The notes under the pieces were generated by a model. The model had not been told where the DNA came from. It did not search any database and was given only the letters and a program-made list of their open reading frames with translations. Of a stretch of DNA of 64,000 nucleotides, positions 1 through 64,000 are shown one piece after another. This DNA is from Gemmatimonadota bacterium (GTDB lineage Bacteria > Gemmatimonadota > Gemmatimonadetes > Gemmatimonadales > Gemmatimonadaceae). Where the stretch lies: NCBI GenBank assembly GCA_014192065.1, contig BJHH01000001.1, positions 558,001-622,000 on the forward strand, written 5' to 3'. The position numbers and the translations under genes were made by a program. How positions within the stretch are numbered: the first letter of the stretch is position 1; each line of letters opens with the position of its first letter.

Positions 1-2
1 CC

Positions 3-125
3 GTAGACGAGGCCCGCAAACTCTTCATCGATTCACTCGTGCCAGGCGTGGTTCGCCAGACCAATGGCATCTTCGCCGTCACGCGCGCGCAGGAAGCAGG
101 CGCGGTGCAGGTGAAGTCCACCTGA
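3..125 (+). CDS. C-terminal 40 residues of an unidentified protein (truncated by window edge)
   Basis: An open frame enters from the left edge and ends in TGA, 19 bases before the next ATG. The visible residues (VDEARKLFIDSLVPG near the start, GAVQVKST at the end) show codon use like the neighbouring genes but no motif I recognise. It is probably the end of a real gene on the same strand as the methyltransferase that follows. The product cannot be named from this fragment. Confidence 0.5.
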   Translation, partial: VDEARKLFIDSLVPGVVRQTNGIFAVTRAQEAGAVQVKST

Positions 126-144
126 CCAGACGGTAGCCGACGCA

Positions 145-774
145 ATGAAGGGACGGCGGAAGAAGGGGTCGGGCGCCATCGCGAAATCATACGACCGGGC
201 GTACTTCGACCGGTGGTATCGCGATCCGCGCAAGCGTGTGGCCACGCCGGCGGATGTGGCGCGCAAAGCTCGCCTCGTCGTGGGCATCGCCGAAGCGCTG
301 CTCCAACGGCCGGTGCGCTCGGCGCTCGATATCGGCTGCGGCGAAGGTGCGTGGCGCCCAGCGCTTCGTGCGCTGCGTCCGGGGCTGCGCTACGTCGGCA
401 TGGATTCGAGCGCGTACGTTGTGTCGCGATTCGGAAAGACGCGGGGCATTGGCTACGGCACCTTCGGCACGCTTGCGACCGCTGAACTCGACGGTCCCTT
501 CGACATCATCGTCTGCTGCGACGTCCTGCAGTACGTCGGCCAGCCGGAGCTTTCGCGCGGTCTCGAGGCCGTCTCGGGGCTGCTCGACGGCGTGGCATAT
601 CTCGAGGCCTACACGACCGCAGACGAAGTGGTTGGCGACGGCCACGGCTGGTTTCATCGCGCACCGGCTTTGTATCGACGCGCGTTCAATCGCGCGGGGT
701 TGACCGCGGTCGGGATGCACTGCTGGGTCGGGCCGAGCCTCCGTGATGCGACGGCCGCACTGGAGCGGGCCTAA
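145..774 (+). CDS. Class I SAM-dependent methyltransferase
   Basis: The 209-residue product carries the glycine-rich SAM-binding motif I, LDIGCGEGAW (residues 61-70), an acidic motif II (GMDSS, about 85-89) and a motif-IV-like FDIIVCCDVLQYV (about 119-131). This is the class I Rossmann methyltransferase fold, and the length is normal for a single-domain enzyme. The basic, low-complexity N-terminus (KGRRKKGSG) is probably disordered. The substrate cannot be told from sequence. The gene sits 153 bases upstream of a SAM-cycle regulator, but an intervening hairpin and operator suggest separate transcription. The first ATG of the frame was chosen. Confidence 0.85.
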   Translation: MKGRRKKGSGAIAKSYDRAYFDRWYRDPRKRVATPADVARKARLVVGIAEALLQRPVRSALDIGCGEGAWRPALRALRPGLRYVGMDSSAYVVSRFGKTRGIGYGTFGTLATAELDGPFDIIVCCDVLQYVGQPELSRGLEAVSGLLDGVAYLEAYTTADEVVGDGHGWFHRAPALYRRAFNRAGLTAVGMHCWVGPSLRDATAALERA

Positions 775-880
775 CGCGGGGTGGTGGTCGGTCGTAGTAC
801 GCGGCTTCCGAACCGTGCGTGACCGGTCCGTTGTCGCTCGAGGCGGGGCGCACCGGCTCGGTGCTCAACTGCTTCTGGCC

Positions 881-905
881 GCTTGACTGGAGGCCGCAGT
901 CAAGC
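881..905 (+). promoter_or_regulatory. Perfect 9-bp stem-loop upstream of sahR
   Basis: GCTTGACTG is followed by a 7-base loop and its exact complement CAGTCAAGC. It lies five bases before the palindromic operator of the next gene. It could be a weak terminator for the methyltransferase, a second protein-binding site or part of the leader structure. There is no T tract after it. The structure is seen directly; the role is inference. Confidence 0.5.
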
Positions 906-909
906 AACC

Positions 910-933
910 TTTCATCCGGATATACGGATGAAA
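910..933 (+). promoter_or_regulatory. Palindromic operator overlapping the sahR start codon
   Basis: Two perfect 9-base arms, TTTCATCCG and CGGATGAAA, flank the 6-base centre GATATA. The right arm contains the ATG of the regulator gene. An exact dyad of this size at the start of an ArsR-family gene is the expected form of a dimeric winged-helix binding site. It suggests autoregulation of sahR-ahcY, with the repressor blocking initiation. The symmetry is seen; the binding is inferred from the SahR family. Confidence 0.65.
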
Positions 934-1863
934 CGCTCACCCCTGTTCGGCCGGCTGGCCGCCCTCTCGGACCCCGTCCGTGCCCGACTCATCGCCGCGC
1001 TTGAGCGGCATGAACTCACGGTGGGCGAGTTGCATCGCGCGCTGCAGTTGCCGCAGTCCACCGTGAGCCGCCATCTCCGCGCACTCGCCGAAGCCGGATG
1101 GGTCGCGAGGCGCGAAGAGGGGACGAGCAACCTCTACCGTTTCACGGCCTCCGAAACGGATGCCTCAGCGCGCAAGCTCTGGCTCGCCGTGCGCGAAGAA
1201 TTGCACGGTCTTGCCGCGGTCCAGCGCGACGCCGAGCGTGTGCGTGGCGTGCTCGCGGGCCGCCACACAACGTCGCAAAAATTCTTTGCGTCAAGTGCAG
1301 GACAGTGGGATCGCCTGCGCGTCGAACTCTTCGGCGATCGTGCCGAGCTCTTTACGCTACTGGGCCTGGTCGATCCGTCCTGGACCATCGCCGACCTCGG
1401 CTGCGGCACCGGCCAGCTTTCCGAAGCGCTTGCACCGTTTGCCAAGCGCGTGATCGCCATCGACGAATCGGCGGCCATGCTGCGCGCGGCGAAGGCCAGA
1501 CTCTCCTCGTATGGACAGGTGGAGTTTCGTCAGGGCACGCTCGAAGCGCTTCCGCTGGAGTCGGGTGAAGTGCATGCGGCGGTGCTCTCGCTGGTGCTGC
1601 AATACATCGCCGAGCCCGTCAAACTGTTCGCTGCCGTGCGCCGCGCGCTTGCGCCGGGTGGCCGCCTGCTCGTGTTCGACATGTTGCCTCACGAACGCGC
1701 CGACCTGCGCGATCGGATGGGGCACGTCTGGCAAGGGTTCAGCGAGACGCAACTGCGTGCATGGAGCACCGAAGCCGGCTTCGCATCGTGCCGCGTCGCG
1801 GCGATCCCGCCGCAGTCGTCGGCCAAGGGCCCGGGCCTTTTCGTGGTGTCGCTGTCTGCGTAG
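928..1863 (+). CDS. sahR: SahR-like regulator: ArsR-type HTH fused to a methyltransferase-like domain
   Basis: The 311-residue product has an N-terminal ArsR winged helix (about 5-75; recognition helix near LPQSTVSRHLRALAEAGW) and a C-terminal class I methyltransferase fold with the SAM/SAH motif DLGCGTGQ (156-163). This two-domain layout is that of SahR, an ArsR-family repressor described in Proteobacteria. SahR senses S-adenosylhomocysteine through a methylase-like domain and controls SAM-cycle genes. The next gene, 67 bases downstream on the same strand, is ahcY, the core SahR target. The ATG at 928 was chosen because the HTH begins right after it; an in-frame TTG at 883 would add 15 residues. 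A two-domain methyltransferase that merely sits beside ahcY is the alternative. Confidence 0.8.
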   Translation: MKRSPLFGRLAALSDPVRARLIAALERHELTVGELHRALQLPQSTVSRHLRALAEAGWVARREEGTSNLYRFTASETDASARKLWLAVREELHGLAAVQRDAERVRGVLAGRHTTSQKFFASSAGQWDRLRVELFGDRAELFTLLGLVDPSWTIADLGCGTGQLSEALAPFAKRVIAIDESAAMLRAAKARLSSYGQVEFRQGTLEALPLESGEVHAAVLSLVLQYIAEPVKLFAAVRRALAPGGRLLVFDMLPHERADLRDRMGHVWQGFSETQLRAWSTEAGFASCRVAAIPPQSSAKGPGLFVVSLSA

Positions 1864-1930
1864 CTGGTCAATCAACAAGGTCGCGATTTCGTAGTTGTTG
1901 TTTCCCTCTCCCGTCCACCCGTCTACCTCA

Positions 1931-3445
<1,515 letters not shown>

Positions 3446-3455
3446 CCTAGGTGTT

Positions 3456-3482
3456 GCCCCGCCGGGGGTGAACCGGCGGGGC
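3456..3482. terminator. Bidirectional hairpin terminator between ahcY and the convergent gene
   Basis: GCCCCGCCGG and CCGGCGGGGC form a perfect 10-bp stem with a 7-base loop, ten bases after the ahcY stop and six bases before the stop of the opposing gene. There is no T tract on either side, as is common in high-GC genomes. The position between convergent genes makes a shared terminator the simplest reading. Confidence 0.7.
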
Positions 3483-3488
3483 GGGGAC

Positions 3489-4541
3489 CTACTTCATCCA
3501 CAGCACGGCGTAGAAGGGGCCGCGTCGGATTGCACCCGACGCCATGACGCGACACCCCGCGCCGCGCAGGTACCGCGCGGTGGTGCCGGATGCCTCCGTG
3601 CCGGGTGGGTACAGCTCAACCATTTCGACCTCGCTCGCACGCCAGGTGTCGAGCGTCGTACTGCCCACGGCGCGGCGGCCGTCGAGCAGAACGCAGATGG
3701 ATCCCGAGGCGTTCTGCAGATCAAACGTCAGTGTCGCTCCGGCGCGCGTGCGCTTGATCGCTTCGTTCAGCGACATGTCACCGAATGGCGCGAGTTCCTC
3801 TTCGGACAGCACGACAGCCCGGCCCCCCTTCATCGACATGCGCATCCCAGCGTCCCGCCACGCCACGGCGGCATTGTTGCTTGCTCCACTCGCCTCAGCG
3901 CGTCGCAGATCCGACAATTTGGGATCGAGCGTTTCGATGTGCACGACGACCCCGCGCCATTCGTGCATGCGCACCGCGGTGGTCGTGAGGTAATAACCCT
4001 CTTTTATTGTGCGAAACGCCAGCACGCCGTCGCGCACGGCAGTCAGGACGAACCACCCGTCATCCCCCGTCGTGAGCGTCTGCTTGTCGCCGGTGATGAC
4101 TTCGATGGTTGCGCCCGCGACGGGCTGGTCGTGTTCGTCCACGACGATCCCCGACAGCACGTTGATCCGCTCCCGCACCTGGACCGTGTCGAGCATCGCC
4201 GGTGTGGCGAGGATGGTCACGGCGACGTCGAGCGATTTCTCTGGGACTCGGATCGATGCTCGTGTGGGCAGGTAGCCGATGCCGCGGAATACGAGTTCCT
4301 GCACGCCCGCCGGAGCGTTGAGGAATGCAAACGCACCCTGTGTGTCAGTCCGCGCTGTGCGCGAGGAGCCGTTGAGCGTCACTTCGACACCGGCCACGGG
4401 GATTCCGCCGATGGCCGTGACCTTGCCCGTCACGTTCGGGGCGACGACTACGTCCTGTGCGCCGAGCGCCACGGGCCAGATCGTGGCCACAACGAACACC
4501 GAGGCGAGGGCAACCCGCTGGACAGCGCGAGCAAATCTCAT
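3489..4541 (-). CDS. Secreted protein with carboxypeptidase-regulatory-like domains
   Basis: The 350-residue product starts with a clear signal peptide (hydrophobic stretch about 9-28, ending in LGAQD). Two carboxypeptidase-regulatory/Cna-B-like beta-sandwich repeats follow (GKVTAIGGIPVAGVEVTL near 38 and GIVVDEHDQPVAGATIEV near 130). The C-terminal segment (LLDGRRAVG, then EVEMVELYPPGTEASGT) resembles the end of a TonB-receptor plug domain but has no barrel after it. Such proteins are abundant in Gemmatimonadota and Bacteroidota, usually at the cell surface; the specific role is unknown. It faces ahcY tail-to-tail and diverges from the dipeptidase gene. A TAGTAT box six bases before the ATG suggests a leaderless message. 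Confidence 0.75.
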   Translation of the reverse strand: MRFARAVQRVALASVFVVATIWPVALGAQDVVVAPNVTGKVTAIGGIPVAGVEVTLNGSSRTARTDTQGAFAFLNAPAGVQELVFRGIGYLPTRASIRVPEKSLDVAVTILATPAMLDTVQVRERINVLSGIVVDEHDQPVAGATIEVITGDKQTLTTGDDGWFVLTAVRDGVLAFRTIKEGYYLTTTAVRMHEWRGVVVHIETLDPKLSDLRRAEASGASNNAAVAWRDAGMRMSMKGGRAVVLSEEELAPFGDMSLNEAIKRTRAGATLTFDLQNASGSICVLLDGRRAVGSTTLDTWRASEVEMVELYPPGTEASGTTARYLRGAGCRVMASGAIRRGPFYAVLWMK

Positions 4542-4547
4542 CCGGGA

Positions 4548-4553
4548 ATACTA
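4548..4553 (-). promoter_or_regulatory. Putative -10 box (TAGTAT) for a leaderless transcript
   Basis: On the minus strand TAGTAT is followed by exactly six bases and then the ATG of the 350-residue secreted protein. That spacing would put the +1 base on the start codon. No good -35 was seen. The same arrangement recurs at several other genes in the window. Confidence 0.45.
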
Positions 4554-4679
4554 CCGCAACATCCGCTGGTGTTTCCAGCTTCAGCGGCTAGTTCAGCAAC
4601 CGCCGCTTTCGCCCCTGCGTGCGCCATGCCAGAATGATGGTGGGCGATGTCCCTGGTTTCGACTCCAGTCCCGTCAATC

Positions 4680-6050
4680 ATGATTGCCATCTGTCGTCGT
4701 TCTGTTATGGCTGTCGCCGTCGCTTTGGTTGCGGTGGCTGCCCCCGCCGTCGCCGCCCATGCCCAGCGTGGTGCGAAGGCCGCGCCGAAGCAGGCGCCGA
4801 AACCGGCGGCGAAGCCGGCGGCGAAAGCTCCGCCGCGCGACCGGGCGGCCGCGCGCGCACACGCGGTCGAACTGCTCACCGCATCGCCGCTCGTGGATGG
4901 ACACAACGACCTGCCTTGGACCATTCGAGAGCAAAAGGGAATGGAGCGCGACGTCGACGCGTACGACCTCCGCAAGAAAACGCCGCATCAGACTGATCTG
5001 GCCCGTGTGCGTTCCGGAAAACTCGGCGGGCAGTTCTGGTCCGTGTACATCCCCGGCGACATCAAGGATTCCGGTTTCGCCCGCGTGCAGCTTGAGCAGA
5101 TCGACATCGCGCGGCGCATGATCGCGAAATATCCCGAGACATTCGTGGCCGCCAATACGGCGGCCGACATGCGGGCGGCGTTCAAGCAACACAAAGTGGG
5201 TTCGATGCTCGGGATGGAGGGCGGTCACGCGATCGAAAACTCGCTTGGCGCGCTCCGAGCCTACTACGACCTCGGCGTCCGCTACATGACACTCACCCAC
5301 AACGTGACGCTCGACTGGGCCGACGCCGCCAACGATGCGGCAAAGCACGGCGGCCTGACCAACTTCGGGCGCGAAGTCGTGCGCGAAATGAACCGGCTCG
5401 GCATGCTCGTCGACCTGTCGCACGTGTCGCCCGCCGTGATGAGTCACGCCCTCAATATCTCCGAGGCGCCCGTGATGTATTCGCACTCATCGGCACGCGC
5501 GATTGTGGATCATCCGCGCAATGTGCCGGACTCGATTCTCACGCGGCTCCCGAAGAATGGCGGCGTCGTGATGGTGAACTTCTATCCGGTATTCGACTCG
5601 CCGTCCCTGCGCGCGCACGGGCTCGCGCGTGATCGGCAGCAGGTGGCGCTGCGCCAGCGGCTTGGCGCCGACACGGCGGCCGTGAATCGTGAACTACGGG
5701 CCTGGGATGCGGCGAATGTGGCGCCACGGGCGACGCTGGCCGACGTGGCCAATATGATCGACCACATCCGCAACGTCGCCAGCGCTGACAACGTTGGCAT
5801 CGGTAGTGATTATGACGGCGTGGATGACGAGCTGCCGATCGGACTCGAGGACCTCTCGAACTATCCCGACCTCTTCGCCGAGCTGATCCTGCGCGGCTGG
5901 AACGACACCGACCTGAAGAAGCTCGCGGGCGAGAACATCCTTCGCGCGCTGGAGAAGGCTGAGCAGGTGGCGAAACGGCTGCAGCGCGAGCGCGGTCCGA
6001 GTACCAAGACGATCGAAGAACTCGACGGTAAGCCGCGAATCCACCCGTGA
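4680..6050 (+). CDS. Membrane dipeptidase, peptidase family M19
   Basis: A zinc dipeptidase of the renal-dipeptidase family, probably exported to the periplasm, where it would cleave dipeptides. From the ATG at 4680 the 456-residue protein begins with a signal peptide (about 1-29, ending AHAQ), then an Ala/Pro/Lys-rich linker (30-55). The catalytic domain has the metal-binding DGHND (73-77), a conserved EGGHAIE block (metal-ligand Glu), HSSARAIVDHPRN, and GSDYDGVDD near the C-terminus, all typical of M19. The frame stays open to an ATG at 4647, but that start would put 11 extra residues before the signal peptide. Expression is probably separate from the glycolytic genes downstream. Confidence 0.9.
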   Translation: MIAICRRSVMAVAVALVAVAAPAVAAHAQRGAKAAPKQAPKPAAKPAAKAPPRDRAAARAHAVELLTASPLVDGHNDLPWTIREQKGMERDVDAYDLRKKTPHQTDLARVRSGKLGGQFWSVYIPGDIKDSGFARVQLEQIDIARRMIAKYPETFVAANTAADMRAAFKQHKVGSMLGMEGGHAIENSLGALRAYYDLGVRYMTLTHNVTLDWADAANDAAKHGGLTNFGREVVREMNRLGMLVDLSHVSPAVMSHALNISEAPVMYSHSSARAIVDHPRNVPDSILTRLPKNGGVVMVNFYPVFDSPSLRAHGLARDRQQVALRQRLGADTAAVNRELRAWDAANVAPRATLADVANMIDHIRNVASADNVGIGSDYDGVDDELPIGLEDLSNYPDLFAELILRGWNDTDLKKLAGENILRALEKAEQVAKRLQRERGPSTKTIEELDGKPRIHP

Positions 6051-6060
6051 GCCGCCGTCA

Positions 6061-6090
6061 CGATGGATGGTCAGCCGAGTCCGTCCATCG
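6061..6090 (+). terminator. Candidate hairpin terminator after the dipeptidase gene
   Basis: CGATGGATGG and CCGTCCATCG can form a 10-bp stem with one G-U pair and a 10-base loop, starting eleven bases after the dipeptidase stop. No T tract follows. A TATATT box at 6173-6178 downstream could be the -10 of the transaldolase promoter, which fits termination here. Confidence 0.45.
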
Positions 6091-6250
6091 ATGACGTGAT
6101 GGGGCAGATCGGGCGCCCGTGGCCGACCACGCCAGGCGGCGGCGCGCGCGGGTTGCGCCCACCGGGGACGACTATATTCAGGTCTCTGGTGCGGATCCCG
6201 CATCTCGCTGGCACCGCACCCGGGCACCCGCCTCGCCTCTTCGCTTCCCA

Positions 6251-7387
6251 ATGACCGCCACGCACGCCGCTCCCAGTCGCACGCCCCTGCATGCCCTGCA
6301 CGCCGCTGGTGTCTCCGTCTGGCTCGATTATATCGACCGGACGTTAGTCCAGAGTGGGGAACTCGCCCGCCGCATCACGGACGACGCGTTGACGGGCATG
6401 ACGTCGAATCCGACGATCTTTGAGAAGGCGCTCTCGCAAGGCACCGCGTACGACGCGCAGCTCGCCGCGCTCTCAGGCGATCGCACGCCATGGGCCATCT
6501 TCGAGGCCGTCGAGACCGACGATGTCCGCGCGGCGTGCGATCTGTTTCGGCCGACCTACGCCGCCGCAAAGGGTACGGACGGATTCGTCTCGATCGAAGT
6601 CTCTCCGGGCACGGCGCATGACGCCGATGGCACGGTGCAGGAAGCGCGGCGGCTCTGGGCGACGGTTGGCCGGCCAAACGTGATGATCAAGGTGCCGGGC
6701 ACGCCCGCCGGGTGTGTGGCGCTCCGTCGTCTGATTGCTGAAGGCCTGAACGTCAACGTGACGCTGCTCTTTTCGTGCACGGCGTACGCCGACGTGGTCG
6801 AAGCCTATCTCTCCGGTCTCGAGGACCGGGCCAAGGCCGGCCACGCGCTCAGTCCCGTCGCGTCAGTCGCGAGCTTCTTCGTGAGCCGCGTCGATTCCGA
6901 AATCGACAAACGGCTGGATGCGATCGCCACGCCCGAAGCACTCGCGCTGCGGGGCAAGGCGGCGATTGCCAACGCACAGCTCGCGTACCAGCTCTTCCGC
7001 GAGCGTTTCAGTGGCCCGCGCTGGGACGCGCTCGCCGCGAACGGCGCGCAGGTGCAGCGTCCGCTCTGGGCCAGCACCGGTACCAAGAATCCGGCGTACT
7101 CCGATGTCGTGTACGTCGAGGCGCTCATCGGTCCGCACACGGTGAATACGCTGCCACCCGCCACGCTCGACGCCTTTCGTGACCACGGTACTGTCACGCG
7201 CACTGTGGACACCGCCGCCGCCGCTCGCGCCATTACGCAGATCGAGGCGCTCGGTATTTCGCTCGACGCCGTGACCGACCAGCTGCTGATCGAGGGACTT
7301 GCGTCGTTCCAGAAGTCGTTCGACTCGCTGCTGGGTGGGATCGAAAAGAAGACCGCGCTGCTGGCCAAGCAGAAGTCCGGCCAGTGA
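6251..7387 (+). CDS. tal: Transaldolase
   Basis: Transaldolase moves a dihydroxyacetone unit between sugar phosphates in the non-oxidative pentose phosphate pathway. The 378-residue cytosolic protein has GMTSNPTIFEKAL (about 49-61), the Schiff-base lysine in VMIKVPGT (about 144-151), NVTLLFS and the late ASTGTKNP block. The length and motifs match the roughly 370-residue bacterial subfamily rather than the short 215-residue type. The ATG at 6251 was chosen because upstream in-frame sequence resembles nothing. The stop overlaps the GTG of the pyruvate kinase gene (GTGA), indicating translational coupling. This is the first gene of a central carbon operon. Confidence 0.95.
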   Translation: MTATHAAPSRTPLHALHAAGVSVWLDYIDRTLVQSGELARRITDDALTGMTSNPTIFEKALSQGTAYDAQLAALSGDRTPWAIFEAVETDDVRAACDLFRPTYAAAKGTDGFVSIEVSPGTAHDADGTVQEARRLWATVGRPNVMIKVPGTPAGCVALRRLIAEGLNVNVTLLFSCTAYADVVEAYLSGLEDRAKAGHALSPVASVASFFVSRVDSEIDKRLDAIATPEALALRGKAAIANAQLAYQLFRERFSGPRWDALAANGAQVQRPLWASTGTKNPAYSDVVYVEALIGPHTVNTLPPATLDAFRDHGTVTRTVDTAAAARAITQIEALGISLDAVTDQLLIEGLASFQKSFDSLLGGIEKKTALLAKQKSGQ

Positions 7388-8787
7388 ACCACTCCCGCGC
7401 GAAGATCGTCTGCACAATCGGGCCGGCGTCGTCAGACGCGGACACGCTTGAGGCGCTGATCGGTGCGGGGATGAACGTCGCGCGCATCAACTTCTCTCAT
7501 GGTACGCCCGAAGGGCACGCCAGGGTCATTGCTTCAATCCGTGCAGTCGCCACCAGGATGGCGCGTCCCATCGCGATCCTGGGTGACCTCCAGGGCCCCC
7601 GCATCCGCGTAGGAAAACTGGCGGCGCCGATCGACGTGGCCGCAGGCACCGAGCATCTGTTTGTGCCGGAATCGCACGCGAGCGGGAATGAGATCCCGGT
7701 CACGTACGAAGACATCGCCAAGGACGTGAAGCCGGGCGTACGTATCCTCGTGAACGATGGATTGCTGGAGTTCATGGTGCTGGCGATTGACGGCGCGCGC
7801 GTGCGGGTCCGCACGGTACACGGCGGGACGCTTTCGTCACACAAGGGCATGAACCTGCCGGGCACCGAAGTGTCCGCGCCGTCGCTGACGGAGAAGGATC
7901 GCGCCGATATCGCTTTCGCGATCGCTCACGATGTGTCGTATCTCGCACTCAGCTTCGTGCGGCGTCCCGAGGACATCACGCAGCTGCGTGCGATGCTCCC
8001 GCCGGGTATGCTTATCGTCGCGAAAATAGAAAAAGACAGCGCGGTGGATCGGATCAACGAAATTCTTGCGGTGACCGACGCCGTGATGATTGCCCGCGGC
8101 GACCTTGGCGTCGAACTGCCCTTCGAGCGCGTGCCGCTCGAGCAGAAACGCATCATCGGGCTCGCGAATCGGTACGGACGACCCGTGATCACGGCCACGC
8201 AGATGCTCGAGTCGATGGTCGAAAACCCGCGCCCGACGCGCGCCGAAGCCAACGACGTCGCCAATGCCGTCCTCGATGGCACAGACGCCGTCATGCTCTC
8301 GGCCGAAACAGCGTCCGGCGCGCATCCGGTGCTCGCCGTTGAGGCGATGCATCGTATCGCCGAAGCCGCGGAGACCTATCCGGTCGCGCGTGGGCTCGGA
8401 CTCGACCGGCTCGAAGCCGGCACGGCAAGTGTCGAGGAGACCATCGCGTCTGCGACCGTCACGGCCGTGCGGTTGAGTGGCGCGCGCTGCGTGATCGTCT
8501 TCACCAAGAGTGGGTTTAGCGCGCGTGTCGTCGCGGCCCGCCGTCCGAACGTGCCGATCGTCGTCCTCACCGATGAGGCGCGCACCTGGCGCCAGCTGTC
8601 GATGGTGTGGGGTGTCCTGCCGTTCCTCGTGCCGCACTGCAGCACCTACGACGAGATGGCCGCCGCTGCCCGCGCGCTCGTGATCCGCGAAGGACTTGCC
8701 GACGCGGGGGATCGCGTGGTCATCACGGCGGGAGTGCCGTTCGACGTTCCCGGCTCGACCAACACACTCAAGCTGGAAACGGTGTGA
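7384..8787 (+). CDS. pyk: Pyruvate kinase
   Basis: Converts phosphoenolpyruvate and ADP to pyruvate and ATP, the last step of glycolysis. The 467-residue protein has the N-terminal KIVCTIGPASS, the INFSHG motif, LGDLQGPRIRVG, the catalytic lysine in IVAKIEK (about 216-222), the metal-binding MIARGDLGVELP, and the PK signature TATQMLESM. A C-terminal allosteric domain is present (VTAVRLSGARCVIVFTKSG onward). The GTG start overlaps the tal stop by four bases. The next gene starts 22 bases downstream, so co-transcription is likely. Confidence 0.97.
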   Translation: MNHSRAKIVCTIGPASSDADTLEALIGAGMNVARINFSHGTPEGHARVIASIRAVATRMARPIAILGDLQGPRIRVGKLAAPIDVAAGTEHLFVPESHASGNEIPVTYEDIAKDVKPGVRILVNDGLLEFMVLAIDGARVRVRTVHGGTLSSHKGMNLPGTEVSAPSLTEKDRADIAFAIAHDVSYLALSFVRRPEDITQLRAMLPPGMLIVAKIEKDSAVDRINEILAVTDAVMIARGDLGVELPFERVPLEQKRIIGLANRYGRPVITATQMLESMVENPRPTRAEANDVANAVLDGTDAVMLSAETASGAHPVLAVEAMHRIAEAAETYPVARGLGLDRLEAGTASVEETIASATVTAVRLSGARCVIVFTKSGFSARVVAARRPNVPIVVLTDEARTWRQLSMVWGVLPFLVPHCSTYDEMAAAARALVIREGLADAGDRVVITAGVPFDVPGSTNTLKLETV

Positions 8788-8809
8788 TGCGACGGGGCGC
8801 GACCGGCGT

Positions 8810-9586
8810 ATGAAACTCACGTTCCTCGGCACCGGAACGAGTTTCGGTGTTCCGCAGGTCGGCTGTCATTGCGCTGTGTGCCTGTCGGACGATCCGCGCG
8901 ATAGGCGGATGCGCGTCGGTGCAGTGATCGAATCGGGTAGTTCGAAAATCCTCATCGACACGCCGCCGGAACTGCGCCTGCAACTCATTGCCAACAGGAT
9001 CCACAGCGTGGATGCGGTTCTGTTCACGCACGATCACGCCGACCACACGCACGGACTCGACGACATTCGCAGTTTCGGCTTCGGTGCCCACACGCCGCTG
9101 GCCGTGTACGGAGCGGCGGAGACGATCGAGAGCATCACGCGAAAGTTCGGATACGTATTTGACTCGGTGACGAAACGGCTGCAGGGCACGTCGAAGCCCG
9201 AAGCCACGGCCCATGTGCTCGCGCCCGGCGTCGCGGTGACGATCGCTGGCCAGTCGGTCACGCCCGTCGAGGTGCCGCACGGCCTGATGCGCGTGTTCGG
9301 GTACCGCATCGGCGATGTCGGCTACGTCACCGACGCGAAGGAGTTACCTCCCGCCGCTGAGTCGGTGCTGCGCGGGGTCAAGGTGCTCGTGCTCAATGCG
9401 CTCTTCCGGAAATCGCACCCCACGCATCTGTCGATCAGTGAAGCGGTCGAGACGGCAGAGCGAGTGGGCGCCGACCGCACGTTTCTCACGCACCTCACCC
9501 ATCGAATCGCGCACGCTGAGCTCGAGGCCGAACTGCCCGATTCGGTGCGGCCCGCATTCGACGGCCTCCAAGTCACGGTCGAATAG
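8810..9586 (+). CDS. MBL-fold metallohydrolase, PhnP/cyclic phosphodiesterase-like
   Basis: The 258-residue product is a metallo-beta-lactamase-fold hydrolase with the dinuclear metal motif THDHADHTHGLDD (about 73-85) and further histidines in EVPHG and FLTHLTHR. It starts directly with MKLTFLGTGTSFGVPQVGC and has a CHCAVC pair (19-24), as in PhnP-like proteins, which hydrolyse cyclic phosphodiesters. Substrate assignment is only by resemblance; cyclic nucleotide or cyclic ribosyl phosphate are candidates. The gene is tightly placed between pyk and pgi (22 and 2 bases), so a link to sugar-phosphate metabolism is plausible but inferred. Confidence 0.8.
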   Translation: MKLTFLGTGTSFGVPQVGCHCAVCLSDDPRDRRMRVGAVIESGSSKILIDTPPELRLQLIANRIHSVDAVLFTHDHADHTHGLDDIRSFGFGAHTPLAVYGAAETIESITRKFGYVFDSVTKRLQGTSKPEATAHVLAPGVAVTIAGQSVTPVEVPHGLMRVFGYRIGDVGYVTDAKELPPAAESVLRGVKVLVLNALFRKSHPTHLSISEAVETAERVGADRTFLTHLTHRIAHAELEAELPDSVRPAFDGLQVTVE

Positions 9587-9588
9587 CG

Positions 9589-10878
9589 ATGCCCATCCGT
9601 ATTGACGACGCGAGGATGATGGCATCAGTCGTTCCGTCTGGCGTGTTGCCCGCCGAATGGAACGACCTCGCGCTGCGATTTGGTGAGGTACACGCGGCGG
9701 TCGGACGCGAGAATCTCACCGGCCGCTACGGCTTCATGGAGCTCGAACCACAGGCGGCCGAGCAGGCGCGGGTGTCTGAGTTTGCCACCGCAGCCCGTGC
9801 GCGATACGACGATGTCGTCGTGCTCGGCATCGGCGGGTCGGCGCTTGGCGCCATCGCCATGCGCAGTGCGCTCAGTCGGTCGGGCGATTCGCCTCGCCTC
9901 CACGTGGTCGACAACATCGATCCGGTCACGATCAGCGACCTGCTGAATCGCCTCGTGCTCAACCGCACGCTCTGGTGCGTGATGTCGAAGTCGGGAACGA
10001 CCGTCGAAACGCTCTGCCAGTACGCCGTCGTTCGCGAGCGGTTGATCGCGGCGCAGCTCACCCCGGCCGCCCATCTGGTGTTCGTGACCGATCCGATCGC
10101 CGGTTCGCTCCGCGCCATCGCTGTGCGGGATGGCATACCGGTGTTTGACCTGCCGGCGAACGTCGGCGGGCGCTTCAGCGTGCTCACGCCGATCGGGATG
10201 TTGCCCGCGGCGCTCGCTGGCTACGACACGGCGGCCCTCCTCGGTGGAGCGCAGCGGATGCTGACCCGGTGTTCGTCGCCGTCGCTTTCCGAAAATCCGG
10301 CGGGCATCTTCGCGGCGCTGCTCTGGCGCGCGCAGCAGCGTGCGGGGCAGGCCACGCATGTGCTGATGCCGTACTCCGACCGGCTACGCGACATCGCGCC
10401 CTGGTTTGTGCAGCTCTGGGGCGAGAGCCTCGGCAAGGTCGACGCAGACGGCTTCCCCGCCGGCCCGACCCCGGTCGGTGCACGCGGCGCTACCGACCAG
10501 CACAGCCTGCTCCAACTGTTGATGGAAGGCCCGGCCGACAAGGTGGTCGCGTTCGTGAAGCTCGCGGCGCACGGCAGTGACCTTACGGTGCCGGCCGATG
10601 GCGATCTGCCCGATGTGGCCGGATTCATGCGCGGCCGCACGCTCGGGCAATTGCTCGACGCCGAGGCCGACGCGACCGCCAGCGCGCTCGCGCGCGCAGG
10701 GCGGCCCAGTCTGTCGGTCACGCTGGATGCCTGCGACGCGAACACCCTGGGCGAGCTGTTCATGATGCTGATGCTCGCGACGGTGTACGCCGGCGCGCTC
10801 TATCGGGTCAACCCACTCGACCAGCCGGGCGTGGAGCTGGGGAAGAAGCTCGCGAAGGAAGCGCTACAAGCCCGGTAG
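9589..10878 (+). CDS. pgi: Glucose-6-phosphate isomerase
   Basis: Interconverts glucose 6-phosphate and fructose 6-phosphate. The 429-residue protein shows VVLGIGGSALGA (about 77-88), the phosphate-binding MSKSGTTVETL (about 134-144), NVGGRFSVLTPIGMLPA and KVDADGFPAGPTPVGARGATDQHSLLQLLMEG (quoted in parts, active-site region). The size matches the short bacterial form (about 430-450 residues) rather than the 550-residue enterobacterial form. It begins two bases after the MBL-hydrolase stop and is the last gene of the tal-pyk-MBL-pgi run. The opposing gene ends only 23 bases away, and no obvious terminator was seen between them. Confidence 0.93.
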   Translation: MPIRIDDARMMASVVPSGVLPAEWNDLALRFGEVHAAVGRENLTGRYGFMELEPQAAEQARVSEFATAARARYDDVVVLGIGGSALGAIAMRSALSRSGDSPRLHVVDNIDPVTISDLLNRLVLNRTLWCVMSKSGTTVETLCQYAVVRERLIAAQLTPAAHLVFVTDPIAGSLRAIAVRDGIPVFDLPANVGGRFSVLTPIGMLPAALAGYDTAALLGGAQRMLTRCSSPSLSENPAGIFAALLWRAQQRAGQATHVLMPYSDRLRDIAPWFVQLWGESLGKVDADGFPAGPTPVGARGATDQHSLLQLLMEGPADKVVAFVKLAAHGSDLTVPADGDLPDVAGFMRGRTLGQLLDAEADATASALARAGRPSLSVTLDACDANTLGELFMMLMLATVYAGALYRVNPLDQPGVELGKKLAKEALQAR

Positions 10879-10901
10879 CTGTCGGTGCCACGGTTGGTGA
10901 C

Positions 10902-11741
10902 CTACTTCGCTTTCTCCATCCTTTCCTGAACCGCCTTGTTCGTTGGCGCCTTTGCCGCCATTGGCTCCAGGATCATCCGCGCCGAGTCCTTCCTGCCGGC
11001 GCCGATGTATGCGTCCACGCGCGCGAGCTGGTAGCGGCGGTAGGTCCGTGCCGTGTCGGCCGGCATCGGGATCTTCGCGAGCGCAGTGAGCGCAGCGGCA
11101 TAGTCTTTCGTGTCGAGGATCAGCGACTCGGCCCCCATGATCTGCGCCGTCTGGTCCTCAGGAAACTTTGCGGCGAGTTCAGCGAACGCGACCGCGGCGC
11201 CCGCGTCATTCTTTTGCGTGCGGCTCAGTGCCGCGCGATGGTACAGCCCCGCCTTGAGCAGGTTGTTCACGTCCGTTGTGTCACCTGAACGCACGCCGAC
11301 GCCGCCGGCGAACGAGTACACCAGCACGCCACCCGCCTGGCCCGCCTCATAGATCAGCCAGCCGCCCCACAGTCCGGCCAGCGCCGACGCGATGAGTCCA
11401 AACTTGCGCCATTTAGCAAGCAGTGGCACGAGGAACGCGAGCTCAAGCCCCGCGATCACGTACAGCATGTTGAGGAGTTCCTTGCCCTCTTCTTCGTGCT
11501 GCTGCACCGCGCGCACCGCACCGGGAACCCGCTCTGCCACACCGTGCGCGTCAGTTCCCGACCGCACCGCGGCCCACGCGGCCACAGTACCGATCAGGAT
11601 CAGCGCCGTCGCCGCGCCATCGCTCCACTTGAACTTCCCGGTGAGCGAAAGCCAGCGAAAGAAGATGCCAAGGCCTGCTCCGGCAATGACGAAATGGACG
11701 ATCTGGGGGTGGAACAGTCCGATGTTCGGAAGTGTGGGCAT
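10902..11741 (-). CDS. Membrane protein with DUF2231-like N-terminus and TPR-like C-terminus
   Basis: The 279-residue product has an N-terminal HPQIVHFVIAGAGLGIFF segment like the HPxxVHFPIA start of DUF2231 membrane proteins, and four hydrophobic stretches (about 12-28, 40-60, 92-108, 114-135). The charged C-terminal half (about 160-279) reads as alpha-alpha repeats of TPR type (LYHRAALSRTQKNDAGAAVAFAEL is one unit, quoted in part). It is probably an inner-membrane protein with a soluble repeat domain; the function is unknown. It diverges from the aldolase gene across 194 bases that hold an AAAAAC/GTTTTT dyad (11808-11824). Confidence 0.65.
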   Translation of the reverse strand: MPTLPNIGLFHPQIVHFVIAGAGLGIFFRWLSLTGKFKWSDGAATALILIGTVAAWAAVRSGTDAHGVAERVPGAVRAVQQHEEEGKELLNMLYVIAGLELAFLVPLLAKWRKFGLIASALAGLWGGWLIYEAGQAGGVLVYSFAGGVGVRSGDTTDVNNLLKAGLYHRAALSRTQKNDAGAAVAFAELAAKFPEDQTAQIMGAESLILDTKDYAAALTALAKIPMPADTARTYRRYQLARVDAYIGAGRKDSARMILEPMAAKAPTNKAVQERMEKAK

Positions 11742-11935
11742 TGGCGTATTCCCGGAGAAGTCACAACAGCGAGTTTCGCAGTAAAAACGCTTCCCGATAG
11801 ATTGCGCAAAAACGACCTGTTTTTCAAGTGTTGCTTCACGGCACCCAAACGGGCATTTTTAACAGTCTCGATTGCCCCACAACGGCTGCACTGGAAACCG
11901 CGCTCCACCCGCGTGCGCCAACACTCGTTCGACCA

Positions 11936-13387
11936 ATGACTCTCACAGTGGAATCAGGCGCTGCCGCGATGCTTCGCCGATGCTTGGGTGACGCGGTCGC
12001 GACCGGAACCGGCGCCGTAACCGGGCTCACGGTTCGCGATCAGTCGGCGCTCACGTCGTCCGGGATGGACGAACTCGTTCGCCTCGCGGTCTTTGGCGAG
12101 CCGAACGAGCGTGAGCTGGCTCGCTGGGCCATCTGGGAAATCGGCCAGGCGGTCGGCGTGCGCTCAGCGTCAATTCACGATCTCTACATGGCCCGTGGCC
12201 GGGGCGATTGCCACGGCTTCACGGTGCCAGCGATCAACGTACGCGGCATGTCGTACGATACGGCGCGCGCGATCTTCCGCACCGCCATCACGCTCGACGC
12301 CGGCGCCTTTCTGCTCGAGATCGCACGCTCCGAAATCGTCTACACCGACCAGCGGCCGGCCGAGTATGTCGCGGTGATGCTGGCCGCCGCCCTCCGCGAA
12401 GGCTTCCGCGGCCCCGTCTTCATCCAGGGCGACCACTTCCAGGTGAACGCCAAGAAGTACGCCGTGGATGCCAAATCCGAAGTGGTCGGCGTAAAGGCGC
12501 TCGCGACGGAAGCGATCGCCGCGGGCTTCTACAACGTGGACATCGATACGTCGACGCTCGTGGATCTCACGCAGGCCTCGCTCGAGGAACAGCAACGCCG
12601 CAACTATGAAGTTGGCGTGGCCATCACGCGCCACGTGCGCGCACTGGAGCCGAAGGGTGTCACGATTTCGCTCGGTGGCGAGATCGGCGAAGTGGGCACC
12701 GAAAACTCGACCGTTCCGGAACTCCGGGCCTTCATGTCGGGGTATAACCGCACGTTGGCCTCTCAGGCTCCGGGTATGATCGGACTCTCGAAGATCAGCG
12801 TGCAGAGCGGCACCTCTCATGGCGGCGTCGTCCTCGCGGACGGTTCCATCGCAAACGTGCAGCTCGACTTCAATACGCTCCAGGAACTGGGCGAAGTGGC
12901 CCGAGCGGATTTCGGGCTGGCCGGTGCGGTGCAGCACGGCGCCTCGACGCTGCCGGACGGCGCCTTCAACCAGTTCCCGATATGCGAAACGGCGGAAATT
13001 CACCTCGCCACCGGTTTTCAGAACATGCTCTACGACGGGATGCCGCCCGCCTTGCGTGACGAGATCTATGCCTGGCTGCGGGTCCACGCGGCAGAAGAAC
13101 GGAAATCGACGGATTCAGAGGAGCAGTTCCTTTATAAAACCCGCAAGAAGGCGCTCGGCCCCTTCAAGCGGCAGTTGTGGGACATGGCCGAGAGTACGCG
13201 CGCGAACCTTGGGCAGGCGTTCGATCGGAAGTTCAATTTCCTGTTCACACAGCTCGGGGTGGCGGGCACCGCCGCCGCCGTCGGGCGTTTCGTGCAGGCG
13301 CCAGAGCAGCACCGTCTGATACCGTCAGCATCCAGTGGACCGGCGGCCACCGCGGCCGCGCACGACGATGCCGAGGCGGGAGAATAG
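11936..13387 (+). CDS. Class II fructose/ketose-bisphosphate aldolase family protein
   Basis: The 483-residue protein resembles the long class II aldolase-like family. It has FTVPAINVRGM near the start of the barrel, a zinc-ligand-type FIQGDHFQVN, a second acidic block NVDIDTSTLVDLT, GGEIGEVG, and the phosphate-binding-like VQSGTSHGGVVLADG. A true aldolase usually has about 300-350 residues; the extra length lies at the N-terminus and in a C-terminal helical extension. It may be the glycolytic aldolase of this organism, which the nearby pgi, pyk and tal make plausible, but the substrate is inferred. The ATG at 11936 is preferred over a frame-extending start at 11828 that would add 36 residues of no resemblance. 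Confidence 0.8.
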   Translation: MTLTVESGAAAMLRRCLGDAVATGTGAVTGLTVRDQSALTSSGMDELVRLAVFGEPNERELARWAIWEIGQAVGVRSASIHDLYMARGRGDCHGFTVPAINVRGMSYDTARAIFRTAITLDAGAFLLEIARSEIVYTDQRPAEYVAVMLAAALREGFRGPVFIQGDHFQVNAKKYAVDAKSEVVGVKALATEAIAAGFYNVDIDTSTLVDLTQASLEEQQRRNYEVGVAITRHVRALEPKGVTISLGGEIGEVGTENSTVPELRAFMSGYNRTLASQAPGMIGLSKISVQSGTSHGGVVLADGSIANVQLDFNTLQELGEVARADFGLAGAVQHGASTLPDGAFNQFPICETAEIHLATGFQNMLYDGMPPALRDEIYAWLRVHAAEERKSTDSEEQFLYKTRKKALGPFKRQLWDMAESTRANLGQAFDRKFNFLFTQLGVAGTAAAVGRFVQAPEQHRLIPSASSGPAATAAAHDDAEAGE

Positions 13388-13413
13388 CAGTTCACTCTTT
13401 AAGGAGCACCATT

Positions 13414-14328
13414 ATGAACCGCAGTTTTGTTGGAATCGCCCTCGTCGCCGTGGCCTTCGTCACGGCCGCGTGCGACGCATCGAAGAAAGAGCTCGAAGCG
13501 ACGCTCGCGCAGGTGCAGCAGATGTCGTCCGAAAAGGATTCACTCCTCAAGGACGTGATGACGACGTCGCAGTTCATCGCGGAAGTCAGCACCGAGCTCG
13601 CCAAGGTGAAGAGCCGCAATGCCGGCAAACCCGTCGTGGGCGCGCCGGGCGAGATGGAGAACAACCTGACGCTCGAGCAGCAGCGCGATGCGATCAAGAC
13701 GAAGGTTGCCGAGCTGACGGCTCGGCTCATCCAGAGCGAGTCGCGGCTCAACGCGAGCAGCAATCGCGTGCGCGACTTGACGGCCAACAACGCGGGACTG
13801 GCGTCGCAGTTGGCGGCGTACGACTCGACGATCGCATCGTTCCGGACGATCATGGACAACCAGAAGGCCGAGATCGTCTCACTTACCGCGGAGATCGCGG
13901 CGCTGAAAGTTGAAAACACCGGCCTCAAGCAGGACAAGGCCGTGCTCACCACCGAGAAGGCGCAGCTGACCGCGAAGACGGAAGAGCTGACCACCGAGAA
14001 AAACACGGTGTTCTACGTTATCGGCACCGAAGACGAACTGTTCAAGAAGGGCATCATCGTGAAGCAGGGCGGCCTGCTCGGCCTCGGCAAGACTGCCGTG
14101 CCGGCCGCGGCGCTCAAGGAATCAGATTTCACGGCGATCGATCGCACGAAAGTGAGCGACCTGGCGTTCCCGAAGGCCGACAAGGCCTACAAGATTGTCT
14201 CCCGCCAGGACGTCACGTCGCTGGCGACGCCGCCGGACAAGGTCAACCGCATCAAGGGTGGCCTCACGATCACCGATGCGGTGAAGTTCTGGGCACCGTC
14301 GAAGTTCCTGATCCTGATGGAGCAGTAA
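13414..14328 (+). CDS. Coiled-coil lipoprotein
   Basis: The 304-residue product begins with a lipoprotein signal: a hydrophobic stretch followed by VTAAC, so Cys20 would be lipidated. Residues about 24-205 are rich in heptad-like E/K/L/A patterns (SKKELEATLAQVQQ, LTAEIAALKVENTGL), giving a long coiled coil. A small globular C-terminal domain follows (NTVFYVIGTEDELFKKGI). It is probably anchored in a membrane and projects into the periplasm. A strong AAGGAG ribosome site seven bases before the ATG fixes the start. It follows the aldolase gene by 26 bases; the role is unknown. Confidence 0.8.
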   Translation: MNRSFVGIALVAVAFVTAACDASKKELEATLAQVQQMSSEKDSLLKDVMTTSQFIAEVSTELAKVKSRNAGKPVVGAPGEMENNLTLEQQRDAIKTKVAELTARLIQSESRLNASSNRVRDLTANNAGLASQLAAYDSTIASFRTIMDNQKAEIVSLTAEIAALKVENTGLKQDKAVLTTEKAQLTAKTEELTTEKNTVFYVIGTEDELFKKGIIVKQGGLLGLGKTAVPAAALKESDFTAIDRTKVSDLAFPKADKAYKIVSRQDVTSLATPPDKVNRIKGGLTITDAVKFWAPSKFLILMEQ

Positions 14329-14349
14329 CGTCGTGACGGCGATGAAGCC

Positions 14350-14395
14350 GGCGGCCGGACTTCGGGCACTCGCAAGCGTGCCAGTCCGCGCCGCC
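14350..14395 (+). terminator. Candidate hairpin terminator after the lipoprotein gene
   Basis: GGCGGC/GCCGCC, GGAC/GTCC and GGCAC/GTGCC segments nest into one imperfect stem-loop with an 8-base loop, 22 bases after the lipoprotein stop. There is no T tract. Its position before the threonine aldolase gene supports termination, but the evidence is structural only. Confidence 0.4.
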
Positions 14396-14448
14396 GACTT
14401 CGCCGCACGCCTGTCGTCACACTGTCCCTGACCCATCGCCCCTCGCCC

Positions 14449-15468
14449 GTGATAGACCTCCGCTCCGACACCGTCACCAAGCCCTCTGCGGGCATGCGCG
14501 CCGCCATTGCGAATGCCGAAGTCGGCGATGACGTGCTCGACGGCGATCCCACGGTGCGCAAGCTGGAGCAGCGCGTGGCGGAACTCCTCGGCACCGAAGC
14601 CGCGCTCTTCTTTCCCACCGGCACGATGGCCAACGAGTGCGGCATCTGGGTGCTTGGAAGGGCCGGCACCGAGCTCTTCGTGCACGAGGACGCGCACATC
14701 GTCGATCGCGAAAAAGCCGCCGCCGCTGCGCTCGCCGGCATGCAGCCGCGGCTCATCCGCGGCGCCCCGCGTACCACAGTCGAAACCTTCAAAGCGGCCG
14801 TTCGTGCGCCGAGCCGTTACCTGCCGCGTGCCACACTCCTCTGCCTCGAAAACACGCACAACTCCGGCGGCGGCCTCGTTACCCCCGCTGATGAACTCCA
14901 CGCCATCGCGAGTGCAGGCCGCGCGCTTGGTCTCAAGGTGCTGCTCGACGGCGCCCGTCTCTGGAATGCCGCGGCAGCGACTGGCACGCCGCTCAAGGCT
15001 TTCGCCTCCTGCGCCGACGCAACGATGGTCTCGTTCAGCAAAGGGCTCGGCGCGCCCGTTGGCGCGGCGCTCGCCGGAAGCGCCGTCGTGATTGACGAAG
15101 CGCACGAGTCGCGACGCCGGATGGGCGGCGGTATGCGGCAGTCCGGCATTCTGGCCGCGGCCTGCCTGTACGGACTCGACCACAATCTCGCGCGACTGAC
15201 GGACGACCATGCGGCGGCCAAGCGATTTGCCGCGATAGTCGCCGATGCCCCCGGTGTGAGCGTGACCAGCCCCGAGACGAATATCGTGATGATCACCGTG
15301 CCGGTGGGGACGGATCCTGCACAGTGCGAACGCGACGCGGCCGCTGCCGGCGTCGGTATTTCGCTCTGGGACACGGCGCGTGTGCGTGCGGTGACCCATC
15401 TTGATCTTTCGATGGAGGAGGTCGAGCGCGCCGCGACGATCCTTCGTGACCTGTTCGCCGGCGCCTGA
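14449..15468 (+). CDS. ltaE: Low-specificity L-threonine aldolase
   Basis: A PLP-dependent fold-type I enzyme that cleaves L-threonine and allo-threonine to glycine and acetaldehyde. The 339-residue protein has the family start [12 protein letters not shown], then [11 protein letters not shown], the ENTHN motif, [10 protein letters not shown], and the PLP lysine in [12 protein letters not shown] (Lys about 197). A GTG start is used because the family motif begins at the second codon. It may share a transcript with the rhodanese and thioesterase genes that follow at 19 and 2 bases. Confidence 0.93.
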
Positions 15469-15487
15469 ACCAGGAACCTCACCTCAC

Positions 15488-15856
15488 ATGGAACATTCCG
15501 CCGCCTTCCTCAAGATCGTTGATGACGCCAAGGCGCTCATCAAAGAACTCACGATCGCCCAAACGCGGGCGCGGATCGCGAACGACGCCACCATCAAGCT
15601 CATCGACGTACGCGAAGACCGGGAATGGACACTTGGTCACATTTCGGGTGCGGAACATATCGGCAAAGGCGTCATCGAGCGTGACATCGAGACGAAAATC
15701 CCAGACAAGAGCGCGGAGATCATCCTGTATTGCGGCGGTGGTTTTCGGAGTGCACTCGCCGCCGAGACGCTGCAAAAAATGGGATACGCCAACGTGTACT
15801 CGATGGATGGCGGCTGGCGCGAGTGGGCGAACGCTGGCTATCCGGTCGACATCTAG
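15488..15856 (+). CDS. Rhodanese-like sulfurtransferase domain protein
   Basis: The 122-residue protein is a single rhodanese domain with IKLIDVREDREWTLGHISGA (about 36-55) and the active-site loop YCGGGFRSA, giving the catalytic cysteine at 82. The CxxGxR pattern supports real sulfurtransferase chemistry rather than an inactive domain. No signal peptide is visible, so it is probably cytosolic. It lies between ltaE and a thioesterase gene; the sulfur donor and acceptor are unknown. Confidence 0.88.
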   Translation: MEHSAAFLKIVDDAKALIKELTIAQTRARIANDATIKLIDVREDREWTLGHISGAEHIGKGVIERDIETKIPDKSAEIILYCGGGFRSALAAETLQKMGYANVYSMDGGWREWANAGYPVDI

Positions 15857-15858
15857 CC

Positions 15859-16323
15859 GTGGCAGGTGACACGGGAGGCGACGGGACGGGCGCAGCAGCG
15901 GATGCCCGCGTTCGGGAAAGCTTCGCCAAACAGGCGTTCATGGGGCTCCTGGGTGCCCGTCTCGCGCGCGTCTCGCCAGGTGAGGTGGACATTGAGTTGC
16001 CCTTTCGCGGCGACCTGGTGCAGCAGCACGGGTATCTCCATGCGGGAGTCACCACGGCCATCGCCGACAGCGCCTGCGGATACGCCGCGCTGTCCCTGAT
16101 GCCGGCCGACGCCGCCGTGCTGAGCGTGGAGTACAAGGTGAACCTGCTGGCGCCTGCCATCGGGAGCCGTTTCCTCGCGCTCGGTCGTGTGATCAAGTCA
16201 GGCCGAACGGTGACGGTCGTCCGCGGTGAAGTGCTGGCGTTCACGGAGCAGGGTGAAGCCAGCCAAGTCCTCGTGATGCAGGGCACGATGATCGCCGCCA
16301 CAGGGCGGGGCATCGCCGGCTGA
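15859..16323 (+). CDS. PaaI-type hotdog-fold thioesterase
   Basis: The 154-residue product has the hotdog thioesterase core: HGYLHAGVTTAIADSACGYAA (helix with the catalytic acidic region, quoted in part), SVEYKVNLLAPAIGSRF and a C-terminal beta strand pair. Such enzymes hydrolyse acyl- or aryl-CoA thioesters in the cytosol. The Gly/Ala-rich first 15 residues are probably unstructured. The GTG at 15859, two bases after the rhodanese stop, gives the family-size protein; an ATG further upstream would overlap the whole end of the rhodanese gene. Confidence 0.85.
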   Translation: MAGDTGGDGTGAAADARVRESFAKQAFMGLLGARLARVSPGEVDIELPFRGDLVQQHGYLHAGVTTAIADSACGYAALSLMPADAAVLSVEYKVNLLAPAIGSRFLALGRVIKSGRTVTVVRGEVLAFTEQGEASQVLVMQGTMIAATGRGIAG

Positions 16324-16393
16324 TCGGCTGGCGCCGGTGGACGTCCGGGGGTTTCGCTTGTATCTTCGCGATAACCTCACACTAGGTGGTCCG

Positions 16394-17605
16394 ATGTCCG
16401 TTTCGCGTCGTCGCTTCATTGAGACCCTCGGCGTTGGAGGTGCTGCGCTCGGCGCGACTGGCGCCGCCACCGCTGGCATCTTTTCGGCACCGATCATTTC
16501 CGCTCGCGGCCGGGAGTCACTGTACGCGTTTCAGGGCGTCGCTGATCGCCGCGCGGACCGTAAGCTGGCCGCTGCGCCCGGCATCGTGCGCATCGATAGC
16601 AATGAAAACCCTGTGGGGCCCGGCAAGCGCGCGCTGGATGCCATTCGTGGACATCTCGACGAGTGCAACCGGTACCCGGTGCTCGGCGAGGATGACGTGA
16701 TTGATACGATCGCGCGCCTGCAGGGTGTGAAACCAGAAAACGTGATCCTGGGATGCGGCTCAGGAGAACTGCTGCGCGCTGCCGACCAGGCGTTCACGTC
16801 GAAGCAGGCCGCATACATCGGCGCGGGACCGACCTTCGAGGCGCCAGGCGACTTCGCGAAATTTCTCGGCGTCGAGGTGAAACTCGTCCCGGTCGATGCC
16901 AAGCTCGGACTGGACCTTGGTGCCATGGGCGCGGCCGCGCGCGGGGCAGGGCTCGTCTTCCTGTGCAACCCCAACAACCCGACCGCGACGGTCCATAGCA
17001 AGGCCGACGTCACGTCGTTCATCGAGTCGTTGAACCGCGTGTCGCCCGAGACGACCATCCTCGTCGACGAGGCCTATTTCGAGTACGTCGAGCATGCCGA
17101 CTACGGGACGATGATCCCGATGGCGATTGCCAATCCGCGCGTCGTCGTGTTGCGGACCTTCTCGAAGGTGTACGGCATGGCTGGACTCCGGCTCGGATAC
17201 GCGGTTGGCCGCCCCGAAACGTTGGCGAGAATGAAACAGTGGGTGATGGGGTCCAACGTCACGCAGCTGACGCTGGTGGCCGCCACCGCCGCGCTCGAGG
17301 ATTCCTCGCACATCACGGAAGAAGTGAAGCGCAACCACGAGGTCAAGGCGTTCACCCGAAAGTTCTTTGCTGATGCGGGTTTTGCGATGAGCACGGGCGA
17401 CGCGAATTTCATGATGGTGGACCTCAAGCAGCCGGCGGCCGCGTTCAAGAAACTTGCGCTCGGCAAAGGCATCGCCATCGGCCGCGCCTTTCCGCCGCTC
17501 ACCAACCATGCGCGCATCACGTTCGGCACCATGAAGGAAATGAAGAAGGCCGTCGGCGTGTTCAAGGAGTTGCTGGCTGAGCCCACGCGGGCTGCTGGTC
17601 AGTAG
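16394..17605 (+). CDS. Tat-exported HisC-like PLP aminotransferase
   Basis: The 403-residue protein starts with a twin-arginine signal (SRRRFIETLG, then an Ala/Gly-rich hydrophobic stretch to about residue 35). The rest is a class I/II aminotransferase most like histidinol-phosphate aminotransferase: IDSNENPVGP, GCGSGELL, FLCNPNNPTA, VDEAYFEY and the PLP lysine in FSKVYGMAGLRLGYAVG (Lys about 259). Tat export would carry the PLP-loaded enzyme folded into the periplasm, which is unusual for a HisC homologue, so the substrate is probably not histidinol phosphate. It ends 15 bases before the SRP RNA gene. Confidence 0.85.
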   Translation: MSVSRRRFIETLGVGGAALGATGAATAGIFSAPIISARGRESLYAFQGVADRRADRKLAAAPGIVRIDSNENPVGPGKRALDAIRGHLDECNRYPVLGEDDVIDTIARLQGVKPENVILGCGSGELLRAADQAFTSKQAAYIGAGPTFEAPGDFAKFLGVEVKLVPVDAKLGLDLGAMGAAARGAGLVFLCNPNNPTATVHSKADVTSFIESLNRVSPETTILVDEAYFEYVEHADYGTMIPMAIANPRVVVLRTFSKVYGMAGLRLGYAVGRPETLARMKQWVMGSNVTQLTLVAATAALEDSSHITEEVKRNHEVKAFTRKFFADAGFAMSTGDANFMMVDLKQPAAAFKKLALGKGIAIGRAFPPLTNHARITFGTMKEMKKAVGVFKELLAEPTRAAGQ

Positions 17606-17608
17606 CGT

Positions 17609-17614
17609 TATATT
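17609..17614 (+). promoter_or_regulatory. -10 box (TATATT) of the SRP RNA gene
   Basis: TATATT is followed by six bases and then the first paired G of the SRP RNA at 17621. No convincing -35 hexamer was seen 16-18 bases upstream. The box overlaps the last bases after the aminotransferase stop. Confidence 0.6.
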
Positions 17615-17620
17615 CCTCTT

Positions 17621-17717
17621 GCTTCAGGTCCCGGAGGGCGTTGGCCCGCCAACTCCGCTAGGGCCGAAAGGCAGCAACGGTACGTGGTGTCTGACGTTGC
17701 TCCGTCAGGCCTGAAGC
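17621..17717 (+). ncRNA. ffs: Signal recognition particle RNA, small bacterial type (4.5S)
   Basis: The closing stem is GCTTCAGG at the 5' end and CCTGAAGC at the 3' end. Inside is the SRP S-domain signature: AACTCCGCTAGGGCC, a GAAA tetraloop, then GGCAGCAACGGTA, which matches the conserved Ffh-binding hairpin with its AGCA asymmetric loop. The size of 97 bases fits the short bacterial form without an Alu domain. It guides Ffh to nascent membrane proteins. A -10 box precedes it by six bases and a strong intrinsic terminator follows by four bases, so it is an independent unit. Confidence 0.92.
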
Positions 17718-17721
17718 ACTG

Positions 17722-17761
17722 GCGCGGGGGTTTTCCGGAAACGGATGCCCCCGCGCTTTTT
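17722..17761 (+). terminator. Intrinsic terminator of the SRP RNA gene
   Basis: GCGCGGGGG pairs perfectly with CCCCCGCGC (17748-17756) over a 17-base loop, followed at once by TTTTT. This is the one textbook factor-independent terminator with a T tract in the window. Confidence 0.92.
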
Positions 17762-17834
17762 GTGTTGCTCCCGTCGGACCGCTCGCGGCGTACATTATCC
17801 CGCGGTTTCCCTAACGCCTGACGGAGTCGCCGCA

Positions 17835-20774
17835 ATGAACCGCAGTTGGAAATGGTCGGCCCTCGCGCTGTTCGTCGCCCCGGCATCGTTCCAGGGGCCG
17901 AAGACCGTGAGCGTCACGGTCAACGAAGGCACCTCGATGGCGGTCGCCGTCGCACCAGGCGGACGCACGCTCGCGATTGACTTGCAGGGCGGGATCTGGA
18001 CGCTGCCCGCTACCGGCGGCACCGCGAAGCGGGTGACGGACGAATACAACGACGCGCGCCAGCCGGCCTGGTCGCCCGACGGAAAGTCGATCGCCTTTCA
18101 GGGGTTTCGGGACGGCGGCTACGATATTTGGGCCGTCGCGCCCGATGGAACCGGCCAGCGCCAGCTCACGTGGGGTCCGTACGACGACCGCGAGCCCGCC
18201 TGGTCCCACGACGGCACAAAGCTCGCCTTCTCGTCTGACCGCGGTGACGCGGGCAACTACAACATCTGGGTGCTCGACGTCGCATCCGGCGCGATCACGC
18301 AGGTCACGACGGACCGATCCGACGAGTACATGCCCACCTGGGGTCCCGGTGATCGTGAACTCGCGTACATCGCCACACGGAGCGGTGGACAGGGCGTCTA
18401 TGCCGCGTCGCTCACCGGCGCGAACGAACACCAGGTGGCGACCGCGGCGGCGCGCGCCGACGCGCCGTCGTGGAGCCCCGGTGGTGCGCTCGTCTACCAC
18501 TCGCTTAGCGGCACCTCGAGTCAGCTTGAGCTCGAGGGCAAGCCCATCAGCGGCGACGAGAACGTCTTTGCGTTCCGCGTGTCGTGGGTTTCGCCGACCG
18601 AGTTCTACTACGTATCGGATGGCAAGATCCGGAAGCGTTCCACGACGGGTGGCGACGCGCAGACGGTCGAGTTCTCGGCCACGTTCACCGTGACGCCGGC
18701 GCGATACGCGAAACGCCTGCGTGACTTCAACTCGACGGCGCCGCGAGCAGTGAAGGGGATCGTTCGCCCCGCGATCTCACCTGACGGCAAGCAGGTCGCG
18801 TTTGCCGCGCTCGGTGACATCTACGCGTTGCCTGTGGGCGCTTCGGGCGGCAAACCGCAAAACCTCACAAACGATCGCTACTTCGATACCGATCCGGCCT
18901 GGTCGCCCGATGGTGCGCAGCTCGCGTGGGCATCGGATCGTGGGGGACGCCTGAACCAGATCTGGCTTCGTGACATGAAGTCGGCCGCCGTGCGCCAGCT
19001 CACGTCGATCACGACCTCGGCGCTTGGCCCCAGCTGGTCACCCGATGGAACGCGGATCGCCTTTCTCGACGTGGACGGCATCTGGGGGCGTGCGACGCCG
19101 TCGGTAGTGGACGTCGCCACCGGAACGGTCACCAAGCTGCATGCACCAATCTTTGCCCCGGGCAACCCCACCTGGTCGGCCGATGGCAAGCGGATCGCGA
19201 TGGCGGTGCTGGCGCCGTATTCGGCGCGTTTCCGCGAGGGCACGAACCAGGTGCTCACTTTTTCCTCATCCGCCGGCGACGCACAAAGCGCCGACGTCTG
19301 GTTCACGCCAGTCAAGCACCTCTCGATCGATTCGCGCGTGGGCGCAGGCCCATCGTGGTCGCCTGACGGCACACGCATGGCGCTGATTTACGAAGGGCTG
19401 CTTACGCTGATGACCGTTGGTGCAGATGGCGCGCCGCTTGGTCCTCCGCGCCGTCTCACGAGCGAGATGGCCCATTCGCCAAGCTGGACGGCGGACGGCA
19501 GGCAGATCCTCTATCAGTCGATGGACAAACTGCGCCTGCTCGACGTCGAGCGCGGTGCCACGCGCGACGTGCCGCTCGATCTCCGCTATACGCCGGCCAT
19601 TCCGACCGGTCAGACGGTCGTGCACGCCGGGCAGCTCGTGGACGGCAAGAGCGATAAGCTCCGTGCCGATATGGACATCGTCGTGGTCGGCAATCGCATC
19701 AAGTCCGTGGCGCCGCACACCGCGGCCGCGCACGCTAGTGCGAAAGTGGTTGACGCTACGGGCCTGACCGTGATGCCTGGACTCATCGAGTACCACTCGC
19801 ACCTGCAGAAGGATTTCGGCAGCGCGGCCGGCCGGGCCTACCTCGCGTTCGGCATCACGACGGTGCGGAGCCCTGGCGGGTCGCCGTACGAAGCGGTCGA
19901 GTATCGGGAGTCGGCCGAAGCGGGCGTGCGCCCGAGCCCGCGGATCTACTCGACCGGCTATCTGATGGAGTGGAACCGTGTCTACTACAACATGGCCGTG
20001 GCGGTGTCGTCGAACGCCCACCTCGAACTCGAGTTGCAGCGCGCGAAAGTTCTCCAGCACGATCTGATCAAGAGCTACGTCCGCATGCCCGACATCCAGC
20101 AGAAACGGATCATCGAGTTCGCGCACGCCGCGGGGATTCCCGTCTCCTCGCACGAGGTGTTTCCCTCGACGCTTTCGGGCATCGATGCGACCGAGCATGT
20201 GGGCGCCACGTCCCGCCGCGGTTATTCGCCCAAGCAGGCCACACTGCAGAAGACCTATTCTGACGTGATCAAGCTCTTTGCCGCGGCAGAGATGCCGCTC
20301 ACGCCGACCTTTGCGCTCGGTAGCGGGGCGTTGCGTCGACTGGGTGAGATGGATCCGACTTTTCGCACCGATGCGCGGTTCGGCATCTACCCTGAGTGGC
20401 TCGCGACGCAGGCCGGTAGCGCTGCCGGCGGAAGGGGCGAACCAAACAATGCGTACCAATTCGCGATGGGGCTCATGCGTGCCGGCACGACAGTGCTCGC
20501 CGGTACCGATACACCAAACGCCGCGAACCTGCATGGCGAGCTGTTGACCTTTGTCACGGCTGGCATGACGCCGTTCCAGGCGCTGCAGTCTGCAACCGTC
20601 AATCCTGCGCGGATGCTCGGCCTCGAGGCCGGCAGCATCGAAGCGGGCAAGCTCGCTGACCTCATCGTGGTGAGCGGTAATCCGCTCGCCGACATTTCCG
20701 CCACGAAGAACGTCAAGCAGGTTATGGCCAATGGGCGCGTCTGGGCCGTGGCCGATCTGATCAAGTCTCCGTGA
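17835..20774 (+). CDS. Exported TolB-like beta-propeller/amidohydrolase fusion
   Basis: The 979-residue protein has a hydrophobic N-terminal segment (about 6-20) that can act as a signal, then a WD40/PD40 TolB-type propeller (about 45-610) built of repeated PAWSPDGKSIAF-like units. A C-terminal amidohydrolase (about 620-979) follows, with the metal motif YHSHLQ (about 653-658), SSHEVFPS, LAGTDTPN and the closing GLEAGSIEAGKLADLIVVSGNPL. The amidohydrolase superfamily hydrolyses amide-type bonds with one or two metals; here the propeller probably docks substrate or cell wall. The architecture is known in Acidobacteriota and Gemmatimonadota, with unknown substrate. The ATG at 17835 places the signal at the N-terminus. 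Confidence 0.85.
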   Translation: MNRSWKWSALALFVAPASFQGPKTVSVTVNEGTSMAVAVAPGGRTLAIDLQGGIWTLPATGGTAKRVTDEYNDARQPAWSPDGKSIAFQGFRDGGYDIWAVAPDGTGQRQLTWGPYDDREPAWSHDGTKLAFSSDRGDAGNYNIWVLDVASGAITQVTTDRSDEYMPTWGPGDRELAYIATRSGGQGVYAASLTGANEHQVATAAARADAPSWSPGGALVYHSLSGTSSQLELEGKPISGDENVFAFRVSWVSPTEFYYVSDGKIRKRSTTGGDAQTVEFSATFTVTPARYAKRLRDFNSTAPRAVKGIVRPAISPDGKQVAFAALGDIYALPVGASGGKPQNLTNDRYFDTDPAWSPDGAQLAWASDRGGRLNQIWLRDMKSAAVRQLTSITTSALGPSWSPDGTRIAFLDVDGIWGRATPSVVDVATGTVTKLHAPIFAPGNPTWSADGKRIAMAVLAPYSARFREGTNQVLTFSSSAGDAQSADVWFTPVKHLSIDSRVGAGPSWSPDGTRMALIYEGLLTLMTVGADGAPLGPPRRLTSEMAHSPSWTADGRQILYQSMDKLRLLDVERGATRDVPLDLRYTPAIPTGQTVVHAGQLVDGKSDKLRADMDIVVVGNRIKSVAPHTAAAHASAKVVDATGLTVMPGLIEYHSHLQKDFGSAAGRAYLAFGITTVRSPGGSPYEAVEYRESAEAGVRPSPRIYSTGYLMEWNRVYYNMAVAVSSNAHLELELQRAKVLQHDLIKSYVRMPDIQQKRIIEFAHAAGIPVSSHEVFPSTLSGIDATEHVGATSRRGYSPKQATLQKTYSDVIKLFAAAEMPLTPTFALGSGALRRLGEMDPTFRTDARFGIYPEWLATQAGSAAGGRGEPNNAYQFAMGLMRAGTTVLAGTDTPNAANLHGELLTFVTAGMTPFQALQSATVNPARMLGLEAGSIEAGKLADLIVVSGNPLADISATKNVKQVMANGRVWAVADLIKSP

Positions 20775-20811
20775 TAGGCGCAACCTCCGAATTCCACGGA
20801 CGGTGGGGGTG

Positions 20812-20820
20812 CCCCCCCCC
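20812..20820 (+). repeat. C9 homopolymer in the 271-bp gap before the first DUF1592 gene
   Basis: Nine cytosines follow GGGGGTG, so the segment can fold as a short G/C hairpin and may terminate the amidohydrolase gene. The rest of the gap holds a possible -10 box (TACATT at 20879-20884), a TTGACA at 20935 without a partner -10, and no recognisable gene. A tract this long could slip during replication. Confidence 0.5.
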
Positions 20821-21045
20821 GCTAGCCCGCCCAGGAGCATGTATGCGGCCCCCATATGGCGTTTCGGCAGCGATTCCCTACATTAGAGGCAACCGGGGTC
20901 GCCAGCGACTCCCGGGTTTGCCGCGTAAGACATCTTGACAGATGGGTTTAGCAGCGCAGTAGCCACGCACTATCGATCAGCAGTCCTCATGTGCCGGGCG
21001 CGCCTCTGGCGCGTCCTGAACGACACACAGCAGGGAGGAACGAGG

Positions 21046-23544
21046 ATGGCCCGTTCGGCAATCGTCGCAGGTGTGGTAGCGCTGGCGTTCACCGCCGGCT
21101 CGGCTACCGGCACTGGTGTCCCCGAGCATCGTGCTCCTGCGGCCCCACCGGCAGCGGCCGTCCCCGTCGTGCATCGTGGCCCAGAGGTCAAGTCTGCGGT
21201 TGGTGCGCGCGGCATCGAGATGAAGGCGCTCTCGGCTGTCGTCCAGCGTTACTGCCAGGGTTGCCACAGCGCCAAGAATCCACGCGGTAACGTGAGTCTC
21301 GAAGGCTATGCCGTCGATTCCGCATTCGAAAATATCGAAGTTACGGAAAAAGTGATCCGCAAGTTGCGGACGCAGATGATGCCGCCACCGACTTCTCGTA
21401 AGCCCGGCGGCGACACGCTCATGGCGCTCGCCGAGACGCTCGAACAGACCATCGATCGGGCGGCGAAGCCGAATCCTGGCAACCGGACGTTCCAGCGGCT
21501 GAACCGGCCAGAATACGAAGCGGCGGTGCGCGACCTGCTCGACGTTGAGTTCAAGGCCGCTGACTTTCTTCCGCTTGATACAAAGAGCGCGAACTTCGAC
21601 AACATTGCCGATGTGCAGATGTTGTCGCCGACGCTGCTCGAGGCGTACCTGAACGCCGCGGCCGCGGTCAGCCGCATAGCCCTTGGCGACAAGACCGCCC
21701 CGCCGATCCCGGTGACCTACCGTCAGTCGCCGTTTGTTTCGCAGCACCCGTGGGACCAAGTTCAGGGCGCCCCGTACGGCACGCGCGGTGGCATTGTCGA
21801 GACGCACACCTTTCCAGGCGATGGGTTGTATCGCTTCCGCGTGAACATCGGCGGCGGCGTCGGTACCAAGCTGGAGGACGTCGACATCTCGATCGAAGGC
21901 GCCCGCGTCGCACTGCTGCATTACGAAAAGGGCATTGAGCGCACGTTCGCCTCAGCCGACGCGCCGCAGGGCGCTGACTACATCTGGACTGAGCCGTTCG
22001 CCGTGAAGGCCGGCCAGCAGCGCATTTCGGCGGCATTCGTGCGTCGCAATGAGGGTCCGTATGAAGACCTCATCAAGCCGCATGACTGGTCTATGGCGAG
22101 CAACGGCAATGCCAGCGCTGGAACCACCGCGCCGCCGCACGTGGTCGAATTCAGCGTGATCGGGCCCGAGAAGGTCACCGGAATGTCTGACTCGCCAAGC
22201 CGCAAGATCGTCTTCTCGTGCCGCCCCAAGGCCAAGGCGCAGGAAGCGCTCTGCGCTCAGCAGATTGTGTCGCGGCTTGCGACGCGCGCCTATCGCCGGC
22301 CGCTCCGCAAGCATGACACCGACGCCCTCATGAAGTTCTACACCTCCGGGGCCAAGTCTGGCGGTTTCGAAGAGGGCGTTCGCACAGCGGTGCAGGCCAT
22401 GCTCGCCAGTCCGTACTTCATTTTCCGGTTTGAGAGCACACCGGCGAACCTGGTGGCCGGCAAGCAGTATTCGATCAGTGATGTCGAACTGGCTTCGCGG
22501 CTCTCGTTCTTCATCTGGGGGAGCATTCCCGACCAGCGGCTTCTCGCGCTCGCCACCGCCGGCACGCTCTCGCAGAAGCCGGTCCTCAACGCCGAAGTTC
22601 GTCGCATGCTGGCCGATCCCAAGGCGTCCGCTTTGGCTCCCCGGTTTGCGTCACAGTGGCTGCGCCTGCAGGATCTCGACAAGGTGCACCCCGACGCCTC
22701 GTTCTTTCCCGACTACGATCAGCAGCTCGCCAACGCGATGATCCGCGAAACCGAGATGTTCTTCACGGATGTGGTCCGCAACGACCGCCCCGTGCTCGAA
22801 CTGTTCACGGCCGACTGGACCTACGCCAACGAGCGGCTCGCCAAGCACTACGGCATCCCGAATATTGCCGGCACGCAGTTCCGTCGCGTGAGCTACCCAG
22901 ACAGCACGCGCCGCGGACTGCTCGGCCATGGCAGTATCCTCGTGCAGACGTCGTTTGCCAACCGCACGTCGCCGGTGTTGCGTGGCAAGTGGGTGATGGA
23001 AGTGCTGCTCAATAGCCCGCCGCCGCCGCCGCCGCCGGACGTCCCCGATCTCGAAGCCACGGTGGACGGCAAGGATGGGCGTCCGCTCACCACGCGTGAG
23101 CGCATGGAACTGCACCGCAAGAGCCCGATTTGCAGCGCGTGCCACGTCTACATGGATCCGATCGGACTCGCGCTCGACAACTTCGACGTGACCGGTAAGT
23201 GGCGGTTCCGCGAGAACGGTGCGGCGCTCGACACGCGTGGCCGCATGTACGACGGCCTCGACATCGCGACGCCGGCGGAGTTGCTGAAGTCGCTGATGTC
23301 ACGACCGGTTCCGCTGGTCCGGGCCTTCACGGAAAACCTGATGGCGTATTCCATGGGCCGCCGCGTCGAGGACTTCGACCAGCCGACCATCCGCTTGATC
23401 GTGCGCGACGCCGCGAAGAGCGGCTACAAGTTCTCGTCGTTCGTTACGGCAATTGTGAACACACCTGCGTTTCGCCGTCGCACGGCGGATCCGGTCAGTA
23501 GCACCGTTGGCAGCTCGCACGACTCGCCCACCACCCCGCGGTAG
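21046..23544 (+). CDS. Planctomycete-type cytochrome protein, DUF1592/DUF1588/DUF1585 family (cassette 1)
   Basis: The 832-residue protein has a signal peptide, then a class I cytochrome-like haem site CQGCH (about 69-73). The chain of DUF1587 (FQRLNRPEYEAAVRDLL), DUF1595, DUF1592 (LASRLSFFIWGSIPD), DUF1588 (RRGLLGHGSILVQTS, NSPPPPPPPDVPDLE) and DUF1585 domains follows, with a second haem-type site CSACH (about 695-699). Two CxxCH motifs imply a di-haem c-type protein outside the cytoplasm. The family is widespread in Planctomycetota, Verrucomicrobiota and Gemmatimonadota, always uncharacterised. The ATG at 21046 follows a GGGAGGA ribosome site; the frame runs 37 codons further up without a signal. 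It heads a three-gene cassette repeated in mirror image at 28495-34238. Confidence 0.88.
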   Translation: MARSAIVAGVVALAFTAGSATGTGVPEHRAPAAPPAAAVPVVHRGPEVKSAVGARGIEMKALSAVVQRYCQGCHSAKNPRGNVSLEGYAVDSAFENIEVTEKVIRKLRTQMMPPPTSRKPGGDTLMALAETLEQTIDRAAKPNPGNRTFQRLNRPEYEAAVRDLLDVEFKAADFLPLDTKSANFDNIADVQMLSPTLLEAYLNAAAAVSRIALGDKTAPPIPVTYRQSPFVSQHPWDQVQGAPYGTRGGIVETHTFPGDGLYRFRVNIGGGVGTKLEDVDISIEGARVALLHYEKGIERTFASADAPQGADYIWTEPFAVKAGQQRISAAFVRRNEGPYEDLIKPHDWSMASNGNASAGTTAPPHVVEFSVIGPEKVTGMSDSPSRKIVFSCRPKAKAQEALCAQQIVSRLATRAYRRPLRKHDTDALMKFYTSGAKSGGFEEGVRTAVQAMLASPYFIFRFESTPANLVAGKQYSISDVELASRLSFFIWGSIPDQRLLALATAGTLSQKPVLNAEVRRMLADPKASALAPRFASQWLRLQDLDKVHPDASFFPDYDQQLANAMIRETEMFFTDVVRNDRPVLELFTADWTYANERLAKHYGIPNIAGTQFRRVSYPDSTRRGLLGHGSILVQTSFANRTSPVLRGKWVMEVLLNSPPPPPPPDVPDLEATVDGKDGRPLTTRERMELHRKSPICSACHVYMDPIGLALDNFDVTGKWRFRENGAALDTRGRMYDGLDIATPAELLKSLMSRPVPLVRAFTENLMAYSMGRRVEDFDQPTIRLIVRDAAKSGYKFSSFVTAIVNTPAFRRRTADPVSSTVGSSHDSPTTPR

Positions 23545-23573
23545 CGCACTCTAGAGCCCAAGGAGCTCTCTCG

Positions 23574-24974
23574 ATGAATTTCCTGACTCGCAGCGCCATG
23601 CCCCGTCGCACCTTCCTCCATGGAATGGGCGCGACGATCGCGCTACCCTATCTCGACGCCATGGTGCCGGCGCTTGGCCGGTTCGGATCCGGAGCGGCAG
23701 CGTCCGCGGCCGCCGACAAGACGCGATTCATCGCGATCGAATCGGTGCACGGTGCGGCCGGCTCCAACGCATGGGGCGCCACCAAGCACCTCTGGTCGCC
23801 AGCCAAGGCGGGCCGTGAGTTCGAACTCATCGCTGACGGCGCCCTGCCAGCTCTCGAACCGTGGCGCAAGTATCTGACCATCGTCAGCAACACCGACACA
23901 CGTATGGCCGAGGCGTTCGAAGCGCCCGAGATCGGTGGCGACCACTTCAGGTCCAGCGCGGTGTTCCTGACGCAGTCGCACCCCAAGCAGACGAACGGTT
24001 CCGACCTCTACGTCGGCACCTCAATGGATCAGCTCATCGCCCGTCGCATCGCCGGCGATACAGCGATCCCGTCCATGCAGCTCTGCATTGAGAATCTCGA
24101 CCAAGCTGGCGGCTGCTACTACAACTACGCTTGCGCGTACACGGACACGGTCAGCTGGGCGAGTCCGAGCGAGCCCCTCCCGATGATCCGCAATCCGCGC
24201 ATCGCATTCGACCTGCTGTTCGGGGCGGGGACCTCGGGTGAGGATCGCATGTCGCGGCGCAACGCGAACAAGAGCATCCTCGATTGGATCGTCGGCGAGG
24301 TGAACGGGCTCAAGAAGGACCTCGGAGCTGCTGACCGCGAGCGCATCGAGAAGTACCTCGAAGACATCCGGGAACTCGAACGCCGCATCCAGGCTGTCGA
24401 GAAGCGAAACTCCACCGGCGATGTCCGCGCGATTCCTGAGGCGCCGATCGGCGTGCCGGACTCGTTCGAGGAACATGTCAAGATGATGTTTGATTTCCAG
24501 GTCCTCGCGTTGCAGTCGGACATGACGCGGGTGATTTCGTTCAAAACTGGCCGCGATGCCTCGAGCCGCGCGTTCCCGGAGAGCGGAACCACCAAGGGCT
24601 TCCACCCGGCATCGCACCACGGCGGGCGTGAGGCGGCGATCCTCGACTTCAACATGATCAATCGCTACCACGTGGCGATGTTGCCCTACTTCCTCGACAA
24701 GCTCAAGAACTCGCAGGAAGGCGATTCGAACCTGCTCGACAAGACGGTCATCATGTACGGCTCGCCCATGGGCGACCCGAATCTCCACAACCATCGCCGC
24801 TGCCCGCTCATGTTCCTTGGACACGGCAATGGCGCCCTCGAAGGCAACGTGCACCTCAAGGCGCCTGACGGCACGCCGATGGCCAATGTGTTCCTGTCGC
24901 TCATGCACAAGTTCGGCATGACCGATATGAAGAACTTCGGCGACTCCACCGGCGAATTCGCGCTCAGTCACTAG
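23574..24974 (+). CDS. Tat-exported DUF1552 protein (cassette 1)
   Basis: The 466-residue protein begins with a Tat motif (PRRTFLHGMGA, arginines 11-12) and a hydrophobic segment. The DUF1552 body includes ESVHGAAGSNAWGATKHLWSP (quoted in part), EIGGDHFRSSAVFL, IPSMQLCIE, FKTGRDASSRAFPESGT, HHGG and GSPMGDPNLHNHRRCPL. DUF1552 proteins are related in layout to the DUF1501 sulfatase-like group and are typically encoded next to a DUF1592 cytochrome; no activity is established. Tat export suggests folding or cofactor insertion before translocation. An AAGGAG site precedes the ATG, 29 bases after the DUF1592 stop. Likely partner: the cytochrome upstream. Confidence 0.88.
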   Translation: MNFLTRSAMPRRTFLHGMGATIALPYLDAMVPALGRFGSGAAASAAADKTRFIAIESVHGAAGSNAWGATKHLWSPAKAGREFELIADGALPALEPWRKYLTIVSNTDTRMAEAFEAPEIGGDHFRSSAVFLTQSHPKQTNGSDLYVGTSMDQLIARRIAGDTAIPSMQLCIENLDQAGGCYYNYACAYTDTVSWASPSEPLPMIRNPRIAFDLLFGAGTSGEDRMSRRNANKSILDWIVGEVNGLKKDLGAADRERIEKYLEDIRELERRIQAVEKRNSTGDVRAIPEAPIGVPDSFEEHVKMMFDFQVLALQSDMTRVISFKTGRDASSRAFPESGTTKGFHPASHHGGREAAILDFNMINRYHVAMLPYFLDKLKNSQEGDSNLLDKTVIMYGSPMGDPNLHNHRRCPLMFLGHGNGALEGNVHLKAPDGTPMANVFLSLMHKFGMTDMKNFGDSTGEFALSH

Positions 24975-24997
24975 CAGACAACAGGGAGGAGCGGTCG

Positions 24998-27079
24998 ATG
25001 TCCAAGCTTCGCATACGATTCCTCGCTGCCTGCGCCATTCCGGTGCTGGTTGCCGCCGCGTCGTTCGCGCCGGCAACACCGGCGGCGGACGCCGCCATGC
25101 GCGGCGATCTTGCCGCGCTCAAGGCGCTGGTGCTTCAGGGGGCCAACGTCAACACGCCGCAGGGCGACGGCATGACCGCCTTGCACTGGGCCGCCGATCG
25201 TGGCGATCTGGCGATGGTGAACCTGCTGCTGCAGTCCAAGGCCGGCGTGAAGGCCGTGACGCGGGTTGGCACGTATACTGCGCTACATATCGCCGCCAAG
25301 GGCGGCCACGGCGACGTGATCGCCGCGCTGCTCAAGGCAGGGGCAGACGCGAACGCACTCACGGAAACAGGCGCTGCGGCGCTGCATTTCGCCTCCGGAG
25401 CCGGTACGACTGACGGTGTGGCGGCGTTGCTCGACAAGGGCGCCGACCCGAATATGCGTGAGCGCGAGTGGGGCCAGACGCCGCTCGTCTTTGCGGCCTC
25501 AAACAATCGCCCGCAGACGATTACGCTGCTCATCAAGCGCGGCGCGGATCCGTCGATCAAGACCAAGATGGTGAACGTCAACGACGAAACGGCGCAGGAA
25601 CAGGCCGGGACGCGCGCACGCAACGAAGTGCTCATCGCTTTTGAACCGGAAAAGCACCGCGATTCGACCAAGCCGCCTACGGGCGGCGCCGACGTTCCCG
25701 TTGGTGCCATGGCGGGCCGAGGGGCCGCGGTGACCGGCGGCGTCACGCTCCGGATGCTCGGATTTGCAGCGATTGTCGGTGACACTCTGCCCGATCCCAA
25801 CGCGGCCGCCGCCGGCCGTGGCGGGCGCGGTGGCCCGCAGCCCAAGGGTCCGTTCACGACCAAACAGATCCAGACGGCGATCGAAGCAGGACGCAAGGTC
25901 CAGGCAACGGCGCTTGCGGCAAAGGGACCCGTCACCGAAGTCGTGGACACGATCAACGGTGGCGTCGCGGGCTTCGCGAATACGGTCGGCGGTATTGGCG
26001 GCCTCACACCACTCCATCATGCCGTGCGGCAGGGCAGCCTCGCGGCTGTCAACGCGCTGATCGACGGTGGCGCGAAGGTCAATACGCCGAATAGTGTGGA
26101 CAATACGACCCCGCTTCTTTTGGCCACGATCAACGGGCAGTTCGACGTGGCGATGCGGCTCATCGCGGCCGGGGCGGATCCGAATATCGCCGCCGGGTCG
26201 GGGCTGGCGCCGCTCTATGCAACGATCAACACGATGTGGGCGCCGCGGTCGCGGTTCCCCCAGCCGCAGGCAGTGCAGAACCAGCGCACGACGCACATCG
26301 AGCTGATGGAGGCGTTGCTCAAGGCAGGTGCCAAGGCCAACGTGCGCCTCACGTCGCAGTTTTGGTACTTCGCATACAACAATTGCGGCAATGCGAACTG
26401 CGGTCTTGAGAACATCGAGGGCACGACACCGTTCTGGCGCGCGGCCTACGGACTAGACGTTGAAGCGATGAAGCTGCTGATGAAGTTCGGCGCCGATCCG
26501 ACGCTTCCGTCCTTCCGTACCCCGGTGGCCGCTGGCCGCGGAGGTCGCGGAGGTCGTGGTGGCGGCGGCGCTGGTGGTGACAACCCTGATGATCCGGCAC
26601 CTGCAGCCGCGCGTGGCGGCGGTGGCGGACGTGGCATGCTGCCGGGTCCTGGGCAGCCAGCGATCGATCCGGCCATCGACTCGGCCTCCAAGGCCGTGCC
26701 GCCTGGGATCGGTGTCTTTGTCATTCACAGCGCCGCGGGCGTTGGCTATGGCAACGGATATGCGGGCAATGCCCATCGGCACGCTCCCGACGGTTGGATG
26801 GCGACGATGCGGTACGTGGTCGAGGTCCTGCACGCCGACGTGAATGCCCGTGACAACAACGGCTACACGGCGATGCACCATGCGGCCGCTCGTGGCGACA
26901 ACGAGATGATTCTGTATCTGGTGTCGAAGGGCGCTGACGTGAAGGCTGTGGCGCGGAATGGCCGCACGACAGTGGACATGGCGAACGGACCGGTGTCGCG
27001 CATCACGCCGATCCCGGAGACCATCGCGCTGCTCGTGAAGCTGGGCGGTATCAATACGCACCGCTGCGCATCGTGCTGA
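24998..27079 (+). CDS. Secreted ankyrin-repeat protein with C-terminal CxxC (cassette 1)
   Basis: The 693-residue protein has a signal peptide (about 1-30) and two blocks of ankyrin repeats (about 33-195 and 330-500, with a last pair near 610-680). They show standard units such as GMTALHWAADRGDLAMVNLLL. Gly/Arg-rich low-complexity linkers separate the blocks. A block with HRHAPDGW precedes the last repeats. The chain ends in THRCASC, leaving a CxxC pair at the extreme C-terminus; the second-cassette homologue ends in SHKCVSC. It may scaffold the DUF1592/DUF1552 pair outside the cytoplasm. A GGGAGGAG site precedes the ATG, 23 bases after the DUF1552 stop. Confidence 0.88.
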   Translation: MSKLRIRFLAACAIPVLVAAASFAPATPAADAAMRGDLAALKALVLQGANVNTPQGDGMTALHWAADRGDLAMVNLLLQSKAGVKAVTRVGTYTALHIAAKGGHGDVIAALLKAGADANALTETGAAALHFASGAGTTDGVAALLDKGADPNMREREWGQTPLVFAASNNRPQTITLLIKRGADPSIKTKMVNVNDETAQEQAGTRARNEVLIAFEPEKHRDSTKPPTGGADVPVGAMAGRGAAVTGGVTLRMLGFAAIVGDTLPDPNAAAAGRGGRGGPQPKGPFTTKQIQTAIEAGRKVQATALAAKGPVTEVVDTINGGVAGFANTVGGIGGLTPLHHAVRQGSLAAVNALIDGGAKVNTPNSVDNTTPLLLATINGQFDVAMRLIAAGADPNIAAGSGLAPLYATINTMWAPRSRFPQPQAVQNQRTTHIELMEALLKAGAKANVRLTSQFWYFAYNNCGNANCGLENIEGTTPFWRAAYGLDVEAMKLLMKFGADPTLPSFRTPVAAGRGGRGGRGGGGAGGDNPDDPAPAAARGGGGGRGMLPGPGQPAIDPAIDSASKAVPPGIGVFVIHSAAGVGYGNGYAGNAHRHAPDGWMATMRYVVEVLHADVNARDNNGYTAMHHAAARGDNEMILYLVSKGADVKAVARNGRTTVDMANGPVSRITPIPETIALLVKLGGINTHRCASC

Positions 27080-27113
27080 TTGGCTCGGCTAGCTGATCAA
27101 CTCTGACCGCTGA

Positions 27114-27146
27114 AACGGCCGCCGGCGCTCCACGCCGGCGGCCGTT
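27114..27146 (+). terminator. Strong hairpin terminator of cassette 1
   Basis: AACGGCCGCCGGC and GCCGGCGGCCGTT form a perfect 13-bp stem with a 7-base loop. It begins 35 bases after the ankyrin stop and ends six bases before the ATG of the next gene, so it occupies that gene's ribosome-binding region. No T tract follows. Confidence 0.75.
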
Positions 27147-27152
27147 CCGCAC

Positions 27153-28454
27153 ATGTCCAAGCGCAACCGGAGCGCACCGCCAGCCCTCTCGTACGACGAG
27201 GCAGTACACGCGATCGCGGCGCTCGTGAGCCCTGGCGCGCGCGCGGCGGTCATTGACGCGCTGACCGACGGTGGGCAGGCGGCCGCACCGGATGCGCTCG
27301 CATCACTTCGTGCGGCCATGCGCGCGCATGCCTTTCCGGTCGAGGCCGGCACCCTGTCGGTACGACGCGTGGTCGAGTCGCTCGACGGCCGCACGCGACG
27401 CGACGGCCTCCACGTGATGCACGGCTGGGATTACGCGGCCCAGCGGCGCCCGCACGACATCGCGCCAGTATTGCTACTCGACTACTGCGCCCGGCTCGGC
27501 ATTGAGGAGCTGCGCGCGACGGATATGCTGCGGGTCCTGCTCGAGCACTACTGTCTTGCCGTATTGGGCCTGCTGCTCGTGCGCGCGTGGGACGAAGGCG
27601 ACGCCAATCGCCACCTGGATCGGATTGACGGACTTTTGCGGGACCTCCAGGCACCAGGCGCGAGCGGGCATCCTGTGGCCGACGGTAGCGGCAGCCTGCT
27701 GATGCTCGCGGTGGCCTACTTTCACCCCGAAGAGCACGCCTACGGCGCGCTGCTTCGAAAGGTCTGGACCCTCGATGAGGCGCATCGTCTCCGGCTTGCC
27801 TTGCCATGTGCCGGAATCATGGCGAGCCACCTACGATGGGGCTGGCGCTTCATGTACCGGCAGGATCTTGGTGCGATGCGTGCGGACAACGCGGTGGACT
27901 ATCCGTGGGCGCTGTTCGCGCTCATGACGCTCATGCGGGAGTACACGAGGCTCTTGCCAAACGGTGACGCCGCGGCGCGCGCGACGATGGCTGCTGCGCT
28001 GTTGAACGGGCTCGCCTGCGATCCGGAGCTGTTCACCAACGCACCGCCGGCGTTCTTGGCTGAATACCATGCAGAACATGCGGAGCTCCGTGCGTCGCTG
28101 AGCCGCCATCGCGAGCAGTTGCTCGCGGACTTCGCACGTATTGAACCGAGCGCGCGCCGGTTCTCGCCGGTCGGATTTGCCTGCAACTTTGTCTCGAACG
28201 CCTCCGTCGCCCTTGCCACTATCGCGTGTGCTGACGGCACGCGGTATGCGGCGCTCGATCTGCTGTTCCGCCCTGAGGTCGAGGACAATACGGCTGGCTC
28301 GTCGAGAGCCGAACAGATGGCGCGACGGCTGATGCAGTATGCGGCGCATCCAGACCGATTGGGCGCTGGTGGCGCGCCGCTCATCGTCTACGACCCGTAC
28401 GACGGCGTACACCACTATAACGCCGTGGTGCGCGCCCTCACTCGTAGCGGCTAG
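27153..28454 (+). CDS. Hypothetical protein between the two mirrored cassettes
   Basis: I do not recognise this 433-residue product. It has no signal peptide. It is mostly alpha-helical in appearance, rich in Ala, Leu and Arg, with several aromatic-rich helices (LRWGWRFMYRQDLGAM near 230, VDYPWALFALMTLMREY near 250). The C-terminus ends with YDPYDGVHHYNAVVRAL. Histidines and acidic residues are scattered (LLEHYCLAVLGLLL, YFHPEEHAYGALL) without a clear catalytic motif. It lies alone between two terminators. No ribosome site is visible because a hairpin precedes the ATG closely; the true start might be a GTG near 27226. Codon use matches its neighbours, so it is probably real. Confidence 0.6.
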   Translation: MSKRNRSAPPALSYDEAVHAIAALVSPGARAAVIDALTDGGQAAAPDALASLRAAMRAHAFPVEAGTLSVRRVVESLDGRTRRDGLHVMHGWDYAAQRRPHDIAPVLLLDYCARLGIEELRATDMLRVLLEHYCLAVLGLLLVRAWDEGDANRHLDRIDGLLRDLQAPGASGHPVADGSGSLLMLAVAYFHPEEHAYGALLRKVWTLDEAHRLRLALPCAGIMASHLRWGWRFMYRQDLGAMRADNAVDYPWALFALMTLMREYTRLLPNGDAAARATMAAALLNGLACDPELFTNAPPAFLAEYHAEHAELRASLSRHREQLLADFARIEPSARRFSPVGFACNFVSNASVALATIACADGTRYAALDLLFRPEVEDNTAGSSRAEQMARRLMQYAAHPDRLGAGGAPLIVYDPYDGVHHYNAVVRALTRSG

Positions 28455-28469
28455 TCCGTCCTCACGGCA

Positions 28470-28493
28470 CGCAGGCGGCCGCTGCCGCCTGCG
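28470..28493. terminator. Bidirectional hairpin between the hypothetical gene and cassette 2
   Basis: CGCAGGCGGC and GCCGCCTGCG form a perfect 10-bp stem with a 4-base loop in the 40-base space between two convergent stop codons. It can serve both directions. Confidence 0.75.
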
Positions 28494-28494
28494 G

Positions 28495-30363
28495 TCAACA
28501 CGATACGCACTTGTGGCTGTTTTTCGATCCCAGCCGCTCGAGCAAGGCAACGGTGTCCAGGTACGGTGAGATGCGCTGGACGGGTCCATTGGCCATGTCG
28601 GCCGTCGTCTGGCCGCTCCGGGATACGGCCTTCACATCGGCGCCTTTCGACACGAGATAGTTGATGAGCTCGTTGTCTCCGCGCGCCGCCGCGAAGTGCA
28701 ACGGCGTGTGTCCGTTGTTGTCGCGGGCATTCACGTCGGCGCCCAGTTGTTCCACGAGGAACTTTACAGCGGGTATCCAGCTGTCTGGCGCGTGCCGATG
28801 GTCATTGGCCGCGAACCCTTGGCCGTATCCAACGCCGGCTGCCGCGATGACGGTCGGGATTCCCGGGCCGTTGTCTGGCACCGGCGGAAGTCCTGACGGA
28901 TCGAGCCGAACGGGAACATCGGCCCCGCCGGCAGGCGGGGTGCCACCGCGGCCACCGCGGCCAGCGCGCGCGGCCGGCCGAATGGTCGGAACTTTCGGGT
29001 CGGCGCCGTGGGCGAGCAGGAGTTTCATCGCGGGGATGTCCGTCGCGTAGGCCGCACGCCAGAACGGTGTCGCGCCGGCGAAGTCGACGCGCAGGTTGTC
29101 GCGATTGTATGTCGTATACCAGAGGCTCCGCTTGAGCCGCACGTTGGGATCGGCCTTGGCCTTGAGTAGCGACTCCATCAACTGCAGGTAGGACGACTGC
29201 TGTTGCAGGTTGAAGGTCGGCTGCGGGGTCCGTGACGTCGGGGCCCATTCCTTGTTGATCACGGCGTAGAGCGGCGTCGCACCGGCGTCACTCGCCAGGT
29301 TGGGATTGGCGCCCTTGTCGAGCAGGAACTTGACCAAGTCGTAGTGGCCATTGAGCGCAGCCATCAGGATCGGCGTGGTCTGGTCGGCCGGGCTCACCTG
29401 ATTGATGTCCGCTCCGCCTGCCAGCAACGCGCGGACCGTCTCGACATGCCCTTCGCGCGTCGCCAGCAGCAGCGCGGTCAGTCCGCCCTGCACGGCAACC
29501 AACTCCGTGTAGCCCGGCGGGTCTTCGTCGCCACCGTTGCCAGCCACCACAACACGGGTCGCTTCTTCGGCCGAGTCCGCCGCGACCGTCGCAACGCCGT
29601 TGAGCCCACGCCGTTCGACCACCAGCGCGGCGCGCACGGCCTCCTGTACCTGTCGGGAGTCGGGGTGCCATCCGACCACAGTGTCGGCGCCTTGTTCCTT
29701 GCGGAGCCGTGCCAGCGTCTGATTGCGACGCTGGCGTGTGGCGCGGTCCTGTGCGACGAGGGCAAGTAGGTCCACCACGCGTGCCGCGATGGCGGGGTCG
29801 GCTCGGCGTGCGAGCAGGAGCCGCACCGCAGCCGTGCGGCCGCCAGCGGCGGCAAGCATCAATGGTGTCTGGCCCCATTCAGGTTCCGTCGCGTTCACGG
29901 CGGCGCCACGGTCGAGCAGCGCCCGGACCCCTATGGTGTCGCCGGACATCGCCGCTAAGTGCAGCGGTGTCACGCCGGTGGCAGTGACGAGGATAGGGTC
30001 AGCGCCGGCCGTGAGCAGGGCCACGACGACGGATCCATGCCCTCCTTCGGAAGCGAGGTGAAGCGGTGTCAGCGCACCAATCCGTGTGGTGGCGGCGTGC
30101 CGGGCCTTGGATCGCAACAAGACCGCGCTGAGTTCGGCATCGCCGTTCCTGGACGCCCAGTGAAGTGCGGTCATGCCATCGCCCTGTGGGGCGTTGACGT
30201 CGGCGCCCTTGGCGATCAACGCACGTACCGCGGCGGCGTCCTGCCGAGCCGCGGCATCAGCGACCGAGGATTCGACGGGGCGTGCCGCGCCGATCACCGT
30301 AGCTGCCGCGATGAGTACGCCAAGCCGCGTGGCCATGCGTACCGCTCCGCGCGCGCCGCTCAT
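28495..30363 (-). CDS. Secreted ankyrin-repeat protein with C-terminal CxxC (cassette 2)
   Basis: The 622-residue homologue of the cassette 1 ankyrin protein has the same order. There is a signal peptide (about 1-30), an N-terminal ankyrin block (GMTALHWASRNGDAELSAVLL, quoted in part), a linker (about 195-265), a second block (TPLYAVINKEWAPTSR in the same position as its partner), a Gly/Arg-rich stretch, the HRHAPDSW block, two last repeats, and the terminal SHKCVSC. Shared architecture and shared tail show common descent with clear divergence. Its ATG overlaps the DUF1552 stop by four bases (ATGA), so translation is coupled. Confidence 0.88.
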   Translation of the reverse strand: MSGARGAVRMATRLGVLIAAATVIGAARPVESSVADAAARQDAAAVRALIAKGADVNAPQGDGMTALHWASRNGDAELSAVLLRSKARHAATTRIGALTPLHLASEGGHGSVVVALLTAGADPILVTATGVTPLHLAAMSGDTIGVRALLDRGAAVNATEPEWGQTPLMLAAAGGRTAAVRLLLARRADPAIAARVVDLLALVAQDRATRQRRNQTLARLRKEQGADTVVGWHPDSRQVQEAVRAALVVERRGLNGVATVAADSAEEATRVVVAGNGGDEDPPGYTELVAVQGGLTALLLATREGHVETVRALLAGGADINQVSPADQTTPILMAALNGHYDLVKFLLDKGANPNLASDAGATPLYAVINKEWAPTSRTPQPTFNLQQQSSYLQLMESLLKAKADPNVRLKRSLWYTTYNRDNLRVDFAGATPFWRAAYATDIPAMKLLLAHGADPKVPTIRPAARAGRGGRGGTPPAGGADVPVRLDPSGLPPVPDNGPGIPTVIAAAGVGYGQGFAANDHRHAPDSWIPAVKFLVEQLGADVNARDNNGHTPLHFAAARGDNELINYLVSKGADVKAVSRSGQTTADMANGPVQRISPYLDTVALLERLGSKNSHKCVSC

Positions 30364-31736
30364 AGCGCGAGCTCCCCGGTGCTGTCACCAAAGCTGTGGA
30401 GATCATCGTGTCCGAGCCGGTGGAGCAGCGTGAGCATCGCGTTGGCCATTGGGGTGCCTTCGGGAGCTTTGAGGTGTGAGTTGCCGGCGAGCTGGCCATT
30501 GGCGCCGCCGAGCAGAATCAACGGGCAGCGGCGATGATTGTGGACGTTACTGTCGGCCATTGGCGAGCCGAACATCACCACGGTCTTGTCGAGCAGCGGC
30601 GTACCGCCGTCCATTGTCGAGCGCAGCCGTTCGAGCAGGTAGGGCAACATGCCCACATGATACTTGTTGATCTGGAAGTACTCGGCGACGCGCTTGGGAT
30701 TGTTGCCGTGGTGCGACGCGTTGTGGAACCCTGCCGATGTACCGCTTTCCGGGAAGACACGGCCCGATGCGTCACGGCCGGTCTTGAGCGTGAACACGCG
30801 CGTCATGTCGGCCTCGAAGGCGAGTACCTGGAGGTCGAACATCAACTTGATGTGATCTTCGTACGAGTCGGGCACTCCCGACGGGGCGCCCGCGAGCTCG
30901 CGGGCTTCGCCGGAACGGTTGCGCTCCTCGGTACGCTGGATCCGGCGCTCGATCTCGCGGACGTTTTCGAGGTACTGGTCCATCCGGCCGCGATCGGCGG
31001 CGCCGAGTTCGCGCTGCAGGTCGGCAATGCGTCCCGTGATGAAGTCGAGGATGCTTCCCGTGGTGCGTCGACGCGACGCCCGTTCGGCGGACGACCCACC
31101 AGTGCCGAACAGTTGGTCGAACGCGATCCGGGGGTCGCGAATCATCGGAAGCGGTTGGGTAGGCGAAGCCCAGCTGACCATGTCCGTGTAGACGCATGAG
31201 TAGCCATACGCGCAGCCGCCAGCGCGATCGATCGGCTCGATGCAGAGCTGCATCGACGGGATCGGCGTGGCCTGGCCGAAGCGCTGGGCGTGAAGCTGGT
31301 CGAGCGACGTCCCGACATAGATGTCGGAACTTTCGGTCTGGGTGGGATGCGCCTGCGTGAGGTACACAGCGCTCGACCGGAAATGGTCGCCGCCGATTTC
31401 CTCGGGCTTGTACGCTTCGGCCATCCGGACGTCGGTATTGCTCACGATCGTCAGGTACTTTCGCCACGGCTCGAGCGGCAGGAGGGCAGACGGTGTCAGG
31501 TCGAACGCACTCCCGGTCGCGGCGGGCGACCAGAAGTTCTGCGTGGCGCCGAAGGGGCTGCAGCCGGCCGCACCATGTACCGCTTCGATGCAGATCAGGC
31601 GTGTCGGGTCTGCGGCGGCCGACAGTCGCGAGAGCCCGCGCGCCGGGCGCATGGCGTCCAGCATTGGCAGGGCGACCGTCGCGCCGAGTCCTTGCAGGAA
31701 AGTGCGGCGCGGAAGATGCTTCCCGATGATCAGCAT
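30360..31736 (-). CDS. Tat-exported DUF1552 protein (cassette 2)
   Basis: The 458-residue protein has a Tat motif (PRRTFLQGLGA, arginines 10-11) and the DUF1552 blocks seen in the first copy: EPWRKYLTIVSNTD, EIGGDHFRSSAVYL, IPSMQLCIE, LKTGRDASGRVFPESGT and SNVHNHRRCPLILLG. Long stretches are identical to the cassette 1 protein while the N-terminus and linkers differ, so this is an old duplication or independent acquisition of a paralogue. It lies 54 bases after the DUF1592 stop and overlaps the ankyrin start. Confidence 0.88.
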   Translation of the reverse strand: MLIIGKHLPRRTFLQGLGATVALPMLDAMRPARGLSRLSAAADPTRLICIEAVHGAAGCSPFGATQNFWSPAATGSAFDLTPSALLPLEPWRKYLTIVSNTDVRMAEAYKPEEIGGDHFRSSAVYLTQAHPTQTESSDIYVGTSLDQLHAQRFGQATPIPSMQLCIEPIDRAGGCAYGYSCVYTDMVSWASPTQPLPMIRDPRIAFDQLFGTGGSSAERASRRRTTGSILDFITGRIADLQRELGAADRGRMDQYLENVREIERRIQRTEERNRSGEARELAGAPSGVPDSYEDHIKLMFDLQVLAFEADMTRVFTLKTGRDASGRVFPESGTSAGFHNASHHGNNPKRVAEYFQINKYHVGMLPYLLERLRSTMDGGTPLLDKTVVMFGSPMADSNVHNHRRCPLILLGGANGQLAGNSHLKAPEGTPMANAMLTLLHRLGHDDLHSFGDSTGELAL

Positions 31737-31790
31737 GCGCGGAGGGGTGTTGAGGGAAACGACGTCATCGTCACGGTTCAGTGATTCGGG

Positions 31791-34238
31791 CTATTGCTCG
31801 TCTGCAGTCTGTTCGCGCCGCATGCGGAATGCGGGGCTGTTCACAACGCCGATGATGTAGGAGGAGAACCGGTGGTCGCGCTTCCCGGCGTCCCTGACGA
31901 TTGTGCGTATCGTGGGCATGTCGAAAGCTTCCACTCGTCGGCCCAGTCCGTACGCGAGCAGGTTTCTCGTGAACGTCTGCAGCAGCGTCTCACGCTGCTT
32001 GAGTAATGCCTTGCTCAGGTCCGCTGGGCTCTCGACCTTGGTGCCGTCCCAGAGCTCACCGCGCGGATCGATCGGCATGCCGTTATCGCGTACGCGCCAG
32101 CGCCCGGTCACGTCGTAGTGCTCAAGCGCCAGCCCGATCGGATCCATCATTTTGTGGCACGACTGACAGGCCGGATTCCGTCGATGCTCTTCCATCCGTT
32201 CGCGCACCGTCAACAGCTGTCCGTCTTTCGAATCCGCGGTGGCTTCGAGGTCGGGGACACCCGGTGGCGGCGGCGGCGGCGGGCTGTTCAGCATTACTTC
32301 CATCACCCACTTGCCGCGCTCGACCGCCGACGTGCGGGTGGCCTGCGAGGTGAGCGTGAGTATGCTGGCGTGGGCCAAGAGGCCACGCCGGTTCGCGTCG
32401 ACCTGCGGTACGCGACGAAACTGTGCACCGGCGACGCCGGTAATGCCGTAGTGCGAGGCGAGCCGCTCGTTCACGAAGGTGTAGTCGGCGGTGAAGAGGT
32501 CAAGGACGCTTTGGTCCTGACGGATGATGTACTCGACAAAGGTCTCGGTCTCGCGGCGCATTGCCGTGCGCAGTTGTTCGTCGAAGTCGGGGTACTTCCG
32601 CACGTCGGGTTGCACATTGTCGAGATCGCTGAGCCGGAGCCACTGGCCCACGAATCGCGACGCGAGCGATGCGGACCGCGGATCGGCCATCATGCGCCGC
32701 ACCTGACGGTCGAGCACCGCCGCATCAGTGAGCCGTCCGTTGCCGCCGAGCGTGATGAGCTCGTGGTCGGGTGGGGCACCCCAGATAAAGAACGCGAGCC
32801 GCGAGGCGAGGTCAATGCTGCTCAGGCGGTACACGGTGCCTGCGGCAGCCGCGGTGGCTTGGCGTTCAAACCGGAAGACGAAATCGGGACTGGCGAGCAT
32901 GGCTTCGAGTGCGGTGCGTACGCCAGACTCGAACCCGTCTTTCGCCGCGGCGCCGTCGTACAGCCCCATCAGTGGCTCAACGTCGCGCGCCGCGACCGGC
33001 CGGCGATAGGTCACGGTTGCGAGGCGGGTGACGATCGTCTTGGCGCAGGCGCGGGCCACCGCTGCCGTCGCGCCTGGCGCCGGCGTGCAGGTAAAGATCC
33101 GGCGGCGCACCGGAGAATCCGATACTCCGGTCGGTTTGTCCGGACCGGCGATGACGAGGTCGCGAAGGTGTGGATTGAGCGAGAACCCATACGCCGTGGC
33201 GTTCGATGTGCTCGCGAGCGACCACCGCAGCGGCGACACGAGGTCCTGCGTCACGCTTTGGAATGTCGGGGGAATGAATGCCGCAGACACACGGTGCGAA
33301 CCGGCGGTCACCTGGACCGGCTCCGTCGCCATCGATACGCCGTTCGGATCGGCGGCGGTCATCCATCGGTCCATGTCGAGCAGGGCGACGCGCGATCCGT
33401 CGATCGACACCTCGATCTGTTCGCTGCGTGCGTTGCCGCCGGCGAACGCACCGGTGGTCTCGTGGTAGAAAAACAGGCGGAAGCCGTAGGTGCCGTCGGC
33501 AGGGAAGGTGTGCACCACCGAAATCCCGCCGCGCGTGCCGATCGGTGCGCCTTCGACGTACTCAAGCTGCGACGCCGTCCTTGGTACGGTGTACGTCGAT
33601 GCCGCCGCGACGACGCGCGGGTTTCCGACGGCGAGCCAGCTCACCTCGCTCGCGGCACGCAGGTACGCATCGAGCAGCGTTGGAGAGAGTACCTGCGCGT
33701 CGGCGATGTTGTCGAAATTTTCACTCTTGGTGTCGAGCGGCAGGTAATTGCCCGCGTCGATCGCCATGCCCAGTAGGTCGCGGATGGCGGCCGTGTACTC
33801 GGCGCGGTTTAGTCGCTGAAATGTGCGTGTGCCGGGATTGGGGTTCGCGGCGGCGTACGCGTCGAGTTGGCGCTCCAAGGTGTCGACGAGCGCGGCCAGA
33901 GTGTCCGGGCCCGGTCGTGCCATTCCCGGGGGTGGCATCATCCCAGTCCGAACCTTGGCGATCACCTTTTCGGCGATCTCGGAGTTCTTGCTCGCTGCGG
34001 ACACATCGAACGAGTCGAGTGAGATATTTCCGCGTCGAACCGTTCCATTGTGGCAACGCTGGCAGCTTCGCCGAACGACCTCGTTGAGCGCCACGGCCGA
34101 CACGCTCGTCCGGCGGTGACCGGTTGGCGCTTCGGGGGGCAGGGTCAACGGCGTTCGCCCTGGGCCGCCACCGGCGCCACCGGCGCCGAAAGCGGTCAGA
34201 ATGCCCAGCATGGTCGACATTGCCACGAGCGACTTCAT
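31791..34238 (-). CDS. Planctomycete-type cytochrome protein, DUF1592/DUF1588/DUF1585 family (cassette 2)
   Basis: The 815-residue protein has a short signal peptide, an N-terminal haem-type site CQRCH (59-63), the DUF1587 (FQRLNRAEYTAAIRDLLG), DUF1592 (LASRLAFFIWGAPPD), DUF1588 (NSPPPPPPPGVPDLE) and DUF1585 domains, and a second site CQSCH followed by MDPIGLALEHYDVTGRW. The domain order and the proline run match the cassette 1 protein. A GGAGG ribosome site four bases before the ATG fixes the start, and a TATAGT box lies 23 bases upstream. It heads the minus-strand cassette that faces cassette 1. Confidence 0.88.
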   Translation of the reverse strand: MKSLVAMSTMLGILTAFGAGGAGGGPGRTPLTLPPEAPTGHRRTSVSAVALNEVVRRSCQRCHNGTVRRGNISLDSFDVSAASKNSEIAEKVIAKVRTGMMPPPGMARPGPDTLAALVDTLERQLDAYAAANPNPGTRTFQRLNRAEYTAAIRDLLGMAIDAGNYLPLDTKSENFDNIADAQVLSPTLLDAYLRAASEVSWLAVGNPRVVAAASTYTVPRTASQLEYVEGAPIGTRGGISVVHTFPADGTYGFRLFFYHETTGAFAGGNARSEQIEVSIDGSRVALLDMDRWMTAADPNGVSMATEPVQVTAGSHRVSAAFIPPTFQSVTQDLVSPLRWSLASTSNATAYGFSLNPHLRDLVIAGPDKPTGVSDSPVRRRIFTCTPAPGATAAVARACAKTIVTRLATVTYRRPVAARDVEPLMGLYDGAAAKDGFESGVRTALEAMLASPDFVFRFERQATAAAAGTVYRLSSIDLASRLAFFIWGAPPDHELITLGGNGRLTDAAVLDRQVRRMMADPRSASLASRFVGQWLRLSDLDNVQPDVRKYPDFDEQLRTAMRRETETFVEYIIRQDQSVLDLFTADYTFVNERLASHYGITGVAGAQFRRVPQVDANRRGLLAHASILTLTSQATRTSAVERGKWVMEVMLNSPPPPPPPGVPDLEATADSKDGQLLTVRERMEEHRRNPACQSCHKMMDPIGLALEHYDVTGRWRVRDNGMPIDPRGELWDGTKVESPADLSKALLKQRETLLQTFTRNLLAYGLGRRVEAFDMPTIRTIVRDAGKRDHRFSSYIIGVVNSPAFRMRREQTADEQ

Positions 34239-34261
34239 GCGTCCTCCAGGGGAGCCAGCCT

Positions 34262-34267
34262 ACTATA
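34262..34267 (-). promoter_or_regulatory. Putative -10 box (TATAGT) of cassette 2
   Basis: On the minus strand TATAGT lies 23 bases before the DUF1592 ATG. The predicted transcript would start about 17 bases before the ATG and include the GGAGG ribosome site. No good -35 element was seen. Confidence 0.45.
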
Positions 34268-34305
34268 AAGTCGCCCCGCCACCCCCGATTCCGCAATACG
34301 GGCCG

Positions 34306-34359
34306 GGAGCGCTAGTCCGGCGCCACCGTCCAAGCACCACTCGGGCGGTCTAGCGCTCC
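34306..34359. terminator. Inverted repeat at the end of the secreted hypothetical gene
   Basis: GGAGCGCTAG (34306-34315) and its exact complement CTAGCGCTCC (34350-34359) enclose 34 bases. The right arm contains the stop codon of the minus-strand gene. A terminator for that gene is likely; the arms are exact, but the loop is long. Confidence 0.4.
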
Positions 34360-35330
34360 ATCGTGAGCATCAGCTTCAGGTGCTCGTCTGCCGTCGCGAG
34401 GCCACCCTCACCGGCGTCGGGTGTGATCCGTGCATCGCCGTTCGCATCGGCTCCATTGATGAGCTGGTCGGCGAGCGACGCCATCTGGCTGACGAGCCCG
34501 GCGGCGTCGGCGGCCGTTGTCGCCGCCTGGATGCGTTGGGCGAGCGCGATGATCTGGTCGGCGCGGACCACGGTGTTACGCGCGCTGGTGGCGATATGCT
34601 TGGCGTGGAGGCCCACGTTGGCCGACGCCCCTGGCTGCGTGGCCGCGAGCTCGATATGCACCGCGACGGCCGCGGCTCCCTTCTTGACGCCATAGCCCTG
34701 CCCAGGCCCTGTTGCGATAATCGACGGATCGAGTGCGTGGATCACGTGGGCTGCGTGCGTCTTCATATATTCGAGGTTCGTCGGCTGTCTCGACGCGAGC
34801 GACGCGTGTTGCGCGGCGATACGAGCTTCGGCAATCGCGGTCGGCAGCAGGCCCTGGCGGTTGGGTGTGTCCGCGAACGCGTTCGCGACGTGGCCGATGT
34901 GCGTGCCGACTGCTCCGGCTGGGAGCGCCGCGGCCGGTGCCGCGGCTGGTGCCTGGCTCGGCAGCGGGGCGCCGGCCAGCGTGACGAGCACGCTGTCGTA
35001 CACCAGCCGCGCCGCCATGTCGAAACTGATCTCGTACGTCCGGCGCCGATAGTCGGCGTCGCTCAGGCCCGCTTTCTGGATGCTCTGGGCTACGAGCTCC
35101 TGCAGTTTGCCGCGGAGTTCCCGCTGCTGCTCGTCCTTCTTGTTCCGCGCCTGCGACAGCAGGATGTTGATCGAGTCGCGCGTGCGCGCGATAGCCGATT
35201 CGAGTTTCGCCAACGCGGCGATCTCGTCGCGCGAGAGCGTCGTCGTGGGGCGCTGTTGTGCGGAGGTCACCGTGGAACGGGTGGTCAGCGCGGCAAACAG
35301 CAGGGCAACGGCGATTGGTCTGACGGTCAC
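34350..35330 (-). CDS. Secreted His-rich hypothetical protein with an EF-hand-like loop
   Basis: The 326-residue product has a signal peptide (about 1-22, ending TSAQQ), a charged helical region (about 30-90), an Ala/Pro-rich linker, and a helical C-terminal half with several histidine motifs (THIGHVANAF, THAAHVIHAL, GLHAKHIA). The loop DANGDARITPDAGE resembles a calcium-binding EF-hand. The GTG at 35330 was chosen over an ATG twelve bases upstream because GGAGG lies five bases before the GTG. The function is unknown; metal binding is a reasonable guess. It diverges from the epimerase gene across 181 bases that hold a CGTGGAC/GTCCACG dyad (35447-35468). Confidence 0.65.
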   Translation of the reverse strand: MTVRPIAVALLFAALTTRSTVTSAQQRPTTTLSRDEIAALAKLESAIARTRDSINILLSQARNKKDEQQRELRGKLQELVAQSIQKAGLSDADYRRRTYEISFDMAARLVYDSVLVTLAGAPLPSQAPAAAPAAALPAGAVGTHIGHVANAFADTPNRQGLLPTAIAEARIAAQHASLASRQPTNLEYMKTHAAHVIHALDPSIIATGPGQGYGVKKGAAAVAVHIELAATQPGASANVGLHAKHIATSARNTVVRADQIIALAQRIQAATTAADAAGLVSQMASLADQLINGADANGDARITPDAGEGGLATADEHLKLMLTMER

Positions 35331-35511
35331 GCAAGCCTCCATCGGACGGCGGGGTGGGAGCGCCGAATGTTGGGATGATAGCGCCGAGGTGGCGACTTCG
35401 CATCCAAAATACGCCCGACGGGCTGTGGACGCTGCAGCCCCCGGCGCGTGGACACCCGCGGGTCCACGACCGTAGTTTCTACGTTTCGCCTGATCTCTTC
35501 CCGGGGGACGC

Positions 35512-36708
35512 ATGGCCACGAACCGTCGCACGTTCATCAAGTCCGTTACCGCCGTTGGCAGCGCCATCGGCTTGGCCGGAGTGCCGAGGCTCGCGCTCGG
35601 CCAAGAGGCCGAGTCGGAGCCGGTGTGGACGCCCAAGCCAGTCGGCAAGGCGCGCGTGCCGCTCAACATTCTGATTCTGGGTGGCACCGGATTTACCGGT
35701 CCTGAGCAGGTCGAGTACGCCATCGCGCGTGGCCACCGTGTCACGCTGTTCAATAGAAACAAGACGCGCCCCGGCGCGTTCAAAGGCAAGGTCGCCGAGG
35801 AACTGGTGGGCGATCTCAACAACGACACGAGCGCGCTTCAGGGGAAGAAGTTCGACGTTGTCATCGACAACCCGACCACGGCGCCCGCGTGGGTGCGGAA
35901 CGCGGCGAAGCATCTCGCCGGAAACGTCAAGCATTACATCTTCGTCTCGACAACCTCCACGTACAGCGACCAGAGTATTATCGGCCTGAATGAGAACAGC
36001 CCGACGGTGGTCCTGCGCGAAGGGATCGATCCGTATTCCGTGGACCCGCAGGTGATTGGCGGGAACTACGGCGGTCTCAAGGTGCTCGCCGAAAAGGAAG
36101 TACAGACACAGTATCCGGGAATTTGGACGGTGATTCGGCCATGCCTGATCGTCGGCCCACTCGACCGGACCGACCGCTTCACCTGGTGGCCGGCACGCAT
36201 CGACAAGGGCGGCGAGGTGCTCGCGCCAGACAAGCCGGACGATCCCTGCCAGTTCATTGATTCGCGCGACCTCGCCGAGTGGACCGTGCGCGTGGCAGAG
36301 GCACAGGAGTTCGGCCTGTACAATGCGATTGGCCCGACACACCCGATGACGGTTTCCGAAATGCTCTACGGCGTGAAGGCCGGGACCACCGCCGGCGCGC
36401 GGTTCACCTGGGTGCCCTGGGATTTCCTGCAGGAGCAGAAGGTGCGTCCCTGGCGCGACATGACCGTCTGGCAGCCGCCGTATGGACGCACAGCGGGCTA
36501 TCAACGGCGTGATTCCCGGAAGTCGATCGCGAAGGGGCTCACCTTCAGGCCGCTCGCGGTCACGGCGAAAGACACGCTCGACTGGCACAAGACTCGGCCA
36601 GAGCAGGAGAAACTCGCCACGCTGAATGGGGAGATCAACGGCATCGGCCTCAAGCGTGAAGCCGAAGTGCTCGCGGCGTGGCATGCGAAAGTGAAGGCTG
36701 GGCAATGA
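35512..36708 (+). CDS. Tat-exported NAD-dependent epimerase/dehydratase family protein
   Basis: The 398-residue protein carries a full Tat signal (NRRTFIKSVT, hydrophobic stretch, cut near LALGQ). A Rossmann-fold extended SDR domain follows, with GGTGFTG (57-63) and a YxxxK-type catalytic pair in YGGLK (about 186-190). Export of an NAD(P)-binding enzyme by Tat fits cofactor loading in the cytoplasm. The sugar or other substrate is unknown. A GGGGGAC ribosome site precedes the ATG. The stop overlaps the next gene's ATG (ATGA), and the two products are close paralogues. Confidence 0.85.
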   Translation: MATNRRTFIKSVTAVGSAIGLAGVPRLALGQEAESEPVWTPKPVGKARVPLNILILGGTGFTGPEQVEYAIARGHRVTLFNRNKTRPGAFKGKVAEELVGDLNNDTSALQGKKFDVVIDNPTTAPAWVRNAAKHLAGNVKHYIFVSTTSTYSDQSIIGLNENSPTVVLREGIDPYSVDPQVIGGNYGGLKVLAEKEVQTQYPGIWTVIRPCLIVGPLDRTDRFTWWPARIDKGGEVLAPDKPDDPCQFIDSRDLAEWTVRVAEAQEFGLYNAIGPTHPMTVSEMLYGVKAGTTAGARFTWVPWDFLQEQKVRPWRDMTVWQPPYGRTAGYQRRDSRKSIAKGLTFRPLAVTAKDTLDWHKTRPEQEKLATLNGEINGIGLKREAEVLAAWHAKVKAGQ

Positions 36709-37832
36709 GCATCACACGGCGGGACTTACTCACGGGCGCGGCAAACGGAACCCGCCGGCGCGCGGGTTCGCTCGCCCACGAGCGCGTCGGCGCCCCACTC
36801 AACATCCTGATCCTTGGCGGGACGGGGTTCACCGGGCCGGAGCAGGTGGAGTACGCCACCGCGCGCGGCCACCGAGTGACGCTATTTAACCGCAATCGCA
36901 CGCGACCCGACCTGTTCAAGGGGCGGGTCGACCAGCTGATCGGTGACCTCAACGGCGATGTCGAATCGCTGAAGGGGCATTCGTTCGACGTGGTGATTGA
37001 CAACCCGACGACGGCGCCCGCGTGGGTCCGGAACGCCGCCAAGCACCTCGCCGGGCACACCAAGCACTACCTGTTTATCTCGACGCTCTCGGTCTACCCC
37101 AACAACACGGTGACCAACCGCGACGAGTCGGATGGGCTGACGCCGCTGCCCGAAGGGCTCGATCCGTATACGGTGCCGGCGGATCAGGCCCGCCGCTACT
37201 ACGGCGCGCTCAAGACCGAGTCGGAGAGGGAAGTCGCTCGGCAGTATCCGGGCATCAATACGATTGTTCGCCCGGGGCTGATTGTCGGTCCGCTCGACAA
37301 GTCGGACCGCTTCACCTACTGGCCGGTGCGGATCGACCGTGGCGGCGAGGTGCTCGCGCCGGGTAACCCGGACGATCCGAATCAGATCATCGACTCTCGC
37401 GATCTCGCGGAATGGATGATCCGCCTCGCCGAGCAGCGCGTGCTCGGCACCTTCAACGCCGTCGGTCCGGTGATCTCGATGTGGGAGCTGCTCGCCGGCA
37501 TTAAGTCAGTCACAACGGCTGGCGCCCAGTTCACCTGGGTGCCGGCCGACTTCCTGCGGGCCAACGGTGTGACGCCGTGGCGCCACATGCCGACCTGGAT
37601 GCCTCCTGTGCCGAATGCGGGCTTCTCTACGCGGAACAACGCGCGTGCCGTGGCGGCTGGTCTCACCTTTCGTCCGCTCAGCATGACAGCCAAGGACACG
37701 CTCGACTGGCACAAGACGCGGCCCGCTGAGGAGCAGAAGTCTTTGGCTGACGGGGCGATCGCGGGGATTCCGGCGACGAAGGAAGCCGAAGTGATTGCCG
37801 CGTGGAAGGCGAAGCCGCAGAGCGCGCCCTGA
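36705..37832 (+). CDS. Epimerase/dehydratase paralogue with a degenerate Tat signal
   Basis: The 375-residue protein matches the preceding one along its whole Rossmann domain: NILILGGTGFTGPEQVEYA, VVIDNPTTAPAWVRNAAKHL, and YGALK as the YxxxK pair. The N-terminus keeps TRRDLLTGAA, but the hydrophobic segment is replaced by GTRRRAGSLAHERVG, so Tat export seems lost. The other two frames of this stretch do not restore a hydrophobic segment. It is a tandem duplicate, translationally coupled to the first copy. Its end overlaps the start of the transporter gene by 31 bases. Confidence 0.85.
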   Translation: MSITRRDLLTGAANGTRRRAGSLAHERVGAPLNILILGGTGFTGPEQVEYATARGHRVTLFNRNRTRPDLFKGRVDQLIGDLNGDVESLKGHSFDVVIDNPTTAPAWVRNAAKHLAGHTKHYLFISTLSVYPNNTVTNRDESDGLTPLPEGLDPYTVPADQARRYYGALKTESEREVARQYPGINTIVRPGLIVGPLDKSDRFTYWPVRIDRGGEVLAPGNPDDPNQIIDSRDLAEWMIRLAEQRVLGTFNAVGPVISMWELLAGIKSVTTAGAQFTWVPADFLRANGVTPWRHMPTWMPPVPNAGFSTRNNARAVAAGLTFRPLSMTAKDTLDWHKTRPAEEQKSLADGAIAGIPATKEAEVIAAWKAKPQSAP

Positions 37833-39241
37833 GTCATCCTGAGCGAGTTCACGCGCCGCCGCCGGTGACCGGCGGGGCGTTGCACCGCCTGCTGAAACGC
37901 GCGGTGGAAGTGCACCCGCATGAGGTCAGGTCGCTCGTGGCGTCGTTCCTTTTCTTCTTTTGTGCGCTGGCGAGCTGGTTCGTGTTGCGCCCCATGCGCG
38001 ATGCGGTTGCGGCGGCGAGTGGCGCCACGCAGCTCTCCTGGCTGTTCGTGGGCACGCTGGCGATGACGCTGATCGCGAACCCGCTCTTCTCGGCGCTTGT
38101 CGTCAGATTTCCGCCGCGAAAGTTCATTCCGTACGCGTACCACATCATCGTGGCGTCGCTGCTCGTGTTCTATGTGCTGCTCCGCTGGGTGGCCGGCGGA
38201 GAGGGTACGGCCACCGACCTGTGGGTCGGGCGTGCGTTCTTTGTGTGGACGAGCATGTTCACGCTCTTCATTACTTCGCTGTTCTGGTGTTTCATGGCCG
38301 ACGTGTTCCGGAGCGAGCAGGCCAAGCGGTTATTCGGCTTTATCGGCGTGGGCGGTACGCTCGGGTCGGTGGCGGGGAGTGCGGCGACGGCATCGCTCGC
38401 CCACTACATCGGTGACGTGAACCTGTTGTTGGTGAGCTGCATCCTGTTGGAGTTGGCGGTGATCGCGGTGGTGCGTTTCCCGCTGCGGGAGCCCGGACTC
38501 GCGTCGCGCGACGACGGATTGGCCACCGCGGCGTCGCCCGGGCCCGAGGCCACACTCCTCGACAAGGACGACGCGGTCCCGATCGGTGGGAGCATGTGGG
38601 CAGGGTTCACTCGCACCGTGCGATCACGCTACTTGGTGGGCATCGCGCTCTTTCTCGTCCTGTTTACCGTCGGGTCCACCTTTCTCTACTTCGAGCAGTC
38701 AGCCATCATCGGTGCGACGTACGCCGATCGCACATCGATCACCGTCATCCTGGCACGCATCGAGCTGGCCGTGCAGTTGCTCACCGTGTTTACGCAGCTC
38801 TTCCTCACCGGGCGAATCATCCGGTGGTTCGGGCTGGTGACCGCGCTCGCATTCCTGCCGGTCGTCTCGATGATTGGTTTCGGCGCGCTCGCCAACGTGC
38901 CGACGTTCGGCGCGCTGGCCGCCTTCGTTATCCTGCGGCGGGCCGGCAACTTCGCGCTCACCAATCCATCGATGGAAGTGCTGTTCACCGTGGTGCCGCG
39001 CGAGGACAAGTACAAGGCGAAGAGTTTCATCGAGACCTTTGTGTATCGCGCCGGCGATCAGGTAGGCGCGTGGACCTTCGCGGGCCTCACGGCGATTGGC
39101 TTGAGTCTTGCGGGACTCGCGTGGGTCGCCGTGCCGGTGTCGGCGCTCTGGCTCGGACTTGCCATCTGGCTCGCGCGGCGTCACGCGGTGATGGCGGCGG
39201 CGACGGGGTCGTCCGGGCGCAGGACGGCCGCGTTGATATGA
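37802..39241 (+). CDS. ATP/ADP translocase-like (Npt1/Npt2-related) MFS transporter
   Basis: The 479-residue product has about twelve hydrophobic segments (for example LVASFLFFFCALASWFVLRPM, quoted in part, and IALFLVLFTVGSTFLYF) and the loop FMADVFRSEQAKRLFGFIGVGGTLGS. It resembles nucleotide-transporter-like MFS proteins, known from intracellular parasites and also present, with unknown substrates, in free-living bacteria. It is an inner-membrane protein. The GTG at 37802 lies inside the preceding gene; a GTG at 37865 would avoid the overlap and start closer to the family, so the start is uncertain. Co-transcription with the epimerases is likely. Confidence 0.75.
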   Translation: MEGEAAERALSHPERVHAPPPVTGGALHRLLKRAVEVHPHEVRSLVASFLFFFCALASWFVLRPMRDAVAAASGATQLSWLFVGTLAMTLIANPLFSALVVRFPPRKFIPYAYHIIVASLLVFYVLLRWVAGGEGTATDLWVGRAFFVWTSMFTLFITSLFWCFMADVFRSEQAKRLFGFIGVGGTLGSVAGSAATASLAHYIGDVNLLLVSCILLELAVIAVVRFPLREPGLASRDDGLATAASPGPEATLLDKDDAVPIGGSMWAGFTRTVRSRYLVGIALFLVLFTVGSTFLYFEQSAIIGATYADRTSITVILARIELAVQLLTVFTQLFLTGRIIRWFGLVTALAFLPVVSMIGFGALANVPTFGALAAFVILRRAGNFALTNPSMEVLFTVVPREDKYKAKSFIETFVYRAGDQVGAWTFAGLTAIGLSLAGLAWVAVPVSALWLGLAIWLARRHAVMAAATGSSGRRTAALI

Positions 39242-39242
39242 C

Positions 39243-39280
39243 GCCTGCGCAACGGGGTGTTCGGCCCCCGTCGCGCAGGC
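39243..39280 (+). terminator. Hairpin terminator after the transporter gene
   Basis: GCCTGCGC pairs with GCGCAGGC and, after one mismatch, CGGGG pairs with CCCCG, giving about 14 paired bases over an 8-base loop. It starts two bases after the transporter stop. There is no T tract. Confidence 0.6.
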
Positions 39281-39295
39281 CATGTTTCGCCTCCG

Positions 39296-40279
39296 ATGGA
39301 CAACCTCTGTCATTCCCTCGCTGGCGCGGCGATCGCGCAGTCCGGCTTTGCCCGGCGGCTTCCACGCGCCACGCTGCTCGGCGTGATTGCCGCGAACATT
39401 CCGGACATTGACGCCTTGGTTTATCTGGGCAGCGACTCCGCATTCGCGGTGTCGTTCCGTCGCGGATGGACGCATGGGCTGCCGGCGCTCGTCGTCTGGG
39501 CGGTGCTGCTCGCGGCCTGCTTCGCGCGGTGGAGTCGCGCCGCGCCGCAGACTGACCGGCCAGCGGGGCCAGCGGGCCGATTCACCGCGCGCGACTTCCT
39601 GCTGCTTGCGGCGATCTGCGTGGTCAGCCATCCGCTGCTCGACCTCATGAACACGTACGGCATCCGGCTCCTGATGCCGTTCAGCGATCGCTGGTTCTAC
39701 GGTGATACGCTGTTCATCGTGGATCCACCTCTGCTCGCGCTCCTCGGCGTTGGCGCGCTTGTCTCGAGCCAGGCCCTGCGCAGGTCGAAGCCATGGGCCG
39801 AGCGACCGGCGCGCACAGCGCTCGCGCTGGCGCTCGTGTACGTCGCGACGATGCAGGCGATGAGCGCGGCCACGGAACGACTCGTCGTTCGCGAGCTGAG
39901 CGTGACAAATCCGTCGTCGCATACGGTGATGATCGTGCCGAGGCCGTTGTCCATCTTGAGTCGCGAAGTCCTCGTCAGCCGCGACGGCCGATACGAACGG
40001 TCGACTGCCGATTGGGACGGTCTGACACCGTCGGTTTCGACGGCGGTCCTCTGGAGCGAGCCGATCGGCGCTGATTCCGCGACCGTCGCCTCCGTGCGCT
40101 CAACAACCAGCGGTGAGCGGTTTCTTCGTTGGGCGCGATTCCCGTATTTCATTGAGGGCACGGGGGCGAATGTGGGGACGGTGTTTGTTGGCGACCGGCG
40201 GTATACATCCGGCGACGAGGAGTCGTGGGCGGGTGTGCGCGTGCGCCCGAATGCGCAAGAGGTGTTGGCGCCACGCTAA
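39296..40279 (+). CDS. YdjM-like membrane-bound metal-dependent hydrolase family protein
   Basis: The 327-residue protein begins MDNLCHSLAGAAIAQSGF and has NIPDIDAL and SHPLLDLMNTYGIRLLMPFSDRWFYGD (quoted in parts). These are the conserved His/Asp blocks of the DUF457/YdjM family of predicted inner-membrane metal hydrolases. Hydrophobic stretches lie near 62-75, 100-115, 150-165 and 180-200. The C-terminal third is soluble and beta-rich. The activity has not been established for the family as far as I know. The ATG follows the hairpin by 15 bases. Confidence 0.75.
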   Translation: MDNLCHSLAGAAIAQSGFARRLPRATLLGVIAANIPDIDALVYLGSDSAFAVSFRRGWTHGLPALVVWAVLLAACFARWSRAAPQTDRPAGPAGRFTARDFLLLAAICVVSHPLLDLMNTYGIRLLMPFSDRWFYGDTLFIVDPPLLALLGVGALVSSQALRRSKPWAERPARTALALALVYVATMQAMSAATERLVVRELSVTNPSSHTVMIVPRPLSILSREVLVSRDGRYERSTADWDGLTPSVSTAVLWSEPIGADSATVASVRSTTSGERFLRWARFPYFIEGTGANVGTVFVGDRRYTSGDEESWAGVRVRPNAQEVLAPR

Positions 40280-40326
40280 CGGCAGGCACCGGACGCGCGT
40301 CATGTGCCGAGCGGTCCATCCGGCGT

Positions 40327-40332
40327 TAGTTT
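40327..40332 (+). promoter_or_regulatory. Putative -10 box (TAGTTT) for a leaderless dnaX transcript
   Basis: TAGTTT is followed by six bases and the ATG at 40339. If this is the -10, transcription starts on the ATG, and the in-frame GTG at 40333 cannot be the start codon. No clear -35 was found. Confidence 0.4.
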
Positions 40333-40338
40333 GTGACC

Positions 40339-42129
40339 ATGTCGCTCGCGCTCGCCCGCAAATACCGTCCCCGCCGTTTTGCGGATGTCGCGGTACAAAC
40401 CCACGTGGCGACGACGCTCCGCAGCGCGATCGAACACGACCGTGTGGCCAACGCCTACCTGTTCTGCGGTCCGCGCGGGACCGGCAAGACCACGCTAGCG
40501 CGTGTGCTGGCGATGGCGCTCAACTGCGAGAAGCGTCGCCCCGACCGTGAACCCTGCGGCAACTGCCAGAGCTGCGACCGCATCTGGGCCGGTTCGGCGT
40601 CGCTCGACGTCGTCGAAATCGACGCGGCGAGCAACCGCAGTGTGGACGACGCGCGCGATCTCCGCGAGCGCGCGATGTACGCCCCGTCCGGCGACGACCG
40701 CTACAAGGTGTACATCATCGACGAAGCGCACATGCTCACCAAGGAGGCATGGAACACGCTGCTGAAAATTATCGAAGAGCCGCCGCCGCGGGTCGTATTC
40801 GTCTTTGCTACGACGGAACCGCAGAAGATCGCAAACGCTGCAGCGCCGATTCTGTCACGCGTGCAGCGATTCGATCTCCGCCGGATGAGTCCGCACGACG
40901 TCCGCGAACGCCTCGTGGCCGTGCTGGCCGCCGAAAACGTGACGGCAGAGTCTGACGCACTTGGCATGCTTGCGCGCGCCGCCGATGGCTCGATGCGCGA
41001 CGCGCTCTCACTCACCGACCAGGTCCTCTCGCTCGGCACGGGCGCGGTGACCGCGCAACTTGTGCGCGACACGCTTGGACTCGTTCATGACGACGAGATC
41101 CTGGCGTTGCTCGCCATCATCGCTGAGCGGCGCGCTGGCGATGTCTTTACGGAAGTGGCCCGCCTCGCAGACCATGGTGCCGAGTTCGGGCTGCTGCTCG
41201 CGGGAGTGACCGATGCGTTGCGCGGCGAGCTCGCGATCGCGCTGGGGGCGAAACCGGCTGACCTGTCGGAACTGATGCTGGCTGCCCTCGAAGCGTCGAA
41301 AGGCCGGTTCACGCCGCCGGACCTGCTCCGCATGCTGCACATCTCGGTGGAGCTCGAGCCCCACTTCAGGCGCAGTTCGCAGCAGCAACTGCTGTTTGAG
41401 ACGCTGCTCGTCCGTTTTGCGCTGCTGGACCGCACGGTGGACCTCGAAGAGGTCCTCAAGGGCCTCCCGGGCGGCAGTGGCAGCGCGGAGCGCCCGTCGG
41501 AGCGCCATTCGGAGCGCCCGTCGGAGCGCCCAGCGGCGCGCGTATCGGAACGGCCCCTCGACCGACCGGCTGACCGCTCCGCTGCGCCGCGCATGCGTGA
41601 CGTGGAGCCGAGAATGTTGGCGGAGCCGACACGGCCGGTTGCGATGGCTGCCGCGCCGACCACGCGACGTGACGCGGCCGCTGCGCGCCCTGTGCCGCCT
41701 GCCCCAACCGTGGTGCTCGCCGACGCGCCAGCGCCAATCCCGCCAATGCAACCGATTGAACTGAACCGGTTGGCCGGCCGTTGGGACGATGTCGTTGAAG
41801 CCGTACGGGCGTCTGGCCGCGGGCTCGTGGCGTCGTCGCTTGCCGAGGCGATCCCCGCAAACGTCTCGAATGGTGTCGTGACCATTCAGGTGGCGAGTGA
41901 GGCGCTCGGCGCCGCGATCGAGCGCGCCAGCGATACCGTGCTCGGCGCGCTGCGCGTGAGTTTTTCCGGTGTGCAACAGATCGTGATTGTTCGCGCGGAA
42001 GGTACCCAGGCTACCCAAAAACGCATGACCGAAGGCGATGTGATCGCGCACCGGGTGGCGACGCTTCGGAAGGGCGCCCCGCTGCTCGATGCCGCCTTTG
42101 ACACGCTCGATCTGCGTTTGATCGAGTAG
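40339..42129 (+). CDS. dnaX: DNA polymerase III subunit gamma/tau
   Basis: The clamp-loader ATPase of the replisome. The 596-residue protein has the N-terminal LARKYRPRRFADV, Walker A GPRGTGKTT (44-52), a four-cysteine zinc module (CEKRRPDREPCGNCQSC), the Walker B IIDEAHML (about 126-133) and the SRC-like ILSRVQRFDL region. Residues about 380-480 form a linker with SER(P/H) repeats and Ala/Pro-rich sequence. A tau-like C-terminal domain follows. The ATG at 40339 is preferred to the GTG two codons upstream. It precedes the ebfC-type gene and recR, the usual conserved trio. Confidence 0.96.
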   Translation: MSLALARKYRPRRFADVAVQTHVATTLRSAIEHDRVANAYLFCGPRGTGKTTLARVLAMALNCEKRRPDREPCGNCQSCDRIWAGSASLDVVEIDAASNRSVDDARDLRERAMYAPSGDDRYKVYIIDEAHMLTKEAWNTLLKIIEEPPPRVVFVFATTEPQKIANAAAPILSRVQRFDLRRMSPHDVRERLVAVLAAENVTAESDALGMLARAADGSMRDALSLTDQVLSLGTGAVTAQLVRDTLGLVHDDEILALLAIIAERRAGDVFTEVARLADHGAEFGLLLAGVTDALRGELAIALGAKPADLSELMLAALEASKGRFTPPDLLRMLHISVELEPHFRRSSQQQLLFETLLVRFALLDRTVDLEEVLKGLPGGSGSAERPSERHSERPSERPAARVSERPLDRPADRSAAPRMRDVEPRMLAEPTRPVAMAAAPTTRRDAAAARPVPPAPTVVLADAPAPIPPMQPIELNRLAGRWDDVVEAVRASGRGLVASSLAEAIPANVSNGVVTIQVASEALGAAIERASDTVLGALRVSFSGVQQIVIVRAEGTQATQKRMTEGDVIAHRVATLRKGAPLLDAAFDTLDLRLIE

Positions 42130-42221
42130 GGGCCGCAGCCCAACGGCTTCGCCCAACGGCTCGTCGGACTGGCAACTACAGCGGGTTATATGATCGTTTT
42201 CACATTCTCGCGTTTTAACCA

Positions 42222-42545
42222 ATGACAGACATTCTCAAGCTCATGCAGCAGGCGCAGCAGATGCAGTCGCGCGTGCAGGAAATGCAGGACCAGCTCCAGA
42301 AGGTCACCGTGACCGGGTCTTCCGGTGGCGGGATGGTGAGGGTCGAAGCGGACGGAAAGGGTACGGTGCGACGGGTGAAGATTGACCCCAGCGTCGTCAA
42401 CCCGGCTGATGTCGAGATGCTAGAAGACCTCGTCGCGGTCGCCGTGGGTGAAGCACAGCGGAAGGCGACCGAACTGGCGCAGGGAGAAATGCAAAAAATG
42501 ACCGGAGGCCTCAACCTCCCGTTCCCGCTGAAGCTTCCGTTTTAG
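42222..42545 (+). CDS. YbaB/EbfC family nucleoid-associated protein
   Basis: The 107-residue protein is the standard length for this DNA-binding family: an N-terminal helix (ILKLMQQAQQMQSRVQEM), GSSGGGMVRVEADGKG and VKIDPSVVNPADVEMLEDLVAVAV. Members bind DNA as dimers. The gene lies between dnaX and recR, its conserved position. A TATGAT box at 42189-42194 could give it an additional promoter, with a 92-base gap after dnaX. Confidence 0.93.
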   Translation: MTDILKLMQQAQQMQSRVQEMQDQLQKVTVTGSSGGGMVRVEADGKGTVRRVKIDPSVVNPADVEMLEDLVAVAVGEAQRKATELAQGEMQKMTGGLNLPFPLKLPF

Positions 42546-42611
42546 CCTGTCGCCGGCCGGGCCGGCCATCGTGCAACGAGCAGCCAACCATCTCAGGAGC
42601 AGAGCGAGCGG

Positions 42612-43202
42612 ATGTCGGCGATCGAAGACCTAGTCACTGAACTCGCACGGCTGCCGACCATCGGCCGGAAGTCGGCGCTGCGCCTGACGTATCACTTGCT
42701 GAAACAGCCGCCCGAGCAGAGCAAGCGACTGGCGAGCGCGCTCACGGTCGTGGCCGAGCGGGTGCGGAAGTGCGAGCGGTGCAACAACCTCACCGAGGAC
42801 ATGCGCTGCGCCATCTGCATGGATCCGCGCAGAGATCAGGGGATGATCTGCGCGGTCGAAGAAGCGGGCGACATCGCCGCCATCGAGCGCACCGGCGAGT
42901 TTCGGGGGCTGTTCCACGTGCTGGGCGGTCGCCTCTCGCCGCTCGACGGGGTGGGGCCAGCGGATTTGGCGGTTGAATCGCTTGTCGCGCGAGTCAGGGA
43001 GGGCGGGGTGCGTGAGGTGATCCTCGCAACCAACCCGAAGCTCGAAGGCGAGGCCACCGCGCTATATGTTCAGGAGCAGTTGGCCGGCCAAGCGGTCCTC
43101 GTGACGCGTATTGCGCGTGGAATCCCGATTGGCGGCGACCTCGAGTATGCGGACGGCGTGACGATCGCACAGGCGATCTCGGCAAGGAGAGAGATGGCGT
43201 GA
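42612..43202 (+). CDS. recR: Recombination mediator RecR
   Basis: RecR acts with RecF and RecO to load RecA at gaps. The 196-residue protein has the N-terminal helix-hairpin-helix (LPTIGRKSALRLTYHLL), a C4 zinc finger (CERCNNLTEDMRCAIC), a Toprim domain starting ICAVEEAGDIAAIERTGEF (quoted in part) and the end YADGVTIAQAISARREM. The length is exact for the family. It is the third gene of the dnaX-ebfC-recR set. Confidence 0.97.
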   Translation: MSAIEDLVTELARLPTIGRKSALRLTYHLLKQPPEQSKRLASALTVVAERVRKCERCNNLTEDMRCAICMDPRRDQGMICAVEEAGDIAAIERTGEFRGLFHVLGGRLSPLDGVGPADLAVESLVARVREGGVREVILATNPKLEGEATALYVQEQLAGQAVLVTRIARGIPIGGDLEYADGVTIAQAISARREMA

Positions 43203-43295
43203 GGGAGACCCGGTGAGCGGTTGTTCCAGCTGGTCCTTCAGTGAAGGCGCTCACGGCTCGGCGCGAGCCGGCGCCCCACGCCCGATGCGCCAGAC

Positions 43296-44009
43296 GTGAA
43301 CCTCCCCAACTGGTTGACCGTGGGGCGTATCGCCTTTACGCCGCTTCTGGTCTGGTTGCCGATGCAGGAGGATCCCGGGTATCGGCTCGCGGCATTCGTG
43401 CTCTTCCTCGCGGTGGCCGTGTCGGACTATTACGACGGCATGCTCGCGCGGACGATGGGGTTGGTCACCGATCTGGGCGCGATGCTCGACCCGTTCGCAG
43501 ACAAGCTGCTCCTGCTGGGAACGTTCGTGCCGATGTTCTGGATGATGTCGCCGGCGAGTGATCCGCTCCATCTGTGGCTCGAGGGGATCGGCGGGGTTCG
43601 CCAGGTGCTGTCGCACTACCCATTCGTGATCAGTTTCGGCGGCGACGGCCTGCGCGTGCCGCTGCCGTGGTGGGTGGTGCTGATCGTGCTCGGCCGTGAG
43701 CTGGCGATGACGGTGCTGCGCCAGGTGGCGCACCGTCGGGGCACAGTGATCGCCGCGATCTTTGCGGCCAAGCTCAAGACCACCTTTCAGCTCATCTGGG
43801 TTGGCGCGGCCTACTTCTGGTTCTTTGTCGCGACGGCGGCCCGCATCGACGTGCACAACACGGCCGACTGGGGTATCGTCGCTAACTTCGCGGGTATTGT
43901 CGGCGTGGTGTCGATGGTGGTCAGCGTCGCGCTCACGATCTATTCGATGGCGATCTACCTGTACCGATATGGACGGCTGCTTCGCGCGGATGCGGGTCCC
44001 GTGCGGTGA
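43296..44009 (+). CDS. pgsA: CDP-diacylglycerol-glycerol-3-phosphate 3-phosphatidyltransferase
   Basis: Makes phosphatidylglycerol phosphate in the inner membrane, the committed step to phosphatidylglycerol. The 237-residue protein starts NLPNWLTVGRIAFTPLLV and carries the CDP-alcohol phosphotransferase motif in YYDGMLARTMGLVTDLGAMLDPFADK (quoted across, Asp/Gly/Arg residues in D-G-x2-A-R-x8-G-x3-D-x3-D spacing). Several hydrophobic helices follow. The GTG start matches the family start, and the stop overlaps the GTG of cinA (GTGA). Confidence 0.92.
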   Translation: MNLPNWLTVGRIAFTPLLVWLPMQEDPGYRLAAFVLFLAVAVSDYYDGMLARTMGLVTDLGAMLDPFADKLLLLGTFVPMFWMMSPASDPLHLWLEGIGGVRQVLSHYPFVISFGGDGLRVPLPWWVVLIVLGRELAMTVLRQVAHRRGTVIAAIFAAKLKTTFQLIWVGAAYFWFFVATAARIDVHNTADWGIVANFAGIVGVVSMVVSVALTIYSMAIYLYRYGRLLRADAGPVR

Positions 44010-45271
44010 ACGTCGAACTCGTCACCATCGGCAATGAGCTCCTCCTCGGATTTACGCTCGACTCCAACGGCGCGCACCTCGCGCGGGAACTAGCGGCGAT
44101 CGGCGTGTCGATCGTGCGTCGTACCTCAGTCGGTGACGAGGCAACGGCGATCGCCGCCGTTGTGCGTGAGGCGCTCGACCGTACCGGCGCAGTGATCACC
44201 ACCGGCGGGCTCGGCCCGACGAGTGACGACCTCACCAAGCCGAGCGTCGCCGCGGTGTTCGGGCGCAGTATGCGCCTAGACGAAGGCATCCTTGAGGCGC
44301 TGCGCCAGCGCTGGATTTCGCGCGGATGGGGCACAGAACTCCCCGCGGCCAACACGCAGCAGGCGATGATCCCCGATGGCGCGTCGATCCTGGTGAACCG
44401 CCACGGCTCCGCGCCAGGCATCTGGCTTGAGGATGAGCGTGCCCGCTGGGTCGCGATGCTGCCCGGCGTGCCCCGTGAGATGCGCGGGATGTTCGCCGAT
44501 GAACTGCTGCCGAAACTTCGCGAACGACTTGGCGCGTCGGCGACCGCGGTTGTCGTGTCGCGCACGGTCCGCACGACCGGTATTTCGGAGTCGCTGCTCG
44601 CCGACACGCTCAAGCCGGTCGAGTCGGCGTTGGCCGGGCTATCGCTCGCGTTCCTTCCTGGCTGGGCGGGCGTCGATCTTCGGTTGACGTCGCGTGGACG
44701 CTCGGCCGGGGAATCGGCGGCACGGCTCGATTCAGCGGCGGCGGTATTGCGGACGGCGATTGGCTCGTCTGTTTATGGCGCCGAGACGGACGATTTGGTG
44801 CGCGCGGTGCTCGAGCGGTTGCGTACCGCTGGTATGACGCTCGTTGTCGCCGAGAGCTGCACGGGCGGGCTGCTCGGTAGCCGTATCACGGCGATTCCGG
44901 GATCGAGCCACTTCTTTCTCGGCGGTGTGATTGCGTACTCGAACGAAGTGAAGGCGACGCACCTCGGGGTGGGCGACAATACGCTGATCAAGCACGGGGC
45001 GGTGAGCGAGGCGACGGCGCGTGAAATGGCGAGCGGCGTGCGCGCTCGGTACCGGGCCGATCTGGCCGTGTCGATCACCGGAGTCGCGGGCCCGGACGGC
45101 GGCACGCCCGAGAAGCCGGTGGGCACCGTCTGCGTCGCGGTGGATCTGCGCGGCGTGCTGACCTCGGCTCGGCGTCAGCTGATTGGCGACCGAGAGGAAG
45201 TGCGGCTCAGGTCCACTCAGTGGGCGCTCGACATGGTGCGGCAGGCGCTGGATCGCGACCTGAGTTCATAG
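44006..45271 (+). CDS. cinA: CinA family protein, MoaB-like domain plus nicotinamide-nucleotide amidase domain
   Basis: The 421-residue protein has the full two-domain form. The N-terminal MoaB/MogA-like domain (ELVTIGNELLLGFTLDSN, TTGGLGPTSDDLTK) is linked to a C-terminal CinA amidase (VVAESCTGGLLGSRITAIPGSS, quoted in part, and GVAGPDGGTPEKPVGTV). Full-length CinA proteins recycle pyridine nucleotides, with ADP-ribose pyrophosphatase and NMN deamidase activities reported in the family. It is coupled to pgsA by a four-base overlap, a frequent pairing. Confidence 0.92.
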   Translation: MNVELVTIGNELLLGFTLDSNGAHLARELAAIGVSIVRRTSVGDEATAIAAVVREALDRTGAVITTGGLGPTSDDLTKPSVAAVFGRSMRLDEGILEALRQRWISRGWGTELPAANTQQAMIPDGASILVNRHGSAPGIWLEDERARWVAMLPGVPREMRGMFADELLPKLRERLGASATAVVVSRTVRTTGISESLLADTLKPVESALAGLSLAFLPGWAGVDLRLTSRGRSAGESAARLDSAAAVLRTAIGSSVYGAETDDLVRAVLERLRTAGMTLVVAESCTGGLLGSRITAIPGSSHFFLGGVIAYSNEVKATHLGVGDNTLIKHGAVSEATAREMASGVRARYRADLAVSITGVAGPDGGTPEKPVGTVCVAVDLRGVLTSARRQLIGDREEVRLRSTQWALDMVRQALDRDLSS

Positions 45272-45385
45272 CTCCGTTCCGGACTCAGGGATCGAGCACG
45301 CTTTTCGCGGGCGCCGCTCCCTCGCTATGCCCGATGAAGCGACCGTCGGTTCATCTCGATATCCGCTGAAATGACCGCCGGTCCC

Positions 45386-45421
45386 GCCTCGTATGTCGCC
45401 TCGTATGTCGCCTCGTGGGTC
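45386..45421 (+). repeat. 12-bp tandem repeat, three units, upstream of grpE
   Basis: GCCTCGTATGTC occurs twice in direct succession, then GCCTCGTGGGTC as a diverged third unit. It lies in the 232-base non-coding gap between cinA and grpE, 30 bases before a sigma-54-like element. It may be a protein-binding array or simple slippage. Confidence 0.7.
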
Positions 45422-45450
45422 CCGTCGGTGACGATTCGACATTGCCGGCC

Positions 45451-45466
45451 TGGCACGCTGGTTGCC
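45451..45466 (+). promoter_or_regulatory. Sigma-54-like promoter element upstream of grpE
   Basis: TGGCACG, four bases, TTGCC matches the sigma-54 -24/-12 consensus (GG at -24, GC at -12, correct 10-base separation) except for the last base. The predicted start would be near 45478, 26 bases before the grpE ATG. A single match in high-GC DNA may be chance. Confidence 0.4.
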
Positions 45467-45503
45467 TCACGCTCGTACAACCCGCGAAATTCCCTGACCA
45501 GCC

Positions 45504-46145
45504 ATGACGCAGCGTAATCCCGATACCCCGAAGCCGATTGAAGCGCCGATGGACGATGGCGCCACGGCGCTTGATGCGGTCGCCGCCGAGCAGGCAAGCG
45601 GCGACGCCACCGGCGCGACCGGCGATAGCGACTCCGCTGACTCTGCCGCCGACGCTGCTGCTGAGCAGGAAATCGTTTCGCTCGCGATGGAAGTCGCGAG
45701 TCAGAAGGACAAGTACCTCCGCCTCCTCGCCGACTATGAGAATTTTAGGAAGCGATCTGTGCGCGAACGGCAGGAAGCCGAGCTCAAGGGCATGGGGTTG
45801 CTTCTCAAAGGCCTGCTCGACACACTCGACGACCTCGGCAGGTTCGCGCATCTCGATCCAGCGTCCACGGACAGCAAGGCGATCATAGAGGGCGTCGAAC
45901 TGGTCGAACGCAAGTTGTTGAAGTCGCTTGCTGGCCACGGGCTAGAAATCGTGAACCCGGTGAACGCGGTCTTTGACCCGACCTTTCAGGAAGCCCTCAC
46001 CACCACGGCGGCCGCGACCGAGGAAGAGGATCATTTTGTCGCGCAGGTCTACCAGGTGGGCTACGTGTTTAACGGGATGCTGCTCCGGCCCGCGCGTGTG
46101 GTGGTCAAGCAGTGGCAGGGTGCTGCTCCCGGTGCGGTGAACTAG
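45504..46145 (+). CDS. grpE: Nucleotide exchange factor GrpE
   Basis: GrpE releases ADP from DnaK. The 213-residue cytosolic protein has an acidic, disordered N-terminus (about 1-55), the long helix KDKYLRLLADYENFRKRSVRERQEAE (quoted in part; DYENFRKR is the family hallmark), and the beta domain with VNPVFDP-like NAVFDPTFQEAL and GYVFNGMLLRPARVVV. It precedes dnaJ by 20 bases; no dnaK is in the window. No CIRCE element was found upstream. Confidence 0.95.
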   Translation: MTQRNPDTPKPIEAPMDDGATALDAVAAEQASGDATGATGDSDSADSAADAAAEQEIVSLAMEVASQKDKYLRLLADYENFRKRSVRERQEAELKGMGLLLKGLLDTLDDLGRFAHLDPASTDSKAIIEGVELVERKLLKSLAGHGLEIVNPVNAVFDPTFQEALTTTAAATEEEDHFVAQVYQVGYVFNGMLLRPARVVVKQWQGAAPGAVN

Positions 46146-46165
46146 GCGGTTCCGCCGCACCGATC

Positions 46166-47296
46166 ATGGCGAAGAAAGATTTCTACGGCGTCCTCGGTGT
46201 GAGCGAAACAGCCACGGCCGAGGACATGAAGAAGCAGTACCGGCGCCTCGCCAAGCAACACCATCCCGACGCGAACAAGGGCGATGCGAAATCTGCCGAG
46301 CGCTTCAAAGAAATTTCCGAAGCGTACCAGATTCTTGGCGACGAGAAGAAGCGCAAGCAGTACGACGAGATGCGCCGGCTTGGCGCATTCGACGGATTCA
46401 CGGCGCGCGGCGGGCCGAGTCCACGCGGTGGTGGTCCGCGCGCGGGCGGAGCAGGCGGTGCCACAGGGGCGCGGTACGAGGAATTCGACGTCGGGGGATT
46501 CGGCGGGCTCGGCGACCTCTTCAGCTCGATGTTCGGCGGCGCTGCGCCGCGCGGTCAACCCGCGACGGATCCTGAGTCGGGCCAGAAAGTCGAGACCACG
46601 CTGGAAATCCCGTTTCGCGTCGCGGTGCTCGGCGGTAAGGTGCCGATCGACCTCGAGGTCAACGAGGAATGCGCGAGCTGTGCCGGTTCGGGCGCCGCGA
46701 AGGGCGCGCGCGTGCAGGGGTGTCCCGAGTGTGGCGGCCGCGGTGCCATTTCGTTCGGACAGGGAGGCTTCGCGGTCAACCGTCCATGCCCGAGGTGCCT
46801 TGGCAAGGGGACGGTTCCGACCCAGCATTGCGGCACCTGCGCCGGCGCTGGCGACCAGCGCGCGCGCCGCAAGATCAACATCAACGTCGCGCCGGGCACC
46901 GAGGTTGGATCAAAGATCCGCCTGAAGGGGCAGGGCGGTCGTGGGCTACGTGGTGGCCGACCGGGCGATGTGCTGCTGACGTTTCAGGTAAAGGACGATC
47001 CGACGTGGGACCGTGAAGGGCTCGACTTGGTGGTGTGCCGCAGCGTGAACATCGCGCAGGCCACGCTCGGGTCAAAGGTTACGGTCGAGACGCTCGACGA
47101 AAAAAAGGTTTCGATCCGGATCCCGGCTGGTACGGCGAGCGGCAAACGCTTCCGCGTGCGCGGCCAGGGAATCGCCAAGGACGAGAAGCGCGGTGACCTG
47201 ATCGTGGAGGTCGCGGTGGTGGTGCCAGAGAAACTCACCAGCGAGCAGGAGCGCCTGATGAAGGCGTTCGCCGAATCGGCCCAGCTCGAGTACTAA
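46166..47296 (+). CDS. dnaJ: Chaperone DnaJ
   Basis: The DnaK co-chaperone. The 376-residue protein has the J domain with HHPD (about 33-36) and KKDFYGVLGVSE, a Gly-rich region (about 80-120), four zinc-finger repeats (CASCAGSG, CPECGGRG, CPRCLGKG, CGTCAGAG) and the C-terminal substrate domains ending SAQLEY. It is a type I DnaJ of normal length. The start at 46166 gives AKKDFY directly after the Met; the frame opens 54 bases earlier inside grpE. It converges with mnmA 26 bases downstream. Confidence 0.97.
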   Translation: MAKKDFYGVLGVSETATAEDMKKQYRRLAKQHHPDANKGDAKSAERFKEISEAYQILGDEKKRKQYDEMRRLGAFDGFTARGGPSPRGGGPRAGGAGGATGARYEEFDVGGFGGLGDLFSSMFGGAAPRGQPATDPESGQKVETTLEIPFRVAVLGGKVPIDLEVNEECASCAGSGAAKGARVQGCPECGGRGAISFGQGGFAVNRPCPRCLGKGTVPTQHCGTCAGAGDQRARRKININVAPGTEVGSKIRLKGQGGRGLRGGRPGDVLLTFQVKDDPTWDREGLDLVVCRSVNIAQATLGSKVTVETLDEKKVSIRIPAGTASGKRFRVRGQGIAKDEKRGDLIVEVAVVVPEKLTSEQERLMKAFAESAQLEY

Positions 47297-47322
47297 AGGG
47301 GCCGCGGTTGCCGGCTAGGCGC

Positions 47323-48426
47323 TTACGAAAGCACCGGCATCGGTGCACGTGAGCGACGCGACGCGGCGATGAACCCACCGCCGCGCACGACATCTCCGGA
47401 GTACAGCACGGCTGACTGACCGGGGGTGATCGCTGCGACCGGCGATTGCAACGCGATCTCGACTTCCGTGCCCTCGAGGCGGACAATCTCTCCCGCGACG
47501 ATCGGTGCGCGGTGGCGCACGCGCACGCCGACTTCGTCGCCGACCTTTGGTGGGTCGGTCAGCCAGTTCACGCCGCGGGCGATGAGTCCGTTTCCAAGGA
47601 TCTCCGCGCGCGGTCCGATGACGACGGCGCGGTCGTCGGGGCGGATCGCCACGACGAACATCGGCTCGGCGGATCCGCCGGGCAGTGCGCGTCGCTGGCC
47701 GATAGTGTATCGGGCGAACCCTTCGTGCGTGCCGACGACGGTGCCGTCACTGAGCACAAACGGGCCAGGTATCAGTGCGGGCGCGTCAGCTGGGAGCTCG
47801 CGCCTCAGGACGGCCATGTAGTCGCCGCCAGGAACGAAGCAGATTTCCTGGCTCTCGGCCTTGTCGGCCACGCGGGGAAGGTTCAGGTGGCGGGCGATCT
47901 GGCGCGTTTCGGGCTTCGTGAGCGTACCGACGGGGAGCATCAGCCGGGGAATGACGCCGCGATCGATTCCCCAGAGGAAATAGGTCTGGTCCTTATTATC
48001 GTCGGCGCCACGGAGGAGCTGACCGCCGGCGACGCGCGCATAGTGGCCAGTCGCGACGAACGCGGCGTCAATCCCATCGGCTTTCGCGACGAGGTCGCTG
48101 AACTTGGTGAACGTATTGCAGCGCACACAGGGAATCGGCGTGCGGCCGGCCGCGTACTCACTGACGAAGTCGGCGATGACGTCGTGCCCGAAGTGGTCCA
48201 CCATGTTGAGCACGTAATGCGGCATGCCGAGTAACTGTGCGACGCGGCGGGCGTCGCTGGTGGAATCGAGCGAACAACAGGGGCGGTCGGGCAGGTCGGC
48301 GCCATCCTCGAAGAGCTTCATCGTGACGCCGACGCAGTCATAGCCCTCGCGCACGAGGAGTGCCGCGGCGACTGAAGAGTCGACGCCGCCCGACATGGCC
48401 ACGAGAACGCGCGGTTTCTGGCTCAT
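47323..48426 (-). CDS. mnmA: tRNA-specific 2-thiouridylase MnmA
   Basis: Thiolates the wobble uridine of tRNA-Lys, Glu and Gln. The 367-residue protein has the PP-loop VAMSGGVDSSVAAALL (about 8-23), CCSLDSTSDARRVA, the catalytic cysteine in PIPCVRCNTFTKF and the persulfide cysteine in SQEICFVPGGDY. It lies 46 bases downstream of a cysteine desulfurase on the same strand; that enzyme is the expected sulfur source. Start chosen at the family N-terminus (MSQKPRVLVAMSGG). Confidence 0.95.
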   Translation of the reverse strand: MSQKPRVLVAMSGGVDSSVAAALLVREGYDCVGVTMKLFEDGADLPDRPCCSLDSTSDARRVAQLLGMPHYVLNMVDHFGHDVIADFVSEYAAGRTPIPCVRCNTFTKFSDLVAKADGIDAAFVATGHYARVAGGQLLRGADDNKDQTYFLWGIDRGVIPRLMLPVGTLTKPETRQIARHLNLPRVADKAESQEICFVPGGDYMAVLRRELPADAPALIPGPFVLSDGTVVGTHEGFARYTIGQRRALPGGSAEPMFVVAIRPDDRAVVIGPRAEILGNGLIARGVNWLTDPPKVGDEVGVRVRHRAPIVAGEIVRLEGTEVEIALQSPVAAITPGQSAVLYSGDVVRGGGFIAASRRSRAPMPVLS

Positions 48427-48472
48427 TCGCTTTGTGTATCGGTGTTGCCGCAGTGGCCCGCGGCGGTCCCGG

Positions 48473-49627
48473 TCAGGCCGCGACCATTCCGCTGGCCTTC
48501 ATCGCCAGCTTGGTGAAGACGTCAATGGCGCGATCGATCGCCGCTTCGTCGCTGAGCGAGCCGACGCTCATTCGGACCGATGCCCCCGTTGAGGCGGCCG
48601 GGTTGATGGCGGCGAGTACGTGCGAGCCTCCCGTGCTACCGCTCTGGCAGGCCGACCCGCCCGAACAGGCGATTCCATTCAGATCGAGCGCCATGAGCAT
48701 GGACTCACCGTCGGCGCCTGGCACCGTGAGGTTGAGAATGTGCGGCGCACGATCAGCGCATCCGGCATTGACCACCGCGTTGGTCACCTTGGCGAGAATG
48801 CCGGCCTGCAGGCGGTCGCGCAGTAGGCGGTATTTGGCGCTCGACGTTTCGCGTTCGGCGACGGCCAGTTCGCAGGCGGTAGCGAGCCCGATCGCGCACG
48901 CGACGTTTTCAGTGCCCGGGCGACGGCCGCGGTCCTGCGTGCCGCCGAAGAAGAGCGGTTCGAGCGGCGTGCCGCGACGCAGGAACATGGCGCCGATGCC
49001 TTTGGGTGCTCCGATCTTGTGGCCGCTGATCGACGCGAAATCGAACGGGATCGTTCGCGCGTCGACTTCGATCTTGCCGAATGCCTGCACGGCGTCCGTG
49101 TGGAACAGCACGCCGTGCTCCTTGGCGAGCGCGGCGAGCGCGGCGATCGGTTGGATGGTGCCGATCTCATTATTGACCCACATCACCGAGGCGAGTGCCG
49201 CGCTCTCGTTGATCTTGGCGCGGGCATCGACGAGCGTGACGGTGCCGCCCGCATCGACGGCGAGCATCCGTTCCTCGGCGCCTTCGCTGGCCGTCTTATG
49301 TACCGCCTCGAGGACGGCCTTGTGTTCGATCGGCGAGGTCACCACACCCCTCCGGCCGGTGGAACGCAGTACGCGCCACCCGCCAAGGATCGCGAGGTTG
49401 TCGGACTCCGTTCCACCCGACGTGAAGCAGAGTTCGTCGGCCGATGCGCCGAGGCATGCGGCGACACGCTCACGGGCTTCGTCGAGGGCGGTGCGCGCCT
49501 CGCGGCCCCAGCGGTGCGTGCTCGACGGATTGCCGAAACGCGCATCGTAGTAGGGCAGCATCGCGGCCAGCACCTCCGGACGGACCGGCGTGGTGGCGGC
49601 GTGGTCGAGATAGATCGGGTCGGCCAT
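48473..49627 (-). CDS. Cysteine desulfurase (IscS/NifS family)
   Basis: A PLP enzyme that takes sulfur from cysteine as a persulfide. The 384-residue protein has YLDHAATTPVRPEVL (6-20), SGGTESDNLAI, the PLP lysine in SISGHKIGAPKG (Lys about 205), RRPGTENV and the active cysteine in IACSGGSACQSG (about 325). It precedes mnmA on one transcript, so it is probably the sulfur donor for tRNA thiolation and maybe for iron-sulfur clusters. TATCTT lies ten bases before the ATG. Confidence 0.94.
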   Translation of the reverse strand: MADPIYLDHAATTPVRPEVLAAMLPYYDARFGNPSSTHRWGREARTALDEARERVAACLGASADELCFTSGGTESDNLAILGGWRVLRSTGRRGVVTSPIEHKAVLEAVHKTASEGAEERMLAVDAGGTVTLVDARAKINESAALASVMWVNNEIGTIQPIAALAALAKEHGVLFHTDAVQAFGKIEVDARTIPFDFASISGHKIGAPKGIGAMFLRRGTPLEPLFFGGTQDRGRRPGTENVACAIGLATACELAVAERETSSAKYRLLRDRLQAGILAKVTNAVVNAGCADRAPHILNLTVPGADGESMLMALDLNGIACSGGSACQSGSTGGSHVLAAINPAASTGASVRMSVGSLSDEAAIDRAIDVFTKLAMKASGMVAA

Positions 49628-49739
49628 GGAAGACAGAAAGATAACGGGAACGTGGAATCCAAGGGGACGGTGTGACGCAGGGGAGGAGTCGTGGCCGGGG
49701 AGGCCAGAGATGTCCTAGCCAGGACTCACCGCCGCGCCC

Positions 49740-50633
49740 TCAACCCTCACCTTCGATCAGGTCCAAATCCCGAGGCCAGTTGTCCTTGAGCAATCTCGAC
49801 AGGGTTCTCCCCGCAAGCCGCGTTCCGCCTGTCTGGCACTGCGCGCAGTAGTGCGTCTCCGCGTCGTCGTAACGGAACCGCTGCACCGGTGCTCCACACA
49901 CAGGGCATGGCTTCCCGGACTTGCCGTGTACGGACATCCCATCATGGCCTGCCGTGAGGTGGGCCGGCCAGGCGCCCTGGAGTTCCGCGCGCAGGCGTGA
50001 GGTCGATTCGACGAGCGAGCCGCGCATCGCGGCGTAGAGGGTCGCAAGTTCGGCGTCGGTGATCTGCGACGACCACCGCACTGGCGATAGTCGCGCGCGA
50101 TGGAGTATTTCGTCGGCGTACACGCTTCCGATTCCGCTGAAGAGCCTCGGGTCGGTGAGCGTCCGCTTGAGTGTGTGATTCTCCGAGCGCACGCGCGCGG
50201 CGAACTGCGTGTCCGTGACGGCCATCGGGTCGAGCCCGCCGTGGGCGAACTGCTCCAGAGCCGCCGCGCCACGCACGACGTAGATCGACGCGCGCCGCTT
50301 CGTCCCCGCTTCGGTGAGCATGAGCGTTCCCGCGGGAAAATCAAACACGGCCATCATGAGCCGACGGTGGATCTTGGGCCGTGTCGTGTGCCACTGCAGT
50401 CGGCCGGAGACCATGAGGTGCATCACGAGAAACAGATCGCCCTCGAAACCGACGACCAGTCGTTTGCCGATCAGCGCGAACGATAATGGACTCCGCCCGG
50501 CAAGCGCGGAGAACGGCGGCTCGACGCTGCGTACAACGAATGGACTCACCGCGGTGACGCGTTCAAGCGTCTGTCCGCGGGTGCGCGCGTCGAGCGCTTC
50601 GAGGTACATGGTGAGGTCGGGGAGTTCGGGCAT
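49740..50633 (-). CDS. mutM: Formamidopyrimidine-DNA glycosylase family protein (Fpg/Nei)
   Basis: A base-excision repair glycosylase. The 297-residue protein begins PELPDLTMYLEAL, with the catalytic Pro and Glu at positions 2-3 after Met. It has LIGKRLVVGFEGDLFLVMHLMVSGRL (DNA-binding lysine, quoted in part), SGIGSVYADEILHRARLSP (H2TH region) and a zinc finger CPVCGAPVQRFRYDDAETHYCAQCQTGG (four cysteines, quoted in part). The PELPD start instead of PELPE makes Fpg versus Nei assignment open. TAATCT lies six bases before the ATG. It diverges from the CPBP gene. Confidence 0.88.
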   Translation of the reverse strand: MPELPDLTMYLEALDARTRGQTLERVTAVSPFVVRSVEPPFSALAGRSPLSFALIGKRLVVGFEGDLFLVMHLMVSGRLQWHTTRPKIHRRLMMAVFDFPAGTLMLTEAGTKRRASIYVVRGAAALEQFAHGGLDPMAVTDTQFAARVRSENHTLKRTLTDPRLFSGIGSVYADEILHRARLSPVRWSSQITDAELATLYAAMRGSLVESTSRLRAELQGAWPAHLTAGHDGMSVHGKSGKPCPVCGAPVQRFRYDDAETHYCAQCQTGGTRLAGRTLSRLLKDNWPRDLDLIEGEG

Positions 50634-50639
50634 CCGGCT

Positions 50640-50645
50640 AGATTA
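50640..50645 (-). promoter_or_regulatory. Putative -10 box (TAATCT) for a leaderless mutM transcript
   Basis: On the minus strand TAATCT, six bases, ATG. The predicted +1 is the A of the start codon. The reverse complement sense (TAGATT at 50639-50644) could also serve the divergent CPBP gene 24 bases away. Confidence 0.45.
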
Positions 50646-50667
50646 CCTCCACACCCGCAACGTGCCC

Positions 50668-51372
50668 ATGGAACGTCTCAACCTCGCCAGTTTCATCTTT
50701 CTCGTGGTGTTGTTCGTGCTGACGCCGCGCGCCGCGCTGCGTTCAGCGCGACAGCTGCGCCAGGCCCACGCCGCAGGCACGCCGCCGCCGCGCAGTCGGA
50801 TTGTGCTGTCCACGATGTTTGCGCTAGCGATTCTCTGGTTCCTCGCGGCCATGAATGCCGTCGCGATGGGCTCCAACGTGTTCAGCGTGGACGGCGTTGG
50901 GATCCGGGAAGTGTGCATCGGCGTCGTCGCGTTTGCGCTGCTGCTGGCCGCGATCCCGATTACGCGTGCCATGCGAAGCCCCGAAGAAACACGTCGCCGG
51001 ATGCTGACCAGCCTCGCGCCGCGGACCCGGAGCGAGTTCGCCGTGTTCGTCGCGCTGGCCATTCTGGCTGGCATCGCGGAAGAGTCGGCATACCGCGGCG
51101 TTGCGGTCTGGGTCCTCACGCCGGTGTTCGGGGGTAGCGTACCAGCCATGTTGCTGTCGGCGATGGCCTTCTCCGTCGCGCATGCGGTGCAAGGATGCAA
51201 GACGATGGCCATGATATTCGGAGTGGCGATTGTGTTCCACTTGCTCGTATACCTCACGAACACTCTCGTGATCGCGATGGTCGTACATGCGGCGTATGAC
51301 GTCGTCGCCGCGTACGCGGCCGGCAAGCTGGCGAAGGCACTCGAGGCCTCGGCGCCTACGCCGGCCATCTAA
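50668..51372 (+). CDS. CPBP family intramembrane glutamic endopeptidase
   Basis: The 234-residue membrane protein has about six hydrophobic segments and the CPBP/CAAX-protease motifs EESAYRG (motif 1, Glu-Glu-x3-Arg), FSVAHAVQG (motif 2, His) and VHAAYDVVAAY (motif 4). Substrates in this family range from prenylated proteins to bacteriocins and cannot be predicted. The ATG at 50668 gives a membrane segment at once; the frame runs on upstream over the antisense of mutM. Its TAA overlaps the TAG of the convergent bshB1 gene by two bases. Confidence 0.85.
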   Translation: MERLNLASFIFLVVLFVLTPRAALRSARQLRQAHAAGTPPPRSRIVLSTMFALAILWFLAAMNAVAMGSNVFSVDGVGIREVCIGVVAFALLLAAIPITRAMRSPEETRRRMLTSLAPRTRSEFAVFVALAILAGIAEESAYRGVAVWVLTPVFGGSVPAMLLSAMAFSVAHAVQGCKTMAMIFGVAIVFHLLVYLTNTLVIAMVVHAAYDVVAAYAAGKLAKALEASAPTPAI

Positions 51373-52100
51373 AAGGTCGAGACCTCGAGGGTGGACACGT
51401 CGTCCACCTTCATTGTTTCGCTGGTCCAGAATGGTTCGCCGAAACGGCACCGGATGAGCGATCCGTAGTGCGACGCCTGGTGACGGAGCACGTGGTAGAG
51501 TGGGTCGCCCGTGGGATAGGCCTCGCCGGCCTGCGTTGCCCCGTCGAACTGCGACGCATAGCAGCGCACGGCGGCCAGCTTGGTGTCGAAATCGTCGCTG
51601 ATGTCCACGACGAAAGTCGGCTTGACGTGGTCTTCGCGATATGCGATGGCGTGGATAATCTTGCGCGGCCGGTACGCCGCAATTTCCGGCGCCACCTTGG
51701 AGAGACCGGCCACGAACACGGCGTCGCGGATGAGCTGGGCCGCCACGCGATGGTCAGGGTGCCGCCCGCGGGGTGCGGGTGCGATCACGACGGCTGGCTT
51801 CAGCCGCCGCAGGACGCGCGCGAGCGCAGCACGCGTTGCCGGCGTGTTGGTAATGCCGGCGTCGGGGAGCGCGAGATTCTCGCGCACTTCCACACCGAGC
51901 ACGGCCGCGGCGGCGGCGGCTTCGGCGGCGCGCAGGTCGGCTGACCCGCGCGAGCCCATCTCGCCCTGTGTGAGGTCGACAATGCCAATCCGGCGCCCAA
52001 GTCGGCTCAATCGAGCGAGCGTTCCGCCGCAGGTGAGTTCGACGTCGTCGCGGTGCGCAGCGATGGCGAGCACATCGAGTCCCTCAGTTCGGTTCGTCAC
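51369..52100 (-). CDS. bshB1: Bacillithiol biosynthesis deacetylase BshB1-like (PIG-L family)
   Basis: A PIG-L zinc deacetylase that would remove the acetyl group from N-acetylglucosaminyl malate in bacillithiol synthesis. The 243-residue protein has AAHRDDVELTCGGT (metal site, usually AHPDD), LTQGEMGSRGSADLRAAEA and RGRHPDHRVAA, the BshB1 blocks. The third residue of the metal motif is Arg instead of Pro. The GTG at 52100 is chosen because TATCTT lies seven bases before it and the fold starts there; an upstream start would add 24 residues. No other bsh gene is in the window. Confidence 0.82.
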   Translation of the reverse strand: MTNRTEGLDVLAIAAHRDDVELTCGGTLARLSRLGRRIGIVDLTQGEMGSRGSADLRAAEAAAAAAVLGVEVRENLALPDAGITNTPATRAALARVLRRLKPAVVIAPAPRGRHPDHRVAAQLIRDAVFVAGLSKVAPEIAAYRPRKIIHAIAYREDHVKPTFVVDISDDFDTKLAAVRCYASQFDGATQAGEAYPTGDPLYHVLRHQASHYGSLIRCRFGEPFWTSETMKVDDVSTLEVSTF

Positions 52101-52107
52101 GGTCGGA

Positions 52108-52113
52108 AAGATA
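52108..52113 (-). promoter_or_regulatory. Putative -10 box (TATCTT) upstream of bshB1
   Basis: On the minus strand TATCTT, seven bases, GTG. The extended form TATCTTTCC also occurs before the minus-strand gene at 62950-63621, and TATCTTTC before the cysteine desulfurase gene. Confidence 0.35.
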
Positions 52114-52239
52114 CGAGAGGCGAACGCGGGACGGCGACACTCGGCGAGCCTTCCAACAGGCGAGCCTTCCAACTATCCGCCGACGCAGCGCCAGCGCCAT
52201 CTTTAGACGAACCACGAGCCACGTCTACCAACCCCCCTC

Positions 52240-52620
52240 ATGCAACCAGTCGCCATCCCCAACGCCTTGCCGCCCGCTGGCCATTATTCGCCCGGCGTAG
52301 TCCACAACGGATTTGTGTTCGTTTCCGGACAATTGCCGATCGTGCCGGAACAGGCTGAGCACCGTATCGGCACGATCGAAGAACAGACGGAACAGTGTCT
52401 GCGAAATGTCGAGCGCGTATTGGTCGCGGCGGGCAGTTCGCTGAACCAGTGCGTGCAGATGACGATCTATATTTCCGACGGCGAGTTGTGGGGCCGGGTG
52501 AATGCGGCCTACGCGACGGTGCTCGGTGCGCATCGTCCTGCGCGTGCGGTCGTGCCCGTGAAGGAGCTGCACTTCGGATATCAGATCGAGATCCAGGCGG
52601 TCGGCGTGGTGGCTGGCTGA
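52240..52620 (+). CDS. RidA family protein
   Basis: The 126-residue protein matches the RidA/YjgF trimer fold: SPGVVHNGFVFVSGQLPI, QTEQCLRNVERVLVAAGSS and the substrate-binding arginine in HRPARAVVPVKELHFG. RidA deaminates reactive 2-aminoacrylate and related enamines in the cytosol. It is followed by an SDR gene after two bases, so the two are co-transcribed; a functional link is not evident. Confidence 0.92.
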   Translation: MQPVAIPNALPPAGHYSPGVVHNGFVFVSGQLPIVPEQAEHRIGTIEEQTEQCLRNVERVLVAAGSSLNQCVQMTIYISDGELWGRVNAAYATVLGAHRPARAVVPVKELHFGYQIEIQAVGVVAG

Positions 52621-52622
52621 CC

Positions 52623-53456
52623 ATGGGTGCCTGGAGCGGACTCACCGCGGTCGTGACCGGTGCGTCGGGCGGGATCGGCGAGCAACTGGCCGTGCAACTC
52701 GCATCCGGCGGTGCGCGTGTGGCGATTGTGGCGCGACGGCGCGATGAGCTCGAGCGCGTCGCATCGCGCTGTCGTGAGGCGCAGCGGGCCGCGGGCACAT
52801 TCGGGGACGCCGCCGGCGAAGCCGTCGTGGTCATTCCGTGCGACGTGTCGGAGCGTGCGCAGTGTGAACGGATGGTTGCCGAAGCCGTTCGCCGGCTGGG
52901 CAAGCTCGACGTGTTGGTCCACAACGCGGGGCAGGGCATGTGGTCGCGCGTCGACGACGTGCAGGACCTGTCGGTCTACGAAACGATGCTGCGCGTGAAC
53001 TATCTGAGCGTGGTCTGGCTGACCTGTGCAGCACTGCCGCATCTCCAGGCGACGAAGGGGCGCATTCTTGGCGTCGGGAGCCTGTCCGGCAAGATCGGCG
53101 TGCCGCTCCGGAGCGGGTACGCCGCCGCGAAACATGCGATGACCGGTTTCTTGGACTCGCTCCGCATCGAGGTGAAGGCCGCGGGGATTTCGGTGACGAT
53201 GATCCACCCAGGGTTCGTCGCCACCGGATCACAGGCTCGCAACCTGGGCGCGGACGGCCAAGTGCTTGGCCAGATGCCAAGAAAAGTGGGTGGGATGTCA
53301 GCGGCCGTGTGCGCGACGATGCTGCTCGATGCCGGCCACGCCAGGAGGCGCGACGTGGTGCCCAGTTTTCGGGCCAAGCTTGCGCTCTGGCTGCGGCTCG
53401 TCGTGCCGGACTATGTGGATGCCTCGACCGCGCGCGCGATCATGGGGAAACCCTAG
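52623..53456 (+). CDS. SDR family oxidoreductase
   Basis: The 277-residue protein is a classical short-chain dehydrogenase: TGASGGIGEQLA (about 12-23, NAD(P) loop), LVHNAGQGMWS, and the catalytic Ser in VGSLSGKIG with YAAAKHA as YxxxK. The order resembles the DHRS7/acyl-glycerol-type SDRs, but the substrate is unknown. A basic residue after the first strand (ARRRDEL) favours NADP(H). A very strong inverted repeat terminates it. Confidence 0.9.
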   Translation: MGAWSGLTAVVTGASGGIGEQLAVQLASGGARVAIVARRRDELERVASRCREAQRAAGTFGDAAGEAVVVIPCDVSERAQCERMVAEAVRRLGKLDVLVHNAGQGMWSRVDDVQDLSVYETMLRVNYLSVVWLTCAALPHLQATKGRILGVGSLSGKIGVPLRSGYAAAKHAMTGFLDSLRIEVKAAGISVTMIHPGFVATGSQARNLGADGQVLGQMPRKVGGMSAAVCATMLLDAGHARRRDVVPSFRAKLALWLRLVVPDYVDASTARAIMGKP

Positions 53457-53496
53457 GACGCGTTGCATGCCGAGACGTCGGTAGCCGTCCGACCCA

Positions 53497-53538
53497 AACG
53501 CAACCGGCGCCGAGGATCTCCTCGGCGCCGGTTGCGTT
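53497..53538. terminator. 20-bp perfect inverted repeat, bidirectional terminator
   Basis: Two perfect 20-base arms (core CCGGCGCCGAGGA) are separated by two bases, between the convergent SDR gene and the Gly-rich secreted protein gene. It is the longest exact hairpin in the window. It lacks a T tract. Confidence 0.85.
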
Positions 53539-53564
53539 ACTGATACTGCCGTGCAGCGCGGAGC

Positions 53565-53945
53565 TTAGCGCCCGCCGCCACGCCGGCCACCGCGACCCAA
53601 CGCGGCGAGGTTTTCATCGAGCTTCGCCTTGTCGGCGTCCGAGCTGACCAGCGCTTTCAGATCCGCGTTACGCGTGTTGTTCGCGGCGCCCATCTTCTCG
53701 GCAAAGTCAGGAGCCTGACGGTCGAGCGCGGCAAGCGCTTCGCGGGCCGTGACGATGACCGTCTTGGCCTTCGCCGTCTGGTCAGCGTTCAGCGTGATGC
53801 CGTTGAACGCGCGGGCCAGCGTCGTCGAGTCGCGCACTTCCGGGCTCATCTGGGCGCGACCACCACCGCCACCACCACCACCCTGGGCCGAAGCCGAGCC
53901 AACGACGGCCATCAGCAGGCCCACCACTGCGCCAAACTTCTTCAT
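53565..53945 (-). CDS. Small secreted Gly-rich protein, possibly Spy/CpxP-like
   Basis: The 126-residue product has a signal peptide (about 1-20, ending ASAQ), a run of eight glycines, then a helical region (MSPEVRDSTTLARAF, ITLNADQTAKAKTV) and a Gly/Arg tail (GRGGRRGGGR). The small helical, exported form with an LxxDQxxK segment resembles Spy/CpxP-type periplasmic chaperones, but the match is weak. The ATG at 53945 is fixed by a GGGGGA ribosome site. It follows the export operon on the same strand with a 127-base gap. Confidence 0.65.
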   Translation of the reverse strand: MKKFGAVVGLLMAVVGSASAQGGGGGGGGRAQMSPEVRDSTTLARAFNGITLNADQTAKAKTVIVTAREALAALDRQAPDFAEKMGAANNTRNADLKALVSSDADKAKLDENLAALGRGGRRGGGR

Positions 53946-54072
53946 TGAGTATTCCCCCAGTCGAGATTTCAATCGTTGCCGTCGCGGCGAAAGTGCCGTG
54001 ACATCACCTACCATCACTACGGGTTCTCCGCACAATACGTTGGGGCGATACCGTCATCAACGATGCCCCGCG

Positions 54073-55332
54073 TTACTCATAGCGGAGAGCATCAATGGGG
54101 TCCAAGCGGGCGGCTTTCTGGGCCGGGATGACGCCGAACACGACGCCGATGCCGATGCTGGCCACCACGGCGATCACGGTGAGCCCGATCGGCGGATCGG
54201 TCTGGATGCTCATCATGGCCGACAGCCCACGGCCGGCGGCGAGCCCGACGACGATGCCGATCGCCCCGCCGATGCCTGTGAGCGTTGCCGCCTCGATCAG
54301 GAATTGGAGCAGGATGTCGCGGCGCGTGGCGCCCATCGCTTTTCGTACGCCAATTTCGCGCGTGCGCGCCGTGACGGAGACCATCATGATCGCCATCACG
54401 CCGATGCCACCAACGAGGAGCGCGACGGACGCGAGTACGATCATCACGAGGAAGAAGGTCCCGGTGATCTTGCCGAAGGTGTTGAGGATCTGGTCCTGCG
54501 TCAGCAGGTCAAAGGTGTTCTTGTCGGCGGGGCGCAGGCGACGCATTTCGCGCAGTGTCATCGTCACCGCTTCCTGCGCGTCGGACACACTGACGCCCGG
54601 TTTCGGCTTCACGCAGATGAAGAGTGCGTTGGTCTTGTCGACTCGGTAGGCGAAGTACAGGTACCGGAACGGCATGATGGCCCCGTTGTCGATACCTGGC
54701 GGCGCGAAAATGTTTTGCGGCGGCACGTACAGTCCGACCACTTCCACGGGTTTCCCGCCGATCATGATGGTCTTGCCGATCGGGTCCAGGTAGCCAAACA
54801 GCTGCCGCGCTTTTGCCTCCTGAATGACGGCGACAGGCGAGCCGGTCCGGAGTTCCGAGCGGGTGAACCACCGGCCGCGCGAGAGTTCACCTCCCTGGAT
54901 GTCCTGGAAGTGGTCGTCGGCGCCCGTGACAATCGTCGGGCGCGTCCGCTGACCAGCGTACTCCAAGCTGGCCTGGACCTGGGCCCAGATGCCGGCATAG
55001 AGCACCTCGGGGAGCCTCGCGATGCGGTCCGCCTCTTCGGCGGTGAGGTCGGGCCGGATACGGATCCACTTCGGGAGGTTCTCCGGGTTCACCGGTGAAG
55101 TGTTGAACACCTTCATCACGTAGAACGTCGTCGGACCAGCCACCTCGATGGCGTTCGTGATCTGCTTCTCGATACCCTGCACCATCGACGCCATCGTCAT
55201 CACCGTGGCGACGCCGATCACGACGCCGAGGATGGTGAGGCCGGAGCGCAGCTTGCTGATGCGCAACGCATCGAACGCGATCCCGAAGTTCTCGGTCCAC
55301 GTATCAAGGGAAAACTGACGATGCAACGTCAT
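54073..55332 (-). CDS. MacB-type ABC transporter permease, type B, second pair
   Basis: The 419-residue inner-membrane protein has one N-terminal hydrophobic segment after GIAFDALRISKLRSGLTILG, a large periplasmic MacB-PCD domain (AGPTTFYVMKVF onward) and three C-terminal segments with TREIGVRKAMGATRRDIL, ending in LDPIDALRYE. It lacks a nucleotide-binding domain. It is most like the permease at 56707-57972 (shared GPTTF and TQD-IL segments). The ATG overlaps the upstream permease stop by four bases. Last gene of the export operon. Confidence 0.92.
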   Translation of the reverse strand: MTLHRQFSLDTWTENFGIAFDALRISKLRSGLTILGVVIGVATVMTMASMVQGIEKQITNAIEVAGPTTFYVMKVFNTSPVNPENLPKWIRIRPDLTAEEADRIARLPEVLYAGIWAQVQASLEYAGQRTRPTIVTGADDHFQDIQGGELSRGRWFTRSELRTGSPVAVIQEAKARQLFGYLDPIGKTIMIGGKPVEVVGLYVPPQNIFAPPGIDNGAIMPFRYLYFAYRVDKTNALFICVKPKPGVSVSDAQEAVTMTLREMRRLRPADKNTFDLLTQDQILNTFGKITGTFFLVMIVLASVALLVGGIGVMAIMMVSVTARTREIGVRKAMGATRRDILLQFLIEAATLTGIGGAIGIVVGLAAGRGLSAMMSIQTDPPIGLTVIAVVASIGIGVVFGVIPAQKAARLDPIDALRYE

Positions 55333-56570
55333 TCCGCCCTCAGCGCGGTGATCGGGTCGAGTTGCGCCGCGCGCCGCGCGGGATAGACTCCGAAGAGCAC
55401 GCCGACAGCTGCGCCGAGGACCACGGCGAGCACCACCGACCACCAGGTCACTCGGGCGGGCAGCGGCGAGAGCGTAGCCACCAGCTGTGCGAAGCCCCAG
55501 CCGCTCAGCACGCCGATGATCCCGCCTGCGGTGGCGAGCGCGATCGCTTCGGCGAGAAACTGTCGCTCGATGTCCCTCGCGCGCGCGCCCACAGCCTTGC
55601 GAATGCCGATTTCCCGCGTGCGTTCAGTCACGGCCATCAGCATGATGTTCATGATCACGATACCGCCGACGATCACACCGATCGCGACGACGGCCGGAAT
55701 CACGCTGAAGAGCACGGCGGTGAGTTGCTTCCAGAAATCCACCAACGCATCGGCGGTTTCGATCGAGAAATCAGCCTCCTCGCGCGGGCGCAGGTGGTGG
55801 GCGACGCGCATGGCTTCTTCAGCGCGCTTCATCCCGTCGGCCACGTCGACCGCCTTCTGCATCTTGACCGACACGGTCGTGGTGAGCCGGCGGCCGTACA
55901 GCATTTCATATCGTGACAGCGGGAGCAGCGCGAAGCTGTCGAACGACTGCCCGAGGACGCGGCCCTTCGATGCGACCACGCCGACGACCTCGAGCCGCTC
56001 GAGTCCGAACCGCACCGACTGGCCGATCGGGTTGACCTGCTCGAAGAGCTTCTCCGCCACCTCGTGGCCGATCACGACCACGGCGCGCCGCTGATCGACG
56101 TCGAGGTCGGTGATGCCGCGGCCCGCCTCCATGCGGTAGTCCTGTACGATCTGGTAGGGCGGCGTGATCCCGAAGACGAGCACGTCGCCGACGGTGCGGT
56201 CGCGCCAGATGACATCGGACTGCGGCGTGGGCCAGCCGGAGGTGATGCCGACCGCTTCCGCGTCGGGGAGCGCGGCCGCCACGGCTGCTGCGTCGGCCCT
56301 GGAGATGCGCGGCCGGCGCGACACGCGCTGCCACTGCTCGTCGTTGAACGGTCCGACCTGGATGGGCGTCCGACGCACCTGAAACGCGTTCGTGCCGATC
56401 ATCGCGTCCGCGATGTTCTCCTTCACGTACGCATTCATGCCCTGGATGATCGCGACCACCGCGACGAGAAACGCCACGGAGACGATGATGCCGAGGAGCG
56501 TGAAGAACGATCGGAGCTTGTTGGCTCCTATCTGGCCAAATGCCGTGCCGAGAATGTCGCGGGTTTGCAC
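55329..56570 (-). CDS. MacB-type ABC transporter permease, type A, second pair
   Basis: The 413-residue permease starts with GTG. It has IGANKLRSFFTLLGIIVSVAF near the N-terminus, the RRPRISRADA segment, HHLRPREEADFSIETADALVDFW and TREIGIRKAVGARARDIE, and ends LDPITALRAE. These features pair it with the permease at 57973-59217 and separate it from the type B proteins. Its start lies three bases after the stop of a permease remnant and its stop overlaps the next permease, so it forms an A-B unit with the downstream gene. Confidence 0.92.
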   Translation of the reverse strand: MQTRDILGTAFGQIGANKLRSFFTLLGIIVSVAFLVAVVAIIQGMNAYVKENIADAMIGTNAFQVRRTPIQVGPFNDEQWQRVSRRPRISRADAAAVAAALPDAEAVGITSGWPTPQSDVIWRDRTVGDVLVFGITPPYQIVQDYRMEAGRGITDLDVDQRRAVVVIGHEVAEKLFEQVNPIGQSVRFGLERLEVVGVVASKGRVLGQSFDSFALLPLSRYEMLYGRRLTTTVSVKMQKAVDVADGMKRAEEAMRVAHHLRPREEADFSIETADALVDFWKQLTAVLFSVIPAVVAIGVIVGGIVIMNIMLMAVTERTREIGIRKAVGARARDIERQFLAEAIALATAGGIIGVLSGWGFAQLVATLSPLPARVTWWSVVLAVVLGAAVGVLFGVYPARRAAQLDPITALRAE

Positions 56571-56573
56571 AGT

Positions 56574-56699
56574 CTACTCGTCTCTGAACGCAGCGATCGA
56601 GTCAAGCCTCGGCGCCTGCTGAGCGGGTCGCAGGCCAAGGCGCACGCTGAGGTGCAGGCAAATGCGCGCGCTGAGGTACAGGCAAATGCGCACGCCGGT
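56574..56699 (-). pseudogene. Fossil C-terminus of a fifth permease
   Basis: The open frame reads GLRPAQQAPRLDSIAAFRDE and then TAG. This is the MacB-permease closing signature (GxxPAxxAxxLDPIxALRxE) with Ser for Pro and Phe for Leu. The stop lies three bases before the next permease start, the same tight spacing as between intact permeases. Upstream it dissolves into an imperfect 24-base tandem repeat and abuts the stop of the preceding permease in another frame. The N-terminal 370 or so residues are missing. It resembles the type B end at 54073 (GVIPAQKAARLDPI) most. Confidence 0.7.
56630..56691 (-). repeat. 24-bp imperfect tandem repeat inside the permease fossil
   Basis: Two nearly identical 24-base units (each starting GCGCATTTGCCTG, with one base changed inside) and a partial third (GCGCCTTGGCCTGC) lie head-to-tail. 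The third unit is the piece that encodes LGLRPA of the permease tail, so the array grew by duplication of permease coding sequence. Confidence 0.75.
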
Positions 56700-56706
56700 G
56701 AACGGG

Positions 56707-57972
56707 CTACTCGTGCCGAAGGGCCGCCACCGGGTCGAGCTTGGCCGCGCGCATGGCCGGAAGCATCCCGAAGACGATACCCGTGACGGCGCTCATGCCG
56801 AGTGCCGCGACGATGGCCAAGGGCGGCACGGAGGCGGCGATTGGCGTCACGTTTTTCACGAGGACGGCCACCATCCAGCCCAGGGCGAGCCCGATCATCG
56901 CACCGGTCGCCGTGAGGGTGACGGCTTCGACGAGAAACTGCCAGAGGATCGTGTGCCGCGTGGCGCCGAGGGCTTTTCGCACCCCGATTTCGCGCGTGCG
57001 CTCTGTGACCGAGATCAGCATGATGGCCACGACGCCCACGCCGCCCACGAGTAGTCCAACGGACGAGAGTGCGATCATCACGAGGAAGAACATCCCGAAG
57101 ATCTTGTTGTAGATATCGAGAATGCGATCCTGCGTGATGATGGCGAAGTTCGATTCGCGGCTTGGCTTGAGCCCCCGCATGCCGCGCAACGTCGCTTGGA
57201 CGTCATCCATGGCGACCGCTGGCGCGACCGTGTCCGCCGGCTTCACGACTAGGGTCATCCACTCCATGCGGGCGCCAAGGTGGCGGGCGAGTGAGAGAAT
57301 CGGCATCACGCCGCTCGGGCGCTCCGGCCCGGACAAGAAGCTCGTGGCGTCTTTGAAGACGCCGATCACGAGGAACGGTCCGCCGCGCGCGCTCCCCGAG
57401 GTCAGCATCACTTCCTTGCCCACGGCGGGTTCACCGAGGAACAGCCGCTCAGCCGCGACATGATTGAGCACCACCACGCGCGACGCGCTGTTCGCCTCCT
57501 GGTCCGTGAACGCCCGCCCGTCGATCAGGTCCGGCGGGTTGATCTGCGGCCAGTTGCTGGTGAATCCCGTCAGGCTCGTGGAGGCGAGGTACCGGTCGCG
57601 GTACTTCATCGATGCGTTCCAGCGCTGCTGCGCGCCGACCTCGGCCACGGATGGGATGCGCTCGAGCGCTGCGACTTCGAAGAACTGGAGCGGTGGGTTC
57701 GAGCGCCATCGGCACGAGTCCCCGGAATCGCCACAGTTTTCGAACACGATTGGGAACCGGTTCACAAAGAACGTCGTTGGGCCGGCCGACTCCAACTGGG
57801 CGGCGACACTGACGTTGATGCCGTGCACGGCCGCTGAGATCACCACGACGACGAAGACACCGACGGCGACGCCGAGGATCGTGAGTCCGGCGCGCGTCTT
57901 GTTCGCCCGCATCGCCTCGAAGGCGATGCCCACGCCTTCGAGCGACATCTTGACCTTGTCTACGAACTTCAT
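56707..57972 (-). CDS. MacB-type ABC transporter permease, type B, first pair
   Basis: The 421-residue permease has GIAFEAMRANKTRAGLTILG, a hydrophobic segment, the periplasmic domain with AGPTTFFVNRFP and a CGDSGDSC pair (a possible disulfide), IITQDRILDIYNKIFGMFF and TREIGVRKALGATRHTIL. It ends LDPVAALRHE. Its start codon directly abuts the stop of the upstream type A permease, so the two form a unit. No ATPase domain is present. Confidence 0.92.
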   Translation of the reverse strand: MKFVDKVKMSLEGVGIAFEAMRANKTRAGLTILGVAVGVFVVVVISAAVHGINVSVAAQLESAGPTTFFVNRFPIVFENCGDSGDSCRWRSNPPLQFFEVAALERIPSVAEVGAQQRWNASMKYRDRYLASTSLTGFTSNWPQINPPDLIDGRAFTDQEANSASRVVVLNHVAAERLFLGEPAVGKEVMLTSGSARGGPFLVIGVFKDATSFLSGPERPSGVMPILSLARHLGARMEWMTLVVKPADTVAPAVAMDDVQATLRGMRGLKPSRESNFAIITQDRILDIYNKIFGMFFLVMIALSSVGLLVGGVGVVAIMLISVTERTREIGVRKALGATRHTILWQFLVEAVTLTATGAMIGLALGWMVAVLVKNVTPIAASVPPLAIVAALGMSAVTGIVFGMLPAMRAAKLDPVAALRHE

Positions 57973-59217
57973 CTATTCCTGCCGGAGTGCGGCCACGGGG
58001 TCGAGCAGCGACGCGCGGCTCGCGGGATAGACGCCGGAGATGACTCCGACCCCGGCGCCGATGAGGACGCCGACCACGATCGACCATGGAGCGACAAACG
58101 TTGGCATCGGCGTCGTGCTGCGGATCAGGAGCGCCAATCCGGAGCCCACGGCAATGCCGAGGGCGGCGCCGAATGTACTGAGTGTGGTGGCCTCAATCAT
58201 GAACTGGATCAGGATGTCCCGGCGCTTTGCTCCAAGCGCCTTTCTGATGCCGATCTCGTGTGTCCGCTCGGCAACTGCCACGAGCATGATGTTCATGATG
58301 ACGATCGCGCCGACGACGAGCCCGAAGGCAGGCAGGGCGATGCCGGCGAGCACGAGGTAGCCCTTGATCTTGTTCCAGAAGTCGAGCGCGGTGTCGGCGG
58401 TCTGGAGCGAGAAGTTGTCCTTCTGCGACGGACGGAGCTGGTGCCGGGCGCGCATGACGGCGCGGACTCGCTCTTGCCCGTCGGTGATCGCATCCGCGGT
58501 GGGCGTCTGGACCACGAGGGCGTCGATGGCGTGCGCTTCGCGGTTGAGGAGCCGGTGGATCGGTGAACGGAACGGCGCGTACACGTAGTTGTCGAACGAC
58601 ATGCCGAAGGCGCTGCCGAGCGACTCGCCGATGCCCACGACGGTGTACATCTTGCCGCCAATCTTCACTTGGCGGCCGAGCGCGTCGACCGTGGGGAAGA
58701 GTCGCTTGACCAGATCGGGCCCCAGCACGACAACGTTCGACCCCTGAGTCAACTCGCCGGGCGTGAACAACCGTCCGTCGGTGACGCCGAAGCGCTTGAT
58801 CTCGAAGTAGTCGCCGTCCACCGCCGTGACATTTCCGCGGCGAGGCCGCGAATACTCCGATTCAACCTGGACTCCTGCCTCAGAGTAGATCGACCAGAGG
58901 GTGCCTGACGGGAGGGCGTCGACGACGGGCTGCACGTCGCTTTCGAGAATCCGCGGACGGCGGTTGTACTCCAGCCAGGTGGCTCGGTCGACGTCGCCGA
59001 TGTTGATGTTCGGGCGGTGGCGCAGCTCGAACGAGTTGATGGCGATCAGTTTGCCGATGAGATCGTTCTCCATGTAGCGGCCCATGCCGTCGACGATCGA
59101 GACGACGGCAATGAGGAACATCACGCCAATGCAGACGCCGAGGGCCGTGAAGAAGCTTTTGAGCTTCTGCACACGGATGGTCGCGAACGCGAGCTTAACG
59201 GCTTCGAAGAACGGCAT
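57973..59217 (-). CDS. MacB-type ABC transporter permease, type A, first pair
   Basis: The 414-residue permease has IRVQKLKSFFTALGVCIGVMF at the N-terminus, RRPRILESDVQPV, HQLRPSQKDNFSLQTADTALDFW and THEIGIRKALGAKRRDIL, ending LDPVAALRQE. It is the first permease after the ATPase gene (20-base gap). Together with the following type B permease it could form a heterodimeric MacB-like channel energised by the separate ATPase. Confidence 0.92.
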   Translation of the reverse strand: MPFFEAVKLAFATIRVQKLKSFFTALGVCIGVMFLIAVVSIVDGMGRYMENDLIGKLIAINSFELRHRPNINIGDVDRATWLEYNRRPRILESDVQPVVDALPSGTLWSIYSEAGVQVESEYSRPRRGNVTAVDGDYFEIKRFGVTDGRLFTPGELTQGSNVVVLGPDLVKRLFPTVDALGRQVKIGGKMYTVVGIGESLGSAFGMSFDNYVYAPFRSPIHRLLNREAHAIDALVVQTPTADAITDGQERVRAVMRARHQLRPSQKDNFSLQTADTALDFWNKIKGYLVLAGIALPAFGLVVGAIVIMNIMLVAVAERTHEIGIRKALGAKRRDILIQFMIEATTLSTFGAALGIAVGSGLALLIRSTTPMPTFVAPWSIVVGVLIGAGVGVISGVYPASRASLLDPVAALRQE

Positions 59218-59237
59218 GCGGATCTTTCCGGTGGACC

Positions 59238-60032
59238 TTAGTTGCCCATCTTGGCCGCGAACTTCTCCCGTCGGTCGTCGCTGGCGATCAGACCGTCGCG
59301 AAGCACGACGACGCGGCGCGCGTGCGCGGCGATATCGGGCTCGTGCGTGACCATGATCACGGTCTGGCCGCTTTCGGCGAGCTGCGCAAAAACTTTCATG
59401 ATCTCCTCGGACGTCGAGGAGTCGAGGTTACCGGTCGGCTCGTCGGCGAGAAGGATAGAAGGCCGGTTGACGAGCGCGCGTGCGATGGCCACGCGCTGAC
59501 GCTGACCGCCGGATAGCTCGTTGGGACGGTGATGCACGCGATTGCCGAGCCCGACGGAGGCGAGCGCGTCATTCGCCCGCTGCTTCCGCTCGGCGGACGA
59601 CACGCCCGCATACACGAGCGGCAGTTCCACATTATGGAGCGCCGTGGCGCGGGGCAGGAGGTTGAACGTCTGGAAGACGAAGCCGATTTCCTTGTTCCGG
59701 ACGCGCGCGAGGTCGTCGTCCCTCATCGTCGAGACCATCTGGCCGTTGAGCCAATACTCGCCCGCATTAGGCGTGTCGAGGCAGCCGATCAGGTTCATGA
59801 GGGTCGACTTGCCCGAGCCCGACGGTCCCATGATCGCGACGTACTCGTTGCGCCGGACTGCCAGGTTTACTCCACGGAGGGCGCGGACGACTTCGCCGCC
59901 CATGTCGTATTCGCGTGTGATCTCGCGGGTGACGATGACCCATTCCTTACTCGGCGCCTTCCCGGCCGCGCCGACAACCACCTGCCGTTCCGCGGTCGTG
60001 GAGAGCGGTACTTCTTCTGTTGCGTTGCTCAC
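59238..60032 (-). CDS. ABC transporter ATP-binding protein (MacB/LolD type)
   Basis: The 264-residue cytosolic ATPase has Walker [10 protein letters not shown] (about 69-77), the Q-loop in [10 protein letters not shown], the signature [15 protein letters not shown], Walker B ILLADEP and the H-loop VTHE. A non-conserved N-terminal extension of about 28 residues precedes the domain. It is the only ATPase in the operon and must serve all four permeases. It starts three bases after the adaptor stop. Confidence 0.95.
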
Positions 60033-60035
60033 CTG

Positions 60036-61325
60036 TTATTTACTCCCGGCTTTTTTGGCCACATTGACTTTCGGTGCTGGCGTTTCGCGGACGAGCGTGC
60101 CGTCCTTGAGTTCGCGAATCGCCTGATAGGTACCGCCGACGATCTTTTCGGTCCCGCTGAGGCCGGAAAGCACCTCAAAGTACTTCTCGCCGGCGATACC
60201 GACCTTTACGGGCTTGAAGGTCACTTTGTTGTCCGCACCAATCACGAAGACGCCTTCGACATCCTTCTTGCCTACTTGCTTGGTCGGCGTGGTACGGCCC
60301 GGCATCTCGGTCGTGTCGGCGTTCAGTAGTTCCTCGTTCTCACGCACCGTCAATGCGATGATCGGGATCGCGAGCACCTGCCGGCGGGTGTCCGTGATGA
60401 TCTTGGCCGTGGCCGAGAAGTCCGGCTTGGTCTCCTTGGGCGGGTTGATCAGGCGGATCGTGACTTCGTAGTCGATCGCCTGGTCACCGCTGGCCGTCGC
60501 CGTCGCACCGCGTACGGAGCTGTTTGAAATCTTGACAACACGGCCGACGAAGGTCGTGTCTGGGAAGGCGTCGAGCTGGACGACGGCCGAGTCGGCGATC
60601 TTGATGCGCGAGACGTCGGTCTCGTCGACCTTGACCTTGGTCTCGAGTGTGCTCATGTCCGAGATCGTGAGGAGCGTCGCGGCGTCACGATTCATGGTTC
60701 CCTGAATCGCCGTTTCACCCTGCTCGATCACGAGGCGTGTGATCCGCCCAGCCATTTCGGCGTACAGCGTTGTCTTGCCGAGCCGCACGCGGGCGTCCTT
60801 TACCCCGGCCTCGGCCTGCTCGACGTTATGGCGCGAGGCTTCGACGAGCGCTTGGTTGACGTCCACGGCGGTCTTGAGCTGCTCGAGCTGTTCCACCGAC
60901 ACGAGATTGGGGTTGCTCTGGCGGATATCCTGCGACCGGCGATAACTGTTGGTCACCTGCTGCAGGTTTGCCGCGGACTGCGCGGCCGAGGCCTTGGTAT
61001 TGGCGAGCTGTGCTTCCGATCGCTGCAGCGCCGCATCGAACTCCTGCGGATCGATCTGCAGGAGCAACTGCCCCTTTTTGACGTTGTCGCCTTCCTTCAC
61101 CGCGAGCCGAGTGATGCGGCCGGTGATGTCGGCGGCTACGTCAACCTTCATCTGGGCGCGCACCTGACCGCTCGCGGTCACGGACGCCACGAGATCGCGC
61201 TTCTCGATGGTCTCCATCCGGACGTCGGTGGCTTTGTTGCTGCGCTTCGATGCGCTCAGGACGCCGATGGTCGCGATGGCAACCACAAGGACACCGCCGA
61301 CCACCATTTTGGTATTTTTGCTCAT
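60036..61325 (-). CDS. Periplasmic adaptor (HlyD/MacA-type membrane fusion protein)
   Basis: The 429-residue protein has one N-terminal membrane segment (about 7-25), a beta-barrel/lipoyl part (VAADITGRITRLAVKEGDNVKKGQLLLQID, quoted in part), an alpha-hairpin (about 95-200: FDAALQRSEAQLANTKASAA, NLVSVEQLEQLKTAV) and a C-terminal barrel. It would bridge the inner-membrane permeases and the outer-membrane TolC protein. It lies 14 bases after the tolC-type gene. Confidence 0.93.
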   Translation of the reverse strand: MSKNTKMVVGGVLVVAIATIGVLSASKRSNKATDVRMETIEKRDLVASVTASGQVRAQMKVDVAADITGRITRLAVKEGDNVKKGQLLLQIDPQEFDAALQRSEAQLANTKASAAQSAANLQQVTNSYRRSQDIRQSNPNLVSVEQLEQLKTAVDVNQALVEASRHNVEQAEAGVKDARVRLGKTTLYAEMAGRITRLVIEQGETAIQGTMNRDAATLLTISDMSTLETKVKVDETDVSRIKIADSAVVQLDAFPDTTFVGRVVKISNSSVRGATATASGDQAIDYEVTIRLINPPKETKPDFSATAKIITDTRRQVLAIPIIALTVRENEELLNADTTEMPGRTTPTKQVGKKDVEGVFVIGADNKVTFKPVKVGIAGEKYFEVLSGLSGTEKIVGGTYQAIRELKDGTLVRETPAPKVNVAKKAGSK

Positions 61326-61339
61326 AGCTACGGTCTCAG

Positions 61340-62818
61340 TTAACGGAGGGAGCGACCGACGGTGCCTTCCAGCGCCGCGTACGCTCTGTGGAATTCATAG
61401 AGAGCGTCGATCCGGTCGGTCTCCGCTCGTTCAAAGTCGCCACGGGCCTGCTGCAGATCGACGAGGCTGTTGAGCCCCACCCGGTAGCGTTCCTGCGCCA
61501 GCTGTAGAGCGTTGCGCGCGGCCTGCGCGTTCTGCTCCTGAAGCCGAAACGTGCGGTATCCCACGTTGAGCGTCGTCCATGCGGAGGTGACGTCGGCTGT
61601 GAGCCGGAGTTCCTGCGCGCGGATGCTGTAGCGTGCGTCGAGTTGACTGGACGCGGCACTCTGGACGTTTGTTTCGCGGTTGAAGCCGTCGAACAGCGGC
61701 AGCGACAGGCCGAGCGACAGGTTGTACGGTTGCGACGTGAACTTGAACGGGTACTGATTGTTCTGATCCCGCAGCGCGTTGGACTGGGCGTCGGTGAACG
61801 CGATCTGGTTGCAGGCGGCGGTGATGGACGACATGCCAGCGCCGCGGCGGAGCGAATCGCTGGTGAAACAGCCGCTACGGCTGCTGGCGGTTTGCGCGAT
61901 GCCCTGATTCACGAGATAGTCGCCGTCCCGGTACTTCTGGGCGGATCCGCCGAACGAGGCGCTCGCCGACACGGACGGCAGATACGCCCCCTGCGCCGAC
62001 CGGTAGGTGGCGTTGGCCGACTGCTCGCGATGCTTGAGTGCCCGGAGCGTCGGATTGGCGTCGGTCGCCATCTGGAGCAGTGAGGCGACGGTCAGTTTCG
62101 GCTCGCTGACCTCGAACTTCGAGGTCAGCACGATCTGGTCGGGCTTGGCGACGCCGATCTGCTGGAACAGCTGGAGGATCGCCACGTCGGCCAGGTTATG
62201 GGCGCGGAGCGCCGCCACCTGTTGTTGCCCGACGGCGACTTCGGCGCGGATTACGTCCAGCGAGGTCGCCGATCCGACGCCGGCCTTGGCGCGGGCGAGG
62301 TCGAGCTGCAGTTGCGTTGAGACGATGAGGGAATCCTGAACCGCTGCGCGCGCGGCCGTTTGCAACACGAAGAGGTATTGCTGCGAGACCGTCGAAATCA
62401 GTGCCTGCTCAGATGCCGCCGCATCGCTCTCCGACGCGTTCTCGTTGGCCTGGCTTCTGCGAAGGTTGGCGAAGGTGTTCGCGTTGAGGCTCGCCCTCAA
62501 GTCGACTCCCCACGACGACGACATAATGTCGGAATTCGCGCCGAATGCGACGCCGCCGAAGAACTGCGGACGGCCCTGCCGGTATCCGAACCCGGCGCTC
62601 GTGCTGGCGCTCGGAAGAAAGGCGCCATATGCGTTTCGCACGGCATACGTGGCCCGCTGGCGCGCGTTGAGCGCCTGGAGATACGCCGGGTTGTTCTGCG
62701 TGGCCAAGCGGATCGCTTCCTCGAGTGTCAGCGAGGTCGGGACCGTCGGCTGTGCCGCGACTGACGCGGCGGGTGCGAGGAGGGCGAGCGAGAGGATGGA
62801 CAACTTCAGCAGGCGCAT
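61340..62818 (-). CDS. TolC family outer-membrane efflux protein
   Basis: The 492-residue protein has a signal peptide (about 1-22, ending AAQP), then the tandem OEP repeats: SLTLEEAIRLATQNNPAYLQAL and, in the second half, LQLAQERYRVGLNSLVDLQQA with FQ/ER/YR-type helices. It is the outer-membrane duct of the exporter and the first gene of the operon. A CTTAAT box and a 7-bp inverted repeat lie in the 131-base region upstream. Confidence 0.93.
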   Translation of the reverse strand: MRLLKLSILSLALLAPAASVAAQPTVPTSLTLEEAIRLATQNNPAYLQALNARQRATYAVRNAYGAFLPSASTSAGFGYRQGRPQFFGGVAFGANSDIMSSSWGVDLRASLNANTFANLRRSQANENASESDAAASEQALISTVSQQYLFVLQTAARAAVQDSLIVSTQLQLDLARAKAGVGSATSLDVIRAEVAVGQQQVAALRAHNLADVAILQLFQQIGVAKPDQIVLTSKFEVSEPKLTVASLLQMATDANPTLRALKHREQSANATYRSAQGAYLPSVSASASFGGSAQKYRDGDYLVNQGIAQTASSRSGCFTSDSLRRGAGMSSITAACNQIAFTDAQSNALRDQNNQYPFKFTSQPYNLSLGLSLPLFDGFNRETNVQSAASSQLDARYSIRAQELRLTADVTSAWTTLNVGYRTFRLQEQNAQAARNALQLAQERYRVGLNSLVDLQQARGDFERAETDRIDALYEFHRAYAALEGTVGRSLR

Positions 62819-62843
62819 CGAGTTCGGTTCCAGATTAAGTGTT

Positions 62844-62868
62844 CGGTACCAATACGATGGCGGTACCG
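62844..62868 (-). promoter_or_regulatory. Candidate operator upstream of the export operon
   Basis: CGGTACC and GGTACCG are exact inverted 7-base arms separated by 11 bases, centred about 38 bases before the TolC start and just upstream of a CTTAAT box (62834-62839). The arrangement suits a dimeric repressor such as a TetR-type protein. No regulator gene is next to it in the window. Confidence 0.4.
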
Positions 62869-62949
62869 GTCGGGTTTCAGTTGGAGAGCAGTCGCGAAAG
62901 GGTGGTGTGAGCGCTGAGCCGGACCGCCGGCAATCGCTCGTGCTTCGGT

Positions 62950-63621
62950 TCAGTCTCGGAGCGCAGTGAGGTGCAAGGCCGGGATCGAAGCCTTGATGAC
63001 CCGTCCGTCGGGACTGATCCAGAGTTCTCGCAGTGAACCGCCCGGGCCGTGCAGGGCGAGCCGCACTGTCTCGAACTGGCGGAGGTCGATGCTGAGTCGT
63101 TCCGCACCGACCCGTTCGACACGAACCGACTCGACGACGTTGCGCTGCGGCACCAGCACGGGCACCGTCGCGCCGGCGCCGCGCCGGGCGATGAACCAGA
63201 GCTGATGGACGATGTCGTCGTCCGCGACCACGGTTCCTGCCGTCAGGCGGAACTCACGGGCCGATTCACCGTCCGCCTGCCGAAGGAGCGAGGCATAGCG
63301 ATTGCGCGACGCCTGTCCGCTATACGACTCCACCACTTGGCCGGCTTCGCGGACCTCGCGTTGGTAGCGAACGGGAAACCCGTTCGTGTCGGCGTTGACG
63401 CCTGGTGCCGTGCGGCGCTGTCCGATGGCCTGGGTGGCCTGCGCCACGAGCATGCGGCCGTCGGCGCCTGGGGCAGAGCGGATTGAAAAATCCTCGCGCC
63501 CGATCCGTTCGCCGTCGCGGTACAGCGTAAAGCTGCCTTCGTCGAGCGACACGACCTGCGCCGCCGCTGACGTGGCGGTCAGGGTGACAATCGTCGAGAC
63601 AAGGAACGCAAGCCTCAGCAT
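62950..63621 (-). CDS. Secreted hypothetical protein
   Basis: The 223-residue product has a signal peptide (about 1-22, ending SAAAQ) and a beta-rich body beginning FTLYRDGERIGREDFSIR, which looks like the start of lipocalin-type or DUF6134-like exported proteins. No catalytic motif was found. TATCTT lies six bases before the ATG, so the message is probably leaderless. It is upstream of the export operon on the same strand, but 131 bases of non-coding DNA with its own dyad lie between, so it is likely separate. Confidence 0.65.
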   Translation of the reverse strand: MLRLAFLVSTIVTLTATSAAAQVVSLDEGSFTLYRDGERIGREDFSIRSAPGADGRMLVAQATQAIGQRRTAPGVNADTNGFPVRYQREVREAGQVVESYSGQASRNRYASLLRQADGESAREFRLTAGTVVADDDIVHQLWFIARRGAGATVPVLVPQRNVVESVRVERVGAERLSIDLRQFETVRLALHGPGGSLRELWISPDGRVIKASIPALHLTALRD

Positions 63622-63627
63622 CTGGGA

Positions 63628-63633
63628 AAGATA
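63628..63633 (-). promoter_or_regulatory. Putative -10 box (TATCTT) for a leaderless transcript
   Basis: On the minus strand TATCTT, six bases, ATG. The spacing equals that of the SRP RNA promoter, where six bases separate the box from the first RNA base. Confidence 0.4.
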
Positions 63634-63681
63634 ACCTGGTTGCCGCGGATGTTGAGGGCGGCCGATCCGGGTGGTGTTGGG

Positions 63682-63687
63682 TATAAT
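63682..63687 (+). promoter_or_regulatory. Perfect -10 box (TATAAT) for a leaderless transcript
   Basis: TATAAT, six bases, GTG. The consensus hexamer is exact. A TTGAGG at 63652 is too far (24 bases) to be a standard -35. Confidence 0.6.
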
Positions 63688-63693
63688 CCGCTC

Positions 63694-64000
63694 GTGACTC
63701 GAGCCCGGACCCGGTGGTGGGCCTTGGCGGCATCGGCGGCCCTGCTCGCCGGCGCCGGCTGGCTGCGCACAGGCTCCGTCGCGTTGTTGATCGTCACCTG
63801 GGTGGCGGTCCTCGCCACGGGTGCGCTCACCTGGACCAGTCGGCGGACGCCTTCGGCGCTCTGTTGTGCAGCCCTGTTGCTGGCGTTTGTGGTGCTCGAC
63901 GCCGTTGACGGGAGCCGTGAAGCGAGATGGTCGGCGAACCCGACCGTCGTCGCTGCGAAGGTGACCGGCCGCGCCACGGCTGCGATGACGACCCGGCTTC
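63694..64000 (+). CDS. N-terminus of a membrane protein (truncated by window edge)
   Basis: The GTG-initiated frame is open to the window end (102 codons). It shows three hydrophobic segments (WWALAASAALLAGAGWL, SVALLIVTWVAVLATGAL, LCCAALLLAFVVLDAV) and then a soluble stretch. This could be the membrane input part of a sensor kinase or another multi-pass protein, but nothing visible decides it. It is transcribed away from the secreted hypothetical gene; the 72-base gap carries promoter boxes for both. Confidence 0.6.
   Translation, partial: MTRARTRWWALAASAALLAGAGWLRTGSVALLIVTWVAVLATGALTWTSRRTPSALCCAALLLAFVVLDAVDGSREARWSANPTVVAAKVTGRATAAMTTRL

Follow-up and report, generated by a model that had tools for sequence, protein, structure and literature searches.

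Two face-to-face cassettes encoding a dihaem cytochrome, a DUF1552 protein and an ankyrin-repeat protein with a C-x-S-C tail in a Gemmatimonadota genome

The window analysed here is a stretch of 64,000 nucleotides from a Gemmatimonadota genome (contig BJHH01000001.1). It contains two three-gene cassettes, A and B, which converge on a single gene (Table 1). Each encodes in the same order a cytochrome (C), a DUF1552 protein (H) and an ankyrin-repeat protein (K). This arrangement had been proposed in a sequence-only reading, and all six open reading frames (ORFs) were located at the expected place with the domains described. The ORF of the cassette A cytochrome opens at 20935; its likely start is an internal ATG at 21046, which precedes a plausible signal peptide. 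The genes of cassette A are separated by 29 bp (C to H) and 23 bp (H to K), and those of cassette B by a 54 bp gap between C and H followed by a 4-bp overlap of H and K. The spacing of both cassettes fits operons. Each protein has its diverged counterpart with the same domains, as had been read, with identities between A and B of 52–53% for C, 62–63% for H and 48% for K. A third full trio is located on another contig of the same 2.45 Mb genome (G000:C3, L007:6534-12475).

Table 1. Genes of the two cassettes and their immediate neighbours, in coordinates of the window
Feature	Coordinates	Strand	Evidence
C of cassette A, exported dihaem c-type cytochrome	20935..23544	+	ORF, Pfam, two CxxCH, homologue alignment
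H of cassette A, Tat-exported DUF1552 protein (PF07586, HXXSHH)	23574..24974	+	ORF, Pfam E 1.2e-77
K of cassette A, secreted ankyrin-repeat protein, terminus THRCASC	24998..27079	+	ORF, Pfam
Gene between the cassettes, 433 aa, outside known families	27153..28454	+	ORF
K of cassette B, secreted ankyrin-repeat protein, terminus SHKCVSC	28495..30363	-	ORF, Pfam
H of cassette B, Tat-exported DUF1552 protein	30360..31736	-	Pfam E 1.3e-85, AlphaFold2 model
C of cassette B, exported dihaem cytochrome	31791..34238	-	Pfam, model pLDDT 90.6
Accessory gene X, probable 330-aa product	34350..35828	-	DUF4168-like N part and His-rich HxGHV domain

Both cytochromes contain the domains DUF1587, DUF1595, DUF1592, DUF1588 and DUF1585 in that order, all five above the Pfam gathering score. 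They have the PF07631 and PF07627 domains of the ‘planctomycete cytochrome’ family and group with PSCyt3; cytochromes of the planctomycete type have been named since 2004. Each has a leader peptide, as judged by eye, and two CxxCH motifs that are the predicted sites of covalent haem attachment. In an alignment of 91 rows C59, C62, H63, M101, C694 and H695 are invariant, and M101, located downstream of the first haem site, is the probable axial ligand. Those apparent exceptions at the haem sites that were examined are truncated rows or CX3CH spellings. The CX3CH form occurs at the first haem site of four loci (L059, L091, L094 and L095, with CADDCH, CAASCH and CAALCH) that belong to one clade of Gemmatimonadaceae kin. 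Loss of the first haem in this clade was considered and rejected, the CX3CH motif being present instead.

In the AlphaFold2 model of C from cassette B (815 aa; pLDDT in Table 1) residues 206–370 form a beta sandwich that matches the carbohydrate-binding modules CBM6, CBM35 and CBM36, with Z scores up to 10.0 (2.5 Å over 104 residues) at about 12% identity. The fold is shared with these modules, but here it is embedded inside a cytochrome, lying between the N-terminal haem domain and the DUF1592/1588 portion that carries the second haem. In C of cassette A the CBM-like insert follows DUF1587 and precedes DUF1595. The domain may be sugar-binding-like, and such folds also bind non-sugars. For the helical remainder of C there were no matches among those listed by Foldseek and VIA, where the CBM-like domain fills the list, and a search by sequence gave no credible solved relative of C.

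The H proteins of both cassettes have a twin-arginine start, match PF07586 above the Pfam cut-off and carry the HxxSHH motif at 338–343. The AlphaFold2 model of H from cassette B (458 aa, based upon 88 rows, pLDDT 86.8) matches sulfatases, phosphoethanolamine transferases and nucleotide pyrophosphatases over 240–280 residues (VIA-align Z 15–16), and the protein models as a fold of the alkaline-phosphatase/sulfatase superfamily. The H protein of cassette A (62% identity) is expected to have the same fold by homology. Choline sulfatase, EptA/MCR and ENPP share the overall fold (Z ~16), and the histidine-rich motif may be comparable. We take the HxxSHH segment to resemble the HxxGSHGP metal motif of the EptA/MCR enzymes, a likeness that serves as a lead only. 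H differs from the superfamily in sequence; a profile search of solved chains gave neither similarity to its members nor any other credible relative. H118, D146, D310 and H342 are invariant in H, and H338, H343, H399 and D395 are nearly so. With this His/Asp set the usual acidic metal ligand of the first strand is not evident, and because recognisable acidic ligands are missing at that position H may be a non-catalytic member.

The K proteins comprise multiple ankyrin repeats (PF12796 and PF00023 above cut-off, E < 1e-50), and most have a hydrophobic leader. Against the profiles of type-IV-secreted ankyrin effectors they score at most 110 bits, compared with curated NCBIfam cut-offs of 450–1400. 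Labels as type IV effectors or as MZA-defence proteins were both rejected, K lying far below the NCBIfam cut-offs.

In this genome the three K proteins all terminate in H-[RK]-C-x-S-C. A C..C terminus with no more than 2 residues beyond it is present in 125 of 127 K proteins; in 117 of the 127 the cysteines are located at −4 and −1, and a conserved block (DMANGP...LG..N) precedes them. At most one other cysteine is found in 83 of these 117 tailed proteins. A C..C terminus is also present in 88 of 88 complete trios. The ankyrin scan employed the patterns N[AT][PA]QGDGM and [TA]PFWRAAY, and the tail was not selected for, because these lie elsewhere in K. A role of C-x-S-C as a genome-wide sorting tag was rejected; the DNA pattern occurs 102 times compared with 150 for the control, a weak negative as any reading frame was counted. 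Two cysteines of H are specific to the type I units (C165 in 97% and C404 in 87%, compared with 5% in the type II units described below). They were considered as partners for the tail and are not diagnostic, tail-less relatives keeping C165.

The ankyrin scan, seeded with the K protein alone, gave at least 547 relatives, of which the best 79 loci were analysed. In these 79 there are ~100 complete trios, arranged with few exceptions in the order C-H-K on one strand, and often as two cassettes in tandem. The strict linkage of the three genes, proposed from the two copies in the window, is thus borne out in these best 79 loci, and the search of genomes for co-occurrence finds the trio to be widespread in Gemmatimonadota and their relatives. 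A second sample was free of ankyrin bias, because DUF1552 alone was the seed, and nearly all of its Gemmatimonadota copies are part of a full trio. H adjoins C in nearly all units. DUF1552 is present in 56 of 150 genomes of the phylum of the window, with up to 12 copies in each, and the phylum to which L074 (titled Acidobacteria) belongs has it in 14 of 99 genomes. Genome G234 of this Acidobacteriota sample carries 20 or more DUF1552 genes, a first look having given 38 candidates. At two loci (L068:2043-11887 and L105:4562-14315) the order is C-H-C-H-K, where two cytochrome/DUF1552 pairs have one common ankyrin gene. Trios also occur in MAGs titled Candidatus Kuenenia (L014) and Euryarchaeota (L071). 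The first title looks wrong, because the phylum sample of L014 yields matches identical to those of the window's phylum, and L071 may be a mislabelled bin.

Ankyrin repeats are frequent among bacteria, and common ankyrin genes might merely lie near DUF1592 and DUF1552 genes. Such a chance neighbourhood is hardly credible in view of the number and fixed order of the trios in those 79 loci, the congruence of the C, H and K trees, and the near absence from the same loci of ankyrin genes apart from C or H; only three such matches occur across all loci, one of them a tandem K and two at contig ends.

Trees of C, H and K were each constructed for 88 units. Compared in pairs they have 45 of 85 splits in common, while shuffled labels give no more than 3, and the pairwise distances are correlated at 0.82–0.87. 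Supported splits that conflict amount to 5–9 of ~50. The congruence of the three families, which the sequence-only reading had set as a check, is thus largely present, and shows the three genes to be co-inherited as a unit. In all three trees the nearest relative of copy A is L012_17658, while copy B is nearest to L010, L011 and L012_5396. Since these nearest relatives differ, A and B diverged before the genomes did. The L012 locus carries both copies face to face, and as the arrangement is common to this orthologous locus it is inherited.

The two cassettes had been interpreted as a mirror-image duplication, and their face-to-face placement around one gene would be expected from a recent local inverted duplication. 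However, the copies are just 48–63% identical, A and B are not sisters in the tree of C, H or K, and both are present in L012. A recent duplication in the window is therefore very unlikely, and was rejected on the basis of the trees. A and B are old paralogues.

The gene between the cassettes is without a Pfam or NCBIfam match, in agreement with the sequence-only reading, but it cannot be regarded as a neutral midpoint. It runs in the direction of cassette A, lying 73 bp downstream of its K gene, and in L012 the homologue (50% identity) likewise comes immediately after the A-type K. The gene was rejected as a component of the system, as it is rare, occurring in just 5 of the 99 genomes from the window's family, and in G144 it is located on contig C15 with the DUF1552 gene on contig C26.

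Beyond cassette B, gene X encodes a DUF4168-like region fused to a histidine-rich HxGHVxxxF...H...H...H domain, with an EF-hand-like DANGDARI. Homologues of its histidine-rich or DUF4168-like part are found near trios in ~18 loci, and beside trios in other genomes the parts are either split or fused. Two overlapping consecutive genes (35512-36708 and 36678-37832, both +) encode NAD-epimerase-like proteins that resemble each other, of which the first has a twin-arginine-type start; they form a second local pair of paralogues adjoining the cassettes. On the other side a PD40/TolB-like propeller is fused to an amidohydrolase (17745-20774, +). Propeller proteins are the commonest neighbour cluster (20 loci). 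Other recurrent neighbours of the trio are SusC/SusD pairs, a PQQ dehydrogenase, a sorbosone-dehydrogenase-like protein, HupE with a cytochrome, and creatininase and HpcH aldolase-like proteins. Each family is present in a minority of loci, partly from closely related genomes, and none is universal. The neighbour genes favour exported oxidative metabolism.

A second type of unit is found in Acidobacteriota and some Gemmatimonadota, with more distant C and H proteins (C below ~900 bits). In these type II units an ankyrin gene is adjacent, in varying order and strand, and its product lacks the tail (10 units). Against the K profile these type II ankyrins reach 180–274 bits, and the K signature motifs are missing from them; on both grounds they may be no more than remotely related to K. 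The tail is not needed for every C-H pair, since it is missing from the type II ankyrins of Acidobacteriota. A still more distant C-H set is without an ankyrin gene (9 units). The C tree places these as nested grades, from no ankyrin, through ankyrin without the tail, to ankyrin with the tail, and four changes explain the labels compared with 20.6 in shuffles. Most simply, and subject to the position of the root, the ankyrin protein was probably recruited first and the tail gained later, with one or two losses.

The export signals predicted on H, on most K proteins and (by eye) on C are best explained if the C-H-K module works outside the cytoplasm. The interpretation to which we incline, while giving it a little less than an even chance, is a periplasmic complex for redox and ester processing of a glycan-like substrate, with K as scaffold and thiol partner. 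K would bring C and H into contact, either in the periplasm or on the cell surface. C would hold the substrate through its CBM-like domain, H would cleave, transfer or sense an ester group of the sulfate or phosphate type, and C would donate electrons to the substrate or accept them from it. The two thiols of the K tail might alternate between the dithiol and the disulfide form, or else coordinate a metal, serving electron transfer or the cohesion of the complex. We infer the substrate, the assembly, the direction of electron flow and the tail chemistry. An exported redox or hydrolytic complex with an ankyrin scaffold, as was first suggested from the sequence, remains the best fit on the basis of the linkage, the congruent trees and the modelled folds. 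A more specific version is doubtful, namely an undescribed periplasmic complex oxidising a polymer, where the C-x-S-C of K would be a mobile redox or metal arm between C and H, and the tail arose once, after recruitment of the ankyrin protein.

K could alternatively be a biogenesis factor, bringing haem to C or keeping the CxxCH motifs of apo-C reduced by means of CxSC, and then leaving. A terminal CxxC is reminiscent of the thiol-disulfide reductants of cytochrome maturation, and AnkB-KatB is a pair of ankyrin protein and catalase. In Campylobacter, Cj1386 traffics haem to the catalase KatA (Flint et al., as cited in PMC11442138). Both pairs resemble K in that the gene for an ankyrin protein adjoins that for a haem protein, with whose activity the ankyrin protein is associated; they differ in that the partner is a catalase and there is no DUF1552. 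However, cytochromes with a tail-less ankyrin partner, or with none, retain both haem sites, so neither tail nor ankyrin is needed generally for haem attachment, and the tail is placed on a chain end with no thioredoxin fold. A biogenesis role thus seems unlikely.

The modelled fold of H, that of sulfatases and phosphoethanolamine transferases, could also indicate a module for hydrolysis or ester transfer, serving the use of polymers or the modification of the envelope. C would then act mainly in binding and structure, and redox would be incidental. The CBM-like domain of C and the SusC/SusD neighbours are consistent with this, as are the sulfatases noted to be encoded in the vicinity of PSCyt genes (He et al. 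2017, PMC5615132). Yet both haem sites and the probable axial methionine are invariant in all types, which argues that the haem is used, and we consider a chiefly hydrolytic module rather improbable.

The trio had been put forward as an undescribed system, and in this the pairing of such cytochromes with an obscure family is already on record. In freshwater Verrucomicrobia PSCyt3 genes usually adjoin a particular family of unknown genes; the cytochrome domains were described and carbohydrate use was suggested, with the function stated to be wholly obscure (He et al. 2017, PMC5615132). The C-H pair is like these PSCyt3/PSD pairs, where sets of PSCyt and PSD domains lie beside a conserved unknown partner, and here too one conserved partner family is next to the cytochrome. 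It differs in belonging to another phylum, and the main text of that paper has no ankyrin partner. The PSCyt3 partner is DUF1552 according to the literature index only, and DUF1552 is absent from the main text. The DUF1501-DUF1800 gene pairs, found for example with bacterial chitin synthases (PMC5122149), are similar in that a Tat-exported obscure protein and an obscure partner occur as tandem repeats and have moved together, but they belong to other Pfam families, with no cytochrome or ankyrin protein reported. No report of an ankyrin partner or tail with planctomycete-specific cytochromes was found in open-licence papers, a scope that makes this a weak absence, and it is the ankyrin member and its tail that were not found described.

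The new features are the C-x-S-C tail, the sulfatase-like fold of H, the CBM-like domain in C and the tail-less ankyrins near the C-H pairs of Acidobacteriota. Judging by three single-contig genomes (G019, G039 and G074), cultured strains seem to carry the trio, which makes tests feasible. The fixed third partner, the thiol tail, the fold of H and the CBM-like domain turn an obscure cytochrome/DUF1552 family into specific, testable claims.
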